Below, piece by piece: positions 1 through 64,000 of a stretch of 64,000 nucleotides of DNA (positions within the stretch are counted from its first letter, which is position 1; each line of letters starts with the position of its first letter). This stretch comes from Rugalucina vietnamica. Its lineage: Eukaryota; Mollusca; Bivalvia; Lucinida; Lucinidae. Location of the stretch: positions 27,256,488-27,320,487 of the forward strand of contig OZ024871.1 of the NCBI GenBank assembly GCA_964017185.1, in the 5' to 3' direction. The notes under the pieces were generated by a model. That model saw nothing but the letters and a program-made list of their open reading frames with translations, made no database searches and was not told the origin of the DNA. Position numbers and translations under genes: made by a program.

Positions 1-433
1 CTAGGAACTACACATATGAAAAAGGTAGTATGACTGACATCCTTAAAAACTGAAATGGGAATCCCTGCAGAAAAGAAGGAAGGATAATAGAATTATATTG
101 CTTTACAAAGGTCTAAAAGGGAGAGCAAAAATACCCACGGATGACCTTATCCCCAAAAATAGGCGTTGTAGGAATCAATACTCTTTGGCATTTCGGATAC
201 CTTCAGCAAGTACAAATGCCTATTTACACAGTTTTTCCCCCCAGACTATTAGAGATTGGAATGAACTCCCTGATTCTCTGATCTCCTCTGCTGAATTGTC
301 AGATGATTGTGTGTCTAAATTTACTTCTCTTGTGAGAGCTCGGGACTAATCCCCTCCGGTCAAGCCCCATCCCCCTGGTGTGGTATTGTCAGTTTTACGT
401 TTCACCAGTAAACTATTCTGATTCTGATTCTGA
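1..433 (+). mobile_element. 3' end of a CR1/Jockey-like LINE (LINE-A), cut by window start
   Basis: Nearly identical to the 3' part of the LINE-A copy at 2475-4000. It encodes the last part of the reverse transcriptase ORF (readable from about 98 to 349) and then a short 3' UTR ending in ATTCTG repeats. Compared with the other copy, a GGGC tetranucleotide after TGTGTCTAAA is missing, which shifts the frame and shortens the C-terminus. The 5' part lies outside the window. The repeated hexamer tail is a usual 3' end for CR1/Jockey-group LINEs. Confidence 0.8.
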
Positions 434-532
434 GAATAGAATAGAATAGAATAGAATAATTTATTGCACAAATATACCCAACATTGGGTTATAGGCAAAC
501 AATACATTTTGTAGTTTATAACAACAATAACA

Positions 533-581
<49 letters not shown>

Positions 582-1260
582 GGCAATAATCTGGAGTGTA
601 AGAGTGCAGTTCAAATTTATGTGACATTACAATCCTGTATATATTTTCCTACTGCATGTAATACATACTTGTTACTATTTGTCAACAAGTTAAGAAACGT
701 TTCCTTAGGATCTTCTGTAGAAATAATCTGCATTTCACTTAAATTACAATCAATTTCTGTGCACCACGACGATTCATATTGCGTCAATCCAAAATATTTT
801 GAACCAAGGTCAGTGAGCGTGTTTTCCGAAAATGATACACTTTTAAAAAGGAAAGGTCATTAGTACAGAGCTGTGTCATGCGAAAAGACGTTGATTTTCC
901 AATAATCGTTTTTGACTGGACAGTTTATCTCATTCAGTCACAATGTTCTATAATAAATCTACCCTATAACTGATCTGTATCTAATTGATTGCCTCTAAGT
1001 TTATGATAATGATGTAAATCAAGAAAAAACATTGATAAATTCATTGATATAATTTCCTTTTCTCTGGACATGACCATTTACTGCACTTGTGTTCGGATGT
1101 TAAGAACAAACTTCAATCAGAAAGAATTTGTTTGATGTGTATTTTTGACTTCCGCATTAGTACTGATCTCGTGACCTAAAATATTTCATTGACAGGTCTA
1201 GTTTTCTCATGTTTGCATCACCGCTTTCGTCGTGCCTTTGTGAAATCGATTGTATCATAT
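433..1260 (-). mobile_element. 3' UTR and tail of a degraded LINE (LINE-B)
   Basis: Read on the minus strand, this stretch runs from the end of the LINE-B coding remnant to an AATAAA-like signal and a pentanucleotide (ATTCT)n tail at 433-461. It meets the (ATTCTG)n tail of the plus-strand LINE-A head to head. A CA/TG microsatellite lies inside it. No coding sequence was seen. Assignment to LINE-B rests on order and orientation, so the 3' boundary is firmer than the internal continuity. Confidence 0.5.
536..580. repeat. (CA)n microsatellite
   Basis: About 22 uninterrupted CA dinucleotides. The minus-strand open frame across it (poly Cys-Val) is a low-complexity artefact. Confidence 0.95.
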
Positions 1261-1657
1261 AATAATGTCCTCTCATTTTAATATTTTTTTACATTTACAA
1301 ATAAAGTGAATCTCATCTTCAATTGTATTACATATTAAACAGTCTTTTTTCTAAATCTTCCCGCAGCCGGACATATCGACCCCGTTCAATTCTAAGCTTG
1401 TGTGCACTAATTCTGAAGGAACTTAAGCATTTTCTAATTATTCTATCATCAATAATTTCCAGGTAAGTTTCAATTCCAAAATTCTGTTTGAAAAGTTTGT
1501 ATGTTCTTCGCTTTTTGTTTGTTTTATAACCTAACATTCGTTGTTTCCAAAATGATACGAATCTTTCTTTAAGTTTATTCTTTATTGAAGCCAGCAAAGA
1601 CATTGGGTTAAATGTATTTTGATTATTCCAAACATGTGAAAATCCTAGATCACACAA
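1260..1657 (-). pseudogene. LINE-B reverse transcriptase C-terminal remnant
   Basis: The minus-strand translation shows the C-terminal region typical of a group of invertebrate LINE polyproteins: LGFSHVWNNQ, then IKNKLKERF, a lysine-rich linker and the FRISAHKLRIERGRY segment. After a frameshift near 1335 it continues into a cysteine/histidine motif (CLIC...HFIC.C). This region normally lies downstream of the RT domain. The frameshift and the missing middle part make it a pseudogene. Confidence 0.6.
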
Positions 1658-2474
1658 TATGTTTTAATAAACTGTATCCATAAACGTTTATCAGACGAAC
1701 TATTATACTGTTCAATATATGCTTTTGATATTAATGTTTCACTACCAGACTAGTATATGTAACCAAAAATTGACACAACTAGAAATAGTCGACAGTAACA
1801 AAGGTAAACGACCAAGTTCACTTAAAGTGATGTTCCGGCTCCCATTTCTTATTGTCTATATCAAAATCTAACGCACTGACATGTACTAATTTAATTTCTA
1901 TAGCTCATTTAATCATCTGCCAAGGTAATTACAGTCCTGTTTATTGCTCTTATCAGCAATCCCTCACAGCAGACATTATTTTGATCTCGATGGTCTAACT
2001 GATTGAAAAAGCTGGATTTCAAGACCCCAGGCTACCTGGATTCTGAACGCATGGCAGCATTATAGTGCTGAATGCTACAGGGGAAGAATACTGTGACTCC
2101 CAGAGATTAATTGCAATTAGCTGACTATTAAAAGTGCAGTGTTCAGTGTCCTGAGAAAACCTTCTTTACAAATACAAATATGCGAAAGACTTGTGCATAG
2201 CAGTAGTAAGGTGCAGATCAGTTGCATATATTGATCAGTGCCTTTGATTTGAAAGTGAAATTTTAATTATGATATTTTGATATAGTTATTGCGTACTTGA
2301 TTGTACAGCTTATTTTTCTTGGGACCTGGCCTGAACCAGCGGCTGTAGATTTCCTCTAATCATATAGAATATTTAACATATTATTGTTTTACATGAAATT
2401 GAATAATTTCTACATGATAAGTACTGCAAATATATGTAACATGTTTAAGTAACGGGTGACTGACGTAAATGTCA
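1658..2474. other. AT-rich stretch between LINE-B remnants
   Basis: No reading frame or recognisable repeat was seen. By position it may be the decayed middle of LINE-B, since the flanking pieces are collinear on the minus strand and the missing coding part has about this length once LINE-A is removed. It ends with TAAATGTCA at 2466-2474, which is repeated at 4001-4009. Confidence 0.4.
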
Positions 2475-4000
2475 CGAGACCGATCACATCTTTTTCAACA
2501 GTCAATAGACTCGGGTGAAATCCCCAAAGAATGGTCTTTAGCAAACATTTGTCCCCTGTTCAAAAAGGCTGACAGGTCTCTTGCATGCAACTATCGTCCA
2601 GTTTCCTTGACCTGCGTACCCTGCAAACTTCTGGAACATATAGTGTGTTCTAATATCATGTCCCATTTGGATCATCATAAACTTTTGTCAGACAGGCAAC
2701 ATGCATTCAGGAAATCCCACAGTTGTGAAACCCAGTTAGCTACAGTGATTGATGACTGGGCAAAAATCTTAGACAATCAAGGTCAGGTTGACACATTTAT
2801 CTTGGATTTCGAAAAAGCTTTTGACACTCCTCCGCATGAACTCCTTAAAAGCAAATTGTTCAGTTATGGAATTGGTGGGAAGACAATTAAATGGATTGAT
2901 GCCTTCCTTTGCTATAGACAACAAAGAGTTGTGGTTAATGGCGTTAAATCAGACTGGGCTCCTGTTGTATCTGGTGTCCCACAGGGCACCGTTCTTGGCC
3001 CCTTGTTGTTTTCGTTGCATATAAATGATATCACCTCAGATATTGAATCGGAAATCAGACTCTTTGCTGATGATTGTGTTTGTTATCGTGAAATTAAGAA
3101 TGTGGAGGATACAGTGAAACTTCAGAAGGATATTGATCGATTAGGTAGTTGGGCCAGGAAATGGGGTATGAGATTTCAACCTGTCAAGTGCAACATGATG
3201 CAGCTGACAAATAAACGTACTAGTAAAATTCAGGCTTCTTACAAGCTTGAGGGTACTGTGTTGGAAAATGTTGAGAGTATCAAATATCTTGGTGTAACAA
3301 TAACCAAGGATTTAAAATGGAATACTCACATCAGCAATGTGTGTACCAAAGCCAATAGGACCCTTGGTTTTTTGAGACGAAATCTGTTTTCTTGCCCCCA
3401 AGATGTGAGAGAAGCTGCCTATAAAGGTCTGGTGAGACCTATTCTTGAATATGGTAGCTCAGTTTGGGACCCTCATTATGAATGTTTGATAGATGATTTG
3501 GAGAAGGTGCAAAAGCGTGCGGCTAGGTTTGTAACTAGGAACTATACATATGAAAAAGGTAGTATGACTGGCATCCTTAAAAAACTAAAATGGGAATCCC
3601 TGCAGAAAAGAAGGAAGGATAATAGAATTATATTACTTTACAAAGGTCTAAAAGGGAGAGCAAAAATACCCACGGATGACCTTATCCCCAAAAATAGGCG
3701 TTGTAGGAATCAACACTCCTTGGCATTTCAGATACCTTCAGCAAGTACAAATGCCTATTTACACAGTTTCTTCCCCCAGACCATTAGAGATTGGAATGAA
3801 CTCCCTGATTCTCTGATCTCCTCTGCTGAATTGTCAGATGATTGTGTGTCTAAAGGGCTTTACTTCTCTTGTGAGAGCTCGGGACTAATCCCCTCCGGTC
3901 AAGCCCCATCCCCCCCTGGTGTAGTATTGTCAGTTTGACGTTTCACCAGTAAACTATTCTGATTCTGATTCTGATTCTGAAAAAAGAACTTCAACAAGGA
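2475..4000 (+). mobile_element. 5'-truncated CR1/Jockey-like LINE-A copy
   Basis: The element begins inside the reverse transcriptase domain and ends with three ATTCTG units near 3960-3980, so it is 5'-truncated as expected for target-primed reverse transcription. TAAATGTCA at 2466-2474 and 4001-4009 may be the target-site duplication. However, about 20 bp separate the hexamer tail from the 3' copy and about 10 bp separate the 5' copy from the first homologous base, so the duplication is tentative. It lies between two minus-strand remnants of LINE-B and was probably inserted into it. Confidence 0.75.
2485..3938 (+). pseudogene. LINE-A reverse transcriptase, N-terminally truncated
   Basis: One open frame of about 485 codons. 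It starts in the RT fingers (KEWSLANICPLFKK, NYRPVSL) and contains motif A (FILDFEKAFD), the VPQGTVLGPLLF block and the catalytic FADD box (RLFADDCVCY). The thumb/C-terminal region (IKYLGVTITKDLKW, LEYGSSVWDPH) and a short tail follow. The endonuclease domain and RT start are absent, so the fragment cannot mobilise itself, although the frame is unbroken. The methionine at 2469 is flanking sequence, not a native start. CR1/Jockey-group affinity is inferred from the motifs. Confidence 0.85.
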
Positions 4001-4009
4001 TAAATGTCA

Positions 4010-4068
4010 TAAATAAATAAATAAATGAATGTATAAATAAATAAATTAATTAATTAATAAATAATACT
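4010..4068. repeat. AAAT-rich low-complexity tract
   Basis: Degenerate (AAAT)n/(TTAA)n sequence directly after the LINE-A insertion. It may be a target-derived or tail-derived tract. Confidence 0.8.
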
Positions 4069-4239
4069 TAATGAGTAAAAGTAAAAACAATGTGTAGATC
4101 AGCCTCTTTGCCTATTTACCATATACCTTTATGAATACGCGAAACATGAGCATGTACCTGTTACGTGCCTACTGCAAATAATTCAACTATACTTTCACAT
4201 AGCCAGGCTGGTTTGTGTCTTGCCTTGTTGAAACACTGG

Positions 4240-4494
4240 CTATTGGTTATTGAATGGATACATTGAAGCAGTCCAGTCCTTGTGTACCCTTTTAACTCTG
4301 TTTATTTCCTTATCAAAAATACTTTGTTTTATAGAAAATAACGCCCTGTTTGCCTTTAAACTTAGGGTCTTTTCTGCCACTGCAAACTTTCCTGTATTTG
4401 TAAAGTTTACTCCGTGGTATTTATATTGTTTGACATATTCTTGGGTGATTTCAACTTCACAGATATTGTTTGTCCAGATAGACTCAATAAACAA
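4240..4494 (-). pseudogene. LINE-B reverse transcriptase fragment (thumb region)
   Basis: The minus-strand peptide carries VKQYKYHGVNFTNTGKF followed by LSLKANRALFSIKQSI. This is the 'YLGV.F...G.F' region found after the RT catalytic core in many LINEs, with His in place of the usual Leu. It is collinear with the C-terminal remnant at 1260-1657, the two being separated by LINE-A and decayed sequence. No catalytic FADD remains here. Confidence 0.6.
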
Positions 4495-4499
4495 GGTTC

Positions 4500-5565
4500 T
4501 TCATTGAGCATCTGAAGGTGCAATGTTGGTAGAACTCATTAGTGATCATGAATTGGAGCAGGTAGTGCACTTTCCCACAAGAGGACAAAACACATTGGAT
4601 TTGGTTATTACTTCACTTCCTGGGCAGTTTGTTGATATTCATTTTCCCGACAGGCTTAGTGATCATGACATGTCTCTGGAACTTTGAAAATAGTTATTTC
4701 CCACATTAAGAAACCTAAGAGAAAGGTGTATAAATATCAGAAAGGTGATTGTGAATCTATGAAAGCTAATGTACTTAAATATTTCAATGGTTACTCTCAC
4801 GGTCGGTTCAAGAAAACTTCGATTTCATCACATCTTTTATCCAAGATTTAGCGGATAAACATATCACATCGAAGACTAGCCGCTCAGTTTTTTCAGTCCC
4901 ATGGTTAACACCTGAAATAAGAAAAAAGATTCACAGAAAAAATGCAACTCACGCTAAAGCAAAGAAAACTGGGAGTGCAAAATTTATAACAAAATTTGAA
5001 ACTTTGTGAAGAGAAATAAAAGCAGATATCAGAAAACAGCATAAGTTGTATGATAATGTAAATAACTTGTTTGATGATGTTAAGGCTAATCCAAGAGATT
5101 TTTATCGGTACGTAAATAGTCAGAAAAAAATGTTCAAGGTATCCCACCTTTGTAAAAGAGAAATGGAAGTTGTCTTGCCGAATCAGATTTTGAAAAGGCT
5201 GGTGAATTCAATGGTACGTAAATAGTCAGAAAAAAGATGTTCAAGGTATCCCACCTTTGAAAAAGAGCAATGGAAGTTGTCTTGACGAATCAGATTTTGA
5301 AAAGGCTGGTGAATTCAATAGTCAGTTTACGGATGTGTTCACCAAAACTGAACATAGCCAGGTCCCTCTTTTGAATAGAAAAGCCCCGTTCATGGAAGAC
5401 ATAGTGGTATCTAAAGAAGGTGTGACAAACCTTCTCAAGGGTTTGAACCCGTCGAAAGCTTTAGATCCTGATGAGCTTCATCTCAGAGTCCTTAAGGAAT
5501 TGGCATCTGAGTTAGGTCCAGTATTTGCACATCTTTTTCAACAGTCAATAGACTCGGGTGAACTC
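4500..5565 (+). pseudogene. LINE-A 5' part: endonuclease end and RT start, broken
   Basis: Plus-strand translations in shifting frames show the C-terminal end of an AP-like endonuclease (HFPTRGQNTLDLVITSLP, then LSDHD). A degraded linker follows, then the pre-RT block at 5257-5565 (GVTNLLKGLNPSKALDPDEL, HLFQQSIDSGE). The last 35 bp (about 5529-5563) match the first bases of the RT fragment at 2485. The 5' half of LINE-A therefore sits downstream of its 3' half and is truncated on its 3' side. Several stops and frameshifts make it non-functional. Confidence 0.75.
5107..5318 (+). repeat. About 105-bp tandem duplication inside the LINE-A fragment
   Basis: The block starting GGTACGTAAATAGTCAG and ending GGTGAATTCAAT occurs twice back to back (about 5109-5213 and 5214-5318) with a few substitutions and small indels. 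It adds to the disruption of the reading frame. Confidence 0.85.
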
Positions 5566-5700
5566 CCCATCACCTACTCATAGCCCCATGTTAATTATCC
5601 TCCATCATTATCATCAATCACCAACCATTCATTCAAAGTCTCATAATCATCACCCATCATCACCCATCATCAATCAACATACCCCTTCCCCGACCTTATC
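5566..5700. repeat. CATC/ATC-rich low-complexity tract
   Basis: Degenerate CATCA/CATC repeats directly abut the 3'-truncated LINE-A fragment. The short open frame across the junction is not a gene. Confidence 0.7.
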
Positions 5701-6316
5701 ATGCAAATTTCACAGTTTAAACTTAGAAAAGGCACTTCAATTTCAAGAATATATGCCAAAATTCCAAATTCTCCAAGCCAAATTGAAATCATGTCTATCA
5801 TATTTGGATTCACTATTTTATTTTATGTCATTTCCACCGCACTCCATGTAATACTCTATTTATGAGGCGTTTAGAGTATCTGGCAGATCTATTCAGATTC
5901 AGTTTGAGCACGTAGGGTACGAAAAGACTCTGAACCAGTTAAAAAATAATAATAATATTTTATTTAAAATAAATATTTCATCAATACGCAAAAGTTAAAT
6001 CTAAATTTTGCAGACAACACTATTTCGATACCATATTTTAAGCTCTTACATTTTATTTATTTATTTTTAATTCATATTTTTCGTCCAATCATCTTTGAGT
6101 GTTTTTCTGCTGCACGATGTGTTGATTGACAGATGGTGGGAAACTGGAACAAAAACCTGTTTTAAGTGTTGATATTCCGAAATTGACATACAGGTAACGT
6201 GGAAATGGCCCAAAATGATTAAATGATAAAGGCTAAAACTATTTTACTTGTTGTTTTAATTAGCGATGTTGTTCTTTCACCTTTTTTAAGAAGTGTAATT
6301 GATCAGCTGATCTGTG
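5701..6316. other. No recognisable feature
   Basis: AT-rich sequence with A- and T-rich runs. I see no conserved coding, RNA or repeat structure. Confidence 0.5.
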
Positions 6317-6445
6317 CACAGGCGCTTGAAGTTACATTAGTGACCCAAAAAGCATCAGATTTACGGTAGTGTCTAAGGTCAATATATATATTCTATATTG
6401 ACTTAACTATGATTATAATTATATATAGGACTTCAAGCGCCTGTG
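6317..6445. mobile_element. 129-bp TIR mini-element
   Basis: A 16-bp perfect terminal inverted repeat (CACAGGCGCTTGAAGT and its complement) bounds a very AT-rich core. The 7-mer ATCTGTG directly flanks both ends (6310-6316 and 6446-6452), consistent with a target-site duplication. The inner end CAGGCGCTTGAAG resembles hAT-type termini, but an 8-bp duplication is not clean, so the superfamily is left open. Confidence 0.7.
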
Positions 6446-6897
6446 ATCTGTGGTTTGTTTACATAGTTTTAGCAAGGAGTTTCCACACATGGAGTCAGGA
6501 CTTTGCTACTTCAAAGGTTCCATGTATGTTACCGCCACACCTTTTAATTACTCAAGTATCATTATAAATTGGCACCTAACTAGTAGCACAGTTTGACTCG
6601 GAAGCATATTTCCTTATCAGCTGCAATGACAGGCAGGTCAATGATTTCCCAAAATTTAATCAAATCATTTAAATAAGCTCATCAGTGGATGCAGGTCGTT
6701 GACAGAAACAAGTTGCAGTTTGAATTTTGAAAATCGATGCAAAAATGGCGAAGTTATCATTTTTTACATACTCTTTTCTGCAATTTTTGAAAGCTTACAC
6801 ATCTGGTATGCCCTACCCGGCTTATTTGATGCGCCACATGCATGCAGATCGTCATTTTTTTAAATTATCATTATCAAATAATATTGAATAAATTATA

Positions 6898-7241
6898 GGG
6901 CATGTCGGCAGGGTACTCTTCCATGAAAAAAAATCAATATCGGTCACCTTTCCCGCTATTTTCTTCATTCGGTGGAGGTGGTAACCTCGGTCATTATCGC
7001 TATGCGTTTACTACTTTCAGACTCTAATAAAACCATAATTTGACCAAAATATTACGCATTCCTTACATTGGAATAAATTATATCCGGAAATCTAATAGAA
7101 TATGCAATGCTTTGATGGAAAAATTTCATTTTGATTCCATATTTTGCGCTCCAAATTTGGTATGGCATAGGGATAAACACCGAGTCCTGTACCTCCGCCG
7201 AATGAACAAACTTACCTGTATGACGTCATCCCAACATGCCC
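6898..7241. mobile_element. 344-bp TIR element with TA flanks
   Basis: The ends are GGGCATGTCGG and the complement of GGGCATGTTGG, flanked by TA on both sides. Further inside, the arms stay related: CATTCGGTGGAGGT near 6965 and its complement-like partner near 7190 form a long imperfect inverted repeat. No coding capacity. TA duplication is typical of Tc1/mariner but also occurs by chance in AT-rich DNA. Confidence 0.6.
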
Positions 7242-7243
7242 TA

Positions 7244-8610
7244 TCCAAGCATATAATTCTTATATATAAAGATGGTACGTAGTGTATTCTAGTTGGGTGG
7301 GTGAATTTTAAAATGCTTCATCAGTACTGACAGGCATCGATGTCACAAACATTTTCAATCTTTCTTTTCAAGTCACATCTTAATTGTGGCTCTATTTTGA
7401 CAGTCCCCTCCCCCCCCCCCCCCCTTCGTATATTCTACACAAAACGTTCAATGCCTGTAGGTGCAATTCCATCTTAAAACTCTGAAAATATTCTCTTTTC
7501 GCAAATTGGATGAAATGTTTCTCCCAGAATTCATGATTTTTTTCCAAACAATGTAATAAGAAGTAAATAAAAAATGAAGAACAATAACTTCATTATTTCT
7601 TTTCTTGTTATGTTTTATTAGAGCGTAAACTGATGTGCCCATGTATCTAAAAAAAAAAAGAATAAACATGGTATTTTCATATTTTGTAACTGTGCCGGTT
7701 TGAATTTCCATTTCTAACTGACTACAATTTACTTTTTAGAAGAACCGTGTCAAAAAGTTTTAGAGCCAAATAAAGTCGGCATAGATACATAAGTACGTAA
7801 AATAGTGACAAAATAAACAAAAACTATTAACAACAGCGTACTATTTCTCTTCGTTTGACTCATTGACTACAGCCGGATTTCAATAATTCCGCACAGTACT
7901 CAATTTCAAACGCATGTTTAACACCTTCGGCAGCATTTGGCAATAATAATGCAACATGCACTCTACTGCTCAATATTTTTTCTCTTCAGTCACATTGGAT
8001 TTACATTTAGGAAACATTGGGAACATTGTTAAAATTCGCTAAAATGTAATTTTCAAAACCTGAAAACAAATATACACTTTCAAAAATGTCGCTGTTTTGG
8101 AACACCTGTTGATATTACTGACCTGAGTTTTCAATATAATGTAGATTAATCTATCTACATTTCAATTATATACAGTGCGCATAATTCATTGCAGGTTCAA
8201 AACCGCTGTGACAAGTGCGCATCTGTCCTTGTGATTTCACATAATAAAACGAAAATCACAGTTTTACCAATTTTTGGCGATATCTGCGGTAACAGACATG
8301 GTGTTCAAAGGAATAAATAATTAGGTGATAATGACCCTCAAGATACTGCAGTCTCCCGTTTACTTGCATTGTGCTCTCAGCATGTAATTAAAGGTGCTAA
8401 GTAAGTCACTAATTGAGTTCTTAGTCCATCCGTAGAAAGTCCTTGGTTTTAGTTTAATTTTTAGTAGTCCCAGTCATTGAGTCAACAATTTTTCAGTAAT
8501 GTCAGGACAGAGCCACCAATTAGACTCAAATCTTGATTTCGTGGGTATAAACAGATTTAATGTTTTGTTTTCCTGTTACTCCCATCAATCAATTTCTGAT
8601 TATTCTTGGG
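7244..8610. other. No recognisable gene; C-run near 7406
   Basis: AT-rich sequence with an 18-base C homopolymer at about 7406-7424. The minus-strand open frame near 7448-7711 has no recognisable domain and shows low-complexity composition. I see nothing else supportable here. Confidence 0.5.
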
Positions 8611-8619
8611 AGGTGTACA

Positions 8620-8894
8620 TTGTACACTCCGGTGTTTTTGCAGGATGAGCCTACATGCATGAGGATAGAACCTGTGTAGGGATCTTGAACCAGCACAGGG
8701 GATGACTGTTCCTGCACAGGGGGCCTCCAGTTAACGTCCCGATCAGAAGGACAGCGCACTGTATCATGTCATTCCTGCAAATGACACGAAGGGAAGCAAG
8801 TTCGGACAAATTTTCCTCGCCGCCGGCGGGGATCGAACATGGGACCTCTAGCACAAGAAGCCAGTGTGCTAACCACTCGGCTATCTCGCTTCCA
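8620..8894 (-). mobile_element. tRNA-derived SINE
   Basis: On the minus strand a tRNA-like head begins near 8894. The A-box-like TAGCCGAGTGGTTAGC and B-box GTTCGATCCCC are spaced as in a tRNA. A body follows with TCTGATCGGGACGTTAA, a motif shared with the tails of the other SINEs in this window. The 3' boundary near 8620 is approximate. Transcription would be by RNA polymerase III from the internal boxes. Confidence 0.75.
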
Positions 8895-8947
8895 TGTCTT
8901 GCTCAAGGACACAACTCTGTGCGAATCCCCGGACCGAATCCCCCAAT

Positions 8948-9161
8948 TACTGTAAATTCGGAAATTTTCGCATCGACTTTCATTTCGCGAATTTTCTATT
9001 TCTGAATTATTGGCCAGTTCTTGAATTCGCGAGTGAGTGTCCATGTATTCTATAAAGTTTATAGTGGCTCTTTATTAGCGAGAACTTTGAATTCGCAAGG
9101 CAACCAATTTGCGAATATTAGCGAAAATTAAGTTCTCACGAATATTCCCAGATCTACAGTA
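8948..9161. mobile_element. Palindromic MITE with TACTGTA/TACAGTA ends
   Basis: Ends are TACTGTAAATTCGG and a complement-like CCCAGATCTACAGTA. The interior repeats TTCGCGAA-type words in both orientations (ATTTTCGC, TTCGCGAATTTTC, GAATTCGCGAG, GCGAATATTAGCGAAAATT), so the whole unit can fold back. Related words recur at about 22690-22830. Superfamily unknown. Confidence 0.55.
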
Positions 9162-9282
9162 CCTATTTGATCTTGTAGAGTCCCAGTTCCAGTATCACAC
9201 ACTCATGCACTAACCCTTATACATGCAAGCTAAGCCACTATCTCTTTTGTGACCACCAAATCAAGCAGGTTTCCTGTCATCA

Positions 9283-9510
9283 GAGCCACAACACGAGAAT
9301 ACCAGTAATGTGGTTTTCAAACAGGTCCGACACAAAGCACAGAGGATGGCGAGAGGCTGGAAGCTTTGAATTTGGAAATAAGAGGTAACTGTGCTGACTG
9401 TATAGTGAAAACAAAAGTGCTGATCAGCTTCTCAGTTACTGTGAAGCTGATCTGTTTCTTTGTTTTCTCTTATGCAAAATGCGAAAGTTGGTTGTCACAT
9501 GACGTGGCTC
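9283..9510 (-). mobile_element. GAGCC-family MITE, copy 1
   Basis: Family description: complete copies are about 210-260 bp. They are bounded by a TIR of about 27 bp starting GAGCCGCCTCRTGGGAAAAC and usually flanked by a 4-bp target duplication. One TIR-proximal half carries a palindrome, GCGAAAACAAAGGCGC...GCGCCTTTGTTTTCGC, around a GTAAC/GTTAC centre. The other half carries a conserved block, ATAGTACAATTCCTC ... GACTGTACAGGCCGG. Plus strand here means palindrome first. This copy is diverged (core TTCTCAGTTACTGTGAA) and has no clear flanking duplication. Confidence 0.8.
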
Positions 9511-9518
9511 AATTTGCT

Positions 9519-10996
9519 CAATTCCGATTATCGGAAAAGATGGCGTGACGTCATCAGCCAGCATCCGGGTCACTCTCACGGGTACAAGTCAGTAATGGCG
9601 GCTTTATTAAAAGCCAATAAACGTCATATTTTATTTGCACAAATGACACAAAACGCCAAAATCTTTAAAAGTTTTGTTGTGTAATGAGGAAATATTGTTT
9701 CCAGAATGCATATATTTTGAATTTTGAAGGAAAATATCGTGAATAGTGCAATATTTCCGTATTTATTTAATAGTTAAATATTTTTATTTTTCGACAAGCG
9801 CGGGCAGCTTTGATCTCTTGTTATTTAATATGCACCCTATTTCAGGCACTTCAGTCTCAAATCAAATTGAAATTTTATGACAATCTTACGCCGCTGTATT
9901 CATTTTGTAGGATCTGTTTTTGGAGGAGACATATTTAAGATTTTAAATAACATACCACGCATTGCTTGGATTTTTAAACTCCAACTGCTGAACTTCAACG
10001 GCACGAATATTGTACATTTCTATCTATTGTTATATTAAATTATCATAATTACAAAGTAAAGTCGTGAAATACGTATAAGTTGCCGTTAGATGAAAACAAA
10101 TCTAGAAAAATGTGAGCTGAAATAAATAAGTGAATACATTGGATAAGTTATCCAATTACATATTACTTTTTCTCTGTAGCTCCTTCAGTTTTCCGAGTTT
10201 AAAACTAACCTTGCCAGAATAATTTTCGAGACAGATGGCGGATAATTTTCAATGGTTCTTATATTTAGGCCTAAAAAAAAAAATGTTATGTTTCCGATTT
10301 CATCATAAATTTAGCATAGGGTCGGTAGGTAGGCTTTTTTTTTTTTTTTTTTTTCCTTGGAAAATCGGGATCGGTAGGTATTTTTTTTTTTTTTTTAGAC
10401 CGGACTTTCTTCTTACCGCACATTTGACTCCAAATCGGAAACCTTTACACCGAGGATGGCCGTCTTCGTATAACAGGGATAACGGGACATTGTGCCGCAA
10501 GGCTTTTATTACATTTGAAGCAGGTATGTGGCTACATTTGTCGAAATAAATGGCGACTAATGTGCTTGGTCGTGTCAACACACTACACAGTAGCCATGTT
10601 GTTGTTCTTGATCGTAATTGTTAAAGACCGAAAATATCCGAAAATCGGCGCGGACAAATTCTCGTAACGAAATGGTTTTGACTTTTGATAAAAACCGGAA
10701 TCGTTGAACAGGGTCGGTCGCCGACTTTTTTTTTTTTTTTTTCTGAGCGCTAAAAAAGTTGCAGTCGGCGCAGATTTTGACCAGTCGGTCGGGAAATCGG
10801 AAACATAACATTTTTTTTTTTAAGCCTTAAGTTAAATTTATTTTAGTTAATTTAGCTTTAATATTTACAATTTAACACACGTTTACCTACACAAATATGT
10901 GTATTAAGTCTGAGTATTTATTGACTCTGTACCCGCGAGTTCACAGGTAATATTATCAATGACGTCATCGCCATCTTTTCCGATCAGCAGAATTGG
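9519..10996. mobile_element. 1.5-kb TIR element with CRE-like termini
   Basis: The left end reads CAATTCCGATTATCGGAAAA, then GATGGCGTGACGTCAT. The right end is its complement with small changes, ending at AATTGG 10996. Similarity continues inward with interruptions (CACGGGTACAAGTCA against its partner), giving arms of about 100 bp. Each TIR contains TGACGTCA. No transposase frame. A Harbinger-like MITE is nested at 10268-10826, so the original unit was about 0.9 kb. It starts 8 bp after GAGCC copy 1. Confidence 0.65.
10268..10826. mobile_element. PIF/Harbinger-like MITE
   Basis: TIR GGCCTAAAAAAAAAAATG, then TTATGTTTCCGATTT, is mirrored at the right end by AAATCGGAAACATAACA followed by a T-run and AAGCC. 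TTA directly flanks both ends (10265-10267, 10827-10829). A 3-bp TTA/TAA duplication with GG-starting ends fits PIF/Harbinger. The interior is GC-richer with long T-runs and contains no transposase. Confidence 0.7.
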
Positions 10997-11266
10997 AAAA
11001 ACTAATTACCAGCATTTCTGTCAGACCTTTGTGCTCTAAACTGTCTGAAACCAGGGATTTGGGGACAGTTTTGGGAAGGGGCCTTAGGGCATTTCTGATT
11101 GGGTCTTGCTTTCAGAATTTACTCGTTGGCCGAGGGCGTTTTTTATCGGTCATATCCAGCGGTCCAACAAACTTTCATAAACATTGGGTGTCATAGTCAA
11201 GACTCTTGCTAGGTTAAGCATAGACAAAGAATTTGACTTGACCACCTTCTTAGCTCTTGGCGATTT

Positions 11267-11691
11267 GAGCCGCCTCATAAAAAAACCAACAATCTGCATA
11301 TTTGGAAACAAAGACACAGATCAACTTCGCGGTAACAGCGAAGCTGATCAGCGCCTTTGTTTTTACTACACGGATAGTAAAATTCCTCCGTTTCCAAATC
11401 CAAAACTTCCAGCCTCTAGCCATCTTCTGTGACTGTACAGTTCATGGGCGGATCCAGAGGGGGGACAGGGGGTCCGTAACCCCCCTGGCATTGCCAGATT
11501 ATTAATTTTTGCCATGTTGAAATTTTCCGTCAGATCCCTTCTGGGAATTTTATTTTCTTTTTTTTTTTTTTTTGGAATTTGGACCCCCCCCCCCCCCCCC
11601 CCTGAGAAAATTTTCTGGATCGGCGCATGCAGTCTGATTTGTGTCAGACCTGTTCAAAAACCACATTGTTGGGTTTCTCACAAGACGGCTC
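11267..11691 (+). mobile_element. GAGCC-family MITE, copy 2, split by another element
   Basis: Starts GAGCCGCCTCAT and ends ACGGCTC, with ATTT duplicated at 11263-11266 and 11692-11695. The internal palindrome has arms around GCGGTAACAGC. The block that should read on from GACTGTACAG is interrupted at 11441 and resumes at 11630 with CAGTCTGATTTGTG. Removing the 188-bp insert and one CAGT restores the family sequence. Confidence 0.85.
11442..11629. mobile_element. GATCCAG-ended 188-bp element nested in the MITE
   Basis: Ends are TCATGGGCGGATCCAGAGGG and the complement-like CTGGATCGGCGCATG, flanked by CAGT (11438-11441, 11630-11633). The interior holds G-, T- and C-homopolymers, including about 20 C. 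The same left end recurs at the right edge of the window (about 63958-64000), so this is a dispersed family. Confidence 0.75.
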
Positions 11692-11812
11692 ATTTGTTTA
11701 TAATCACGTCCTCTGAGGCTTGGAATTTTGACCAAACACTTACGGCACATCAATGTATCAAAGCTTTGCTAAATGTACCTTTCCAGTCCAAGGCATCTAA
11801 ATGCAAAACTTT

Positions 11813-12090
11813 CATGGCCAATAAAAACTTGTCCATGCAATATACAGAGAATTTTTCAGCTGTAAAAATTGAAATTTCTTTGGAAAAAAAATATGATAAT
11901 TTCCTTGTTTTTGCACACAACATAAATTGTGGATACAGGTTAGAACTGCCTTGCTGTTGTGGTTCTAACAAGTACATGTACCCACAATCTATGTTTTGAA
12001 GCAAAAATAAGAAAAATTGTATACCTGTGCATACCCCAGTTTTACTACATAAGAGTTAGGTATTTAATTCATGGACATGCTTTCCTGATG
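11813..12090 (-). mobile_element. CATCAG-family element, copy 1
   Basis: Family description: 265-300 bp. Outer ends are CATCAGGAAAACATGTCCGT and the complement of CATTACGAAAACATGCCCAT. Next to the first end is a nested hairpin (TACCCC...ACCCCA...TGGGGT...GGGGTA). The centre is a long palindrome, AGATTGTGGGTACACGTTAG with its complement, extended by ATTTTTGCTCAAAACAT arms. This copy is diverged, with a central indel. Confidence 0.7.
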
Positions 12091-13759
12091 CCAATTTGGA
12101 CATAAAGTAAATCCCAGCTGTGCCATTGGTGAAGCAGTTGAGTCCTTGTCAGCCTCTGTCTCTGTGGTAAAATTCTCTGTTGAAGTCAAAGATTTACAGA
12201 AAAAAAAATGAGTCACATCTTAAGAAAAGATTTAGTGTTCACTCAACCTTGGATTAATATTTTTCGAGGACTCAACATACTCTATTAGGATTCAGTTTGA
12301 AAAGCTGGTTAGGTAATATCTTAGAGTGCTCCAGTAATGTATTAAAGTGCCTGTAGAAAAAGAGAATTAGAGCCTTAAAACATAGTCAATAAAACAATAC
12401 ATTATGTTGGCAGGAAGACTAAAAGGGCGCCATTAGTTCCATCTGTCTGCTTTGACAGATCACAAAGTTTTATCTAAGCTCTTAACATGTTTAAGAGCAA
12501 TTTCCTTGAATATATAGCCAGGATATAAATGGGCTAGGTCAGTGTTTATAAATAATTGTATGCCCCGCTTAACCATAACTATGGAATAATCTACTGTCTC
12601 AGAATTTACTAAATCACAACTGAAGAATGTGGTGGCCCATTGGTGCAGTGATTTTTTTTCAGCATTTAGGGAACAGTACCAGTACGGTTCAAATGGGAAA
12701 AACACCCTAAATATACCGTCAGTTGGGGAAAATTAGCAACATTTATCGAAAGACCAGTAAAAATGGTAAACATAGCATGATAAGTGTTACAGTGATTTGT
12801 TTTCTAAAAGTAAACAACAATATATGACTGGGAATCATAAAAAATTCCTTGTCACAATATCTGATAAATTAATTGACAAATTGGTGCTTTTAACAGTACA
12901 TGTATTAAATTATGAGCCTGATTGGGAAACTCTCTCAGATTGGGAATTTTGAACCATGCATTTGGGAAAAAAGATACCTTTTGTCATTGGGAACAAAGCT
13001 GGTGTTGGTTTTATAGCAAAAAAATCACTGTGGTGGTTTCCTACTTCCAAGCGTTGAAACCTACCTATGCCATAAAGCAGTGTCTTGTACAGTCTCCATA
13101 CCAACGTGACTGAAAATTGTTGACTAGAAAGTCAACAACACAAACAGAAAACAGAATGATTTATTCCTCCAACAAAGTAGGCATCTCGGGCATGTTTAGA
13201 GACTAATTAATTATTCATTCAAGCAGATGGAATAATTAACTGATTTTGTCAGCTGATACATGGAACACCTGTATGTTTTGCAAATTAATGCAAAGTTAGG
13301 TGCACCATAAGAAAGTGTGTGCAAAACTGAAAATGAACAAGCACAGGCCAGACTGCTGATATGAGCAGTCTTACTAGTAAATGAGCCTTTGTTTCCATCA
13401 TTGTCTGGTGTGAACAGTTTGAGTTTTCAATTTTCATGTGAAAGTCTAGATTTGTACTTTAAGTATAGCTGAAAACAGAAAGTAGGCAGATTAGTTCTTG
13501 ATATGCATCTTTTGCATCCATTGTTGTATTGTTTCTGTTATCAGGATAGTACTCACACAGTTTTCTTGCAAAGCAGTGATGATTTTAAGTATTTCATTAT
13601 TTATAGTTAATTCTCTTATATGATTCGTACCAATTTTAAGTAACACGCATTCAAAAGCAGGTAACAATTATTTAGTGCCTTTTAAACCATCAGTTAATTT
13701 AAAATCTTCAACAAGCTCATTTTCATGGCATATTATTGTAGATGCAACATATTTTTCAG
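12091..13759. other. No recognisable feature; likely intron or intergenic
   Basis: Moderately AT-rich unique-looking sequence. Open frames near 12460-12705 and 12910-13113 overlap on opposite strands and show no domain. I see no repeats here that match the other families in the window. Confidence 0.5.
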
Positions 13760-13859
13760 GCACCCCGATGAAGATATTCAAAGGCTACAGAATTATTCCC
13801 AACCTGAATATAGAGAAGACACCTTGATGCTCTGAAATCGAGATCAGTTATATAGAGAG
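13760..13859 (+). other. Exon-like block, non-coding
   Basis: A 100-bp segment is preceded by a T-rich tract and CAG (ATTTTTCAG) and followed by a consensus donor (AGAG|GTGAGT). All three plus-strand frames contain stops, so if it is an exon it is untranslated: a 5' UTR exon or part of a non-coding RNA. It lies on the same strand as, and upstream of, the coding exons at 37.6 and 55.0 kb, but no link can be shown from sequence. Confidence 0.3.
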
Positions 13860-14906
13860 GTGAGTCAAATTCATTAATCTATGCAGTGGTTAGTTTTACA
13901 GGTGTTTGTTGGATAATTTTTGTTACATTAACTGTCATATGTACATGTTTACACACCTGCTATCCAGGGACAACCAAGGCAACTGAGAACAGCAAATCAC
14001 AGCTAAAATCAATATAAGGTGTATGATGCAAGTTCCTGTGGGACCATCTGACCTGTGGCAAGTTGTTCCCAAATAGGTATTTACTCCATATTCCATCTAT
14101 GTTGGTTGTTCTCAGTCATGTTGAGTGTCGCTGGATAGCTGGTGTGATTTATGGATGTATAATACAGTTCAACCTCATTATAGTACTCCTCAGTTACAAG
14201 GCAGTTTTTAGTACAACTTGGCCATGACATGTCTCCCAAAATGGTTATTTTGTTATATGGATATTGTAAGTAACTTCTTTATAACACAGTTTCACTTATA
14301 ACACAGTCTTTATCTATGAACGTACACCAGACAAAGCATTATAAGGATGTTACCCTGTACTATTTATGGTATAATTGTAAGTGCCAACAACATTTCGTTG
14401 AACTTTAAGAAAAAAGAAATTATCTTAATAAAGTTTGTGTCGCTTTATTGTTATTCCATTTTATGTGCAAGATGTGATTTACCAGATGTGACACACCTCA
14501 GCGACACTCTACAAGAATAAAAGTTGTTCATTCCATAAACACGAACAATTTAGCCATTATACTTGATAAAACAGTGGGTTTAGATGCGTTAATGTGAATT
14601 TTATTTCATTTTCATTGATTCTTGCTTTGTCTTCCATTGATAGCAACGCCAAAGCTCGAATTTCAGCAAGATTAGGCATTTTACAGAGTTCTTAATTTCT
14701 TAATTCAATATTTCATCCATATTAGCTGAACTAATTATCCCCTTGATAGAACCAGGGTCTTGTTTATATGCCCGCCAATATTGATTGTATCACCATAGGC
14801 TGCAGACCAGATAACTTTATGGAAGATAGTGGGTAATAAGTAAGGAACAAATATCAGGAACTTAAGGTAGAAATTGCATGTTTCCTTTTCAAGAGCGTTA
14901 TTTGCT
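13860..14906. other. No recognisable feature
   Basis: AT-rich sequence without conserved coding potential. Short repeats of 'TTATAACACAG' type near 14280-14310 are weak. It ends at the TSD of the RTE-like LINE. Confidence 0.45.
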
Positions 14907-14919
14907 GGTTTAATAGTCT

Positions 14920-16266
14920 GATAGTTCGTCTCTCACTAATGAGAAAGACCATCATTATTTCTTGAATAGTGCTGATGTGTGTTGGTGAGTTCTTTGATGG
15001 CTGACTAGGCCAATTCTGGCTCTAAACTGTCGGTTGCAAGTAGAGCAAGTCAATGTCATAGAGTCTGCTGGTGGCACATTTGTTTTGGCTTTGCGCTCTC
15101 TTCGCTTTCTTTCAGTTTCACAGATTCTCTTCTTTTCATAGAGAGCTGCTCCTTTGTTGATGAGACCTCGCCACTTTGATCGCTCCTGTGCAGTCTGTTC
15201 CCAGGACCCCATTGGTATTTCGAAAGCCTTCAGAGAGGCTTTGAGGGTGTCTTTGTTGCGTTTCTTCTGGCCACCTTGAGAGCGCTTTCCCTCCTGTAGT
15301 TCTCCATAGAAAACTTTCTTTGGAAGTCGCGCATCAGGCATTCTTATAACATGGCCAGTCCATCTTAGCTGTGCTAGCTTTAAGCATGCATGCATGCTTT
15401 GCATCCCTGCTTTCCTCAGGACCTCTGTGTCTGGAATCTTGTCCTGCCACTTGATTTTTAACAACTTTCTCAAACAGCTTAAGTGGAAATGGTTAAGTCT
15501 CTTTGCATGGCGTTGGTATACTGTCCAGGTCTCACATGCATACAAGAGGGTTGGCAGTACCACAGCCTTGTAGACTTTCAGCTTGGTGTCAAGCTTGATT
15601 CCATTTCGCTCCCAGACATTTGCACGGAGTCTTCCGAATGCCACACTAGCTTTTGCAATTCTGGCAGTGATCTCATCATCAATATGCACTGCTCTGGAGA
15701 GAGTGCTTCCCAGGTAGGTGAACTAGTCAACAACTTTCAGTTTTTGCCCATTCACAGTGATGGTTGGTTCATTATATGGTTTTCCGGGGGCTGGTTGGTG
15801 TACAACCTCTGTCTTTTTTGTGCTGATTGTGAGATCATAGTTATCACATGACTGTGAGACTTGATCCATGGCTCTTTGCATTTTTGCCTCTGTGTTGGCA
15901 TTCTTATCCATATCATCTGCATAGAGGAGCTCATCTAGCACATCAGTCTGGACCTTAGTTTTGGCTTGCAACCTTCTGAGGTTGAATATGTTGCCATCAA
16001 AACGGTACATGATTGGAAAACCAGTGTCACTGTCCTGAAAAGCATCCATAAGCATGGCAGAAAACATCATGCTGAACAGTGTTGGTGCCAGAACACAGCC
16101 TTGTTTGACCCCATTTGTTACTTCAAATGGTTCAGAGAACTCTCCATCATTCTGCACACGTGCCTGCATGCCATCATGAAACTGCCGCACCATAGCTATG
16201 AATCTGGGTGGACAGCCAAACTTGGCCATGATTTTCCAGAGTCCATCACGACTAACAGTGTCAAAA
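14920..16266 (-). mobile_element. 5'-truncated RTE-like LINE with 13-bp TSD
   Basis: GGTTTAATAGTCT occurs exactly at 14907-14919 and 16267-16279 and nowhere between. It marks a 13-bp target duplication around a minus-strand insertion of 1347 bp. The insertion starts inside RT motif A (FDTVSRDGLW) and ends after a 35-bp 3' UTR. The 5' truncation and TSD show insertion by target-primed reverse transcription. RTE-like assignment is from recall of similar animal LINE proteins, not from a search. Confidence 0.85.
14955..16266 (-). pseudogene. RTE-like reverse transcriptase C-terminal part with one stop
   Basis: Minus-strand frame of 437 codons with a single in-frame TAG at 15723-15725. Before the stop are motif A, VKQGCVLAPTLF and the catalytic LLYADDMD (YADD) box. 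After it come FTYLGSTL-type residues, the thumb (KLKVYKAVVLPTLLYACETW), RWTGHVIRMPDARLPK, a basic linker and a C-terminal C2H2 zinc-finger-like motif (CSTCNRQFRARIGLVSHQRT, with the final His at the usual spacing). The stop falls within VVD*FTYLG. No other lesion was seen, so the copy is young but dead. Confidence 0.85.
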
Positions 16267-16359
16267 GGTTTAATAGTCTAAAACATTGATGAATCGCTAG
16301 ATGTGTCTCAGGTACTTATCAATAGATCACCTGAATGATGATTGACCACCTTAGACTAA

Positions 16360-17119
16360 AGTCCAATTCGCATGCGCAAAAAATACACGCGTGTAAATAT
16401 ACTCCGGTGTGTATTTATACTCCGGTGTGCAAATCAACCTGAGAGTAAATTTAAATTGCGTTCGCATGGGTTTTATCGCCAGGAGTATTTTTGTAGGTAA
16501 ATTTATCATTTCTGGATTAAAACCTGTTCATTTAAGATTTCTGTATTTGCAAATCAAGAAGAGGCTGCTTCAAGGTGTTCATGTAGACTTTGGCAGCAGA
16601 GGGGAATCATGTAATGGTCAGGCATAACCTTAGCAGTTATACAATTCCCTTTTTTTTCATCCTTTCACAAGGAATTACTGTTAAAATGCCCCAAGAATCC
16701 TAACCAAGAATGATGAAGAAATAGTGTGGCTGTTTGCACTCCATATGATCTAAAATGTTATGAATGGCAATAAACTCTTATTTAGCAACAATGTCCACAG
16801 TTTCAGCAACTGTCATATAATCAGTTAGGAACAAAAAAATGTGAAAATTCGTTATCCATAAGCAGAATATTGACTGGAAATAAAAATACTCATGGGTAAA
16901 TTTTACTTTGCGTTCGCATGGGACATTATAGTAAATTTACACGTGTGTATTTGTAAAAATAAAATTTGCATCTGGTCAGACCCAGGAGTAAATTTACCCA
17001 TATGTAAATATACTCCGGTGTGTATTTGCGTTCGCATGCGCCATTTACTTACCCCGAGTAAAATTTGCACACCGGAGTATATTTACACGTGTGTATTTTT
17101 GGCGCATGCGAATTGGACT
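16360..17119. mobile_element. 760-bp TIR element with TAA flanks
   Basis: TIR of about 55 bp starts AGTCCAATTCGCATGCGC and is mirrored at 17102-17119. TAA flanks both sides (16357-16359, 17120-17122). Both arms contain TACACGYGTGTAAATATACT and CCGGTGTG. The interior repeats GCGTTCGCATG four times together with GAGTAAATTTAC words, so transposase-binding iterons are plausible. The TAA duplication is compatible with PIF/Harbinger, but the terminus does not start with GG. No transposase. Confidence 0.7.
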
Positions 17120-17122
17120 TAA

Positions 17123-17499
17123 GCCTGGATAAGTACCATTGGATTGTCCTTGCATAGGAGCTCTGTGGCTCACAGGCCTTTTGTATTTTTTGAATGAATG
17201 TAAAACTTGCTCAACTGGCTACATGCTTCTTTTGCTGTGAGTGAACATCTGTTTTTCTGCTTTTCATGGGGTAAAACCTGACAGGCTAGCTGAGGGCTCA
17301 TTGGTGGGTTTAGAGGGGGTTTCAGCATGGTTCGCCCAACCCCCTCTCTCTAAGACCAAAATTATTTTCATCGGAAAATTTAGGTTAAGTCTGGTGGTGA
17401 AATATAGAAAATGACCCCCCCTTGGTGCAGTTGAAATCTTCACCTAGCTTCGCCCCTTTGTTTTGAAAAAATTGGAGTAAGCCAAGAGAGATTGTCTTG
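17123..17499. other. No recognisable feature
   Basis: Short unique-looking stretch with a C-run near 17417. No coding or RNA signal seen. Confidence 0.4.
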
Positions 17500-17716
17500 A
17501 CTCGTATAAGCCTGGCATCCTTTTTGTGGGACATAGGCAAACAGAATAGCCCCAGTGGTGACACTGCAGAATGCGGCATCCCATCTGGGGCTATTCTGTT
17601 TGCTTGGAGGAATTTTATCGAAAAATGGAATAAAAATTCAAAATCACTTCCTGAAAAGGACAGTGGACTCAACCAGTCTATAATGATGGGCAATTCCATT
17701 CTTCATTAATGGGTTA
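17500..17716. repeat. AAGCCTGGCATCC dispersed repeat, copy 1
   Basis: Begins TATAAGCCTGGCATCC. It contains a hairpin whose stem is GCAAACAGAATAGCCCC and its complement around a GCGGCATCCC-like loop, then GGAATAAAAATTCAAAATCA, and ends ATGGGTTAA. A second copy lies at 56171-56395 and a fragment at 61787-61845. The TTAACCCAT terminus resembles abundant bivalve MITEs (from recall). Both long copies also show a similar minus-strand open frame, which reflects shared repeat sequence, not a gene. Confidence 0.7.
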
Positions 17717-17902
17717 AGCATTAAACAACAAACATGCAAATTCAGCATTTATGATGATGTAAAGCAGGTTTTTCTGTAAGGTGGCTTATTAGATATTATT
17801 CGTTTTGCAACATTTCTATTGATGTCCTATTGATTCATTTAAAATCTGCATTCTATCTTTTAAGGAGATTTGTGATTTTGATCTGTGGCTTCAAGCATCA
17901 GA

Positions 17903-18088
17903 TAAGCCGCGTCATGAGAAAACCGGACTTTTGCAGCTGTGCAGTAACCGCACAGCTGATCAGCGCCTGTGTTTTCGCTACACGAAATCCCTCCTCTAAG
18001 TATATCCAAAATTTCAAACTATTAGCCTTCTTCTGTGGCTGTACAGACTGGTTTGTGTCAGACCTGGTCGGACCCTGAGAAGACCGGT
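17903..18088 (+). mobile_element. GAGCC-family MITE, copy 3 (diverged)
   Basis: Starts AAGCCGCGTCATGAGAAAAC and ends in a degraded GAAGACCGGTTTGAT. The first palindrome arm is deleted up to GCAGCTGTGCAGTAACCGCA. The conserved block TTCTGTGGCTGTACAGACTG is present. Flanking duplication not visible. Confidence 0.7.
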
Positions 18089-18177
18089 TTGATCTGGCTT
18101 CAAGCATCAGATGGTGCATTTCAATGGCGTGACAGTCTGACAGAATTGAATTTCCCTCTTCATTTAAAGAAGAATAT

Positions 18178-18408
18178 GAGCCATGTCATAAGAAAATCTA
18201 TTTAAGGGTTTCAGACCAGGTCCAACACAATCTGACTTGTACAGACACAGAAGAAAACTACAAGCATGAAATTTTTGATTGATGGAGAAGAGGGTTTCTA
18301 CTATCGGTGCAGCAAAAAACAAAGGTGTTGATCAGATGTGCGGTTACTGCACAGCTGATCTGCGTCTTTGTTTTTGTGTTGTTAAACGGCAGGTTTTATC
18401 GTGATGAT
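18178..18408 (-). mobile_element. GAGCC-family MITE, copy 4 (diverged)
   Basis: Starts GAGCCATGTCATAAGAAAAT in minus orientation, with the block CAGACACAGAAG...AAGAGGG and a palindrome around GTGCGGTTACTGCAC. The right end is degraded (CAGGTTTTATCGTGATGATG). It lies about 90 bp from copy 3 in the opposite orientation. Confidence 0.7.
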
Positions 18409-19957
18409 GTTCATATGGAACTGATGGTCTGTGATTGATGGGAGCTGATATTCATGAGACAAATTTAGACGCTGTTTGTACATTCAATATTACGCTAATA
18501 CAATCTTTAAGGAGTGTGAGGCTTTGTTAGTAAAACCTTATTCTGTTTGTGGGTCAGTGATGACGTCATAGGCTCAGTTCTAGAGCTTCAGAGATTTTGG
18601 CTTGACTGAAACTATGGAGACAAAATATTGTTGACTTGGATGTTAAGAATAAAATCACACAACATGTTTTTTCTTGGTTATACCTTTTGGCCTTTTCAGT
18701 TTGTTTAATTTCATTCAAAACACTATCATTTTTTTAAATAGTTTCTAAAAAAAAATTCAAGTGGATTTGAGCTTTGATTAAATTTTTTGAATGTTGCTAA
18801 TTGGACATTAGTCTTTATGTCTTGACCAGAGTCAACAGGTTGATCAGAAGATTGTCTTTATTTATATTGAAGCAGGTCCCTGATCCTCAAGTCCAACACA
18901 ACACAGTTTTGTCATGGAGATTTGGTCCTGAAACTGTTTCTTTGTTGCATGGCCATGTTTGCTCTTCCCCCTGGAAGAGCAGAGTGCTCTTCTCTGGAAG
19001 AGCAGGGGAAGAAGATTTGTCAGTTATTGGTGGAAGAAATTTGCACTACTAACTGGTAATCTGCCTCTGGGAGACTTGCCCAGGAACAGTGTGGTGAGGA
19101 TAACTGACAGTCCTGACGTTTTTGAGCCAGATGACCATAGCCTTAAAGCAACAACTCAAACAGATAAACTAATGTGTGTGTTCTATTTTGCTCACAGTGT
19201 TTGGCTACAGAGCTAGACACATTAATAAGTAAATATTGTCATTCGATTATAGTTTGTTAGTTTAAAGTAGTTATCTAAATTACCTTGACCATTCTAATGT
19301 TTTGGACAGCATTAGCTGTATTCACACCTCTTTGTTTCTTTATGATGAAGATTGTCATATAAAGTACGACTGAAGGAATAAACACATGGCCCTATATCTT
19401 TTAACGGTCTGCTCCGATTCTTGACATGTAAGAGACGTGTATATTCTAATGTTGGTCTGCACTATTTGACTCATCCTGTTAGATAACTAAGGATCATGGA
19501 AAGTTTGTTGTATCCTTGGCCTTGTTTTATGAGACACATCAAACAATCTTGAGCTGTATTGACAGTAATTCTGTCTTTTTTGGTTTGCTGACCAGTTTCG
19601 ACATAAGTCCAGCCATACACTATTAGAAGCTCATGATGGCCTGAAGCTTGGCATCTGAGTTTAACTTTATGGAAGCTGATGGATTGGACTGTCTGTTTCC
19701 AGACAGAAAGGTACTGAACAAGTCGCAAAAAGTCAGAACACAGCTGATCTAAGCTTTTCTTTTTCGCATTTACCAAAGAACAGACTATCTCTTGATGAAG
19801 CTTTTACCTTATTTTAAGGTATTCACAATTGCCTGGAGGAAAGAAGCATATGTAGATGATGTTTATGGACTTAGAAATTATTAATTAGGAATATTTTAAG
19901 ATAGGTAATTAAAAATAAGAGTCATTGTTGTCAACCGCATTTACATCAAACTAATAT
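18409..19957. other. Unique-looking AT-rich stretch
   Basis: No gene seen. It contains a small cluster of GCTCTTCC/GGAAGAGC palindromes at about 18960-19010 (annotated separately). The minus-strand frame at 19471-19776 has no recognisable domain. Confidence 0.45.
18960..19010. repeat. Clustered GCTCTTC/GAAGAGC inverted words
   Basis: Four alternating GCTCTTC and GAAGAGC words within 50 bp (GCTCTTCCCCCTGGAAGAGC, then GTGCTCTTCTCTGGAAGAGC) can form two adjacent hairpins. Confidence 0.7.
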
Positions 19958-20178
19958 GAGCTGCGTCATGAGAAAACTGGAGTTTTTGCATATGCAAAAA
20001 CAAAGACGCAGATCAGCTGTGCAGTAACTGCACAGCTGATCAGTGCCTTTGTTTTTGCTACATGGATAGTAAAATCCCTCTACTCGTTAAATTTGAAATT
20101 TCAAGCTTTGTTCTTCTTTTGTGACTGTACAGGCTCTGGTTGGCAGTCCTCAAGACTGGTTTTCTTGTAGCGTGGCCA
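19958..20178 (+). mobile_element. GAGCC-family MITE, copy 5
   Basis: Starts GAGCTGCGTCATGAGAAAAC. The palindrome is complete, with core TGTGCAGTAACTGCACA. The second half contains TTTTGTGACTGTACAGG. The right TIR is degraded (TTCTTGTAGCGTGGCCA). No clear flanking duplication. Confidence 0.8.
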
Positions 20179-20282
20179 TCCACCTCATCCCATTTTCATT
20201 GTAGTCATCTTGAATTTGTGGTCAATATGGTGAAAATAAAAAGAGCTGATCTTAAACGATTGCTCATATTACACCCTGTATA

Positions 20283-20945
20283 CCGCTGCCGTGATGCTAC
20301 AAAATATGTTAGAGCATAGATTGATTTGGCAGCCACCTACATAGGGAGACAATGAACTTGGTGCTGTAGGTTGTAGTCAAATCAATCCAACTTCCAATCA
20401 TCACACTCCATTTTGTAACATGTCATGTGATGTTGCATACATCTGCGCTGTAAGAATCATAGGTATGAATGGTATATTAAGGCCATTGATATTTGTTACC
20501 TCTTCTTAGATCCCAAATTCCATGCTTCTAGTCTTCTGTTACTGTTTAGCCGGGGTTCTGTCGAACCATAATTCTGTCGAACCTCTTTGTTAACTTTGAA
20601 GACTTACAGAATTACCCTAAAAGCTCATTTTGCTCTAGCTTAGTTTGAGTCTTTTAGATTCATAAGTTTGACTCATAAGTGACAATGCTGCATGTTTTAG
20701 CACTCTTTATAGCTGAAGATTGATGTAATATTGTATGACACATGACATAATGGAGTGCAATGATTGAAAGCCTGAATGATTGGGATTCAACCTACAGCAA
20801 AGAGTTCATTGCCTAACTGTAGGTATTTGCCAAATCGTTATTGCATGGCTGTATGTAGTTGCACAATTGATCTGACTTCCAATCAATGCACTCCATTTTG
20901 TCACATGTAGTGTGATGTTGCATCAGTCTGCGCTGAAAGAAATTT
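20283..20945. repeat. Two related foldback units (CACTCCATTTTGT repeat)
   Basis: The block ACTTCCAATCA..CACTCCATTTTGT..CACATG..GTGATGTTGCAT...CTGCGCTG occurs at about 20388-20452 and 20873-20935. A complementary-looking partner (GACATAATGGAGTGCAATGA near 20744-20766) and GGTTGTAG/CTACAG words lie upstream of each. It appears to be two copies of a foldback element in direct orientation. Confidence 0.6.
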
Positions 20946-21021
20946 GGTAGCATTACTGGTGTACATGGTGTTAAGGGCTAGATGTAAGACTTGGGATCTT
21001 GAAGAATCATAAAACACAATT

Positions 21022-21214
21022 GAGCCATCTTGTGGGAAAATCAACAATGTGGTTTGCGAACAGGTCCGATATAAATCAGGATGTACAGTCACAGAAGACA
21101 GCTAGAAGCTTGAAATTTCGGAATTAAGAAGAAGAGGAATTGTACTTTCCGCGAAGCTGATCTGCGTCTTTGTTTTCGCCTATGCAGATTGTTTGTTTTC
21201 GCATGAGGCGGCTC
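21022..21214 (-). mobile_element. GAGCC-family MITE, copy 6 (palindrome arm deleted)
   Basis: Intact termini with AATT duplicated (21018-21021, 21215-21218). One arm and the centre of the internal palindrome are missing: the sequence jumps from GTACTTTCC to GCGAAGCTGATCTGCGTC. The deletion leaves a non-palindromic 193-bp derivative. Confidence 0.85.
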
Positions 21215-21417
21215 AATTTATAGGCAAAATATTTACATGTGACACAGAAAGTATGATTAATGTGGAAAATATTTTCGCTGAATGGACATGATTGTCATAG
21301 TTTCATGTTCTGATGTCATTTATTCTTCCAGTCTATTTAGGACATTTTTAGCTATATCCAAAGGGATTCTGTGTCTGACATGAAGACTGGGGGAGCACTG
21401 TTCAGATAATATGCCTG

Positions 21418-21580
21418 TCTGGCTGATCAGCAACTTTGCTTTTTGGCTTCATACATGTATAGTACAAGTCCTCTTTAGTCACTTCCTAAAGCCAAAGTTT
21501 CAAGACTCCAACCATCATCTGTTGATGTACAAAAAATGGTCAGATACCTGAAAGATATGTTGTCTCATGACCCCAGCTCT
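21418..21580 (+). mobile_element. GAGCC-family remnant, copy 7
   Basis: Diverged partial copy recognised by CTGATCAGCAACTTTGCTTT, TATAGTACAAGTCCTC, AAAGTTTCAAGACTCC and a TGTTGATGTAC block in family order. Ends not preserved. Confidence 0.45.
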
Positions 21581-21784
21581 TTTCTTCGACCATTGTCACA
21601 GCGCTGTTAGCTTAAATCAAGAGAATGAAAACAGAAACTTCTTTTGGATCAATAAAATTCTTGCTTCTACGCAGTTCATGTTTCTGCTCGGTTGCCCCTT
21701 TCATTCATAAAACATCAGTTAGTGGAAAGAATCTGTAAGAGAATTATTCCTGATTATCTCAGATATTTTGCTTTTTTCTCAATG

Positions 21785-21870
21785 AAAATATATATTGTGG
21801 GTATTCATTAGAAATGCCTCGCCGAGGCGTTTCTGATGAATAGCCACAACAGATATTTTTTCAAAGAAAT
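21785..21870. repeat. Diverged CATCAG-type palindrome
   Basis: TTGTGGGTATTCATTAGAAA, CGCCTCGCCGAGGCG-like centre and the complement form a hairpin with the same layout as the central palindrome of the CATCAG family. The outer ends are not recognisable. Confidence 0.5.
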
Positions 21871-23152
21871 GATGAAAAATATTTTGTTTATCATTAATTC
21901 ACATCTTATCTGTTGTTCAGCAGGAGTAGGACAACTCCGTAGCTGTGATTATGTCATTTTGCTCCGCGGAGAAATTTCCCGCATTCATTGATATTCTTAG
22001 TCTCCAATAATACCGTGCCGTGGGATTGAAATATGGAAATCAGTGTACAGAAGAGCTTAAGAAAGACAATAATGGTTAACAGACTTCAAAATAGCCATTC
22101 GACTAAATAGACTGTTAAATGAATCTTGACATAAAAGAGGAATTTCATCTTGTGTTTGTAATGTGGTAGGTCCTCTATTTCCATACTTTGTTTTTGTTAT
22201 ACTATTAAAAGTATTTTTTATTTTGTGTTAATAACAATTTGATATTTTAACTATAAAATAAAAGTAAGTAGAAATTTTATTTTATAATATATTATAAAAA
22301 TGCTTTTTATTTACTTTGTTTTAATAACAATTTGATATTAAACTATAAAATAAATGTATAATTAGAAAAAAACATAGTTTGTGTTCACTGGGGCAGGAAA
22401 ATCTTGTATTTGTATGATATCTCTCTTGGTGAGTAGAACATTGTTTTTACTTTGCTCTTTGCACCCAATTATAATGTCATACAAAATAGTCTGGCAGCCA
22501 ACCTAAATGTTGACACTTAAATCTAATGATGATATTTTACTGAGATTTTTTTTTTCTTCTTTTTTTTTTGTGCAAGAAAGTACAATCATGTAGTAAGTAT
22601 TATAATTTATCAATTTTAGCCCCCAGTAATTTTTAACTGACCCCCTTTTCAAGAGGTCCTCCTGTGATTTTACTTCATGTTGCTTTTGCCTCGCGAATTG
22701 AAAGTTCTTTCTGATAAAGAATCACAATAAGCGAAGGTTCTCTCGGGAATTTAAGACCTCGCGAATAAAGCAGAACTAGCTAATTCTCGAAATATAAGTC
22801 ATACAACAATTTACAAATTTACAGTATTTAGTTATTATAGTCGGATGACCGCCATGCTGAGGAATAGCTAGCCATCTTGCTATCATTTGCATTGTTTTAC
22901 TTTATGCAATCTTTTCATTCCTGTCAGCCTGTGTCTGGGTTGAGATTTTTTTACAGGTCAACCTGATTATAATGCTATTTTTGGGGTCCATGGAATCAGC
23001 CAATGTTAAAAGTGAAATAACGAGGTTGTTTACAATAGACATATAGCTAAATAATCATTTTTGGATCCATGACATGGCAATGTTATATTGAAAACCACAC
23101 TGTAGTGTGATTGAACTGTACCAATTTCTGGACATTCTATTCTAAAATGAAC
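21871..23152. other. AT-rich stretch with duplicated AT words and a MITE-like fragment
   Basis: Contains a direct repeat of ATAACAATTTGATATT...AACTATAAAATAAA at about 22228-22262 and 22323-22355. A fragment at about 22690-22830 has TTCGCGAA-type words and a TTTACAGTA end, related to the MITE at 8948-9161. No gene seen. Confidence 0.5.
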
Positions 23153-23380
23153 GAGTGGCTTCATGAGAAAACCGGATCTTGTCATATGGGAAAACAAAGG
23201 CACAGATCAGCTGTGCAGTATCAACTATCACAATGAGGAAATTTTATATTGAGATATCGCAATGCCTCTTCTTCTTAAATCTAAAATTTCAATCTTCTAG
23301 CTTCCTTCTGTGAGTGTACAGGCTGCTTTGTGTCCGACATGGCGGGAAACCCCAAAGACTGGTGTTCTTGTGACATGCAT
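23153..23380 (+). mobile_element. GAGCC-family MITE, copy 8 (diverged)
   Basis: Starts GAGTGGCTTCATGAGAAAAC. The first palindrome arm reaches GCACAGATCAGCTGTGCAGT, then unrelated AT-rich sequence replaces the second arm. The CTTCTTCTTAAAT block and TGTACAGGCTGCTTTGTGTC remain. Right TIR degraded. Confidence 0.7.
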
Positions 23381-23625
23381 CTGGGTATCATGCTGCTGTA
23401 TATAATTTGCTATTCTACTGGTATCCTTTTCAATAAATGCATATTAATCAGCCTCTTAAATTACAAATTAAAAAAAAAATATGTATAATATAGTAAAAGT
23501 AACTCAGTGACTTTATAATCCAGATATCAATCTTATGCCTTGTACTAGTGCAATTTATTTTGTCTAATGTTTGAATAATGTTTCAAAAATATGAAGATTA
23601 AGCTGATGGAAGTGTGAGAACATTA

Positions 23626-23837
23626 GAGCCGCGTCATGAGAAAACTGTATTTTTGTCTATGCAAAAACAATGGCGCAGATCAGCTTCGCAGTAACTGCGA
23701 ACTACACGGATAGTACAGTTTCTCTTCTTCTTAAATCTGAATTTTTAAGCGTCTGGCCTGCTTCTGTGACTGTACAGGTCGGTTTGTGTCGGATCTGGTC
23801 GGAAAGCCCGAAGACCGGTTTTCTCGCGTAGGGGCTC
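23626..23837 (+). mobile_element. GAGCC-family MITE, copy 9
   Basis: Intact ends with ATTA duplicated at 23622-23625 and 23838-23841. The first arm and centre (CTTCGCAGTAACTGCGAA) are present, but the outer part of the second arm is deleted, and the sequence continues directly at CTACACGGATAGTAC. Confidence 0.85.
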
Positions 23838-24160
23838 ATTACATGTTTATCTTTGATGTACCTCAGTATTGAATGTATAAGTGTATGGAATGTATGGTGT
23901 ACATGCTTTTGTTCAGGTAATTCCTTAAAAGGTTTACATCATGTTTTACGTTAGGTTCAGCGTAGGATGTGAGTAGTTCATTAATTGTAACTCAAGCTGA
24001 AAAGCGTGACACACCTTATGCTATGTATAATGTGACATAACTTTCGATTTATTGTAGAAATCATACGTAAGAAAGAGTGAAAGGCTACGTTTTTGGATAA
24101 ATTTTAGTATAAAATTTTGTTCATTTGTTAATTAGTCAGGTGAGAATATATTTATAATAT

Positions 24161-24388
24161 GAGCCGCCTCGTGGGAAAACCAACAATGTGGTTTCCGAAC
24201 AGGTCCAACACAAACGGGCCTGCACAGTAACAGAAAATAGCTAGAATCTTGAAATTTTGTAGTTGAGGAATTGTACTATCCCCGAGTAGCGAAAACAAAG
24301 GCGCTGATCAGCTTCGCGGTTACCGCGAAGCTGATCTGCGTCTTTGTTTTCGCCTATGCAGATTGTTGGTTTTCCCATGAGGCGGCTT
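24161..24388 (-). mobile_element. GAGCC-family MITE, copy 10 (near-consensus)
   Basis: Complete and little diverged, with GAGCCGCCTCGTGGGAAAAC at one end and the complement at the other. ATAT is duplicated (24157-24160, 24389-24392). Palindrome core TTCGCGGTTACCGCGAA is perfect. Confidence 0.9.
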
Positions 24389-24405
24389 ATATGTAATTAA
24401 TAAAT

Positions 24406-24466
24406 GAGCCACTGCATGAGAAAACCATCAATTTGGGGTCCAACCAGGTCCAACACAAAGTGGCCT
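24406..24466 (-). mobile_element. GAGCC-family MITE fragment
   Basis: Only the outer 60 bp of a minus-strand copy (GAGCCACTGCATGAGAAAAC ... GTCCAACACAAAG), lying 18 bp from copy 10. It stops abruptly before a G/T-rich tract. Confidence 0.7.
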
Positions 24467-25614
24467 TACATCATCTTATTATTTTTGGGGGGGTTTGTTT
24501 TTTGTTGTTGTTGAATAAAAGGTGCAATAAGGGTTTTTTGTCAGCATTAAATTTGCTGACACTGTATTTGCTATTACATATTTTTGGTGACCCTGCTTAT
24601 ATATAATCTTTTATTTGAGTTGAAATTTTCACACCGTACATACGGCTCGTCAAATTCCAACTGGTACGTCAAATTCCAGATGTTTATGTCGGCGCGTGCG
24701 TTTTGGCGGGTAAGTTATTTTGCTGTATTTAACACAGAATACCTAAACTTTTCATGGTATAATCTTATTGAGGCTTATATTTTTTCTGTCTCCATCTGAA
24801 GGATCATTGATAATCAACTTTTACAGTGTATTTATCGTTTTATTCTGTCGCTAGGCGACAAAAACAATACGCCAAAGTACAGACGGGCGAATGCCATATG
24901 ATAAGTGAAATTACAGACGGCCGATACGGAAAGTTCCAGACGGTTTATGATACGGGTCTACTAAAACACTTCTTTGTTAGGTAATAGTCAGTATATGGTT
25001 TAATTTGCATCGCTACTAACCATAAAACATTACTTGGAAAGGAAATAAAGTGAAACGACTGTCTTTAAACGATTTTATATGCCGTTTTTTTACTCAAGAT
25101 GGCCAGGCTGATTGGACTTTTGACTATATAGAAATTTGGAAAAAAAAATGAAAGCAGATAGTGTGAACATTTGATAATATTCCACATAACTTAACTGATA
25201 CATGTATGGCTACTGCAAAGCAATTGTAAATATTCAAATAGAACACTACGCGACTCAGTACACGTACATGTATAAGCGCCATGAGACGGGGAATTATTTA
25301 CTAATAGCGCATTGTTTCTAGCTTTAATTATATGCATACCCCTAATTTTGATTATAAATTCTGTATGGCATGGGCCGGAACTGAACTGTGCAGTCTGTGC
25401 CTGGGCATACCAGGGTTCAATCTGATTGTTGGTTTCCTTATGCGCCAATGTCCAGGGGCGTTGTTAGGCATCAGGTGTCTTCACGCATTCGCTCGGTTGA
25501 GTCTTCGCCCTAGAAACACCATGGCATAACCTGTGTTTTATTTGATTGCCAATGTGCTTCTTTGATGGAATTTGATTTTTATACCAACGGAACAAAAACA
25601 TGTGTTTTTGATTG

Positions 25615-26096
25615 TTTGAATTGACGCTTTACGTCCCAGTCAACAGATAAGGTCATGTCGGGACGTTGCCTCTATGGAACTTTTACGCAAAATGAGGATG
25701 TCATGACATCCTACAAGTGCTTGAAATATAACCATCCAACTAAGCCAAAAATGCTTATACGTATGGATGGTATGACTTGAACCACGTTTTGGGCAAGCTC
25801 AGACCAGAGGGGTTCCCCAGTAATCAGATGGTCGGTTAGTAGTGTATAAGCTTTACCTGGATGTACAAGCAGCCCATCTATTTCTTTAGCCCCCAATGGG
25901 TGAGTGCCCATATCGCAACCCGACCACCTTCAAATACATATACTGATGTACATATTGTGCATCCTGCATACTGCCACAGAGTACGGGGGCTCAAAAGTCA
26001 TCAACATGACACGCGTATGTGTCGGTCGGGGTTCGAGCCCACAACCTCTGGATGATGATGGGAGCTAACTACCCACTAGATCACACGACCGCACAA
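25615..26096 (-). mobile_element. tRNA-derived SINE, long
   Basis: On the minus strand a head begins near 26096: GTGTGATCTAGTGGGTAG as A-box region and GGGCTCGAACCCCG as B-box region. A body of about 400 bp follows, ending GTTGACTGGGACGTAAAG, the tail motif shared with the SINEs at 39005 and 62415. It lies inside the 2.6-kb TIR element. Confidence 0.65.
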
Positions 26097-26173
26097 CAGG
26101 CCTTGGTTAAGGTCGTTGACTATCAGCGCCTTTAAAATAAAATTAACCAAGGATCAAGAACTGAGACAATCAG

Positions 26174-26226
26174 GTGGGAATCTTTTTCTGATTATGCCTT
26201 TTCCTGATCTTTGCCTGCTTGTACCT
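26174..26226 (+). repeat. 53-bp block shared with 52368-52420
   Basis: GTGGGAATCTTTTTCTGATT followed by a GCCTTTTCCTGATCTTTGCC block occurs at both sites with two or three differences. The parent repeat is not recognised. Confidence 0.75.
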
Positions 26227-26309
26227 GTTCAAACCCCGACCACTATATCACTCTTAAAGTTATACTGTGTTTGAGTGGAAACAAAACAGCAAACACACAA
26301 AGTTGAAAC

Positions 26310-26515
26310 AATTTCGAACCAATGTTGATTCAATCAACTTTGAAACAATGTTGTAGAATCAATGTTGATTCAGTGAATCGAATTGATTCAACAATGTTTA
26401 AAGGTTGACCGAAACAACATTATTTTAACATTATTTCAACAATGTGTGTCTTAAAGTTGATTCTACGGTTTCAACATTTTGTGCAAATGTTGATATAGTG
26501 AATCAATGTCGTGTG
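26310..26515. repeat. Quasi-periodic AACAATGTTGATTCA block
   Basis: Words such as AACAATGTTG, TGTTGATTCA and their complements (TGAATCAACATT-like) recur irregularly about ten times in 200 bp. This gives many overlapping short hairpins. Confidence 0.6.
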
Positions 26516-27368
26516 TCTTTAAGGTGGCCATTTTCTCTTTACCCATCTTTAACTGTATGACATCCATAACATTTCCAATTCAAGAAATACAATTTATTTT
26601 TTGAACGTATACTTCCAAGTTGACCGCTTAAGAAGGCCAAACAATGCCAGGGTGCCATGGGTATTTGATACACGTCTGATGCGACACGTATCCAAAGTCG
26701 TGTCTACGTCTGTTATTTGACGTATCAAAAGCTATTTTCCGTCTGATCTTTCAAGTATAAAGCGACTGTCGTGGTTCGTATCATGTAAAATCACACATGG
26801 TTCAAAAGAATGAGCTGTGCTATCAATAGTAGTAATTAATTTGAATAAAAGCTTAAACCAGGCTTTTAAATAGATACTAAGCTATATATATTCGAGCATG
26901 CGACTTTCAATTATTTCTAGTTATGGAGATATTTGGCAAAAAGTATGGATGTTTTCTGAAAACGTGCCATTTTAAGACTTTCGTGCAATGTTTTCGCCAA
27001 TCCACGGATAAGCTGACCATGACACCTGTATGTACAGATGCATGGAGGTCCACACAAGACTGCTGATTATTATTTTCTTTTGAAACCATTAGCTAAAGTA
27101 TAATAAAACAAGAAAAAACAACAAAAATAATTTAGCCGCCAAAACGCACGCGCTGACATAAACATCTGGAATTTGACGTACCAGTTGGAATTTGACGAGC
27201 CGTATGTACTGTGTGATTTTGAACCCTGTTTAATTTGATAACAGTGTGAATTGCAACATGAGCTATGTTATGAGAGAACATGACTTTTGTAAATCAAAGA
27301 AACAGGCATACAGTGAAGGTAAGCTGTTGTGTTGGCTGATCAAGGCCAATTTCATTGCTTAGAAATTT

Positions 27369-27624
27369 GAGCCGTCGCGTGAGAAAACCAACAATGTGGT
27401 TTCCGAACAGGTCCGACATAAACCAAGCCGCACAAGCATAGAAGGTGAACGCTAGAGGCTTGTAATTTTGGATTTAGAAAGTAGAGGAATATTATATGGT
27501 ACTATCTGTGTAGCATAAACAAAGCACTGATCAGCTTTGCAGTTACTGCAAAGCTGATCTGCGCCTTTGTTTTCGCTTATGCAGTTTTCGCTTATGCAGA
27601 TTGTTGGTTCTCATTAGGTGGCTC
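27369..27624 (-). mobile_element. GAGCC-family MITE, copy 11
   Basis: Complete. ATTT duplicated (27365-27368, 27625-27628). Palindrome core TTTGCAGTTACTGCAAA is self-complementary but differs from the other subtypes. A 16-bp tandem duplication (TTTTCGCTTATGCAG) sits after the second arm, and a small insertion (ATTATATGG) lies before ACTATC. Confidence 0.85.
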
Positions 27625-27841
27625 ATTTATAAAATTGCATTAACATTATAGCTATATAGTTTTGTGAACACACCTTGGTATCTAAAGCATAGGTTTTCTT
27701 GTGAGCTCAATGTCAGGTTGGTGTCATACATTTAATACCTATTCTGTTACTCAATCCTATCTCTGAATTTTGTTTAGTCCTTTAATTAGTTGCCAGTTTG
27801 ATATGTTGTAATGATATTATATACATATTGAAACATGGTTA

Positions 27842-27953
27842 GGCCAAAAAAAATAATACCATTGTTTCTCAGGCCACTTTTTGAAGAAACAGATGCGGGC
27901 GGCAGGTTTTTTATTTTAATTTTTATTTAAACAAAAACGAATGCGGGCGGCGG

Positions 27954-27998
<45 letters not shown>

Positions 27999-30089
27999 CT
28001 GGGGGGTGGGGGAGGAGGGTCGGTATGGAGATATGGCGAGTTAGTGATAAACGGACAATATGCTTCCGTCGATCTATGCCCGAGTCACCGTACGGTAACT
28101 CTCGTTTATTTAATGATCGATATTTCACACCTAATTTGTGATTGCCAAAATTGGTTGAGCATTAGTAATTTACTAATTCGGAAACAAATGAATATCATAC
28201 CTATTGGTCTATCACATAATCCGATAACAATAGATTTGAGAACATCAGTCAGCACGAGTTCCCCCCAATTATCATGATTATCACGCTCTCTGAGTACATC
28301 TCAACACGAGTCATAATCTCCGCCCATTGGCCCATGAGATAGCGAATGACGACGTCAATTAGTAATTATTGTCAAGACATTTTATAACTTGTCGGAAAAG
28401 AATCGAAATCCACTGTATGTTGTGTCAGCAAGTAACACATTCTATTCTTGTCCTTATTTTCTAATTTCACTCGAATGAAAGTTTGAACATTGTACCGATC
28501 ACACATCGGTGATCATATGATAGCGAAATGATTAGAGCATTCGCTTTGGGCACGGGAGGTATCGGGTTGGATCCCGGGCCGCGTGATACCAAAGACGTTA
28601 AAAATGGTACCAAAATACCTTGCTAGCTTGGCGCTCATCATTCATAAAGCAAGCACTGGCATCTCTTCTCCCAAAAAGATAACTTCCGTGATGGGAATAC
28701 AATTATTGAGGTGGTGGTTGGTGACGGGCAGTTTAGTTCTATCAAGGACAGTATATCGATATACGGTCCTTGGTTCTATCATTAGATGATTAGAGCCTGG
28801 TGATTGCAATTACCCTTACTCGGGGTTAAAACGAGGTGTGCCGGTAAGTCAGGGCGGAACACTACACGAACATACATGGCATGACTAATTATATTCTTCC
28901 ACAAAGGATTCTTGCGGATGCTCAAAACACTCATTTTCCCAGCGGGAAAGTAAAGAAATCACATTTGTTTTTCAGCGTGAACTTTTACATACTTTCCCGG
29001 ACATTACCGTTCTCAATCGCGAATATTAAATGTAGGTGTCCTAATGTTTTGGACCACAATAATTGTTGACAAAATCATTGACCAACGTGTCATCAATAGC
29101 CTGTAATAACCCAATGTTTACGGTAACGTTACGGTCTACCAATAATCCCATAGTCACGAGTGCGATAACGTGTATCGCTCGGCTTATTTTCAAAACTATG
29201 TATATTATGGATTAATATAATTTGAGTGTCATTAATTCACGTTTCGCGAGCAATGGATTATGTCACCTAATAATTAGTGAGATGACAATTATCACTCACG
29301 AGTATACACGAATTTTGAGCAGACGACATGATTCATACACATTAGGCTATCAAAAACACAATTTTCCGTTTCAAATGTGTTTATTCATTATTAAAGTACT
29401 TAAAAGAGAAACTGTAAGAAAACTGCGCCTTGGCGAATGCCTGGAAAACGATATTTCATTTTTCCTCTCCGCGAGTTTTGATTTTTTACTTGCACATAAA
29501 TAAATTAGTATGAAGAAACACAAGGGTAAAACGGCGCCTTGGTGCCGCCGTCGCGATATTTGGGTGGATGAAATTTTGGTTTACCAGGCTATATAGCAGT
29601 ACAGGTGTCTACATGTTTAATACAATTATCCAGTGGCTATCCTAAACCTTATGATATAAACAGCTGAAACAAGCAGCAGAATATTGACCGCATGTAATTT
29701 AGCCCAACTAAAGTTCGTACGTAAACTGTACGTGGACAATAGAATGCGGGATTGCTACCTAGACCCTATGTGTTTTTGACTAAAAATTGAATACCTCTAA
29801 CAGACATTACCATATACTGTACCTGCACATCATGACGAAGCATTTCGGTCATTTGGTGAAGGCTCGAAATGTCCCGGAACCGCGTCACAACGAATACCGT
29901 GTTACTAGCCGTCATGCGCAGACTGCATGCGCAGTCGTTTTTCTGAAAACCTGACAAGAGTGAAGGTTTCAAGACAAATGCGGTAGTTTCTGTATTTTTT
30001 TTTATTTTGAGCAATAAAAAAGGGTAATGCGGGGGGTCTGAAAGAGATGCGGCGGGGCCTGAGAAACATTTATTTATTTTTTTTTGGCC
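27842..30089. mobile_element. 2.2-kb PIF/Harbinger-like non-autonomous element
   Basis: TTA flanks GGCCAAAAAAAATAATACCA at the left (27839-27841) and TATTTTTTTTTGGCC at the right (30090-30092). Inside both ends lies the TGTTTCTCAGGCC / GGCCTGAGAAACA inverted pair. Subterminal ATGCGGGCGGC words are present near both ends but in the same orientation. The interior holds a 43-base T-run (27956-27998), a SINE at about 28520 and no transposase. TSD and GGCC termini fit PIF/Harbinger. Confidence 0.7.
28520..28800 (+). mobile_element. tRNA-derived SINE
   Basis: Head ATAGCGAAATGATTAGAGC (A-box region), then GGTTGGATCCCGGGCC (B-box with C-to-G change) 40 bp later, then GACGTTAAAAATGG. The body runs to about 28800 with an uncertain end. 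Confidence 0.55.
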
Positions 30090-30143
30090 TTAACATTGAT
30101 TTTAACATCTGGCAATGTGCATTATACATGTATGAGTTTGTAA

Positions 30144-30449
30144 TGCACCAGTCATTTGTAACCATGCCCCCACCCACAGCTACGTGGAAGGGTGGGGGAA
30201 GCTGGGCTAATGTGCGGGGCATTTACTTTTTTATTGTCTCGGCAGTGCAGGGGAAATGATGGTGTTATGATATTAAGATCCTTACCCCAGGGAGATTTTG
30301 TATTGTGAAGGGCAGGGCAAAGAGCATAGTTTTGACCTCCAGTTTGTCCCCTGGGGGTGGGGTCTATAGCAAGGCATTGAAAACTGAAAAGTCACAATCC
30401 CCGCCCTTCCCCGTAGGTGGGGGAGCTTTGGTTACAAATGACTGGTGCA
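30144..30449. mobile_element. 306-bp TIR MITE with TAA TSD (TGCACCAG family, copy 1)
   Basis: TIR TGCACCAGTCATTTGTAACC is mirrored at the right end and TAA is duplicated (30141-30143, 30450-30452). The interior is G/C-rich (GGTGGGGGAAGC, CCAGTTTGTCCCCTGGGGG). A second copy, interrupted by a CATCAG element, lies at 57163-57724. Confidence 0.8.
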
Positions 30450-30452
30450 TAA

Positions 30453-30959
30453 ACATGATGCAAAGAGATCAGAAAGGAATATTGCAGATTTATAATACTC
30501 ATTTTAGATGAATTATTGCTTCTTTTTACCTAAATTGGAAGCTGTGCAGCACTTCAAATGCATAATTCATGGCTTTGAATGTTTTATGGAAAATTAATGA
30601 AAAATTATTGTTCTGCTTCTCTGTTTAAATCCAAAATATTTAAATAGGTATTAAACAGTAATGGATTTGCTTTGATCTTGATTTACTTGTTAATTTTTAC
30701 CATTAAATGATTTAAATGGTGTAAATTTCATTATAAATTTGGATGCATATGATGGTTAAGTGGTTTTAAAATCTGATATTATATTCTTTCTTACATAACT
30801 GCATATATGAGATGCTTATAAAGATAAATCAAATGAAGTTTTGGCCTATTAAATTGGAATTTGGAGAATTGTGGTTATAAATAATTATACAGTGACTTTA
30901 GCAAAATTAAGAAACATTCAAATTTCAAAGTGGTAAAAATTGCAGCATATATTAAATGT
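30453..30959. other. AT-rich stretch, nothing recognised
   Basis: Very AT-rich sequence with imperfect ATTAAATGATTTAAAT-like words. No gene. Confidence 0.45.
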
Positions 30960-31126
30960 GAGCCACGTCATGACAATTTCGGCCTATGCAAAGACAAAGG
31001 CACAGTATATCAGCTGTGCAATAACTGCACAATCCAAAATTCCAAGCTTCTGGCCTGCCTCTATGACTGTACGGGCCGGTTTGTGTCGGAAACTCAGATT
31101 GTTTTTTTTTCATGCAGTCAAGGCTC
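30960..31126 (+). mobile_element. GAGCC-family MITE, copy 12 (deleted)
   Basis: Starts GAGCCACGTCATGA and ends AAGGCTC. The first arm and centre are present (CAGCTGTGCAATAACTGCAC). The sequence then jumps to AATCCAAAATTCCAAGC, losing the second arm. Confidence 0.75.
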
Positions 31127-32120
31127 AAAATTAATGTAACTATGTTAACATAATGTTACATCTCTAATCCCAGGTGAGAATTTTATCTTAGAACTATTGT
31201 TTGGCATAATTCCATGTGAGGTGAGATTCCAATTGCAGGATCAGAGTAAAATATCACTTTGTTGTGTAATCACAGGTAATTCTGGTCTGGCTATGCTGTG
31301 CTTTGAAAATGCATCCTATTATGGCTAATTTCAATTGACCGCGCCGTTTCGGTGTTGACGTCACGCGAAGGTTTTGTGTAAACCAAGTGAAATATTTACC
31401 GGTGATGTGTCATGTCCGTGTTGGAATTTAGAGTAAATACATCTGTTGAACTCATTCCATTCAGTCGTATCGCACAGACTGCTTTTCGAAACTATTCGAA
31501 AATCGATTGATCTTGTTACGTGGCAGCCAAAAGAAAACTACTATTGGAGTGACAGATAAAACGTCCGATCGATTGCCAGTTTTTCAACAGTTGGACCACC
31601 CAAAGTCTAATCAGATGTCGTTTCTTTGCGTGTATAGGTGTCCAGGTGTATAACCTTGTGGGCCGGAGCACGGCAAAGAAATAAGGAGAGATCGTATATA
31701 GAATCCACTGCTAAGTAAGCACTCCTAAATTATGCTCAGCTTCATTATATTTAAACCTGCCCAGTCCGGATATTTTTGCACGAGGTAACTGCCGAGTTTC
31801 CGACCAAGTCGGACATTATAATATCGGATGCATAGTGAATGAATAAAGTTTCGATCCTGAAAAATGATTCATGTTAAGTTCAAGGGAGTTTTAATGCGGA
31901 GGAAAAGTCACTCATCAGCCAGCGCAAAAACAGCTGATCATTTTTTTTTCGTTGATTTCAACACAGGTTTCTTTCGCGACGCAATTCAAAAAAAGTAAAA
32001 CTCGAATTTAGGGTAGAGACATCTAAAATTGGGCGTATGCACAAGAAAATCTATTACCTCAGTAATTTGACCTGTCTTTTCCGTATGTGACCGATCACGA
32101 TTGTTAAAGTACTCAGAGTC

Positions 32121-32330
32121 GAGCCGCCTCGTGGGAAAACCAACAATGTGTTGTTGTTTTTTTTTTTTTTAACAAAATCTGACCTACACAAGCACATCTT
32201 GAAATGTCTTATTTATTCTACTATCCGTGTAGCGAAAACAAAGGATCAGCTTCGCGATTACAGCGAAGCTGATCTGCGTCTTTGTTTTCGCATAATTATG
32301 CAGATTGATGTTTTTATCATGAGGCGGCTC
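32121..32330 (-). mobile_element. GAGCC-family MITE, copy 13
   Basis: Both TIRs are intact (GAGCCGCCTCGTGGGAAAAC...CATGAGGCGGCTC). Between them are a T-run replacing part of the first half and a palindrome around TTCGCGATTACAGCGAA. The arms are unequal, with GCGC lost on one side. No matching 4-bp flank (AGTC against AAGA). Confidence 0.8.
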
Positions 32331-32583
32331 AAGAGTATTGTGTGGAAATGCCTCGTAACAACTTATGAACTGGTGTAATGACACGCTTTTTAAGAAATGT
32401 CAACATGAAAAAGATGTTGATATTTTGCAATTAACTTATAACGAATGTCGTGTCCAGCAGCACGGAGCATCATTAAACCAAGTTATGAATGGTCTTTATT
32501 GGAAATAGATAACAAGATCAAAAGATCACGAAATAGATTATAATCTTTTAATTGAATATGGTAACTGAGACACCTGTGGGCCA

Positions 32584-32877
32584 CATCAGGAAAACATGTC
32601 CGTGTAATGTATACCCCTTCATACCGCACTTTTATATAGTAAAACTGGGGTTTGCAGGGGTATACCTATTTTTCTTATTTTTGCTCCAAAACATAGATTG
32701 TTGGTACTCGTTAGAACCGCCTCGACGAAGCGGTTCTAGTCGAGGCGGTTCTAACGTGTACCCACAATCTACGTTGTGAGCAAAAATAAGAAAAATATCA
32801 AAATTTTTCCAGTGAAAATTTTGATTTTAACAAACCAAAAAAAAATCTGTATATTGCATGGGCATGTTTTCGTAATG
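32584..32877 (+). mobile_element. CATCAG-family element, copy 2 (near-complete)
   Basis: Starts CATCAGGAAAACATGTCCGT and ends CATGTTTTCGTAATG. The long central palindrome carries a duplicated GGCGGTTCTA arm (GTTAGAACCGCC...GGTTCTAGTCGAGGCGGTTC), making a three-armed hairpin. Outer TIR of about 20 bp is diverged. Confidence 0.8.
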
Positions 32878-33452
32878 CAATGGCAGAATATAAGTTTTTT
32901 GATGTTTGAATCAAAAACACGCTTGGTTTGTATTGATCTTAATTCCTTGACAAAGTGTTGCGGACACGGACACAGACACCGAGGTGACTATGCAATAGCT
33001 GCACAGGCGAGCTAAAATAAAGAAGGCTATTGTAGCTAAAACATCTCGTCAACGGAACCGGACAGTATTATAAACATCGCTTTTGTCCCACTTAACAGCT
33101 AATGTCGTATGGAGGCGCACAGTCGGTTTGTGTCGCGATCATCCCAATAATGTCACAGTCTGTAACTGTAGTGTACATGTAGACAGGCTTTGGTTTATTT
33201 CGTGTTGTACGCGCCCAACTTTAATAACAATTCTAACACACCCTGCCTATAAAAGCCAATGGTAAAGTGCAGTGATATATTGAGTGATATTTCACTGAGC
33301 GGATTAGCGTGACGTTACTTTGCGCCGTTTGGACGCCATTTTGATAAAAGTATGACGTCAGCTATCCCATAAGTCACGTTACCTTGACGTCAGACGGTGT
33401 AACGTCATTTCAACCCGTTCAATACGTAACAAACATATGTAACTATTTGCAG

Positions 33453-33614
33453 TACAGTCAAAAGTTTGGCGGGATTTCTTTAGTGCAATGGTGGGGATAG
33501 CTAGAGACTGGAAGTTTTCGGTAAAAGAAAGAAAAGGAATTGTACTATCAATGTAGCGAAAATAAAGGCGCTGATTAGCTTCGCAACAATCCGGTTTTCT
33601 TACAATGCGGCTCA
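33453..33614 (-). mobile_element. GAGCC-family remnant, copy 14
   Basis: Diverged minus copy recognised by AATTGTACTATC..TGTAGCGAAAA, GGCGCTGATTAGCTTCGCAA and the terminal TTTTCTTACAATGCGGCTC. The second palindrome arm is missing. Confidence 0.6.
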
Positions 33615-33811
33615 TATGGAAACAGGTTACAGTCGGTTTGTGTAGGAAACCCTGAACACAGGATGTCGTGACATTGCTTGCTTTGCAATACCAGTGTCAT
33701 CCTTGTTTGGAGTACAATTGGTGGTTTCTGAGACTGTACGGCAAGGTTTGTGACCAAATTTACCTTGACATATAATGTGTTTCCATTTTTTAAATGTCTC
33801 CAACAGAAAAA

Positions 33812-34071
33812 CATCAGGAAAACATGTCTGTGGAACCCCTCAAAGCCCACTTTTATATAGCAAAACTGGGGTTTGCAGGGGTATACCTTTTTTTCTTATT
33901 TTTGCTCCCAAACATAGATTGTTGGTACTCGTTAGAACCGCCTCGGCGAGGTGTACCCACAATCTATGTTTTGAGCAAAAATAAGAGAAATATCAAAAGT
34001 ATTCAGCTGAAAATTTTCAATTTCTAAAGCTCAAAAATTCTCTGTTTATGGAATGGGCAAAGTTTCGTAAT
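33812..34071 (+). mobile_element. CATCAG-family element, copy 3
   Basis: Starts CATCAGGAAAACATGTCTGT. The palindrome loop is shortened (CGCCTCGGCGAGGTGTACCC), so one GGTTCTAAC arm is lost. End near GTTTCGTAATC. Confidence 0.75.
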
Positions 34072-34362
34072 CGAAGGCTTTTCAACAACCAAAAAGTCGA
34101 TTAAATCCACCTTATCCCGCTGAAGTTTCGTTGTTTTTTCCTCAAGGTTTTGGTGCGCTTTCGTAATACAAAATTTCATCAGAATAGATTAAGGCTGACC
34201 TGTGTATACCACATTATGTTGTGACGGCCGCAGGGACACAGGAACAAAAATCGAACTCCCATTAAAGTCAAGTTACTGTCATTATAAATTTCTAAAACTG
34301 TCGCTTAGAATCCCCTTCTCTAAACGTTTGCAGCGGAGGTCGATATCGCCCCTGCATCTGTG

Positions 34363-34739
34363 CTGTTGCAAATTTTTGACATTATCAAATCAGACGTCGT
34401 GTTACATTCTCAAGTGCATTAGAATGTCGGATCTACTCTCGGAAATGATTAAAGTTTTGTAAAATATGCGATGATTTCTGACCGTATATACGATTATGAA
34501 AAATTGAATAGATGGATATCCCTAGTTTAATGTACTTTGTACTTCAAACATGAAACATGCATTATTTTTTCGCGAAACGTTAGCGTCATCAGCGACGTAT
34601 GACCACCGCGCTGACCAATTATAAGCAACGTTGCTAGTGACGTCTGGTTTCCGACGGTATGTCGCAAATATACTGTTGCAAAGTATTGACGTTATCATAT
34701 CAGACGTCGCGTTAAATTCTCAAGTGCATTAGAATATAC
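34363..34739. repeat. 67-bp direct repeat pair
   Basis: CTGTTGCAAA....TTGACRTTATCA, CAGACGTCGYGTTA and ATTCTCAAGTGCATTAGAAT occur at 34363-34428 and again at 34672-34739 with about ten differences. No function inferred. Confidence 0.8.
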
Positions 34740-34834
34740 AAGATTTTCACAACACTCATGTTGTGCGCGGTTTTTACTTTTAGATCTGACATGTTTATTG
34801 TTTTAGTTTTTCCTCTGGATGTTGGTTTTATTTA

Positions 34835-35000
34835 GAAGTCTACTTGGTTTAGTGGCCTTGTAATTCAGGGGTCGTGAATTTGCAGCCGGATGGGCTTCTC
34901 GAGGCCAGTCTCTACGGTGAGATTTTAAGCCGAGATCCCGCCTCCATATTACATAAGCTGTTGAGCAGGATCTAAAACACGAACGCAACCAACCACTTTG
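34835..35000 (+). mobile_element. tRNA-derived SINE remnant
   Basis: TTGGTTTAGTGGCC resembles an A box. The downstream TAAGCCGAGATCCCGCCTCC, ATATTACATAAGCTGTTG closely matches the body of the SINE at 44200-44365 read on its minus strand. The B box is degraded. Confidence 0.55.
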
Positions 35001-35198
35001 GTTTCAGGAAGAGATGTTCGTGTTTATTCCTGGTCATTGTTTATTCGTTTATTTTATTTTATACAAATGTCAGATATCGAACTGCGATTTTTAGACAAGG
35101 GACTCTTATGGTCGCTTTTTGCGGGACATTTTCAATAAAATAAACATGACAATGTTTTCTCCAAATGTCATTTGATAAACGATACTGTAATAAGATGT

Positions 35199-35416
35199 GA
35201 GCCGACTCTTGAGAAAACAATCCGCATATGCCAAACAAAGATCAGCTTCGCGGTAACCATGAAGCTGATCAGTGCCTTTGATTTCGCTTCACGGACAGTA
35301 CACTTCCTCTTCTTCTTAAATCCGAAATTTCAAGCTTAGAACATGCATCTGTGACTGTACAGCCCGGTTAGTGTCAGACCTGTTCGGAAGCCACAATATT
35401 GGTTTTCTCACGTTGG
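35199..35416 (+). mobile_element. GAGCC-family MITE, copy 15
   Basis: Starts GAGCCGACTCTTGAG. The first arm is shortened, the centre is CTTCGCGGTAACCATGAAG, and the second half is near-consensus up to TTGGTTTTCTCACG, where the right TIR stops short. Confidence 0.75.
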
Positions 35417-35458
35417 AAAAATAATTATATTGACGACTGGACCCAGGCTAACGAGGAG

Positions 35459-35558
35459 GCTCATGTGTACTTTGCACCGGTTAGTGTCAGACCTGTTCGG
35501 AAGCCACATTGTTGGTTTTCCCACGAGGCGGCTCATGTGTATTTTGCACCTGGATTAA
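35459..35558 (+). repeat. Right-end fragment of GAGCC MITE between 20-bp direct repeats
   Basis: A second copy of only the right end (GGTTAGTGTCAGACCTGTTC ... CACGAGGCGGCTC, 35480-35532) lies between GCTCATGTGTACTTTGCACC and GCTCATGTGTATTTTGCACC. It shares AGTGTCAGACCTGTTCGGAA exactly with copy 15 just upstream, so it probably arose by local duplication. Confidence 0.65.
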
Positions 35559-35599
35559 AGCAATACAATTATTTGTTTCCGTTGAATTGGCTAAATTGA

Positions 35600-36880
35600 C
35601 TCGCGTGGATTATATACAAACACTTTTCGGCTGGCCCTCTTCAACTTTACTTTGATCGATGCATATCAACAATTGACAAGTTACGTGTACTAAACAACCG
35701 CGATCACCTTAATTACATGTACAACCATAGTATAAAATGTCATAAAAATCTTAGATAAAGTTCAAACACAAATCAAAATTCAAAAGTACCAAACTATAAA
35801 AAAAGAAAAAAGAAAGAAAAAAAAAAGATGCGTAGTTGTTTTCGCAAGTTTTCTAGCTCTGACAAAATGTGATGAATTCATGCACAGTACGATTTTATGC
35901 TACAGAATATCATGCAAAGCAAGAGCTTATCAGACTGTGCTACTTGGCAAAGTTATAACCAACCACATCGTCCATTTCCAAAGGATAGTGTTTTGATGTG
36001 CGTTTTCATTGGTTGTGCCATGTACGATCATAATCTGGCAGTTATGGCACATCTAAACCTTTCATGTTACATATTGAGAGTGGTTTGTGTTACTATAATT
36101 GAGCCAACCACCTGCAGGCAAATAGCCACTATTCAGTGCATATTCTTCGCTTGAATTATGAGAAGAACAAGAATATAAGTCCGTAGCTCTTACGATTGAA
36201 GTGAATTTAGACACACGACCGATCAAATAATGTCGGTTTCAGTGACGTTTACATAGGAACATTTGAAACGTTTTCGATTGCAAGTTGACGATCCGTTTCG
36301 CCAGTGTGCAAAGAGTGTCTATGGTGTATGTTTTATGGACCCACAACAAGCAGTATGCTTCGTCAGAAAGCTGTCGAAGTCACCCTTTTTGAACGAGGCA
36401 ATCTCGTTCAGGGAATTTCATTCATATACGTCCATGTAGTTTGATGAAGCAGTTTTCTTCGTTTGACTATCGAATTGAAATTGCTTCATAAAACTAACAA
36501 ACTTTATTTAAATACAATTATGTACCAATTAGGTGGGGCCAACGATTGCTCGAGCTCACTCAGCGATTATTTCATAGATCACCTCTTGTTGGAAAACATT
36601 TTATTTCAAGTTTACAAGTTATTTGGTACACGGCATCATGTGATACGAGGTAAGAACACCAATTTTGCAAATGCACAGTAACAGATTTCGGAAAGGCACT
36701 TTTCACAAAACGTGTGACTCCGGACTTGATTTGGCACGATTTCATTCAATCTACATTAAGTGTTATGTAGTAAAACTTTACATGGTCAAATAGTGCGGAG
36801 TGACATTCGACACTGTGGATACACATATTGATCGCCAGCTATAGTACACCGATAACATGGTTTACACAATCAATTCAAAT
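35600..36880. other. No recognisable feature
   Basis: AT-rich sequence with an A/AAAG-rich tract at about 35798-35828. Open frames at 35897 and 36463 have no recognisable domain. The block lies inside the 5.6-kb inverted-repeat interval. Confidence 0.4.
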
Positions 36881-36908
36881 GACGTAAACACTGAAACGGC
36901 GCGGTCAA

Positions 36909-37380
36909 ATGAAAATGGGTATATGATTGTACAGGGAAAGGTATATAAAAAAAGATGCAGATTTAATTGTTTTTACTATAATTCTGCAAAAATCACTGAC
37001 ACAGGAATGTGATTCCTTGATACCATAAACAACCACATCAGTTGGAGAACTTGCATGCTCTGCAAACTTTTCTTCAATCGTCTTCTAATGCATACATCAT
37101 TTGTTTCTTTTATTCGAAGAAACAGCTTTCCAAGCAATCAGAGTATCTTTATTTTTGTTCTGAAATATCAGGGAAGTTCATTCCAAAGACTGTAACGGCT
37201 CAGCAGGTATTAGTATAGCAATAAATATAACTTAAAGAAGATAAAGACCTTGAAAATCTTCCAGGATTTGATTGCATTAATTTCTATATAATGCCTCCTT
37301 TTGTCATGGATTACATAGAATAAACAAAATGTTGATTTCGTTAGTGACTGTTTACTTAGTTGGCCTCATGTTAGATGTCA
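36909..37380. other. Likely intron or upstream sequence of the start exon
   Basis: No coding or repeat signal seen. Precedes the duplicated exon block. Confidence 0.35.
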
Positions 37381-37713
37381 GTGGCTATCAATACCATCCA
37401 GCGCCTTGCTGGTTAGCGGCATATGTCTCTTGTGACACTCATGTATTTTCTGTCTATTTTTAGGTGGATGTCTAATCTCTAGTCATGGGTGCCGAGAAGA
37501 GTAAAGGGGGCCCACCATGCTATGGTCTGATGGGCCCCTCATCAGTGGTTACCAATACAATCTGGTCCCTTGCTGGCTGGGTAGCAACATGTTGATTCGT
37601 CTCTTGTGACACTCATGTATTTCTATTTTTAGGTGGATGTCTAGTTTCTAGTCATGGGTGCCGAGAAGAGTAAAGGGGGCCCACCGTGCTATGGTCTGAT
37701 GGGCCCCTCGTCG
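37381..37713 (+). repeat. Two tandem copies of an acceptor-plus-start-exon unit
   Basis: A unit of 164-169 bp begins GTGGYTA.CAATAC, contains GTCTCTTGTGACACTCATGT, a T-rich tract and TTTTTAG|GTGGATGTCTA, then ATGGGTGCCGAGAAGAGTAA, and ends GGGCCCCTCRTCR. It occurs at 37381-37544 and 37545-37713. The next sequence (GTGGTTAGCAACATGATCC) resembles the start of a further unit. Each copy has its own acceptor and ATG. Confidence 0.85.
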
Positions 37714-37807
37714 GTGGTTAGCAACATGATCCGTCAGGCCCAGATGGCCAGGGCATGGGCTCTTCTGCACCAGTGTTCATTAGACCAATGGAAATGTGGC
37801 CATGGAG
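37633..37807 (+). CDS. Candidate first coding exon (start codon at 37654)
   Basis: Acceptor TTCTATTTTTAG ends at 37632. After 21 untranslated bases, GTCATGG gives a good Kozak context (G at -3 and +4). The frame reads MGAEKSKGGPPCYGLMGPSS, then VVSNMIRQAQMARAWALLHQ, then CSLDQWKCGHG. It meets a donor G|GTGGGT at 37808, leaving one base over. MGxxxS could be N-myristoylated. The upstream duplicate codes the same first 22 residues, then diverges and stops at TGA. The leftover base fits the two-base start of the SOCS-box exon at 55019, so this may be its 5' coding exon. The product is not otherwise recognised. Confidence 0.45.
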
Positions 37808-37841
37808 GTGGGTAGAGTTTGAAACCAGATACACTGCTAGC

Positions 37842-39001
37842 TTGCTCAATAAATGGGAGAAAAATGGTCTTCGAGGTTTCTGACCAGGCACGACACAAAT
37901 CAATCTGTGCAGTCACAGAAGAAGGCTGAAAGCTTGACATTTCTGATTTAAGGAGAACAGACATTATACGTGGGGTGATCGGAAAGTACGTATAAAAAGG
38001 TCGTCATTTCTTTATCTTTTGTTATTTCGAGATGAAATTTCATCAAATAATGCAGCAATATATATGCAGTTAATCCATTGCAATAAAGCATGCATAGTAC
38101 GCACACGTGCGTTGCAGCTGTTGTTATGGAAACACCGCCTAACGTTATGCGGCGCAATGTAACGTCGAAGTTTTGTTCTTATTTCAAAATACTTCTTAGT
38201 TCAAAGTATTGTAACACCCGTTTTGATTGCGTTTGTCCACATTTTATTTAATACTCATTAACTGCAACGTACACGGCTTATGTTTGTAAAGTTACGAGCT
38301 TGTTTATCGAATGGATTTGTCTGTAGAGTTTTGCAAATACCGTCTGTGTCAAATAGACAAAACTGTTAAGATTTTCAAAAATGTTGCATTTTCGGGGAGT
38401 CATTTTTTAAAAAGTATATATTTACTGCAAGCTCAATACGTATCTATTCTTGACATTGTCTCTACTAGTTATAGTTTATGCCAGTCTTTTGTCATTTCGT
38501 TAAACATCGGCCAGAAAACAAGGTATTGAATTTAAGTTTACAAAATGAAATCGACGTTCTTGCATATTTTACGCTAATCTGTTGCATTCAATTTCACCGT
38601 ATTAGTAAATAAAGCATCAGAATGCCATACATTTTCGAAAAATGGTCAAATAATGTTAAAAAATTAGTTTCCATTAAAAAATGTCGACCAACTTTCCCAA
38701 CCCCATAAAATACACTAACAAAGTCAACCCAGGGGTACAGGTGCGCCGGGTCATGTGAAGTGACGTCATTACGCTGCCTCGTGTATGAACGTCTGACGTC
38801 ATTTTTTTAAAATGAGAATGGCATTTAATTACAAAAGGATCAATGTTTATTCGTACAAAATTTCATTTAAATCGGTTGACGCAAATTTATTTTACAGCAT
38901 TTTTATACGTACTTTCCGATCACCCCTCGTAGATCATTATACTATTCAGGTGATGAAAACAATGAGGTGTAAACGAAAAACATTTTCTTGTGACGAGGCT
39001 C
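37842..39001 (-). mobile_element. GAGCC-family MITE, copy 16, split by a mariner-like element
   Basis: The left part (37842-37968) shows GAGGTTTCTGACCAGGC, GTGCAGTCACAGAAG and GAAAGCTTGACATTTCTGAT. The right part resumes at 38932 and ends TTTTCTTGTGACGAGGCTC. Between them lies a 961-bp TIR insertion. Even after removing it, most of the internal palindrome is missing, so the host copy was already diverged. Confidence 0.65.
37969..38929. mobile_element. 961-bp mariner/Tc1-like non-autonomous element
   Basis: 30-bp TIR with one mismatch: CGWGGGGTGATCGGAAAGTA, then CGTATAAAAA. TA flanks both sides (37967-37968, 38930-38931). Length is below a full mariner and no transposase or DDE-type frame is visible, so it is an internally deleted or MITE-type derivative. 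The superfamily is inferred from the TA target and TIR style. Confidence 0.8.
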
Positions 39002-39004
39002 AAC

Positions 39005-39195
39005 AGTGAGGAGTGTGGTAGCCTAGTGGTAGTGTTGGACTACAGAGCAAAAGACGTCTGGTTTGAGCCATTAACTTATGTCCCTGGGTGAGACACATGA
39101 ACTACCATAGTACTGGTTACCCAGGAAATGGTGGCTTGATCTCAACTTGACTGAAAATTATTTGACTGGGACCTTAAGCCTTAACATAGCTAGAA
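39005..39195 (+). mobile_element. tRNA-derived SINE
   Basis: Head GTGGTAGCCTAGTGGTAGTG (A-box region) and GTCTGGTTTGAGCC (B-box region) 45 bp apart. The tail has TTATTTGACTGGGACCTTAA, shared with the SINEs at 25615 and 62415. It begins 4 bp after the GAGCC copy 16. Confidence 0.7.
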
Positions 39196-39496
39196 ATAAA
39201 CAAAAATACATGTACCTCAACTGAAACTCATCTCAACTGAAATTCATCATTTTATAGCCTTTGACAGCTTTGAGAAGCAGACATGCAACACAATGAAGGA
39301 AAGTGTTTTATATGTGGAGATTTAAAGAATTCAAAATCAGAAATATTCCAAAAATCCTGGTGGAGAAGTATCAAAGCAGAGAAGTCCTTTCATTCTGTCT
39401 TGATATGACCAAACATTTGTCAATTGGGATGTGAAGTCATAACCAAGTGGATCTGAATTTGATATGTCAGCAAACTTTCTAGGTATCTGCATCTCT

Positions 39497-41917
39497 GGTG
39501 AGGCATTTCGTTAAGAATGAAAATTCATCTTCTGCTATTCCCCCTTTGTGTTCTACACTACCATCCGGCAAGAAACAATTTCATTTTTCTGATGAAGAGA
39601 AGGCCGAATGCTTGAATGAGTATTTTTCTTCAATTTCAAACGTGGATGATCGTAATACAACCTTGCCGCCTTTCTTCTGTAAATCTCAAAATTCACTTCG
39701 TCAAGTCTCTTGTACTGAAAACGAACTAGAATTGTTGATACAAACACTAAATCCCAACAAAGCAAATGGTCTAGATGGAATTAGTAATCGAATGCTAAAA
39801 TCAGTTTCCAAAAGCATATCTAAACCGCTCGCAATTCTGTTAAATCGCTCTTTTTCCGAAGGCATATTTCCCGATATCTGGAAAACTTCTGGTTTGGTTC
39901 CAATTCCAAAAAAGGGAGACAAATCTTCCCCTTCAAATTATCGCCCGATCGCCCTTCTAAGCAATGTAAGCAAGATACAAGAACGCATAGCCTTCAAGAA
40001 TCTGTATAATCATTTACTTACCAACAATCTATTATATAAATACCAGTCTGGATTTCTTCCACAACACTCAACTGTTTTCCAATTAATTGATATTTACCAT
40101 AACATTTGTCAAAGTTTTGATAATCAACAATATTCATGTATGGTATTCTGCGACGTCTCAAAGGCGTTCGACAGAGTCTGGCACAGAGGTCTTATTTTCA
40201 AGCTCAAACAGCATGGCATCGATGGCGAATTTCTTAAGTGGTTAACCGACTATCTTTCAGAACGGCAACAAAAGGTTATAATTAGAGGATGCATCTCCAG
40301 TCCGAAACCTATAAATGCAGGTGTCCCACAGGGCTCTGTCTTAGGCCCGCTGCTATTCCTTGTTTACGTGAACGATATCGCAGATTCTCTTCTTAGCCTA
40401 ACACGCCTCTTCGCTGATGATAGCTCTCTTTTCTATTCTGCATCAAGCTTAGATGACATTCAAGGTCTTATAAATCATGATCTAATATTATTATCTCAGT
40501 GGGCTAAGCAATGGCTTGTTACTTTTAATCCCTCAAAAACAGAAGCGATTCTGTTTACATTAAAGAATCTAACTTATATGCCACTCCTTAAATTTGAGAA
40601 TACCTTTGTTAAATTTGTAGAAAGTCACAAGCATTTAGGACTTACACTTTCCTTCAATGGTAAATGGACAGACCATTTAGATAATGTTAAAAGCTCAGCA
40701 GCAAAAGTATTAGGTATTATGCGTAAATTAAAATTCTCACTTAGTCGTAGTGCACTTAACCAAATCTATTTTTCTTATCTTTTACCGACTTTGGAATATG
40801 CCTCCTCAGTTTGGGATGGTTGTTCCGTCCAAAACGCGGAAATGCTTGACAAAATTCAAAATGAAGCAGCCCGAATCGTTACTGGGCTGACCAGATCTGT
40901 CTCCTTAGAAAACTTATATAAAGAATGTGGATGGATTTCACTTTCGGAAAGAAGAAAACAACAAAAGCTAAATTTCATGTTTAAAGTCCATCAGGGCCAA
41001 GTGCCAAATTATATTTCTGATCTGATTCCACCCTTGGTCAGAGATGTATCAAACTACCCTCTTAGAAATATGCATAACTATTCAGTTCCATTCGCTCGTA
41101 CAGAAATTTTTAAAAAATCATGCATCCCTTCATCTATTTGTCTTTGGAACGCAGCCGACAATACGCTGAAGGATTCGAACTCTCTTCAGTCATTTAAATA
41201 TCAACAAAAGCGTATATCCATGGTAAACCTTAAAGTACCCAGTTACTACATAGCTGGTAACAGACGTCTATCTGTTCTGCATGCACGGATGCGCAATAAT
41301 TGCAGTAATCTAAATTTGGATTTGTTTAATAACTTCTTGCGCCCCGATTCATTTTGTAGTTGTCTTCAGGAACCAGAAAATGCTGAGCATTACCTTTTTA
41401 AATGTTACAAGTATAATGACCAGCGTATGGAGTTATTCCAAAAATTGAGGACATATCATCCTTTATCAGTTGAACTTTTGATGTCTGGAAATCCTAACCT
41501 AACTGAAGAAGACAATCAAACTATTTTTGAGGCTGTCCACACTTTTATTCGGACATCATCACGCTTTGATGGCACGTAAACCAATGATAACACTCTAAAA
41601 GCAAGATTCTAAATATGCTCTCCAAAGTATCAAAAAACGCTAAACCACCAAGGCCGTCTCATCATGTTTTTCATCCACACCACATTCATAATCATTCCTC
41701 ATCTCAAAATCATATTGAGTTCAGCTTCTGAAATTATTATTATCATTCATCGTTCTTCACCGTTTATCATATTCTTGACGAAGCTTTCTTAAAGTTATTA
41801 TATGTCGCTTTTCTACGTTTTGTATGTACACTGTAGGGGAAGGGCCGTAACTAATGTTGGAAAAACTTGTGGCCCAACCCCATGCTTAACAAGAGCAATA
41901 AATATGTTTAAACTAAA
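39497..41917 (+). mobile_element. Young 5'-truncated LINE (LINE-C) with 10-bp TSD
   Basis: CTGCATCTCT occurs at 39487-39496 and 41918-41927 directly at the two ends, so the insertion is exactly bounded. The 5' end falls inside the ORF2-type polyprotein upstream of RT. A 338-bp 3' UTR includes AATAAA shortly before the end, and the 3' end reads GTTTAAACTAAA without a long poly(A). The intact frame and clean TSD point to recent insertion. Confidence 0.9.
39498..41579 (+). CDS. LINE-C reverse transcriptase polyprotein, 5'-truncated, open frame
   Basis: About 693 uninterrupted codons. The order is a pre-RT region (LNPNKANGLDGISNRML), RT fingers (SGLVPIPKKGD, NYRPIALLSN), motif A (VFCDVSKAFDRVWHRGL), AGVPQGSVLGPLLF and the catalytic FADD (RLFADDSSLFY). 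The thumb (HKHLGLTLSFNGKW, LEYASSVWDG) and a C-terminal Cys/His motif (FCSCLQEPENAEHYLFKC) follow. The endonuclease domain is missing. The frame is open from the insertion junction and the first codon is GTG, not a real start, so no functional protein is expected. CR1/Jockey supergroup by motif. Confidence 0.9.
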   Translation: MRHFVKNENSSSAIPPLCSTLPSGKKQFHFSDEEKAECLNEYFSSISNVDDRNTTLPPFFCKSQNSLRQVSCTENELELLIQTLNPNKANGLDGISNRMLKSVSKSISKPLAILLNRSFSEGIFPDIWKTSGLVPIPKKGDKSSPSNYRPIALLSNVSKIQERIAFKNLYNHLLTNNLLYKYQSGFLPQHSTVFQLIDIYHNICQSFDNQQYSCMVFCDVSKAFDRVWHRGLIFKLKQHGIDGEFLKWLTDYLSERQQKVIIRGCISSPKPINAGVPQGSVLGPLLFLVYVNDIADSLLSLTRLFADDSSLFYSASSLDDIQGLINHDLILLSQWAKQWLVTFNPSKTEAILFTLKNLTYMPLLKFENTFVKFVESHKHLGLTLSFNGKWTDHLDNVKSSAAKVLGIMRKLKFSLSRSALNQIYFSYLLPTLEYASSVWDGCSVQNAEMLDKIQNEAARIVTGLTRSVSLENLYKECGWISLSERRKQQKLNFMFKVHQGQVPNYISDLIPPLVRDVSNYPLRNMHNYSVPFARTEIFKKSCIPSSICLWNAADNTLKDSNSLQSFKYQQKRISMVNLKVPSYYIAGNRRLSVLHARMRNNCSNLNLDLFNNFLRPDSFCSCLQEPENAEHYLFKCYKYNDQRMELFQKLRTYHPLSVELLMSGNPNLTEEDNQTIFEAVHTFIRTSSRFDGT

Positions 41918-41943
41918 CTGCATCTCTCATTGATTTTCATGTT

Positions 41944-42154
41944 AGCCGCGTCATGAGAAAAACAGATTTTTGCCTATGCGAAAACAAAGGCGCAGATCAG
42001 CTGTGCAGTAACTGTGCGCTACTTGGATAGTTCAATCTCTCTTTTTGTTACATCTGAAATTTCAAGCTTCTAGACCTCTTCTGTGGCTGCACAGACCAGT
42101 GTGTGTCAGACCTGGTCAGAAACCCCTATGACCAGTTTTCTCTCATTACGGCTC
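41944..42154 (+). mobile_element. GAGCC-family MITE, copy 17
   Basis: Starts AGCCGCGTCATGAGAAAAAC 16 bp after the LINE-C TSD, and ends TTACGGCTC. TGTT flanks (41940-41943, 42156-42159) suggest a TSD with one base lost or gained. The centre is truncated after CAGCTGTGCAGTAACTG, so the palindrome is halved. Confidence 0.8.
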
Positions 42155-43704
42155 TTGTTAGCTATCCTGGAAATGCAATTTCTGAAGCATGTAATGCAAA
42201 CATCATATTACATGTTTGCTTTAATATCTCTGGAGTCTTGTCAATTATACTTGATAAATGATACAAAAAACAAAATATTGCTTTTACAATATTTCATGTT
42301 TCTAAAATACTTGAGAGATAATGACTTAAAGAGAAGAAGTCCAGTCATTTCAAGTTTAGAACTTTTGATTGCTCCAACTGAGAGTTTGGATGCAACTGCA
42401 AGTTGTTATGTCCACCCAACCGAAGGGTGGTGGGACTTTGTTTTGGTGCAGATCCAGTCAGCGTCTGTGTCGGCGACTCTGCGTGGCTTCTTTTTGCTGT
42501 GAGATGGTGGATTTTGACCAATCTTTCACAGAAACATTGTTTGGAGGAGTCCTAGAGTTGATTAGACTTTGGTGACCTTGACCTTATTTTAAATTAAAAA
42601 TGTTGAAATTAGCTTTTCTGATTCAATATCTTCTGAACATGTGGATGAATTCGGACCAAACTTACACAGAAACATTGTTGTGGGGAGACCTATATATAGC
42701 ATTTATTAGATTATGGGGACCTTGACCAAATTTTCAAGGTCACCAGCCCAAGAAAAATGTTCAAATTAGCTTTTCTGATGCGAATGTTTTGAACAAATGC
42801 CTGGTTTCAGACCAAACTTACACAGAAACAGATGGTAGGAGATCTAGAGTTGATAAGAGTTGAGGAGCCTTGACCTAATTTTCAAGGTCATAAGCCTATT
42901 AAAAATGTTGAAATTAGTTTTTATGATGCAACAGCTTCTGAATAAATGGATGGATTCTAACAAAACTTTCATGGAAATATTGTTAGGAGAAGACCTAGAC
43001 TTTAATGTTGATTAGATTTTGATGGCCATTAAAAGTGTTGAAATTAGCTTTTCTGATACGATATCTTCTGAACAACTGGATGGATTCTGATTAAACTTAC
43101 AGAGAAACATTTCTGTGAGTAGATCTACAGTTGATTAGATTTGGGTGACCTTGACCTAATGCCCAAGGTCACTAGCCCATGACAAAATATTCTAACTGGA
43201 TATCTTCTGAACCAATTGATGGATTCTGTCCAAACTTACACAGAAACATTGTTTGGAGGAGACCTAGAAATGGTGAGATTTGGGTGACCTTGATCTAATT
43301 TTCAAGGTCACCAGCCCATGAAAAATGATGAAATAAGCTTTTCTGACATGATATCTTCTGAACAAATGGATGGATTCTTTACAAACTTATAGAGCAACAT
43401 TGACCTAACGTCCAAGGTCACCAGCCCATGAAAAATGTTGAAATTACTATTTCCAATGCTTTATCTTCTAACTGATTGATTTATTTTGACCACACTTGTA
43501 CAGAAACATTGCTGAGAGAAACTTAGTGTTGATTAGACTTTGGTGACCTTGACCTACTTTTCGAGGTCAGTGCCCCTTAGAAACTGGAAAAGATAGTTTT
43601 CAGGTGCAATATCTTCTGAACCAGTGGATGCATTTTTATTATCAAACTTGCACAGAACATTGCTGGGAGGAGATTTAGTGTTCACTAAATGTTGGTGACC
43701 TTTA

Positions 43705-45533
43705 CACGGCCACCAATCCAGCTCTTTCGTAGCAAAATGCAATGATAATAAATTCATTTGCGGTACTTCCCACTATGCAGCTGTGGGGTTCGAAACGTGT
43801 AAGTGACTTCGTGTTCTCTTGTTTTATTATCAATTACTCCTTTCAAAAATCGGAGAATGACATGATGTGGGTAATTTATCTATAGCGTCTTTCATCTCCT
43901 GCCGATCTGCTAAAAACATAGCACATGGTTTGGAATCACTTTTGAGGTGAGTACAACACACACGTTTTTAGGTTGTATGCTAGATTTTCAACACAAACAT
44001 GCCGCATTACTTTGTTTTCCAACTTATGCAATGCGTCCATTTTATTTGGAAGATTTTATTTTGACTAATGATGAATATTTGTGACCATAAACGTCATGTG
44101 TATGCCTCTGATTTGAAAATAATCGATATGCTATGAAGCGGCGTGATAAGCGATGAAGAAAGGGGTCTAGCTATGAAGAAAACTTTTTATGCTTGGAGGT
44201 TTGTTGGTTGATTGGGGTATAACGTTCCACCAACAGCTAAGGTCATATGGAGACGGGACCTCGGTTTATAGTCCCATCCGACGGACTGGAGAAGCCCGGG
44301 ATCGAACCTGCGACCCCTGGTTTACAAGGTGAGAGACATAACCACTGCACCACGGAGGCTTCTTTTATGCTTGGAGGATGAGCAGTACAGTTGATTTTAC
44401 TATAACGAAATACGCTGATCAGCACCGTATCATGAAGAGGCGTATTTAATAGCATCCTCAGCTTCGACAGCAACTAAGCAAATCTGGTAATGTCTTTCTT
44501 GTTTTGAAAAAGCATTATTCTTCCTTTACAAGAACATATTTTGTCTTACAGTATGTATAAATGTATTGCATGTATTTTTTCGATATGTATGCTTTTATTT
44601 ATTTACTGTATATATGTAGTTCGCTTCTTATTGAACGAACGAAAAAGAGCTATATGCTTTACACAAAATGGTCAGTTACTTCTTGTACATGGAAATATCA
44701 GGGTTCATACAGTAACCAGCATGGCTACATTATAAAAAAAAAAAAATAAAAATAGTGCACCGGTCTCAGACTTAAAATCCAACAACTGATTGAATAACCC
44801 GATGTAAGCGCAAGAGTGATTGATAATGAGCTAGAAAAAGTGCAATGTGCAATGAATACTTACTTTTTCCATACTATTTCAAAACAACTATTTCAGCTTT
44901 TCTTAGTTGCCGAATAAACTAAGTAAGTAAGTAACTTCTTTATTTCATAGCTGAGGAGGCTATTAAACACGCCTCTTGACAATACCAGGCTTACCAGTGC
45001 ATATCATTATAGTACAATCAACTAGCTCATAGTATAACAAGTTTTCTTCATAGCTAGTCTCCTTTCTTCATCGCTTATCAAGCCGCTTCATAGCATATTG
45101 ATTATTTTCAAATCAGAGGCATGCAAATGACGTTTATGGTCACAAATCTTCATCATTAGTCAAAATAAGATCCTCCAAATAAAATGGACACATTGCATAA
45201 CTTGGAAAACGAAGTTATTCAGTGTGTTTGTGTTGAAAATCTAGCATACAACCTAAAAACGCGTGTGTTGCACTCACCTCAAAAGTGATTCCAAACCATG
45301 TGCTATGTTTTTAGCAGATCGGCAGGAAATGAAAGACGCTAGATAAATTACCCACATCATGTCATTCTCCGATTTTTGAAAGATGTCATAAAATTGATAA
45401 TTGATAATAAAACAAGAGAACATGAAGTCACTTTAATACACGTTTCGAACCCAGCAGCTGCATAGTGGGAAGTACCGCAAATGAATTTATTATCATTGTA
45501 TTTTTCTAAGAAAGAGCTGGACTGGTGGCCGTG
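43705..45533. mobile_element. 1.8-kb foldback element with 5-bp TSD
   Basis: Arms of about 490 bp (43705-44190 and 45040-45533) are near-perfect inverted complements, starting CACGGCCACCAATCCAGCTC. CTTTA is duplicated at both ends (43700-43704, 45534-45538). The loop (44190-45040) carries a SINE and an A-run, with no transposase. CAC termini with a 5-bp duplication are reminiscent of Transib, but the next bases do not match its usual consensus, so this is only a suggestion. Confidence 0.8.
44200..44365 (-). mobile_element. tRNA-derived SINE in the foldback loop
   Basis: Minus strand: CCGTGGTGCAGTGGTTATG (A-box region), GCAGGTTCGATCCCGGGC (B-box, near-perfect) about 40 bp later. The body reads GGACTATAAACCGAGGTCCC, then CCATATGACCTTAGCTGTTG. 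The best-preserved SINE head in the window. Confidence 0.8.
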
Positions 45534-45616
45534 CTTTACCTAATTTCAACTCAACTTGCATAGAAATATTGTTGGGAGAACAGTTGTTGGGACATAGTTT
45601 TCCTCAGAAAACACTG

Positions 45617-45888
45617 TTTTAATTTCTATAATAAATGGGAATAGACTGTTTGCAAAAAATGCCATCTAGAGGTTGTTTGTGGTCTTGTGTTTTCATATCT
45701 GTACAGTCAATAGTTTTATAAACTTTTTCAGAGCACTTTGGTTAAGAGCCATTCCATTTTGATTGCTGCATAACAACATGCTTAATCTAAGCCTTCCAAG
45801 TGTCCTTGTAGGAAAAACAGCTCAATACTGTTATCTGCATTTCCCTGTCTTTGTTTTTTACATAACCATAAACCTTGAAATACCATTT
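45617..45888. other. No recognisable feature
   Basis: Short AT-rich stretch between tandem-repeat element IV and GAGCC copy 18. Confidence 0.35.
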
Positions 45889-46097
45889 GAGCCTCATAAT
45901 GAGAAAAACAGATTTATGCCTTTGAAAACAAAGGCGCAGATCAGCTGTGCAGTAACTGCACAGCTGATCTACGCCTTTTTTTCACTACACAGATAGTATA
46001 ATCCCTCTTCTTCTTAAATCCGAAATTTCAAGCTTCTAGCCTTTTTTTGAGACTGTACAGGTCGGTTTGTGTCAAACCTGGTAGGAAAACTCGTCTC
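45889..46097 (+). mobile_element. GAGCC-family MITE, copy 18
   Basis: ATTT duplicated (45885-45888, 46098-46101). The palindrome is complete with core TGTGCAGTAACTGCACA. The right TIR is shortened (AGGAAAACTCGTCTC). Confidence 0.85.
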
Positions 46098-46259
46098 ATT
46101 TATTGATGTCTAAGATCAGGGGTTTTAAGCTTTGCCTGCATATTTAGTGGAATCTGATAATGAAATCTGACTTATTGAGATTGAGGAGCTGAATAATTCA
46201 TTACTGTCTTGCATCCTTCTACATGCCAAGTGGGAATACACAGGTTTCACATGAATCAA

Positions 46260-46482
46260 GAGAAGCGACGAGAAAAGTTTCCCACAAGGTCCGACACAAA
46301 CTGGCATGTATAGTCTCAGAAGCAGGATAGAAGCTTGAAATTTTGGATGTAAGAAGAAGAGGGATTGTACTATCCATGGAGCAAAAACAAAGATGCAGAT
46401 CAGCTGTGCAGTTTTATACTGCACTGCTGATCTGCATCTTTGTTTTCGCATATGCAAAAGCCTATTTACTCATGATGGTATT
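46260..46482 (-). mobile_element. GAGCC-family MITE, copy 19
   Basis: Minus copy with GGTCCGACACAAACTGGC, AAGCTTGAAATTTTGGATGT and the palindrome around TGTGCAGTTTTATACTGCAC, whose centre carries a small insertion that keeps it symmetric. Outer TIRs degraded. Confidence 0.75.
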
Positions 46483-46885
46483 CTAGAGAAATTCAATCTT
46501 GGTTCAGTAATATGGTCTTCGAAAATCTGAAAATTTGCATATTGAACTCTTGAAAAATTTTATTGATGATGAATTACAATATGACAGCCTCATGCAAATT
46601 AGACATTGAATAAGGCTGATGAATCTTTTAGCAGGTTTAGGGGTGGGGGTGGGGGAGGTTGAAAAACAGATAAAGTGCTATCTGGAATCACTTAGAATGG
46701 GTATTGTGGTAAAGCTTCTTCTTGTTTGATAACCAAGGGCCAATGGATCAACCCAAGACATTTCTGTCAACAGTATTTGAAAAGGTCCCATGACAATTCT
46801 TCAAGACATACTGTTCACAAGGACATATGATTGATTGCTTGACGCACATGGTTTCTAGCTAAGGTCATTTTGAGGCACTCAGTTA
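46483..46885. other. No recognisable feature
   Basis: AT-rich with a GGGTGGGGGTGGGGG tract near 46640. No coding signal. Confidence 0.35.
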
Positions 46886-46975
46886 CATCAGGAAAACATG
46901 TCCGTGAAATGTGTACCCCCTCAAACCCCACTTTTATATAGCAAAACTGGGGTATGAAGGGGTATACCTGTTTTT

Positions 46976-48190
46976 ATCGCACCTGCTTATAGCAGGGTGC
47001 GATATAGGAGTTCAAATTTCCGTCCGTTCGTCGTTCGTGCGTGCGTTCATCCGTCCGTCAACATTTACATCGAAGTTTAGTTTTCTCGACATCAGTGATA
47101 GTTGCGAGTCTGAAACCTTGCATAGTAATTGTCCTTGACATACCCTTCAAGCGCACAACTTGACCCGCTGACCTTGACCTATATTTCACGGTCTACTGAC
47201 TTGGAAATTTTTTACGTCGAAGTTTGGTTTTCTCAACATCAGTGATAGTTGTGAGGGTGAAAACTTGCATAGTAATTTTCCTTGACATACCCTTCAAGCA
47301 CGCACCTTGACCTGCTGACCTTGACCTATATTTCACGGTCTACTGACTTTGAAATTTTTTACGTCAAAGTTTGGTTTTATCGACATCAGTGATAGCTGTG
47401 AGGGTGAAAACTTGCATAGTAATTGTCCTTGACATACCCTTCAAGCACGCACCTTGACCCGCTGACCATGACCTACCGTATTCGTTCTAATTAGCGCACA
47501 TGCACCAATAAGCGCACACCCTAGTCATTTCCAAAAATTGTCTGCATAAGCGCACACTGATCAATTAACATATTGGTATCTTCTACTAATTTTACACATA
47601 AATTCCATATTAACCGCATTAAAACGTAACCTTAGATGATAAAACACTATTATTCAAAGATTTGAACACTTAAATGACATCATCATTGGTATATTCGATA
47701 TGGAAAGCTCAGCAGTTTATGTTCTGTTTTCGTTCGTAGTGTGCGCTTATTAGAACGATATTTTGTTACCTTAACTTTAAATTATTTTGAAAATTTGAGT
47801 GCACTGTGCGCTAATTAGAACGATGCGGTATATTTCACAGTCTACTGACTTTGAAATTTTTTATGTCGAAGTTTGGTTTTCTTGACATCAGTGATAGCTG
47901 GGAGTGTGAAACCTTGCATAGTAATTGTCCTTGGCATACCCTTCAAGCACACACCTTGACCCGCTGACCTTGACCTATATTTTATGGTCCATTGACTTTG
48001 TTAATTTTTACGTCAAAGTTTTTTTTTCTGCATCGGTGATAGCTGAGAGTGTGAAACCTTGCATAGTATATGTATGTCCTTCACATACTCTTCAGAACAC
48101 ACCTTAACCTGGTGCCCTCGACCTATATTTCACGTTTTTAGTTACTTTGCCAGATGCAGGTGCGATATCGACCTCCGCGGAGTTCTTGTT
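46976..48190 (+). repeat. Hairpin-led tandem-repeat element I (period about 147 bp)
   Basis: Starts ATCGCACCTGCTTATAGCAG, then GGTGCGAT (hairpin). A GTCC/GTTC/GTGC tract follows (47020-47060), then five units with CATCAGTGATAG, CTTGCATAGTAATTGTCCTT and ACCTTGACCYGCTGACCTTG spaced 145-149 bp. It ends GCAGGTGCGATATCGACCTC, CGCGGAGTTCTTG: a complement of the leading stem plus a small palindrome. One unit is split by a 353-bp TIR element. No coding. Confidence 0.8.
47476..47828. mobile_element. 353-bp TA-flanked TIR element inside the array
   Basis: TIR CCGTATTCGTTCTAATTAGC, then GCAC, is mirrored by GTGCGCTAATTAGAACGATG, then CGG. TA is duplicated (47474-47475, 47829-47830), and removing element plus one TA restores GACCTATATTTCAC of the tandem unit. 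Interior words (AATAAGCGCACA, GTGCGCTTATTAGAACGATA) repeat the TIR motif. Tc1/mariner-type target; no transposase. Confidence 0.85.
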
Positions 48191-48348
48191 CTTATTTTTG
48201 CTCCGAAACATAGATTGTGGGTACCCACAATTAGATTGTGGTTATGTTTTGAGTAAAAATAAGAAAAATATAAAAAATGTTCTACTGAAAATTTTCGTTT
48301 TTTACAACTTTAAAAATCTCTATATTGCATAGGCGTGTTTTCGTAATG

Positions 48349-49005
48349 TTCACTCTAGTGCTCATAGGCAAGCATCCCAGAGGCAGATTACCAGTACTCA
48401 GTGCACATTTCCTTCACCACTAACTGATAAAACCCATTGCTCTATGGCAATTGACTTAGACTTTGTTGTGCCCAAGAGACCTACTTATTTTAATGCTTAG
48501 ACGTAAATTAGGCTGAAATTTTGGGAATGAAGACAGCAATAATTATGAAAAAAAATAAGATTCAGTTTACAGGCTTATCCTGCATTCCATTATAGATGAG
48601 TTATTGTTACATCATATGTAGAGTAAAAAAAAATCTTGCCTCTGTCAGCTCATAAATCATGCATACAGTTATGCAGTAAACAGATTTTTCATTAATTGCA
48701 TGGTACAGTTAAAGCCTGTTTACCTAGGAGACAAACGCCAAGAGTTTAGAAATGGAGGCGGAGCTCCCAAAATCATTGTTTGTTTTAGTGGCAATTTATC
48801 TGTCAGCATCAGTCTGATACCAGTGGGTCTGGTGTTTGCATTATCCTTTCCAGTACAGTTATATCTGATCTGCCCAAAATTTTAATTGCTTGCAAATGTT
48901 CCACACTCACCATGTAGTAGAAAGTTTCAAGAATCTTTATATCTCATTGTAACACAGTGTAAAGCAGAAAAAGAAAGATGTGAAAAATGCTGCTGAAGAA
49001 AGAAA
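48349..49005. other. No recognisable feature
   Basis: Unique-looking AT-rich sequence. The open frame at 48700-48885 has no domain. Confidence 0.4.

Positions 49006-49047
<42 letters not shown>
49006..49047. repeat. (TTA)n microsatellite
   Basis: About 14 ATT units followed by a T-run. Confidence 0.95.
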
Positions 49048-49116
49048 TTTTTTTTTTGAATGACCGATATTTAATTGTGTTTATGATGGAATTTAAAAAT
49101 AAGATACATATATGTA

Positions 49117-49893
49117 GGCTTTTTACATATGCAAAACATAAACACTAGAGCATAGCTGATCAGGGCGTTGTCTGCTTTTCAAAGGTAGTCCAACCTCCCC
49201 CCCCCCCCCCCTACCATTTTTCTTCAAACTAACGATACAATGTTTTGTTATTGTACTAGTCAGCTTGTGTCAGAACTGGTCAGAAACACCACAAGACAAG
49301 TCATTTTGTGATGCAACTTTAAACACCAAAAGAAACCTCTAACGCATACTTTTTTGTTTTGGCATTTTCTTGAAAACTAGGTATTCAATTTACAAACAAT
49401 TTTGGAGTGTTTTTCAGTGTGCGTGTAATTTTTTACAGAAATCAGACAAAAAAAATTAAATTATTGCAGTTCAAAGTGAAGTCTTCAAAAATCGAAAGTC
49501 ACAAATTAGCCGGCTTTTTACATATGCAAAACATAAACACTAGAGCATAGCTGATCAGGGTGTTGTCTGCTTTTCAAAGGTAGTCCAACCTCCCCCCCCC
49601 CCCCTACCATTTTTCTTCAAACTAACGATACAATGTTTTGTTATTGTACTAGTCAGCTTGTGTCAGAACTGGTCAGAAACACCACAAGACAAGTCTTTTT
49701 GTGATGCAACTTTAAACACCAAAGGAAACCTCTAACGCATACGTTTTTGTTTTGGCATTTTCTTGAAAACTAGGTATTCGATTTACAAACAATTTTGGAG
49801 TGTTTTTCAGTGTGCGTGTAATTTTTTACAGAAAATTAAATTATTGCAGTTCAAAGTGAAGTCTTCAAAAATCGAAAGTCACAAATTAGCCGG
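49117..49893 (+). repeat. Tandem duplication of about 390 bp carrying GAGCC-MITE remnants (copies 20a, 20b)
   Basis: GGCTTTTTACATATGCAAAA ... CACAAATTAGCCG occurs at 49117-49512 and 49512-49893. The copies differ only by a C-run length change, a 13-bp deletion (ATCAGACAAAAAA region) and a few substitutions, so the duplication is young. Each copy contains a diverged GAGCC-type fragment (GCATAGCTGATCAGGGYGTT, GTCAGCTTGTGTCAGAACTG) and a C-run. Confidence 0.85.
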
Positions 49894-50757
49894 CATTTCT
49901 GTTAAAAAATCAATACGGAATCATCATTCCAAACAAAATAAAACACATTTGTCAATGTTACTACATTTTTAGAGACATGCATTTGTACAATAGACCATGC
50001 CTTGTGCACATGTAAGGTATGTGCACAAAGAGAAGTTGCTAAAGGATTCCCAAGAATTGTTCAAATGTACACTTTTTCTGGAATACAGAACATAAAAGAT
50101 ATATTTGGTGTGGTAAACCCAGTCCTCAACCAGTCGCATGCTATACAAGTTCCACAGTAGCTGTTGACTTTTGTATTAGCTCACCTGAGCCGAAGACTCA
50201 CATGTGAGCTTATAGGATAGATAACTGGCGTCCGTCCATCGTTGTCCGTCCGTCATCCACCATTTTTATGATATTCTCCGAAACCGCTGGGCCAATCAAA
50301 GCCAAATTTCATGTGAAGCATCTATAGGAAGTGTGTGCGTGTGGGGTGGGGTGCGGGTGGGTGGGGGGGGGGGGGGCAATGTGTACATATATAATCCAGG
50401 TCACATTACCAGGATGGCTGTCATGCCCATATGTGGTAAAACCCTTTCAAAAATCTTCTACCGCTTTCAACCAAACTTAATGGCTTGTAGCATCAGTCTT
50501 GCGTACTACATATTTGTACATGTGATGTCCTTGACCTATTTTACGACAAGGTCAAAACTGGCCGCCTATGCATTTGAATGGGGAAAACTGTTAAAAGGTC
50601 ACTTAAAGGGAAAGTCTTGCATTGGACAGAATATTTATGATTCTGAAAAATGGACCCACCACCCACGGCAATATATACAGTGTATGTATATTACAATTAT
50701 ATTCAAACATCTCTTCTGAAACCGCTTGACCAAAGTCAAATAAATATGAAACATCTA

Positions 50758-51800
50758 CACTGAAACAAAGTTATAAGAGGCCACCTCATATTTTGTCTTC
50801 TAGTTCAGAAAGTAAAATACGATCAAATAAAATTCATGATCATATGAATAAACCAATGTCTAACAGTGGCTCTGTGAGTTTCTGCATTCCAAAATGCGTG
50901 ATACTTCTCACACAGACGAAGCATGTGTAAAGGTACCCTATTTCAAAAAGTCACACTTTATTAACATCAAATTAAATGTCATATTATGACGTTGTGTTTT
51001 TACATTTTAATTTATTTGAAAGTGCTACTGACTGCCATGATGCAAGATAAAATTAAGTCAAAAGTGTTGCTGCAATAAGAATCTTCGTTTCTGTTTTGCA
51101 CATGCAAGAAGACAACAACCTGAATAACAGGAATTCAGCTTTTGTATGCAATTTGCATACCAACTTTGTTCTTCTCCAGTTGCGTTATTATCAGCAGCAC
51201 GGCATTGAAATTTTCAGCGATTATTTAGGTCAAATGCTAGACTCTGATAAACTTTGAAAATTAAAAAAATCGTCCACAAATTTTGTTATTTTGTTCGTTA
51301 AAAATTGGCATTGAAACCGGAAGTGTGCGGCAGCCTTGACATGTTGGTCCTCGAAAATGGTCAAAAACAGTTCAGTCGAATTATATCTCTCATTTCCAGG
51401 CCTCATCAAGTGAATTTAACAGGGGTCAACATGTTTAAGAGGCACATTTATGAATTTTTCAAAAAATCTCAAAATTGGCGATTTTTAAAAATGCATAAAA
51501 ATTCTACCAGTAGAGAAAATTCGAATGTTTGATGTTTTTCCGAGCCGTAACGACCCCTTTGATGACACCCGTTCCTAATTTCAATAAATGGTGTGCTGTA
51601 TCCAATTTTTTATTTAAAAACATTGATTTTTGCATTTTTACTCAAAAAACGCCTTTAGTAAAAGAAAATTATTTCTTAACACTTTGGAACTTTACTTACT
51701 TGAAAGACACGTCTTTTGGCAAAAAATTGTGCAATTTTGAACTTGGCTTAGAAACAAAAAATGAGTTTAAAAGTGGCCTCTTTATAACTTTGTTTCAGTG
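50758..51800. mobile_element. 1043-bp TA-flanked TIR element inside element II
   Basis: TIR CACTGAAACAAAGTTATAAG, AGGCCAC is mirrored by GTGGCCTCTTTATAACTTTG, TTTCAGTG. TA flanks both sides (50756-50757, 51801-51802), and removal restores CATCTATAGGAAG as seen uninterrupted near 50320. The interior has several overlapping short frames (51305-51834) but no recognisable transposase. Confidence 0.8.
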
Positions 51801-51923
51801 TATAGGAAGGGGGAACCAATGTGTACATGAATAGTCAAGGTCATATTACCAATATGGCTGCCATGCCCGTATATGGTTAAAACACTTCTAAAATCTTCTC
51901 CGGAAACAGTGGACTGATTTCTC

Positions 51924-52440
51924 CATCGTCGGGCAGCTTACTCTATCTGTGAGTCCTGGTTTTTGATTCATCAGGATGTTTATCATGATTTATTTGTTTG
52001 TTCTTGATGATTCATTGACTAGTTAGAGATTCACCACGAGGACCGAAGAACTAACTAAATGTTGTGAACCACTGCAGAAGCTGAGGGTGAGGTTAGGTAC
52101 CTGTAAAACCGGTTTAAGCCCGCCAGTAACTTTGTGTTACTGATCGTTCCAAGTCGATACTTCTGTAGTGGTTCTTTTTGTTTTATGTCTTGGTGTTTAA
52201 AATTTTTTGTGCTGTTGGCGCCTTATGTATGTTTTCATATTTTTAGTTAAGTTAAGGTAACTGAGTGGCCACCTATTGGGAAAATAGCTGCTCATTCGGC
52301 TTACGATATGTTTCATGGTATGGGTACCTGATTGTTAGTTTGGTTTTTTCCCACCTCGGTTTTTGGAGTGGGAATCTTTTTCTGATTGCGCCTTTTCCTG
52401 ATCTTTGCCTACTTGTACCTTTTTTCAGTGAAGCTTAGCA
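51924..52440. repeat. Unidentified insertion in element II
   Basis: This stretch interrupts the tandem unit. It contains TTGGCGCC, the 53-bp block shared with 26174-26226 (at 52368-52420), and AGGTTAGGTACCTGTAAAAC. It could be a fragment of an LTR or LINE 3' end, but no coding domain or clean boundary is visible. Confidence 0.4.
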
Positions 52441-52591
52441 TGTAGCATTAGGCACTACTAAAGTAATACAGTGTGTAACTTGGCCTATTTTACAACAAGA
52501 TCAACATAGGCTTCCTGTGCAAGTGAAAGGGAAAAATGTTAAAATGTCATTTGAAGCAACAAAACTGAAGATTCATGATTCTGAAAAAAAA

Positions 52592-52612
52592 ACGCCCAGG
52601 GGTTAGTCTGCC

Positions 52613-52659
<47 letters not shown>

Positions 52660-52680
52660 GCCCAGGTGTTAGTCTGCCCT
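52592..52680. repeat. Poly(A) tract between 23-bp direct repeats
   Basis: ACGCCCAGGKGTTAGTCTGC followed by CCT occurs at 52592-52614 and 52658-52680 with one difference, on either side of 43 A residues. A shorter A-run precedes the first copy. It looks like a target duplication around a pure poly(A) insert, or a tandem duplication of an A-run plus flank. Confidence 0.85.
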
Positions 52681-52844
52681 TGCAGAGCGGTTTTATAATG
52701 TCTATGTCCATAGTTTTCAAATGTTTTATTTGTGTTCATACCGGATCTAAGGTGAGCTTACAGGACCATTGGTCCTTTTTTTCTTTTTCTTTTTAAATTC
52801 AGTTTTACATTCCTTTCAAGATTATTTTAGATCATATGAGATGG

Positions 52845-53012
52845 GTCAAACAGTAGGTGGGCGAAAACAGAAGAACCCCAAGAACCTGGCACACTGGCAA
52901 GCAGAACTTGGCTTGTATCACAAATGCCCAGTGTGGTTCTCGAACCCACACCAGACACAGTGGTGAGTGAGAAACAGTGCTCTTAACCGCTCGGCCACGG
53001 AGCTGTCCATTG
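52845..53012 (-). mobile_element. tRNA-derived SINE
   Basis: Minus strand: CTCCGTGGCCGAGCGGTTAA (A-box region, Leu/Ser-like), GTGGGTTCGAGAACCACAC (B-box region) about 50 bp later, then a short body. The tail near 52845 is not well defined. It follows tandem-repeat element II by about 65 bp. Confidence 0.7.
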
Positions 53013-53427
53013 CTCCTTTGATATATCCTCTTGTGCCAATATAACTAATAAAATGCTTTCTTGTAAACCAGTGTTCTGATGTGCAGGCCACTCAGAACAT
53101 TGACTTGTTACTCATGAGATCATAAGTAGTCTAATCTCTGGATGGGGCTGATTTACTGAAAGTGATTATACATGTATCTGACGTGATACTGGGCAGATAA
53201 TGAATGTTTTTGTTTAATTGAACATGGTTGTTTTTGTTTTCTTATTTATGAATATTCAGTTTTATATTACATGTAAATCATTATTTTCTTTATAACAACA
53301 TTTATGTTTACTATTTGCATGGATTTCCGATTTCTTTCACAGTCCAAAGGTGCATTTTTATTGGCATACAGCGGGTTTTAGGAGATAAACCTACCTTATG
53401 GTTATGTCATGCAGTACTTAATGCATA

Positions 53428-53475
<48 letters not shown>

Positions 53476-53884
53476 CATTAAACATTAAAATAACACGCAT
53501 TTAGAAAAAAATAACCCTCCTGATCATCAAATGTTATGTACAGTGTGACTAAGGCACTGTTTCTCAATGGGCATTCGTTTTGGGTTTCATTGTATAAACA
53601 ATTAGGTTCCTTGAAAATTGATAAAATCTGCTAAAGTAATCAGCTGCTGGTTTGGGGCGGAGCAAATGTCAGGTCGAGGAAATTTATTTTACTAGCAACT
53701 AGTAAGGCTTTTGCCGTGAGTCCACTAGGTATGTTCCCAGAAATATGAAAACAAGATGTAGGGTAACCAGTCATTATCGGCTGAAATGATCACCTTCGTT
53801 TTCTTTGCTCAGTATGAACAATCAAACCTTAGACATCCATTGTGGGTATTCAGTCCTGGATGTTGGACAAGAAAAAGCCCTTGT
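53013..53884. other. Unique-looking stretch with (GT)n
   Basis: No gene or repeat recognised apart from the GT microsatellite. Confidence 0.4.
53430..53473. repeat. (GT)n microsatellite
   Basis: About 22 uninterrupted GT dinucleotides. Confidence 0.95.
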
Positions 53885-54153
53885 CATTACGAAAACACGC
53901 CCATGCAATATACAGAGATTTTTTAAGCTGTAAAAATTGAAAATTTTCGGTAGAATTTTTTCAATATTTTTCTTATTTTTGCTCAAAACATAGATTGTGG
54001 GTACACGTTAGAACCGCCTCGCTGAGGCGGTTCTAACGAGTACCCACAATCTATGTTTTTGAGCAATAATAGGTATACCCCTGCATACCCCAGTTTTACT
54101 ATATAAAAGTGGGGTTTAAAGGGGTAAGTATTGCACGGACATGTTTTCCTGAT
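53885..54153 (-). mobile_element. CATCAG-family element, copy 5 (intact palindrome)
   Basis: Starts CATTACGAAAACACGCCCAT and ends CATGTTTTCCTGATG. The central palindrome is nearly perfect: AGATTGTGGGTACACGTTAG, AACCGCCTCGCTGAGGCGG and the complement, extended by ATTTTTGCTCAAAACAT against ATGTTTTTGAGCAATAAT. Confidence 0.85.
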
Positions 54154-54770
54154 GGACACAGCTCGTATAGATCATTTGCCTGAGAAATTCTACTGAAAAG
54201 AGAATTTAATTACTTTTATGCTTTGCTGTGAATTTATCAGTTTTGTATGAAGCACTTTGCATGTAATAAAGAATACTTTGTGCAAAAGAGCTTTGAACCA
54301 TGGGGGATTCTACTGTGTGATCATTCAGGTTTGTTGCATAAAACATGCAATGACATTAAAGCATGCAATTGCATTAAACATGCAATCATGATCAAGCATT
54401 TACTGAGCCGCCGCATAAAAAATATATTTATATATATATCAAAGGCTCAGTTGTTATGCTAAAAAAGTGTTGGCACATATTATACTTAGTTTATTAGTTT
54501 ATTTTTCCTTGTCCTAATGCTTGGCAAATAATAAAAGGTACAGATAAGCAAGTACTAAGTCCCCCGGATGCCTTGCCCTTATGCTAAGCAAATAAAAAAA
54601 ATCACAATCTAGTACATGTGTCTCTCTACATAAACCTATAGAATAGCCCCTTTATTTTATCAAAAAGCCTAGACACAGTCCAATGGGCCTCCACATGGAA
54701 ATAATGGAGCCAAGGAAAACTCTGCAAATACTGTTGTGTCCACTCTAAAATCTTCCTTTGCTAAAAATAT
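54154..54770. other. Upstream intron sequence of the SOCS-box exon
   Basis: AT-rich, no feature apart from a short GCATGCAAT-type repeat near 54345-54395. Probably intronic given the acceptor at 55017-55018. Confidence 0.4.
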
Positions 54771-54998
54771 GAGCTGCCTCATGAGAAAACCAACAATCTG
54801 CATATGCGAAAACAAAGGCACAGATCAGCTTCGCGGTAACCGCGAAGATCAGCACCTTTGTTTTCGCTACACGGATAGTACAAGTTCTCTTCTTCATAAA
54901 TCCAAAATTTCAAGCTTCTATCCTGCTTCTATGACTGCCCAGGCCGGTTTGTGTCAGAACTGTTTGGAAACCACGTTGGTTTTCCCATGAGGTGGCTC
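54771..54998 (+). mobile_element. GAGCC-family MITE, copy 21, at the splice acceptor
   Basis: Complete copy with ATAT duplicated (54767-54770, 54999-55002). The core TTCGCGGTAACCGCGAA is perfect, but the second arm has lost four bases (GATCAGCACC). It ends 20 bp before the exon at 55019, so the region that normally holds the branch point is MITE sequence. Confidence 0.9.
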
Positions 54999-55018
54999 AT
55001 ATGTTCTTATTTTTTCAG

Positions 55019-56121
55019 AAGCGGCTGGTTTCAGCGAGACAATCATGTGCTGTGAGAATAGCGTGTTCAAGGACTGCAGTCCAGCATTCTGTACGAGTCG
55101 ACAGAGAATCATCAACATACCCAAACCCTACAGAATATTCCGCTTCCGACGGAGACGAAAATTCACAAAAATGGCTGAACATTTTGAGTACAAGGTTGTT
55201 CCCGCACAGATGTCATGTATTCAGAACTTTCATGTTAAAAGTGTGCTATGTTATCACAATAACACCGTCATTTTACATCTCTTGAGAAACATGACGACTC
55301 AGTTCGGGATAGTAGATCTGTCACAAGACAAGTTTCTCGGAGTATTTGGAGTGCAATATGCTAGTTTCATCAATGAGGTGCTGAGAGGACAAGTCAGCCC
55401 CGACGGCTCACTTTGCCTTATCAAAATACCCATTCTTCATCCCGGAGTCAACCATATTGTGTACAAGTTTCAGTTATATAGCCTTAAAACTAAAGATTTG
55501 CTGAGCGAATATACACTGCCTTATATCAATACAGAGTTTGCATTTGATCCCAGATTCAATTCCTCTCGCGTAGCTGCCACAAGCTTCTTGCCAGGTAACG
55601 ACAATGCCCTGAGTTTGATTAAGATTCGAACTTGGGAGGAGATTGCCACAAACCCACGCCTTAACGACATGCGGCCTAGTCAGAACCCGGAACTAAAGGA
55701 CATCACCTATTCTAGAGATGGGTTCCTCATTTTTGCCATCATGATCACCGGAGGTTGTCACTGTCGGGAAAGGAAGTCGCGTAGAAACCAGCCGGCCGAC
55801 GTCAGTATTTACGTGCTAAGTAGCGAGACCGCAGAAACATTGCACTGTATTCAATATCATCGCTACACATGTGGGCTACATCTGTGTCCTATCAACTACC
55901 TGCCGGTGTTCTCGCACTGTGGTAGTCGGATGGCGATAGTTCTGAACGACATGGAGAGTCCACTAGATCATGTTCAGATTTACAAACTTCCGACTGCTAT
56001 GAGTCTGCAGAATCGCTGTCGCATCAGAATTCTACAGCAATACCCAGAGGAATATATTGAACAGCTGCCCTTGCCAAAAAGAATGATTCAGTACCTGAAA
56101 TTTCACCCAGAATATGATTAA
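55019..56121 (+). CDS. Terminal exon of a SOCS-box protein (Elongin BC/Cul5 receptor)
   Basis: The acceptor is TGTTCTTATTTTTTCAG ending at 55018. The exon begins with two bases completing a codon and stays open to TAA at 56119-56121 (366 codons; first internal Met at 55045). From that Met, residues 320-330 are the BC box (SLQNRCRIRIL, matching SLxxxCxxxI) and 341-344 the Cul5 box LPLP, followed by KRMIQYLKF: a complete SOCS box. Upstream, beta-propeller-like patches (RGQVSPDGSLCLIKIP near 107-122, VFSHCGSRMAIVLND near 288-302) suggest a WD40-like substrate domain, but no canonical WD repeats. A basic FRFRRRRKF stretch is near residue 32. The exact orthologue is not recognised. Codon use and an unbroken frame indicate a real host gene. 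Confidence 0.85.
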
Positions 56122-56170
56122 ACTATAAGATTTTAGAAGCAAAGAAATTTCTGATCAATGCTTTAGCTCA

Positions 56171-56395
56171 TATAAGCCTGGCATCCTTTTTGTGGGACAT
56201 AGGCTACCGTATAGCCCCAGATGTGACGCCGCAGAACGCGGTGTCCCATCTGGGGGCTTTTCTGTTTGCCTTCAGGAATTTCATCGTAAAATGGAATAAA
56301 AATTCAAAATCACCCCCAATGTCCCTCAAAATGAAAGTGGACTCACCCAAATGATAATGATGGGAGAATCCATTTGTCAAATATGGGTTAAAGAA
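56171..56395. repeat. AAGCCTGGCATCC dispersed repeat, copy 2
   Basis: ATAAGCCTGGCATCCTTTTT, TAGCCCCAGATG / CATCTGGGGGC hairpin, GGAATAAAAATTCAAAATCA and a terminal AAATATGGGTTAA, matching copy 1 at 17500-17716. It begins about 50 bp after the SOCS-box stop codon. Confidence 0.75.
56295..56300 (+). promoter_or_regulatory. Candidate polyadenylation signal AATAAA
   Basis: The first AATAAA downstream of the SOCS-box stop, 174 nt away. It lies inside the dispersed repeat at 56171-56395, so the transcript may end in repeat sequence. No closer canonical signal was seen. Confidence 0.35.
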
Positions 56396-56466
56396 AAGAA
56401 AAAAACTAGAAGACAAACGAAAGATCATAAGACATGATAAAAGGAGTATTTGATTATAATATATAT

Positions 56467-56590
56467 GATTGATGATAATTTTTGTGGGTTCTCTATAGAA
56501 TCACCTTACCAAGGGGATTCTACATAGGTCTTTGCCAAGGTGATTCTTATGGGCACCCACAACATGATGCTTGTGCCTTTATGAAAAAAT
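56467..56590. repeat. CATCAG-related palindrome variant
   Basis: TTTTGTGGGTTCTCTATAGA, ATCACCTTACCAAGG and the complement CCAAGGTGATTCTTATGGG, CACCCACAA form a long hairpin with the layout of the CATCAG centre but different arm sequence. It lies 10 bp from copy 6. Confidence 0.55.
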
Positions 56591-56600
56591 AAGCAACATT

Positions 56601-56878
56601 CATTACGAAAACTTGCCCATGCAGTATATGGAAATTTTGTTTGCTTGTAAAAATGAAAATTTTGAGTTGAAAAAATTGATATTTTTCTTATTTTTGCTCA
56701 AACCATAGATTGTGGGTACACGTTAGAACCGCCTCGGCGAGGAGTTTCTAACGAGTACCCACAATCTATGTTTTGGAGCAAAAATAAGAAAAATAGGTAT
56801 ACCCCTGCATACCCCAGTTTTACTATATAAAAGTTGGGTATAAGGGGGTATTTATTTCACGGACTTGTTTTCCTGATG
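56601..56878 (-). mobile_element. CATCAG-family element, copy 6
   Basis: Starts CATTACGAAAACTTGCCCAT and ends CTTGTTTTCCTGATG. The central palindrome is intact except for GGAGTTTCTAAC in one arm. The hairpin near the right end (ACCCCTGCATACCCCAG) is present. Confidence 0.85.
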
Positions 56879-57162
56879 ACACCAGAATTATCATCAATTA
56901 TCCTTATGTACTCCCTTCATCGGGTCTTCTGTGCTCATTTGGATTCTATGCTATTATTTTGTCTGAACAAAGAAAAAAAAAGGGTAATGCCTCTTCTAGG
57001 GAAACTACTTTTGGCCTAAAATTATTTGTCAAATGAGTTTTTTATTTCCATCTTAAGGTGTCGTCACACATAAGCAAAAATCTCTTGACACAGACTTGTA
57101 TGGTGATTCATATGAGGCACCAGCAATATTTCATGTAGTAGAATTCAGAAATATATGTATGA

Positions 57163-57724
57163 TGCATCAGCCAAGTGTAACTACGGCCTCACCTACTGGG
57201 AAGGGTTGGGGATAGCTGGGCTATAGTGCAAAGCAATTTCTTATTGTCCCTTTCACCAGGAAAACATGTCCATGAAATGAATACCCCCTTAAACCCCACT
57301 TTTATATAGAAAAACTTGGGTATGCAGGGGTATACCTATTTTTCTTATTTTTGGTCCAAAGCATAGATTGTGGGTACTCGTTACGAGGCGGTTCTAATGT
57401 GTACCCACGATCTATGTTTTGGGCAAAAATAAGAAAAATATCAACTTTTTCAGCTGAAAATTTTCAATTTTTATAGCTCAAAAATCTCTGTTTATTGCAT
57501 GGGCATGTTTTCATAATGGGCAGTGCAGGTGAAATAATTGGGCTTTGACATAAGGATCCTTAAGTAAGATTTTCTATTACAAAGGGAAGAGCAAAGAGCA
57601 TAGTTTTGACCTCCAGTTTGTCCCTTGAGGATTAGGCTTATAGCAGGGCTCTAAAAATTTTAAAGTCATCATACCTGCTATGCCCTATAGGTGGAACGAC
57701 TTTGGTTACAAATGACTGGTGCGC
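57163..57724. mobile_element. TGCACCAG-family MITE, copy 2, split by a CATCAG element
   Basis: The left part starts TGCATCAGCCAAGTGTAACT. The right part resumes with GGCAGTGCAGGTGAAAT and ends GGTTACAAATGACTGGTGC. Compared with copy 1 (30144-30449), the sequence is interrupted exactly where GTCTCGGCAGTGC is continuous there. Confidence 0.8.
57254..57518 (+). mobile_element. CATCAG-family element, copy 7, nested
   Basis: 265 bp, starting CACCAGGAAAACATGTCCAT and ending GCATGTTTTCATAATG. The central palindrome has lost part of one arm (CTCGTTACGAGGCGGTTC). Nesting in a known MITE fixes both boundaries. No convincing target duplication is seen. Confidence 0.85.
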
Positions 57725-57832
57725 TAGTTATTCCAACATTTACATAATAAGATAGTGTCCACCTGGGTTCTACTGTGATTGGCATTAAAGTGTGAATTCT
57801 AAGTCATGTCCTCTTGTAGTATGGTATTACAT

Positions 57833-58065
57833 GAGCCTGTGCGTGAGAAAGTCAACAATTTTGGTTTTGACCAGTCCGACACAAACCTGGCTGTACAGTC
57901 ATAGAAGATGGCTAGAGGTTGGAAATTTTGGATATAGAAAGTAGAGGAAATGTACTATCTGTGTAGTGAAAACAAAGGTGCTGATCAGCCTCGCAGTTAC
58001 TGCGAGGCTGATCTGCACCTTTGTTTTCGCCTATGCAGATTGTCGATTTTACCATGCGATGGCTC
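57833..58065 (-). mobile_element. GAGCC-family MITE, copy 22
   Basis: ACAT duplicated (57829-57832, 58066-58069). Core CTCGCAGTTACTGCGAG, perfectly self-complementary but distinct from other subtypes; the outer arms AAAGGTGC...GCACCTTT have also changed together. Confidence 0.9.
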
Positions 58066-58109
58066 ACATTTGAGCACTGCTGTGACAAATACAATGATTC
58101 AGGCATAGC

Positions 58110-58265
58110 ATCAGAAGAAGACATGATACACATTGCAAGAAAATTGAAAATTTTCAGTTGAAAGTATTTTGTTTTTGCTCCAAACATTGATTGTTGATAC
58201 ACATTAGAGCTGACTTGCTGAGGGGTTCTAACGAGTTTCTACAATCTAAGTTTTGATACATTTTG
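58110..58265 (-). mobile_element. CATCAG-family remnant, copy 8
   Basis: Diverged partial copy: GAAAATTTTCAGTTGAAAG, TTTTTGCTCCAAACATTGAT, then TACACATTAGAG / GGTTCTAACGAG arms. Ends not preserved. Confidence 0.55.
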
Positions 58266-58469
58266 CATCAAAACAGATAAACGTCGTTAGAATATGTAGT
58301 CAATATTTGAACAATGTATGCATGTTTTTGCTCAATGTGTCTCAAATCAACCAAAAACTCGACAGAACCCTATGTTCTATTCTAGATTGTGAGACTTTTG
58401 AAATGAAGCTGCTTTTCTTGGTGGGGCACCCATAAACTCTGCTGATACCATTGAATTTGTCACAGATTT

Positions 58470-58695
58470 GAGCCACCACATGGGAAAAACAACAATCTGC
58501 ATAGGCGAAAACAAAGGAGCAGATCTGCGACTGCGAAGCTGATCAGCGCCTTTGTTTTCGCTACTCGAATAGTACAATTCCTCTTCTACTTAAATTCGAA
58601 ATTTCAAGCTTCTAGCTCTTTTCTGTGCTTGTACAAGTCGGTTTGCGTCGGACCTGTTCGGAAACCACATTGTTGGTTTTCCCACGAGGTGGCTC
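58470..58695 (+). mobile_element. GAGCC-family MITE, copy 23
   Basis: ATTT duplicated (58466-58469, 58696-58699). The first arm is shortened around AGCAGATCTGCGACTGCGAA. The second arm and right half are near-consensus. Confidence 0.9.
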
Positions 58696-58699
58696 ATTT

Positions 58700-59103
58700 G
58701 TTATTCATCAATGTTCATTGCATTATCTTAGGTCATGTTTCAATTTTTTGTTTTCCATTTAGCTTTTTGTCTTCCTATATAATATTACATGTATAATTTC
58801 TATTGTTCTTTACATTTTTGAATTTCATAAGCAGTCTTGAGTGAACTTGAAAGTACACTGTTATTATTTTGTGTAATGGATGCAATTTGTAACTTGTAGT
58901 AAGAATGTCAAAGAAAAATGTCATTTCAACGACTGCTTTAAGTGATTTTAATAATCATTGTACAAGACACTGGGTGCTTCCTTTGTCCCGATATAAAAAT
59001 GTTTTGTTTGATTTTTACTATAGGTCCCGATAGGATTTGGTTTTGTTTGATTCAGGTATCGGATTTTTTTTCTACAATAATTTCTAGAATTTGGTCAATG
59101 ATT
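58700..59103. other. No recognisable feature
   Basis: AT-rich stretch without gene or repeat signal. A sequence near 58967 (CACTGGGTGCTTCCTTTG) is complementary to 60543-60563 (GAACCAAGGAAGCACCCAGT), so tandem-repeat element III lies between short inverted copies. Confidence 0.45.
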
Positions 59104-59162
59104 ATGTCTCCCCCCGACAGGGTCGGGAGACATATTGTTTTTCCCCGTGCGTTTGTCCGTCC

Positions 59163-59209
<47 letters not shown>

Positions 59210-60467
59210 ACAAATGGTGTCCTCTCTATAACTTGAAAATCGTTAAAGATTTTTCAATGAAACTTGGTACATTTGTATACCACGACGAGACGATGTGTCA
59301 TGCACAAGAACCATAACTCTAGCTTGAGTATTTTTGGAGTTATTTCCCTTTGATTATTTTCGATACAATTTCGTGTCCGCTGTATAAATTGAAAACCGTT
59401 AAAGATTTTTCAATGAAACTTGGTACACTTGTAGACCACGACGAGACGATGTGTCATACACAAGAACCATAACTCTGGCTTGAGTATGTTTGGAGTTATT
59501 TCCCTTTGATTATTTTCGATACAATTTCGTGTCCGCTGTATAACTTGAAAACCGTTTAAGATTTTTCAATAAAACTTGGTACACTTATTGAGCATGATCA
59601 GACGATGTGTCATGCACAAGAACCATAACTCTGGCTTGAGTATTTTATGAGTTATTTCCCTTTGATTATTTTCCATACAATTTCGTGTCCGCTTTATAAC
59701 TAGAGTTATTTCAGTGAAACTTGGTACACTTATAAAGCACAATGAGATTACGTGTCATGCTAAAGAACCATAACTCTTGCTTGCATATCTTTGGAGTAAT
59801 TTCCCTTTGATTATTTTCCGTACAATTTCGTGTCCACCCTATAACTTGAAAACCGTAAGAGAAATTTCAGTGAAACTTGGTACACTTATAAAGCATGATG
59901 AGACGATGTGTCATGCACAAGAATTATAACTCTTGCTTTCATATCTTTGGAGTTATTTCCCTTTGATTATTTTTCCATACAATTTCATGTCCACTCTATA
60001 ACTTGAAAACCATAAGAAATATTTCAATGAAACTTGGTACACTTATAAAGCACGATGAGATGATGTGTCATGCTAAAGAACCATAACTCTTGCTTGCATA
60101 TCTTTGGAGTTATTTCCCTTTGATTATTTTTCATTCAATTTCGTGTCTGCTCTTTAACTCAAAAACCATTAGAGATTTCTCAATGAAACATGGTACACTT
60201 ATAAAGCATGGTGCACAAGAATCATTACTCTTGCTTTCATATCTTTGGAGTTATTTCCCTTTGATTATTTTCCAAACACTTTCGTGCCCCCTCTATAACT
60301 TGAAAAACTTGAAAACCGTAAGAGATATTTCAATGAAACTTGGTACACTTATAAAACAGAATGACAGGATATGTGATGCACAAGAACTATAACTCTTGCT
60401 TGCATATTTTGGACATGCACGTAGAAAGGGGGGAGACGTCAGTTTTCACATAGAAAACAAATTCTAG
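59104..60467 (+). repeat. Hairpin-led tandem-repeat element III (period about 155 bp)
   Basis: Starts ATGTCTCCCCCCGACAGGGT, CGGGAGACAT (hairpin). Then come GTCCGTCCGTC, (TGTC)n to 59204, a CGTC end, and about eight units with TATAACTTGAAAACCGT, TGAAACTTGGTACACTTATA, GATGTGTCATGCACAAGAAC and GAGTTATTTCCCTTTGATTA. It ends GGGGGGAGACGTCAGTTTTC, ACATAGAAAAC, ATTCTAG|T. The CTAG then T end, hairpin and tetranucleotide/core-repeat structure resemble bivalve Helitron-like (pearl-type) elements. No Rep/helicase coding. Confidence 0.85.
59159..59204. repeat. (CTGT)n tetranucleotide microsatellite
   Basis: About ten CTGT units flanked by GTCC units, between the leading hairpin and the first core repeat of element III. 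Confidence 0.9.
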
Positions 60468-60796
60468 TTTGATTTGATCCTCATTTATGACATCATTGAA
60501 AGAATTTCAAGAATTTCAAGTCATAAAATAGTGCTTTGAATGAACCAAGGAAGCACCCAGTGCAAGAGACCTGCATCAAACGGTTTAAAGTTGAAACAAT
60601 GGTAAATAATCTTGCATTTATATTGCTTCAAATGTGCTTTTTGTTCAGTTTACATTTTATACCAAATCAATCCAGATGAAGATGTCTTTAGTGCTTCAAG
60701 AAATATACTTCATTTTTATTTACTTTCATAGTGCTGTTATATTATCCTTAGGTCTTGTTTTGTTTTTGTTAATTTTCGTCTTTGTTTATATTAATT
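60468..60796. other. No recognisable feature
   Basis: AT-rich stretch with the inverted partner (60543-60563) of the sequence at 58967. Confidence 0.4.
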
Positions 60797-61030
60797 GAGC
60801 CACCACATGAGAAAACCAACAATCTGCATATGCAAAAACAAAGACGTAGATCAGCTTCGCGGTAACCGCAAAGCTGATCTGTGCCTTTGTTTTCGCTACA
60901 CGGATAATACAATTTCTCTACTTTCTAAATCCAAAATTTCAAGTCTTTATCCATCTTCTGCGACTATTCAGGCTGGCTTGTGTCCGACCGGGTTGGAACC
61001 AAAATTGTTGGTTTTCTCATGCACAGGCTC
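60797..61030 (+). mobile_element. GAGCC-family MITE, copy 24
   Basis: AATT duplicated (60793-60796, 61031-61034). The palindrome has one mismatch (CGCGGTAACCGCAAA). Right TIR GGTTTTCTCATGCACAGGCTC. Confidence 0.9.
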
Positions 61031-61104
61031 AATTTTCTTCTTAGTTCTTGTTGATTTTCATCTTTATTATTGCATTCATATTCCATGAGCCATTATTGCC
61101 ATTT

Positions 61105-61338
61105 GAGCCGTCTCGTGGGAAAACCAACAATGTGGTTTCCGAACAGGTCCGACGCAAACCATCCTGTACAAGCACAGAAAAGAGCTAGAATCTTGAAATT
61201 TCGGATTTAAGTAGAAGGGGAACTGTACTATCTGAGCAGCGAAAACAAAGGTGCTGATCAGCTTCGCGGTTACCGCGAAGCTGATCTGCGCCTTTGTTTT
61301 CGCATATGCAGATTGTTGGTTTTCCCATGAGCCGGCTC
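61105..61338 (-). mobile_element. GAGCC-family MITE, copy 25 (near-consensus)
   Basis: ATTT duplicated (61101-61104, 61339-61342). Perfect core TTCGCGGTTACCGCGAA. Opposite orientation to copy 24, 75 bp away, so the pair could form a large hairpin. Confidence 0.92.
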
Positions 61339-61342
61339 ATTT

Positions 61343-61730
61343 ATGTATTACGTACATGTAGCTGCATTATTAGAAAAAGCCTGCTGCTCACTTTAATCAA
61401 AGGCTCAAATCCATTGGTATGCTTTATGCCTCCTGGTAAAGCTGCTAACCGCTGACTGGCTGACCATTTAAGGTCTTAGTAGCCCAAGAAATGTGGTTAA
61501 GCCATTCATACATGTAAGCTTTACTTGTTTACTTGGGTTTATGATATATTACAGCACATTTTTGGAGCCCTACAATGGGTTTTGGGAGCTGGCAATATGA
61601 CCTTAGCTTTTTACTGGAATATTAAACAACATAGGGAACAAGTCTTTGTTAAGATGAACATTGATATATTTGTTAGCGAAAAGATATTCTTGTTACAATA
61701 TAGATGTTTTGTACTAGTCAGTTTGTATCT
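61343..61730. other. No recognisable feature
   Basis: Unique-looking sequence. The open frame at 61525-61749 has no recognisable domain. Confidence 0.4.
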
Positions 61731-61990
61731 GAGCTATGCCACGAGATAACCTGTTTTCGGGGTATTTGACCAAGTCCTACTCAAACACTTAATGCCTGGC
61801 ACACTTTTATGGGACATAGGCAAACAGTAAAGCCCCAGATGTTAATGACCACAAATCTGAGATGTTTCAAGGCTTCAACAAATGGAGGGATTCTGCTATC
61901 TATGTAAGGGACAACAAAAGCTCTGTACAGCTCGGCAGTTCTGTACCATTTTTCTAATGAAAATAAGCAGGTTTTCTCGTGATGTGACTC
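61731..61990 (-). mobile_element. GAGCC-family MITE, copy 26, carrying a foreign repeat
   Basis: ATCT duplicated (61727-61730, 61991-61994). The left end is GAGCTATGCCACGAGATAAC, the right end AGGTTTTCTCGTGATGTGACTC. The middle contains a fragment of the AAGCCTGGCATCC repeat (61787-61845: ATGCCTGGCACACTTTTATG, GGCAAACAG). The palindrome is nearly lost. Confidence 0.65.
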
Positions 61991-62163
61991 ATCTGTTCTG
62001 TGATGATCATTTTAACTTTTTAACTGGAATATTATGTAACCAGTACAGATACAGTTTAGATGGTCTCTACATAAGCAGTCTGTTGTAGTCTTCATTGTAA
62101 GCTGCTCCATTTACGTCATACAGGGGACCATTCTGCCAGGTCCTGTGTTCTCCTGTAATAAGT

Positions 62164-62397
62164 GAGCCGCCTCATGGGAAAACCAACAATCTGCATATGC
62201 GAAAACAAAGGCGCAGATCAGCTTCGCGGTAACCGCGAAGCTGATCAGCGCCTTTGTTTTCGCTACACGGATAGTACAATTCCTCTACTTTCTAAATCCA
62301 AAATTTCCAGTCTCTAGCCATCTTCTGTGCTTGTACAACCCGGTTTTTGTTGGACCTGTTCGGAAACCACATTGTTGGTTTTCCCACGAGGTGGCTC
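62164..62397 (+). mobile_element. GAGCC-family MITE, copy 27 (near-consensus)
   Basis: AAGT duplicated (62160-62163, 62398-62401). The 27-bp TIRs are nearly perfect, and the full palindrome GCGAAAACAAAGGCGC ... GCGCCTTTGTTTTCGC has the perfect core TTCGCGGTAACCGCGAA. Good reference copy for the family. Confidence 0.95.
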
Positions 62398-62414
62398 AAG
62401 TATATGGCTCATTC

Positions 62415-62612
62415 TTCTTACGGGGTGGCCTGGTGATAGAGCTTCAGATCCCAAATCAAGAGGTCCTAGGTTCCATCCCCAAATGGGCAGTTTGTTATGT
62501 CTTCGCGCAAGACACACTAACACTCCAAAGTACTTGTTAATACCCAGAAAGTGGTCCCGACATGACTGAAATATTGTTGACTGGGACATTAAACCTCAGT
62601 ACAAACAGATCA
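62415..62612 (+). mobile_element. tRNA-derived SINE
   Basis: Head GGGGTGGCCTGGTGATAGAG (A-box region), CTAGGTTCCATCCCC (B-box with one change) 40 bp later. The tail ATTGTTGACTGGGACATTAA is shared with other SINEs here. It begins 18 bp after copy 27. Confidence 0.75.
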
Positions 62613-62824
62613 TCCTTTTTACGTGCACACCATTAAGTATGCTCATTTGATCAGCCTGAGCATATGCCAAATATGCTATAGTTCTGAAGATATCCAAAAT
62701 GGGTATTGATCATACTAAATGGATTGATCATGTATTGGTACTAGAAACTTTTGTCTTCTTGTAAAAATGAGAAAACCTGATTGTTGCCTACATGCTTAAA
62801 CGCCTACATGCTTAAACAATTAAA

Positions 62825-62956
62825 GGAGCAGATCAGCGCCTTTGTTAGTTTAATATCTCTTCTACCTAAATTTAAGCCTTCTTCTGTGACTGTACAGACT
62901 GGTTTCCGGGACCTGGTCGGCAACCCTGAAGACTGTTTTTTTTTGCATTGTGGCTC
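62825..62956 (+). mobile_element. GAGCC-family MITE, copy 28 (right half)
   Basis: Begins within the palindrome (GAGCAGATCAGCGCCTTTGT) and continues through CTTCTGTGACTGTACAGACT to TTGCATTGTGGCTC. The left TIR and most of the palindrome are missing. Confidence 0.75.
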
Positions 62957-63058
62957 AAGTGGAGATGAATTATGTGGCTTATTTATAAGAGAGGTTCATG
63001 TTTCAGTCAGAGAAAATTTAATGTGTATGGTATCTCGAGGGAAAAGGAATAATTGTGC

Positions 63059-63270
63059 TTCAGCATGAGAAAGCTAGCAATTTGGGTTTCCGACTAGGTC
63101 TGTCTCAAACCAGTCTGAAGCAGGCTAGAAGCTTGAAATTTTGGATTTAAGAAGAAGAGGGATTGCACTCTCCATTTAGCGAAAACAAAGGTGCTGATCA
63201 GCTGCACAGTTACTGCACAGCTGATTCCCATATGCAGGTACATGTAGTTGGATTTCTCATGCGGTGGTTC
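63059..63270 (-). mobile_element. GAGCC-family MITE, copy 29
   Basis: Minus copy with AGAAGCTTGAAATTTTGGAT, GTGCTGATCAGCTGCACAGT and TACTGCACAGCTGATT. The second arm is truncated before the CGCCTTTG block. Ends degraded (ATTTCTCATGCGGTGGTTC). Confidence 0.75.
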
Positions 63271-63284
63271 AAATGTGTCTACTA

Positions 63285-63911
63285 CAGCTAGGGATAATTC
63301 TCAAATACGGAGACAATCTCCATATCGGGGGATTGTCTCCGTTTTAGGAGACAATATATGTTAAAAAATTGCTACATTGCCAAAAAATAAGATGTCCCTC
63401 GATCGGGGGAATGTCTCCCGTTTTGGAGACAAACTTGTCTCCGATTCTGGGGACATTCTCCTTATCGGGAGACAGTATGAAAAAATGTCATATTTTAGGC
63501 ATTTTCAGACTGTCCTGCGCATTTTACTGCGAAAAAGCGCATGTTAAAACAATTTGGGAAGACACCAGTCCATCAAGACCTAAATTTAATCCGTTGCATC
63601 AAAGAAATTCACCGTTGCGATTAGTACAGAGATATGGGACAGGCCCTGGTATAGTCACTAGATTAAAGACTAGGAAGAATTGTTTATTTTCTTCGTGATT
63701 TTATTGTTAAGCATGGTTACTTTTACGATAAATTTTCAATCAGAAGGCATGAGCTTTAATCTGAAACTTTTTATTTAGGTCATTTCCTGTCTCCCGATCG
63801 GGGGACAAAATTTTAACACATGATGTATAAATTGATCAAAATGCATTAGACTATATGGCAGTGTCTCCCGATCGAGAGAATGTCTCCATTTTTGAGAATT
63901 ATCCCCAGCTG
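63285..63911. mobile_element. 627-bp TIR element with GTCTCC/GGAGAC iterons
   Basis: TIR CAGCTRGGGATAATTCTCAA at both ends, flanked by TACTA (63280-63284, 63912-63916). Both subterminal regions carry repeats of a palindromic unit, GTCTCCCGATCGGGGGAC and variants: about five or six in the left 200 bp and three in the right 120 bp. No transposase; the frame at 63369-63698 is repeat-derived. A 5-bp duplication with CAG ends does not match a common class clearly. Confidence 0.8.
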
Positions 63912-63957
63912 TACTAAGTTATGTTCCAATCAGTCTTCTTGTTCTTATTTCACTACA

Positions 63958-64000
63958 CATGCGCGGATCCAGAGGGGGGGACCGGGGGTCCGGACCCCCC
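63958..64000. mobile_element. GATCCAG-ended element, left end only
   Basis: CATGCGCGGATCCAGAGGGG followed by GGGACCGGGGGTCCGGACCC matches the start of the nested element at 11442-11629. It runs off the window edge. Confidence 0.7.

Follow-up and report, generated by a model that had tools for sequence, protein, structure and literature searches.

Four tandem-repeat elements in Rugalucina vietnamica are probable HINEs, one family of which is tied to a Helentron-like Rep/helicase element

Four tandem-repeat elements lie within 18 kb of a 64,000-nucleotide stretch of Rugalucina vietnamica DNA (the window; contig OZ024871.1), and all four are best regarded, with a probability of about 0.92, as HINEs, non-coding tandem-repeat derivatives of Helentrons that are copied in trans by a protein with Rep (HUH) and PIF1-helicase parts. 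In the proposed mechanism this protein would be supplied in trans, the 5' hairpin (a subTIR plus its complementary repeat) would act as the start signal and the 3' subTIR with its palindrome as the stop signal, and the copied strand would go in at TT. What the genome shows is the exact ends, the TT target, the empty sites, the number of copies and the match of family III to a Helentron-like element; the copying itself would have proceeded by rolling-circle steps. The sequence-only reading had proposed one replication mechanism for the four elements, and a single rolling-circle mechanism is indeed the best reading given the exact ends, the TT target, the HINE layout and a Rep/helicase element with family III ends. 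Given that the four families all occur within 18 kb, and that I, II and IV each have 677-1571 exact 3' termini, such a mechanism would have built a share of the genome, and the tie between family III and a Helentron makes both the spread of the repeats and the role of the core array in copying testable.

The elements occupy 42408-45624 (I), 46976-48188 (II), 50178 to about 52780 (III) and 59104-60467 (IV), all on the forward strand, and these coordinates hold up. In every one of them a 5' hairpin comes with GTCY-like words and core repeats, and the 3' side carries both a copy of the stem and a palindrome, so that the common architecture first proposed is borne out in the window and by genome copies. 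The IR complementary to the 5' subTIR, which forms the hairpin, and the short palindrome beyond the 3' subTIR are present in all four families; subTIRs link both ends in all four family consensuses (decayed in the window copy of I), and the microsatellite and central tandem repeats lie between the ends, the array of the window copy of III being broken up such that none was called. The core units measure 139-148 bp in I, 147 bp in II and 156 bp in IV, and the long unit, which had been placed in II, is that of III (455 bp in its relative); the TGACCTTGACC words expected in the core repeats occur three times each in I and II but not at all in III and IV. Pearl and related bivalve elements have a microsatellite plus core repeats as well, a likeness of description and not of compared sequence. 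A scan of the window for exact 7-nt words recovered two such units, III and IV, and none in any of 40 dinucleotide shuffles. II, whose palindrome stem is only 5 long, and I, whose stem has decayed, escape it, so that this statistic covers two of the four elements; all four are settled by genome copies. No Rep gene was found among the six ORFs scanned of the seven of at least 130 aa in the window (ORF 42083-42502 left out). Nested insertions are present inside I, II and III.

Element I, an old HINE with TT at its left, opens with a decayed 5' hairpin (subTIR plus IR, 42408-42436) and a GTC-rich microsatellite-like stretch (42455-42475; GTCGGC words in copies), holds an insertion at 43705-45533 with inverted repeats of about 500 bp (90%), and has near its right end the 3' subTIR GGGACATAG and the palindrome GTTTTC-CTCA-GAAAAC (45589-45612). 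Its genome copies, 67-74% alike over the matched 5' region and preceded by TT in 10/10 cases, give the consensus ATGTCCCCC...GGGGGACAT; of seven stretches retrieved to read the 3' end, the three that extended to it terminate at TTTTAATT. Exact consensus 3' termini of I number 677 genome-wide, with none for the reversed control. Element II begins, as its genome copies do, with the hairpin ATCGCACC...GGGTGCGAT (46976-47003), followed by a GTCC/GTTC microsatellite (47020-47059), has 147-bp core repeats and a short nested element (47474-47830; 33-bp inverted repeats, TA flanks), and ends with the 3' subTIR GGTGCGAT, the palindrome CTCCGCGGAG and CTTG (48159-48188). TT precedes its 5' end in all 20 copies, and its exact 3' termini number 1571 against zero for the reversed control.

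Element III has an eroded right end and several insertions within it. Its 5' hairpin AGCTCACCTGAGCC...GTGAGCT (50178-50210), whose start is shared by the Helentron-like element described below, is followed by a GTCC microsatellite (50227-50254), a nested element with inverted repeats of about 55 bp and TA at its borders (50756-51802), a dispersed repeat with 96% likeness to part of locus L080 (51920-52422), and the 3' subTIR GGTGAGC with the palindrome GGACCATTGGTCC (52751-52775). The same dispersed repeat is also the empty site for a copy of IV at locus L014. The 5' end of III is preceded by TT in 19/20 copies. Loci L081-L085 and L158 carry the flank of the window copy through a duplication of greater extent, and do not count as independent.

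Element IV consists of the 5' hairpin ATGTCTCCCCCC...GGGAGACAT (59104-59133), a GTCT microsatellite (59154-59209), 156-bp core repeats, and the 3' subTIR GGGGGAGAC with the palindrome GTTTTC-ACATA-GAAAAC and the end CTAG (60429-60467); its subTIR plus palindrome gives 1533 exact 3' termini and none in the reversed control. Flanks were read in 36 full-length rows after 14 of 50 loci in which both ends were not found had been excluded, and these rows represent 35 distinct places since L001 and L021 are one window copy. The left flank is TT in 35 of the 36, the exception (L036) being a one-base shift in a C run, and the right flank is TT in 31, TA in 3 and TC in 2, with a bias in one copy set because the query included seven flank bases. 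In the alignment of ends, L009 and L020 lack the 5' end, and L009, L010 and L020 lack a clean 3' end. Empty sites were found for the copies at L004, L014 and L019, and the joined flanks exceed them by 2-3 nt; insertion is at TT without a clear target-site duplication, and the 2-nt excess could be either a duplicated TT or the element's own Ts.

The arrangement of neighbouring copies gives weak support to rolling-circle copying through its head-to-tail order. Among the termini listed, those within 3 kb of one another (8 for II, 2 for IV, 2 for I) all have the same orientation and none the opposite. Exact head-to-tail junctions were considered as proof of a rolling circle and set aside, as there is one clear case only, a II end-TT-II start junction at L110 (1/20 left flanks). 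The support is weak because none of the eight close II pairs is joined directly end to end and an array of IV with a period of 659 joins 3' ends to IV's own core; in the II pairs, two share one identical spacer, indicative of local tandem duplication, one has its 3' end fused to the II core, and five have no element start within the stretch fetched.

A tie to a Helentron is seen in family III, whose window copy aligns colinearly with a 13,511-bp Helentron-like element (G000:C10:49503524-49517034) over the latter's 5' end and core. This element has the family III 5' end, GTCC microsatellite, a 455-bp core repeat and the 3' terminus, and two copies of it are 98.7% alike up to CTCAGGTGAGCGTTTACAGGACCAATGGTCCTCTGG and divergent beyond. 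A Helitron_like_N match (the Rep domain) at C10:49510354 lies in a 2521-aa open frame, and a PIF1 match, likewise in an open frame, is found some 2 kb past it; Rep (HUH) and PIF1 helicase are putatively one protein, judged by sequence. A tegument-like domain (Herpes_teg_N) is located upstream within the same element, as seen in the C1 copy. The Helentron-like label rests on the Rep and PIF1 part, the defining C-terminal AP endonuclease region being beyond the part read. Of 100 autonomous-type termini listed, 39 have a Rep domain 6-12.5 kb upstream on the same strand, compared to a mean of 0.18 and a maximum of 3 by chance, and 32 of the 39 cluster tightly at distances of 6143-6201 and 6636-6668, which are a single spacing read on two strands; the other 61 are without a scored Rep upstream, where 150 of 409 Rep candidates were scored. 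Helentron ends were looked for within the 3.4-3.6 kb Rep loci and not found. The protein of the 13.5-kb element would be the one that moves III.

The termini bear directly on whether the elements could instead derive from canonical Helitrons, with 5' TC, 3' CTRR and insertion between A and T, ends for which the sequence-only reading had proposed to look. The 3' letters of IV (CTAG) and III (CTGG) do match CTRR; however, II ends in CTTG and I in AATT, the 5' dinucleotide after TT is AT (I, II, IV) or AG (III), the left flank is TT and subTIRs are present, which leaves such a derivation highly improbable. Movement as MITEs or foldback elements by a cut-and-paste transposase would fit the short inverted repeats that link the two ends, and such elements were formerly classed as MITEs according to the available part of one report (PMC4067079), but it is scarcely plausible for elements of fixed orientation with asymmetric ends (5' hairpin; 3' palindrome outside the subTIR), a family of which matches a Rep/helicase element and not a transposase. 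The expansion of satellite arrays in place is close to negligible: the core copy number of IV varies between copies, giving lengths of 893-1663 bp, and local tandem duplications occur, but copies are dispersed over many contigs with precise, unique ends and empty sites. Genome copies end exactly at the hairpins, and neither ends lying off them nor plain satellite growth was found.

The Helitron2 or proto-Helentron type, with the same asymmetric terminal repeats and an autonomous protein without endonuclease, is unlikely. It would be consistent with the Rep and PIF1 domains seen in the part read, which stops before the C-terminus, and Helitron2 is likewise described, in the available part of one report, as having terminal inverted repeats that are asymmetric and a palindrome at either end (PMC4067079). 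What argues against it is Herpes_teg_N in the same element, as tegument-like domains are reported from endonuclease-bearing Helitrons, molluscs included (PMC9741609, in the part available). Under the HINE reading, it is tentatively possible, if rather doubtful, that the core array has a function in the autonomous Helentron itself and is not cargo acquired by short copies; placed between the 5' start signal and the gene, it might be, for example, a promoter or an array for loading Rep or a host factor. If so, short copies would retain the array since it aids copying, and the Helentron would seed satellite-like DNA genome-wide.

In comparing the families, I and IV are alike at both termini (0/1000 shuffles score as high at the 5' or at the 3' end), II and III show a weak likeness (34/1000 shuffles at 5', 242/1000 at 3'), and the remaining pairs are not alike; the description of the four as unrelated in sequence thus holds in part. 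It was also considered that the inner 5' arm might repeat the 3' subTIR region directly over a greater length, as the likeness beyond the stem, with the four families taken jointly, is reached in 0.0034 of shuffles. This idea was dropped since cross-family controls equal own pairs (12 for IV 5' against I 3'; 8-12 for own pairs). Autonomous Rep-helicase relatives sharing ends were found for III and, among the matches listed, for none of I, II and IV. Within the first 100 places per list, mostly on contig C1, exact 3' termini linked 0/17 Reps to I and 0/11 to IV, and 1/12 lay near II termini, at 11.1 kb, which is not the family III spacing; among the matches listed nothing exceeded chance. I, II and IV would use Helentrons of their own.

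The plan of HINEs is published, in the available parts of two reports, as a 5' subTIR with a complementary repeat, GTCY microsatellite, core repeats, 3' subTIR, palindrome and TT target (PMC4067079, PMC7492417). As this is the layout of the four elements, the paired end stems that were first taken for an added rule are already known as the subTIR and complementary IR of HINEs. HINE/DINE-1 elements of mite, mosquito and Drosophila, as far as the available part of their report extends (PMC4067079), are alike in subTIRs, IR, microsatellite, 3' palindrome, TT target and autonomous partners with common ends; the sequences differ, and here a 455-bp tandem repeat lies inside the autonomous element right after its 5' end. 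Helentrons with tegument-like deubiquitinase domains similarly carry these alongside Rep and helicase domains (PMC9741609, in the part available), whereas here the domain is known by sequence match in the C1 copy and the endonuclease region is beyond the part read. The oyster Cg_HINE is alike in its 5' subTIR with complementary IR, GTCY/GTCC microsatellite, 3' subTIR, 3' palindrome, central repeats of 140-180 bp, T-rich target and lack of a clear TSD, and the study of the Pacific oyster that defined bivalve tandem-repeat HINEs could, in its available part, relate no autonomous Helentron to them and left the relation unsettled (PMC7492417); the oyster genome paper found no autonomous elements (PMC7992393). 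In contrast to Cg_HINE, the core unit of family III is 455 bp in an autonomous element, and what is new here is the link of this family to a Rep/helicase element, with which it has both ends, the microsatellite and the core repeat in common.

Re-examination of the window, G000:C3:27256488-27320487, confirmed four units at the positions proposed in the sequence-only reading, I (42408-45624), II (46976-48188), III (50178-~52780) and IV (59104-60467), with inverted-repeat insertions nested in I (43705-45533, arms of about 500 bp), II (47474-47830) and III (50756-51802). A strict scan of the window, based on exact 7-nt words for the 5' hairpin, GTCY words, 3' stem copy and 3' palindrome, retrieved III and IV only, with 0 matches in 40 shuffles; II was missed as its palindrome stem is short and I as its stem is decayed, and copies in the 1.09 Gb genome were therefore taken as the real test. 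The window also holds open reading frames at 2469-3938, 15723-16229, 39498-41579 and 55045-56121 (three reverse-transcriptase, one with a SOCS box), and ten 31-nt hairpins, GATCAGCT-n15-AGCTGATC, at 9422, 20011, 24306, 27529, 32244, 35240, 45939, 60849, 61256 and 62216. The repeat that houses them is dispersed and palindromic, AATTTCAAGCTTCTAG words lie close by, and the inner stem of the hairpins varies among copies, mostly by matched changes on both arms.

Genome copies of IV start with ATGTCTCCCCCC, preceded by TT, end in CTAG and measure 893-1663 bp; among the 36 rows with both ends, representing 35 distinct places, the left flank is TT in 35 and the right flank is TT in 31, TA in 3 and TC in 2. 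Starts following TT are seen for II (ATCGCACC, 20 of 20 fetched copies), I (ATGTCCCCCC, 10 of 10) and III (AGCTCACC, 19 of 20). In five III copies the left flank is that of the window copy (G000:C13:15650833, C1:38412904, C1:38405281, C11:20765056 and C10:10010387), which is accounted for by a larger repeat enclosing III; TT is present in all 15 remaining. At the other end, II copy L103 finishes in CTTG and then TT, I stops at TTTTAATT in the three copies whose 3' end was reached, and III has the palindrome GGACCATTGGTCC, followed by T[CT]TGG in 10 of 20 copies and doubled in 3 of 20 (L140, L141 and L156). Copies of all four families end exactly at the hairpins, and the proposal that these mark the element ends therefore stands. 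Exact 3' termini number 785 + 786 for II, 770 + 763 for IV and 329 + 348 for I, the reversed patterns giving 0 matches as a control; the 5' query for III returned 4824 first-look candidates (40 scored), a figure distinct from a copy count. A decayed fragment resembling the II 3' end lies at 34333-34360 of the window, minus strand.

Three IV copies lie inside other repeats of which unfilled versions were found: L004 in a family III/Helentron core array, L014 in a repeat also at window 52141-52333, and L019 in one also at 56256-56391. Their joined flanks exceed the empty site by 2-3 nt, located in a T run (of T and A in L019). This fits a TT target, with TT either duplicated or the element's own, an ambiguity also left in the Helentron literature (available text of PMC4067079).

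A probable autonomous parent is present for family III. The Helitron_like_N domain occurs in at least 150 places above cut-off (150 of 409 candidates scored), and two element copies, on C1 and C10, hold 2521-aa open frames; they are 98.7% alike as far as CTCAGGTGAGCGTTTACAGGACCAATGGTCCTCTGG, which is the family III 3' terminus with one base changed, and unlike beyond. The C10 element (C10:49503524-49517034; 13,511 bp) begins after TTTTT with AGCTCACCTGAGCC...GGTGAGCTTATAG, upstream of the open frame, followed by GTCC repeats and 5.3 copies of a 455-bp repeat. Window III and the C10 element align colinearly from their first bases (68% over 666 bp), and the colinearity extends to the 455-bp repeat (up to 85%). 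The parent has Helitron_like_N (genome search), PIF1 helicase and, in the C1 copy, Herpes_teg_N (tegument deubiquitinase-like; L166:661-2601), a domain reported in Helentrons (available text of PMC9741609); DUF6570 is also present at a related Rep locus, L079. Exact 3' termini of the autonomous type number 124, of which 100 were listed and compared, and 39 of these have a scored Rep (rolling-circle protein) on their own strand, no more than 20 kb upstream. Thirty-two of the 39 pairs fall in two tight bands, which are one ~6.7 kb spacing seen from either strand, and random placement gave a mean of 0.18 pairs and a maximum of 3; one more pair within 20 kb has a different arrangement.

Among the termini listed for the other families, no Rep was at a constant upstream distance for I (0 of 17 Reps) or IV (0 of 11), and for II 1 of 12 was upstream, with no constant distance. 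As the lists take in the first 100 places per family, mostly on C1, and were built from exact words, this is a weak sign of true absence. Rep-helicase relatives with the same ends were found for family III, and not for I, II or IV among the termini listed.

I-IV are non-coding copies with exact asymmetric ends and a TT target, and family III shares its ends with a Rep/helicase element. By analogy with published Helentrons, Rep would nick at the 5' hairpin, the helicase would then strip off one strand, copying may be halted by the 3' subterminal inverted repeat and palindrome, and the copied strand would be joined into a TT target. Neighbours of one family within 3 kb share orientation in 12 of 12 cases (II 8, IV 2, I 2), and one II pair (L110) is joined end-TT-start. 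This is not proof of a rolling-circle mechanism, because further neighbouring pairs turned out to be local duplications or to have a 3' end fused to core. An array at G000:C1:2576384-2577730 (L180, L181) has three IV 3' termini spaced exactly 659 bp, the IV core directly abutting the 3' terminus in both junctions read.

I and IV are alike at both termini, beyond all of 1000 shuffles, and are the sole pair among the four families with similar ends; their cores gave no match in sequence comparison, and II resembles III weakly at best. The families had been described as unrelated in sequence, which applies to the I/IV cores and fails for their termini. As clear end similarity is confined to this pair, no fewer than two terminal types, and perhaps three, underlie the shared design. 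What is new here is the link between a bivalve-type tandem-repeat HINE (non-autonomous Helentron derivative) and an autonomous Helentron-like element, no such link having been met in the accessible portions of the open PMC literature, with Repbase outside the search. The layout is otherwise that of the HINEs described in the available text of PMC4067079 and PMC7492417, to which the paired end stems, earlier considered an added rule, already belong, and the single terminal type bearing two different cores in I and IV resembles the Cg_HINEs, as presented in the available text of PMC7492417.
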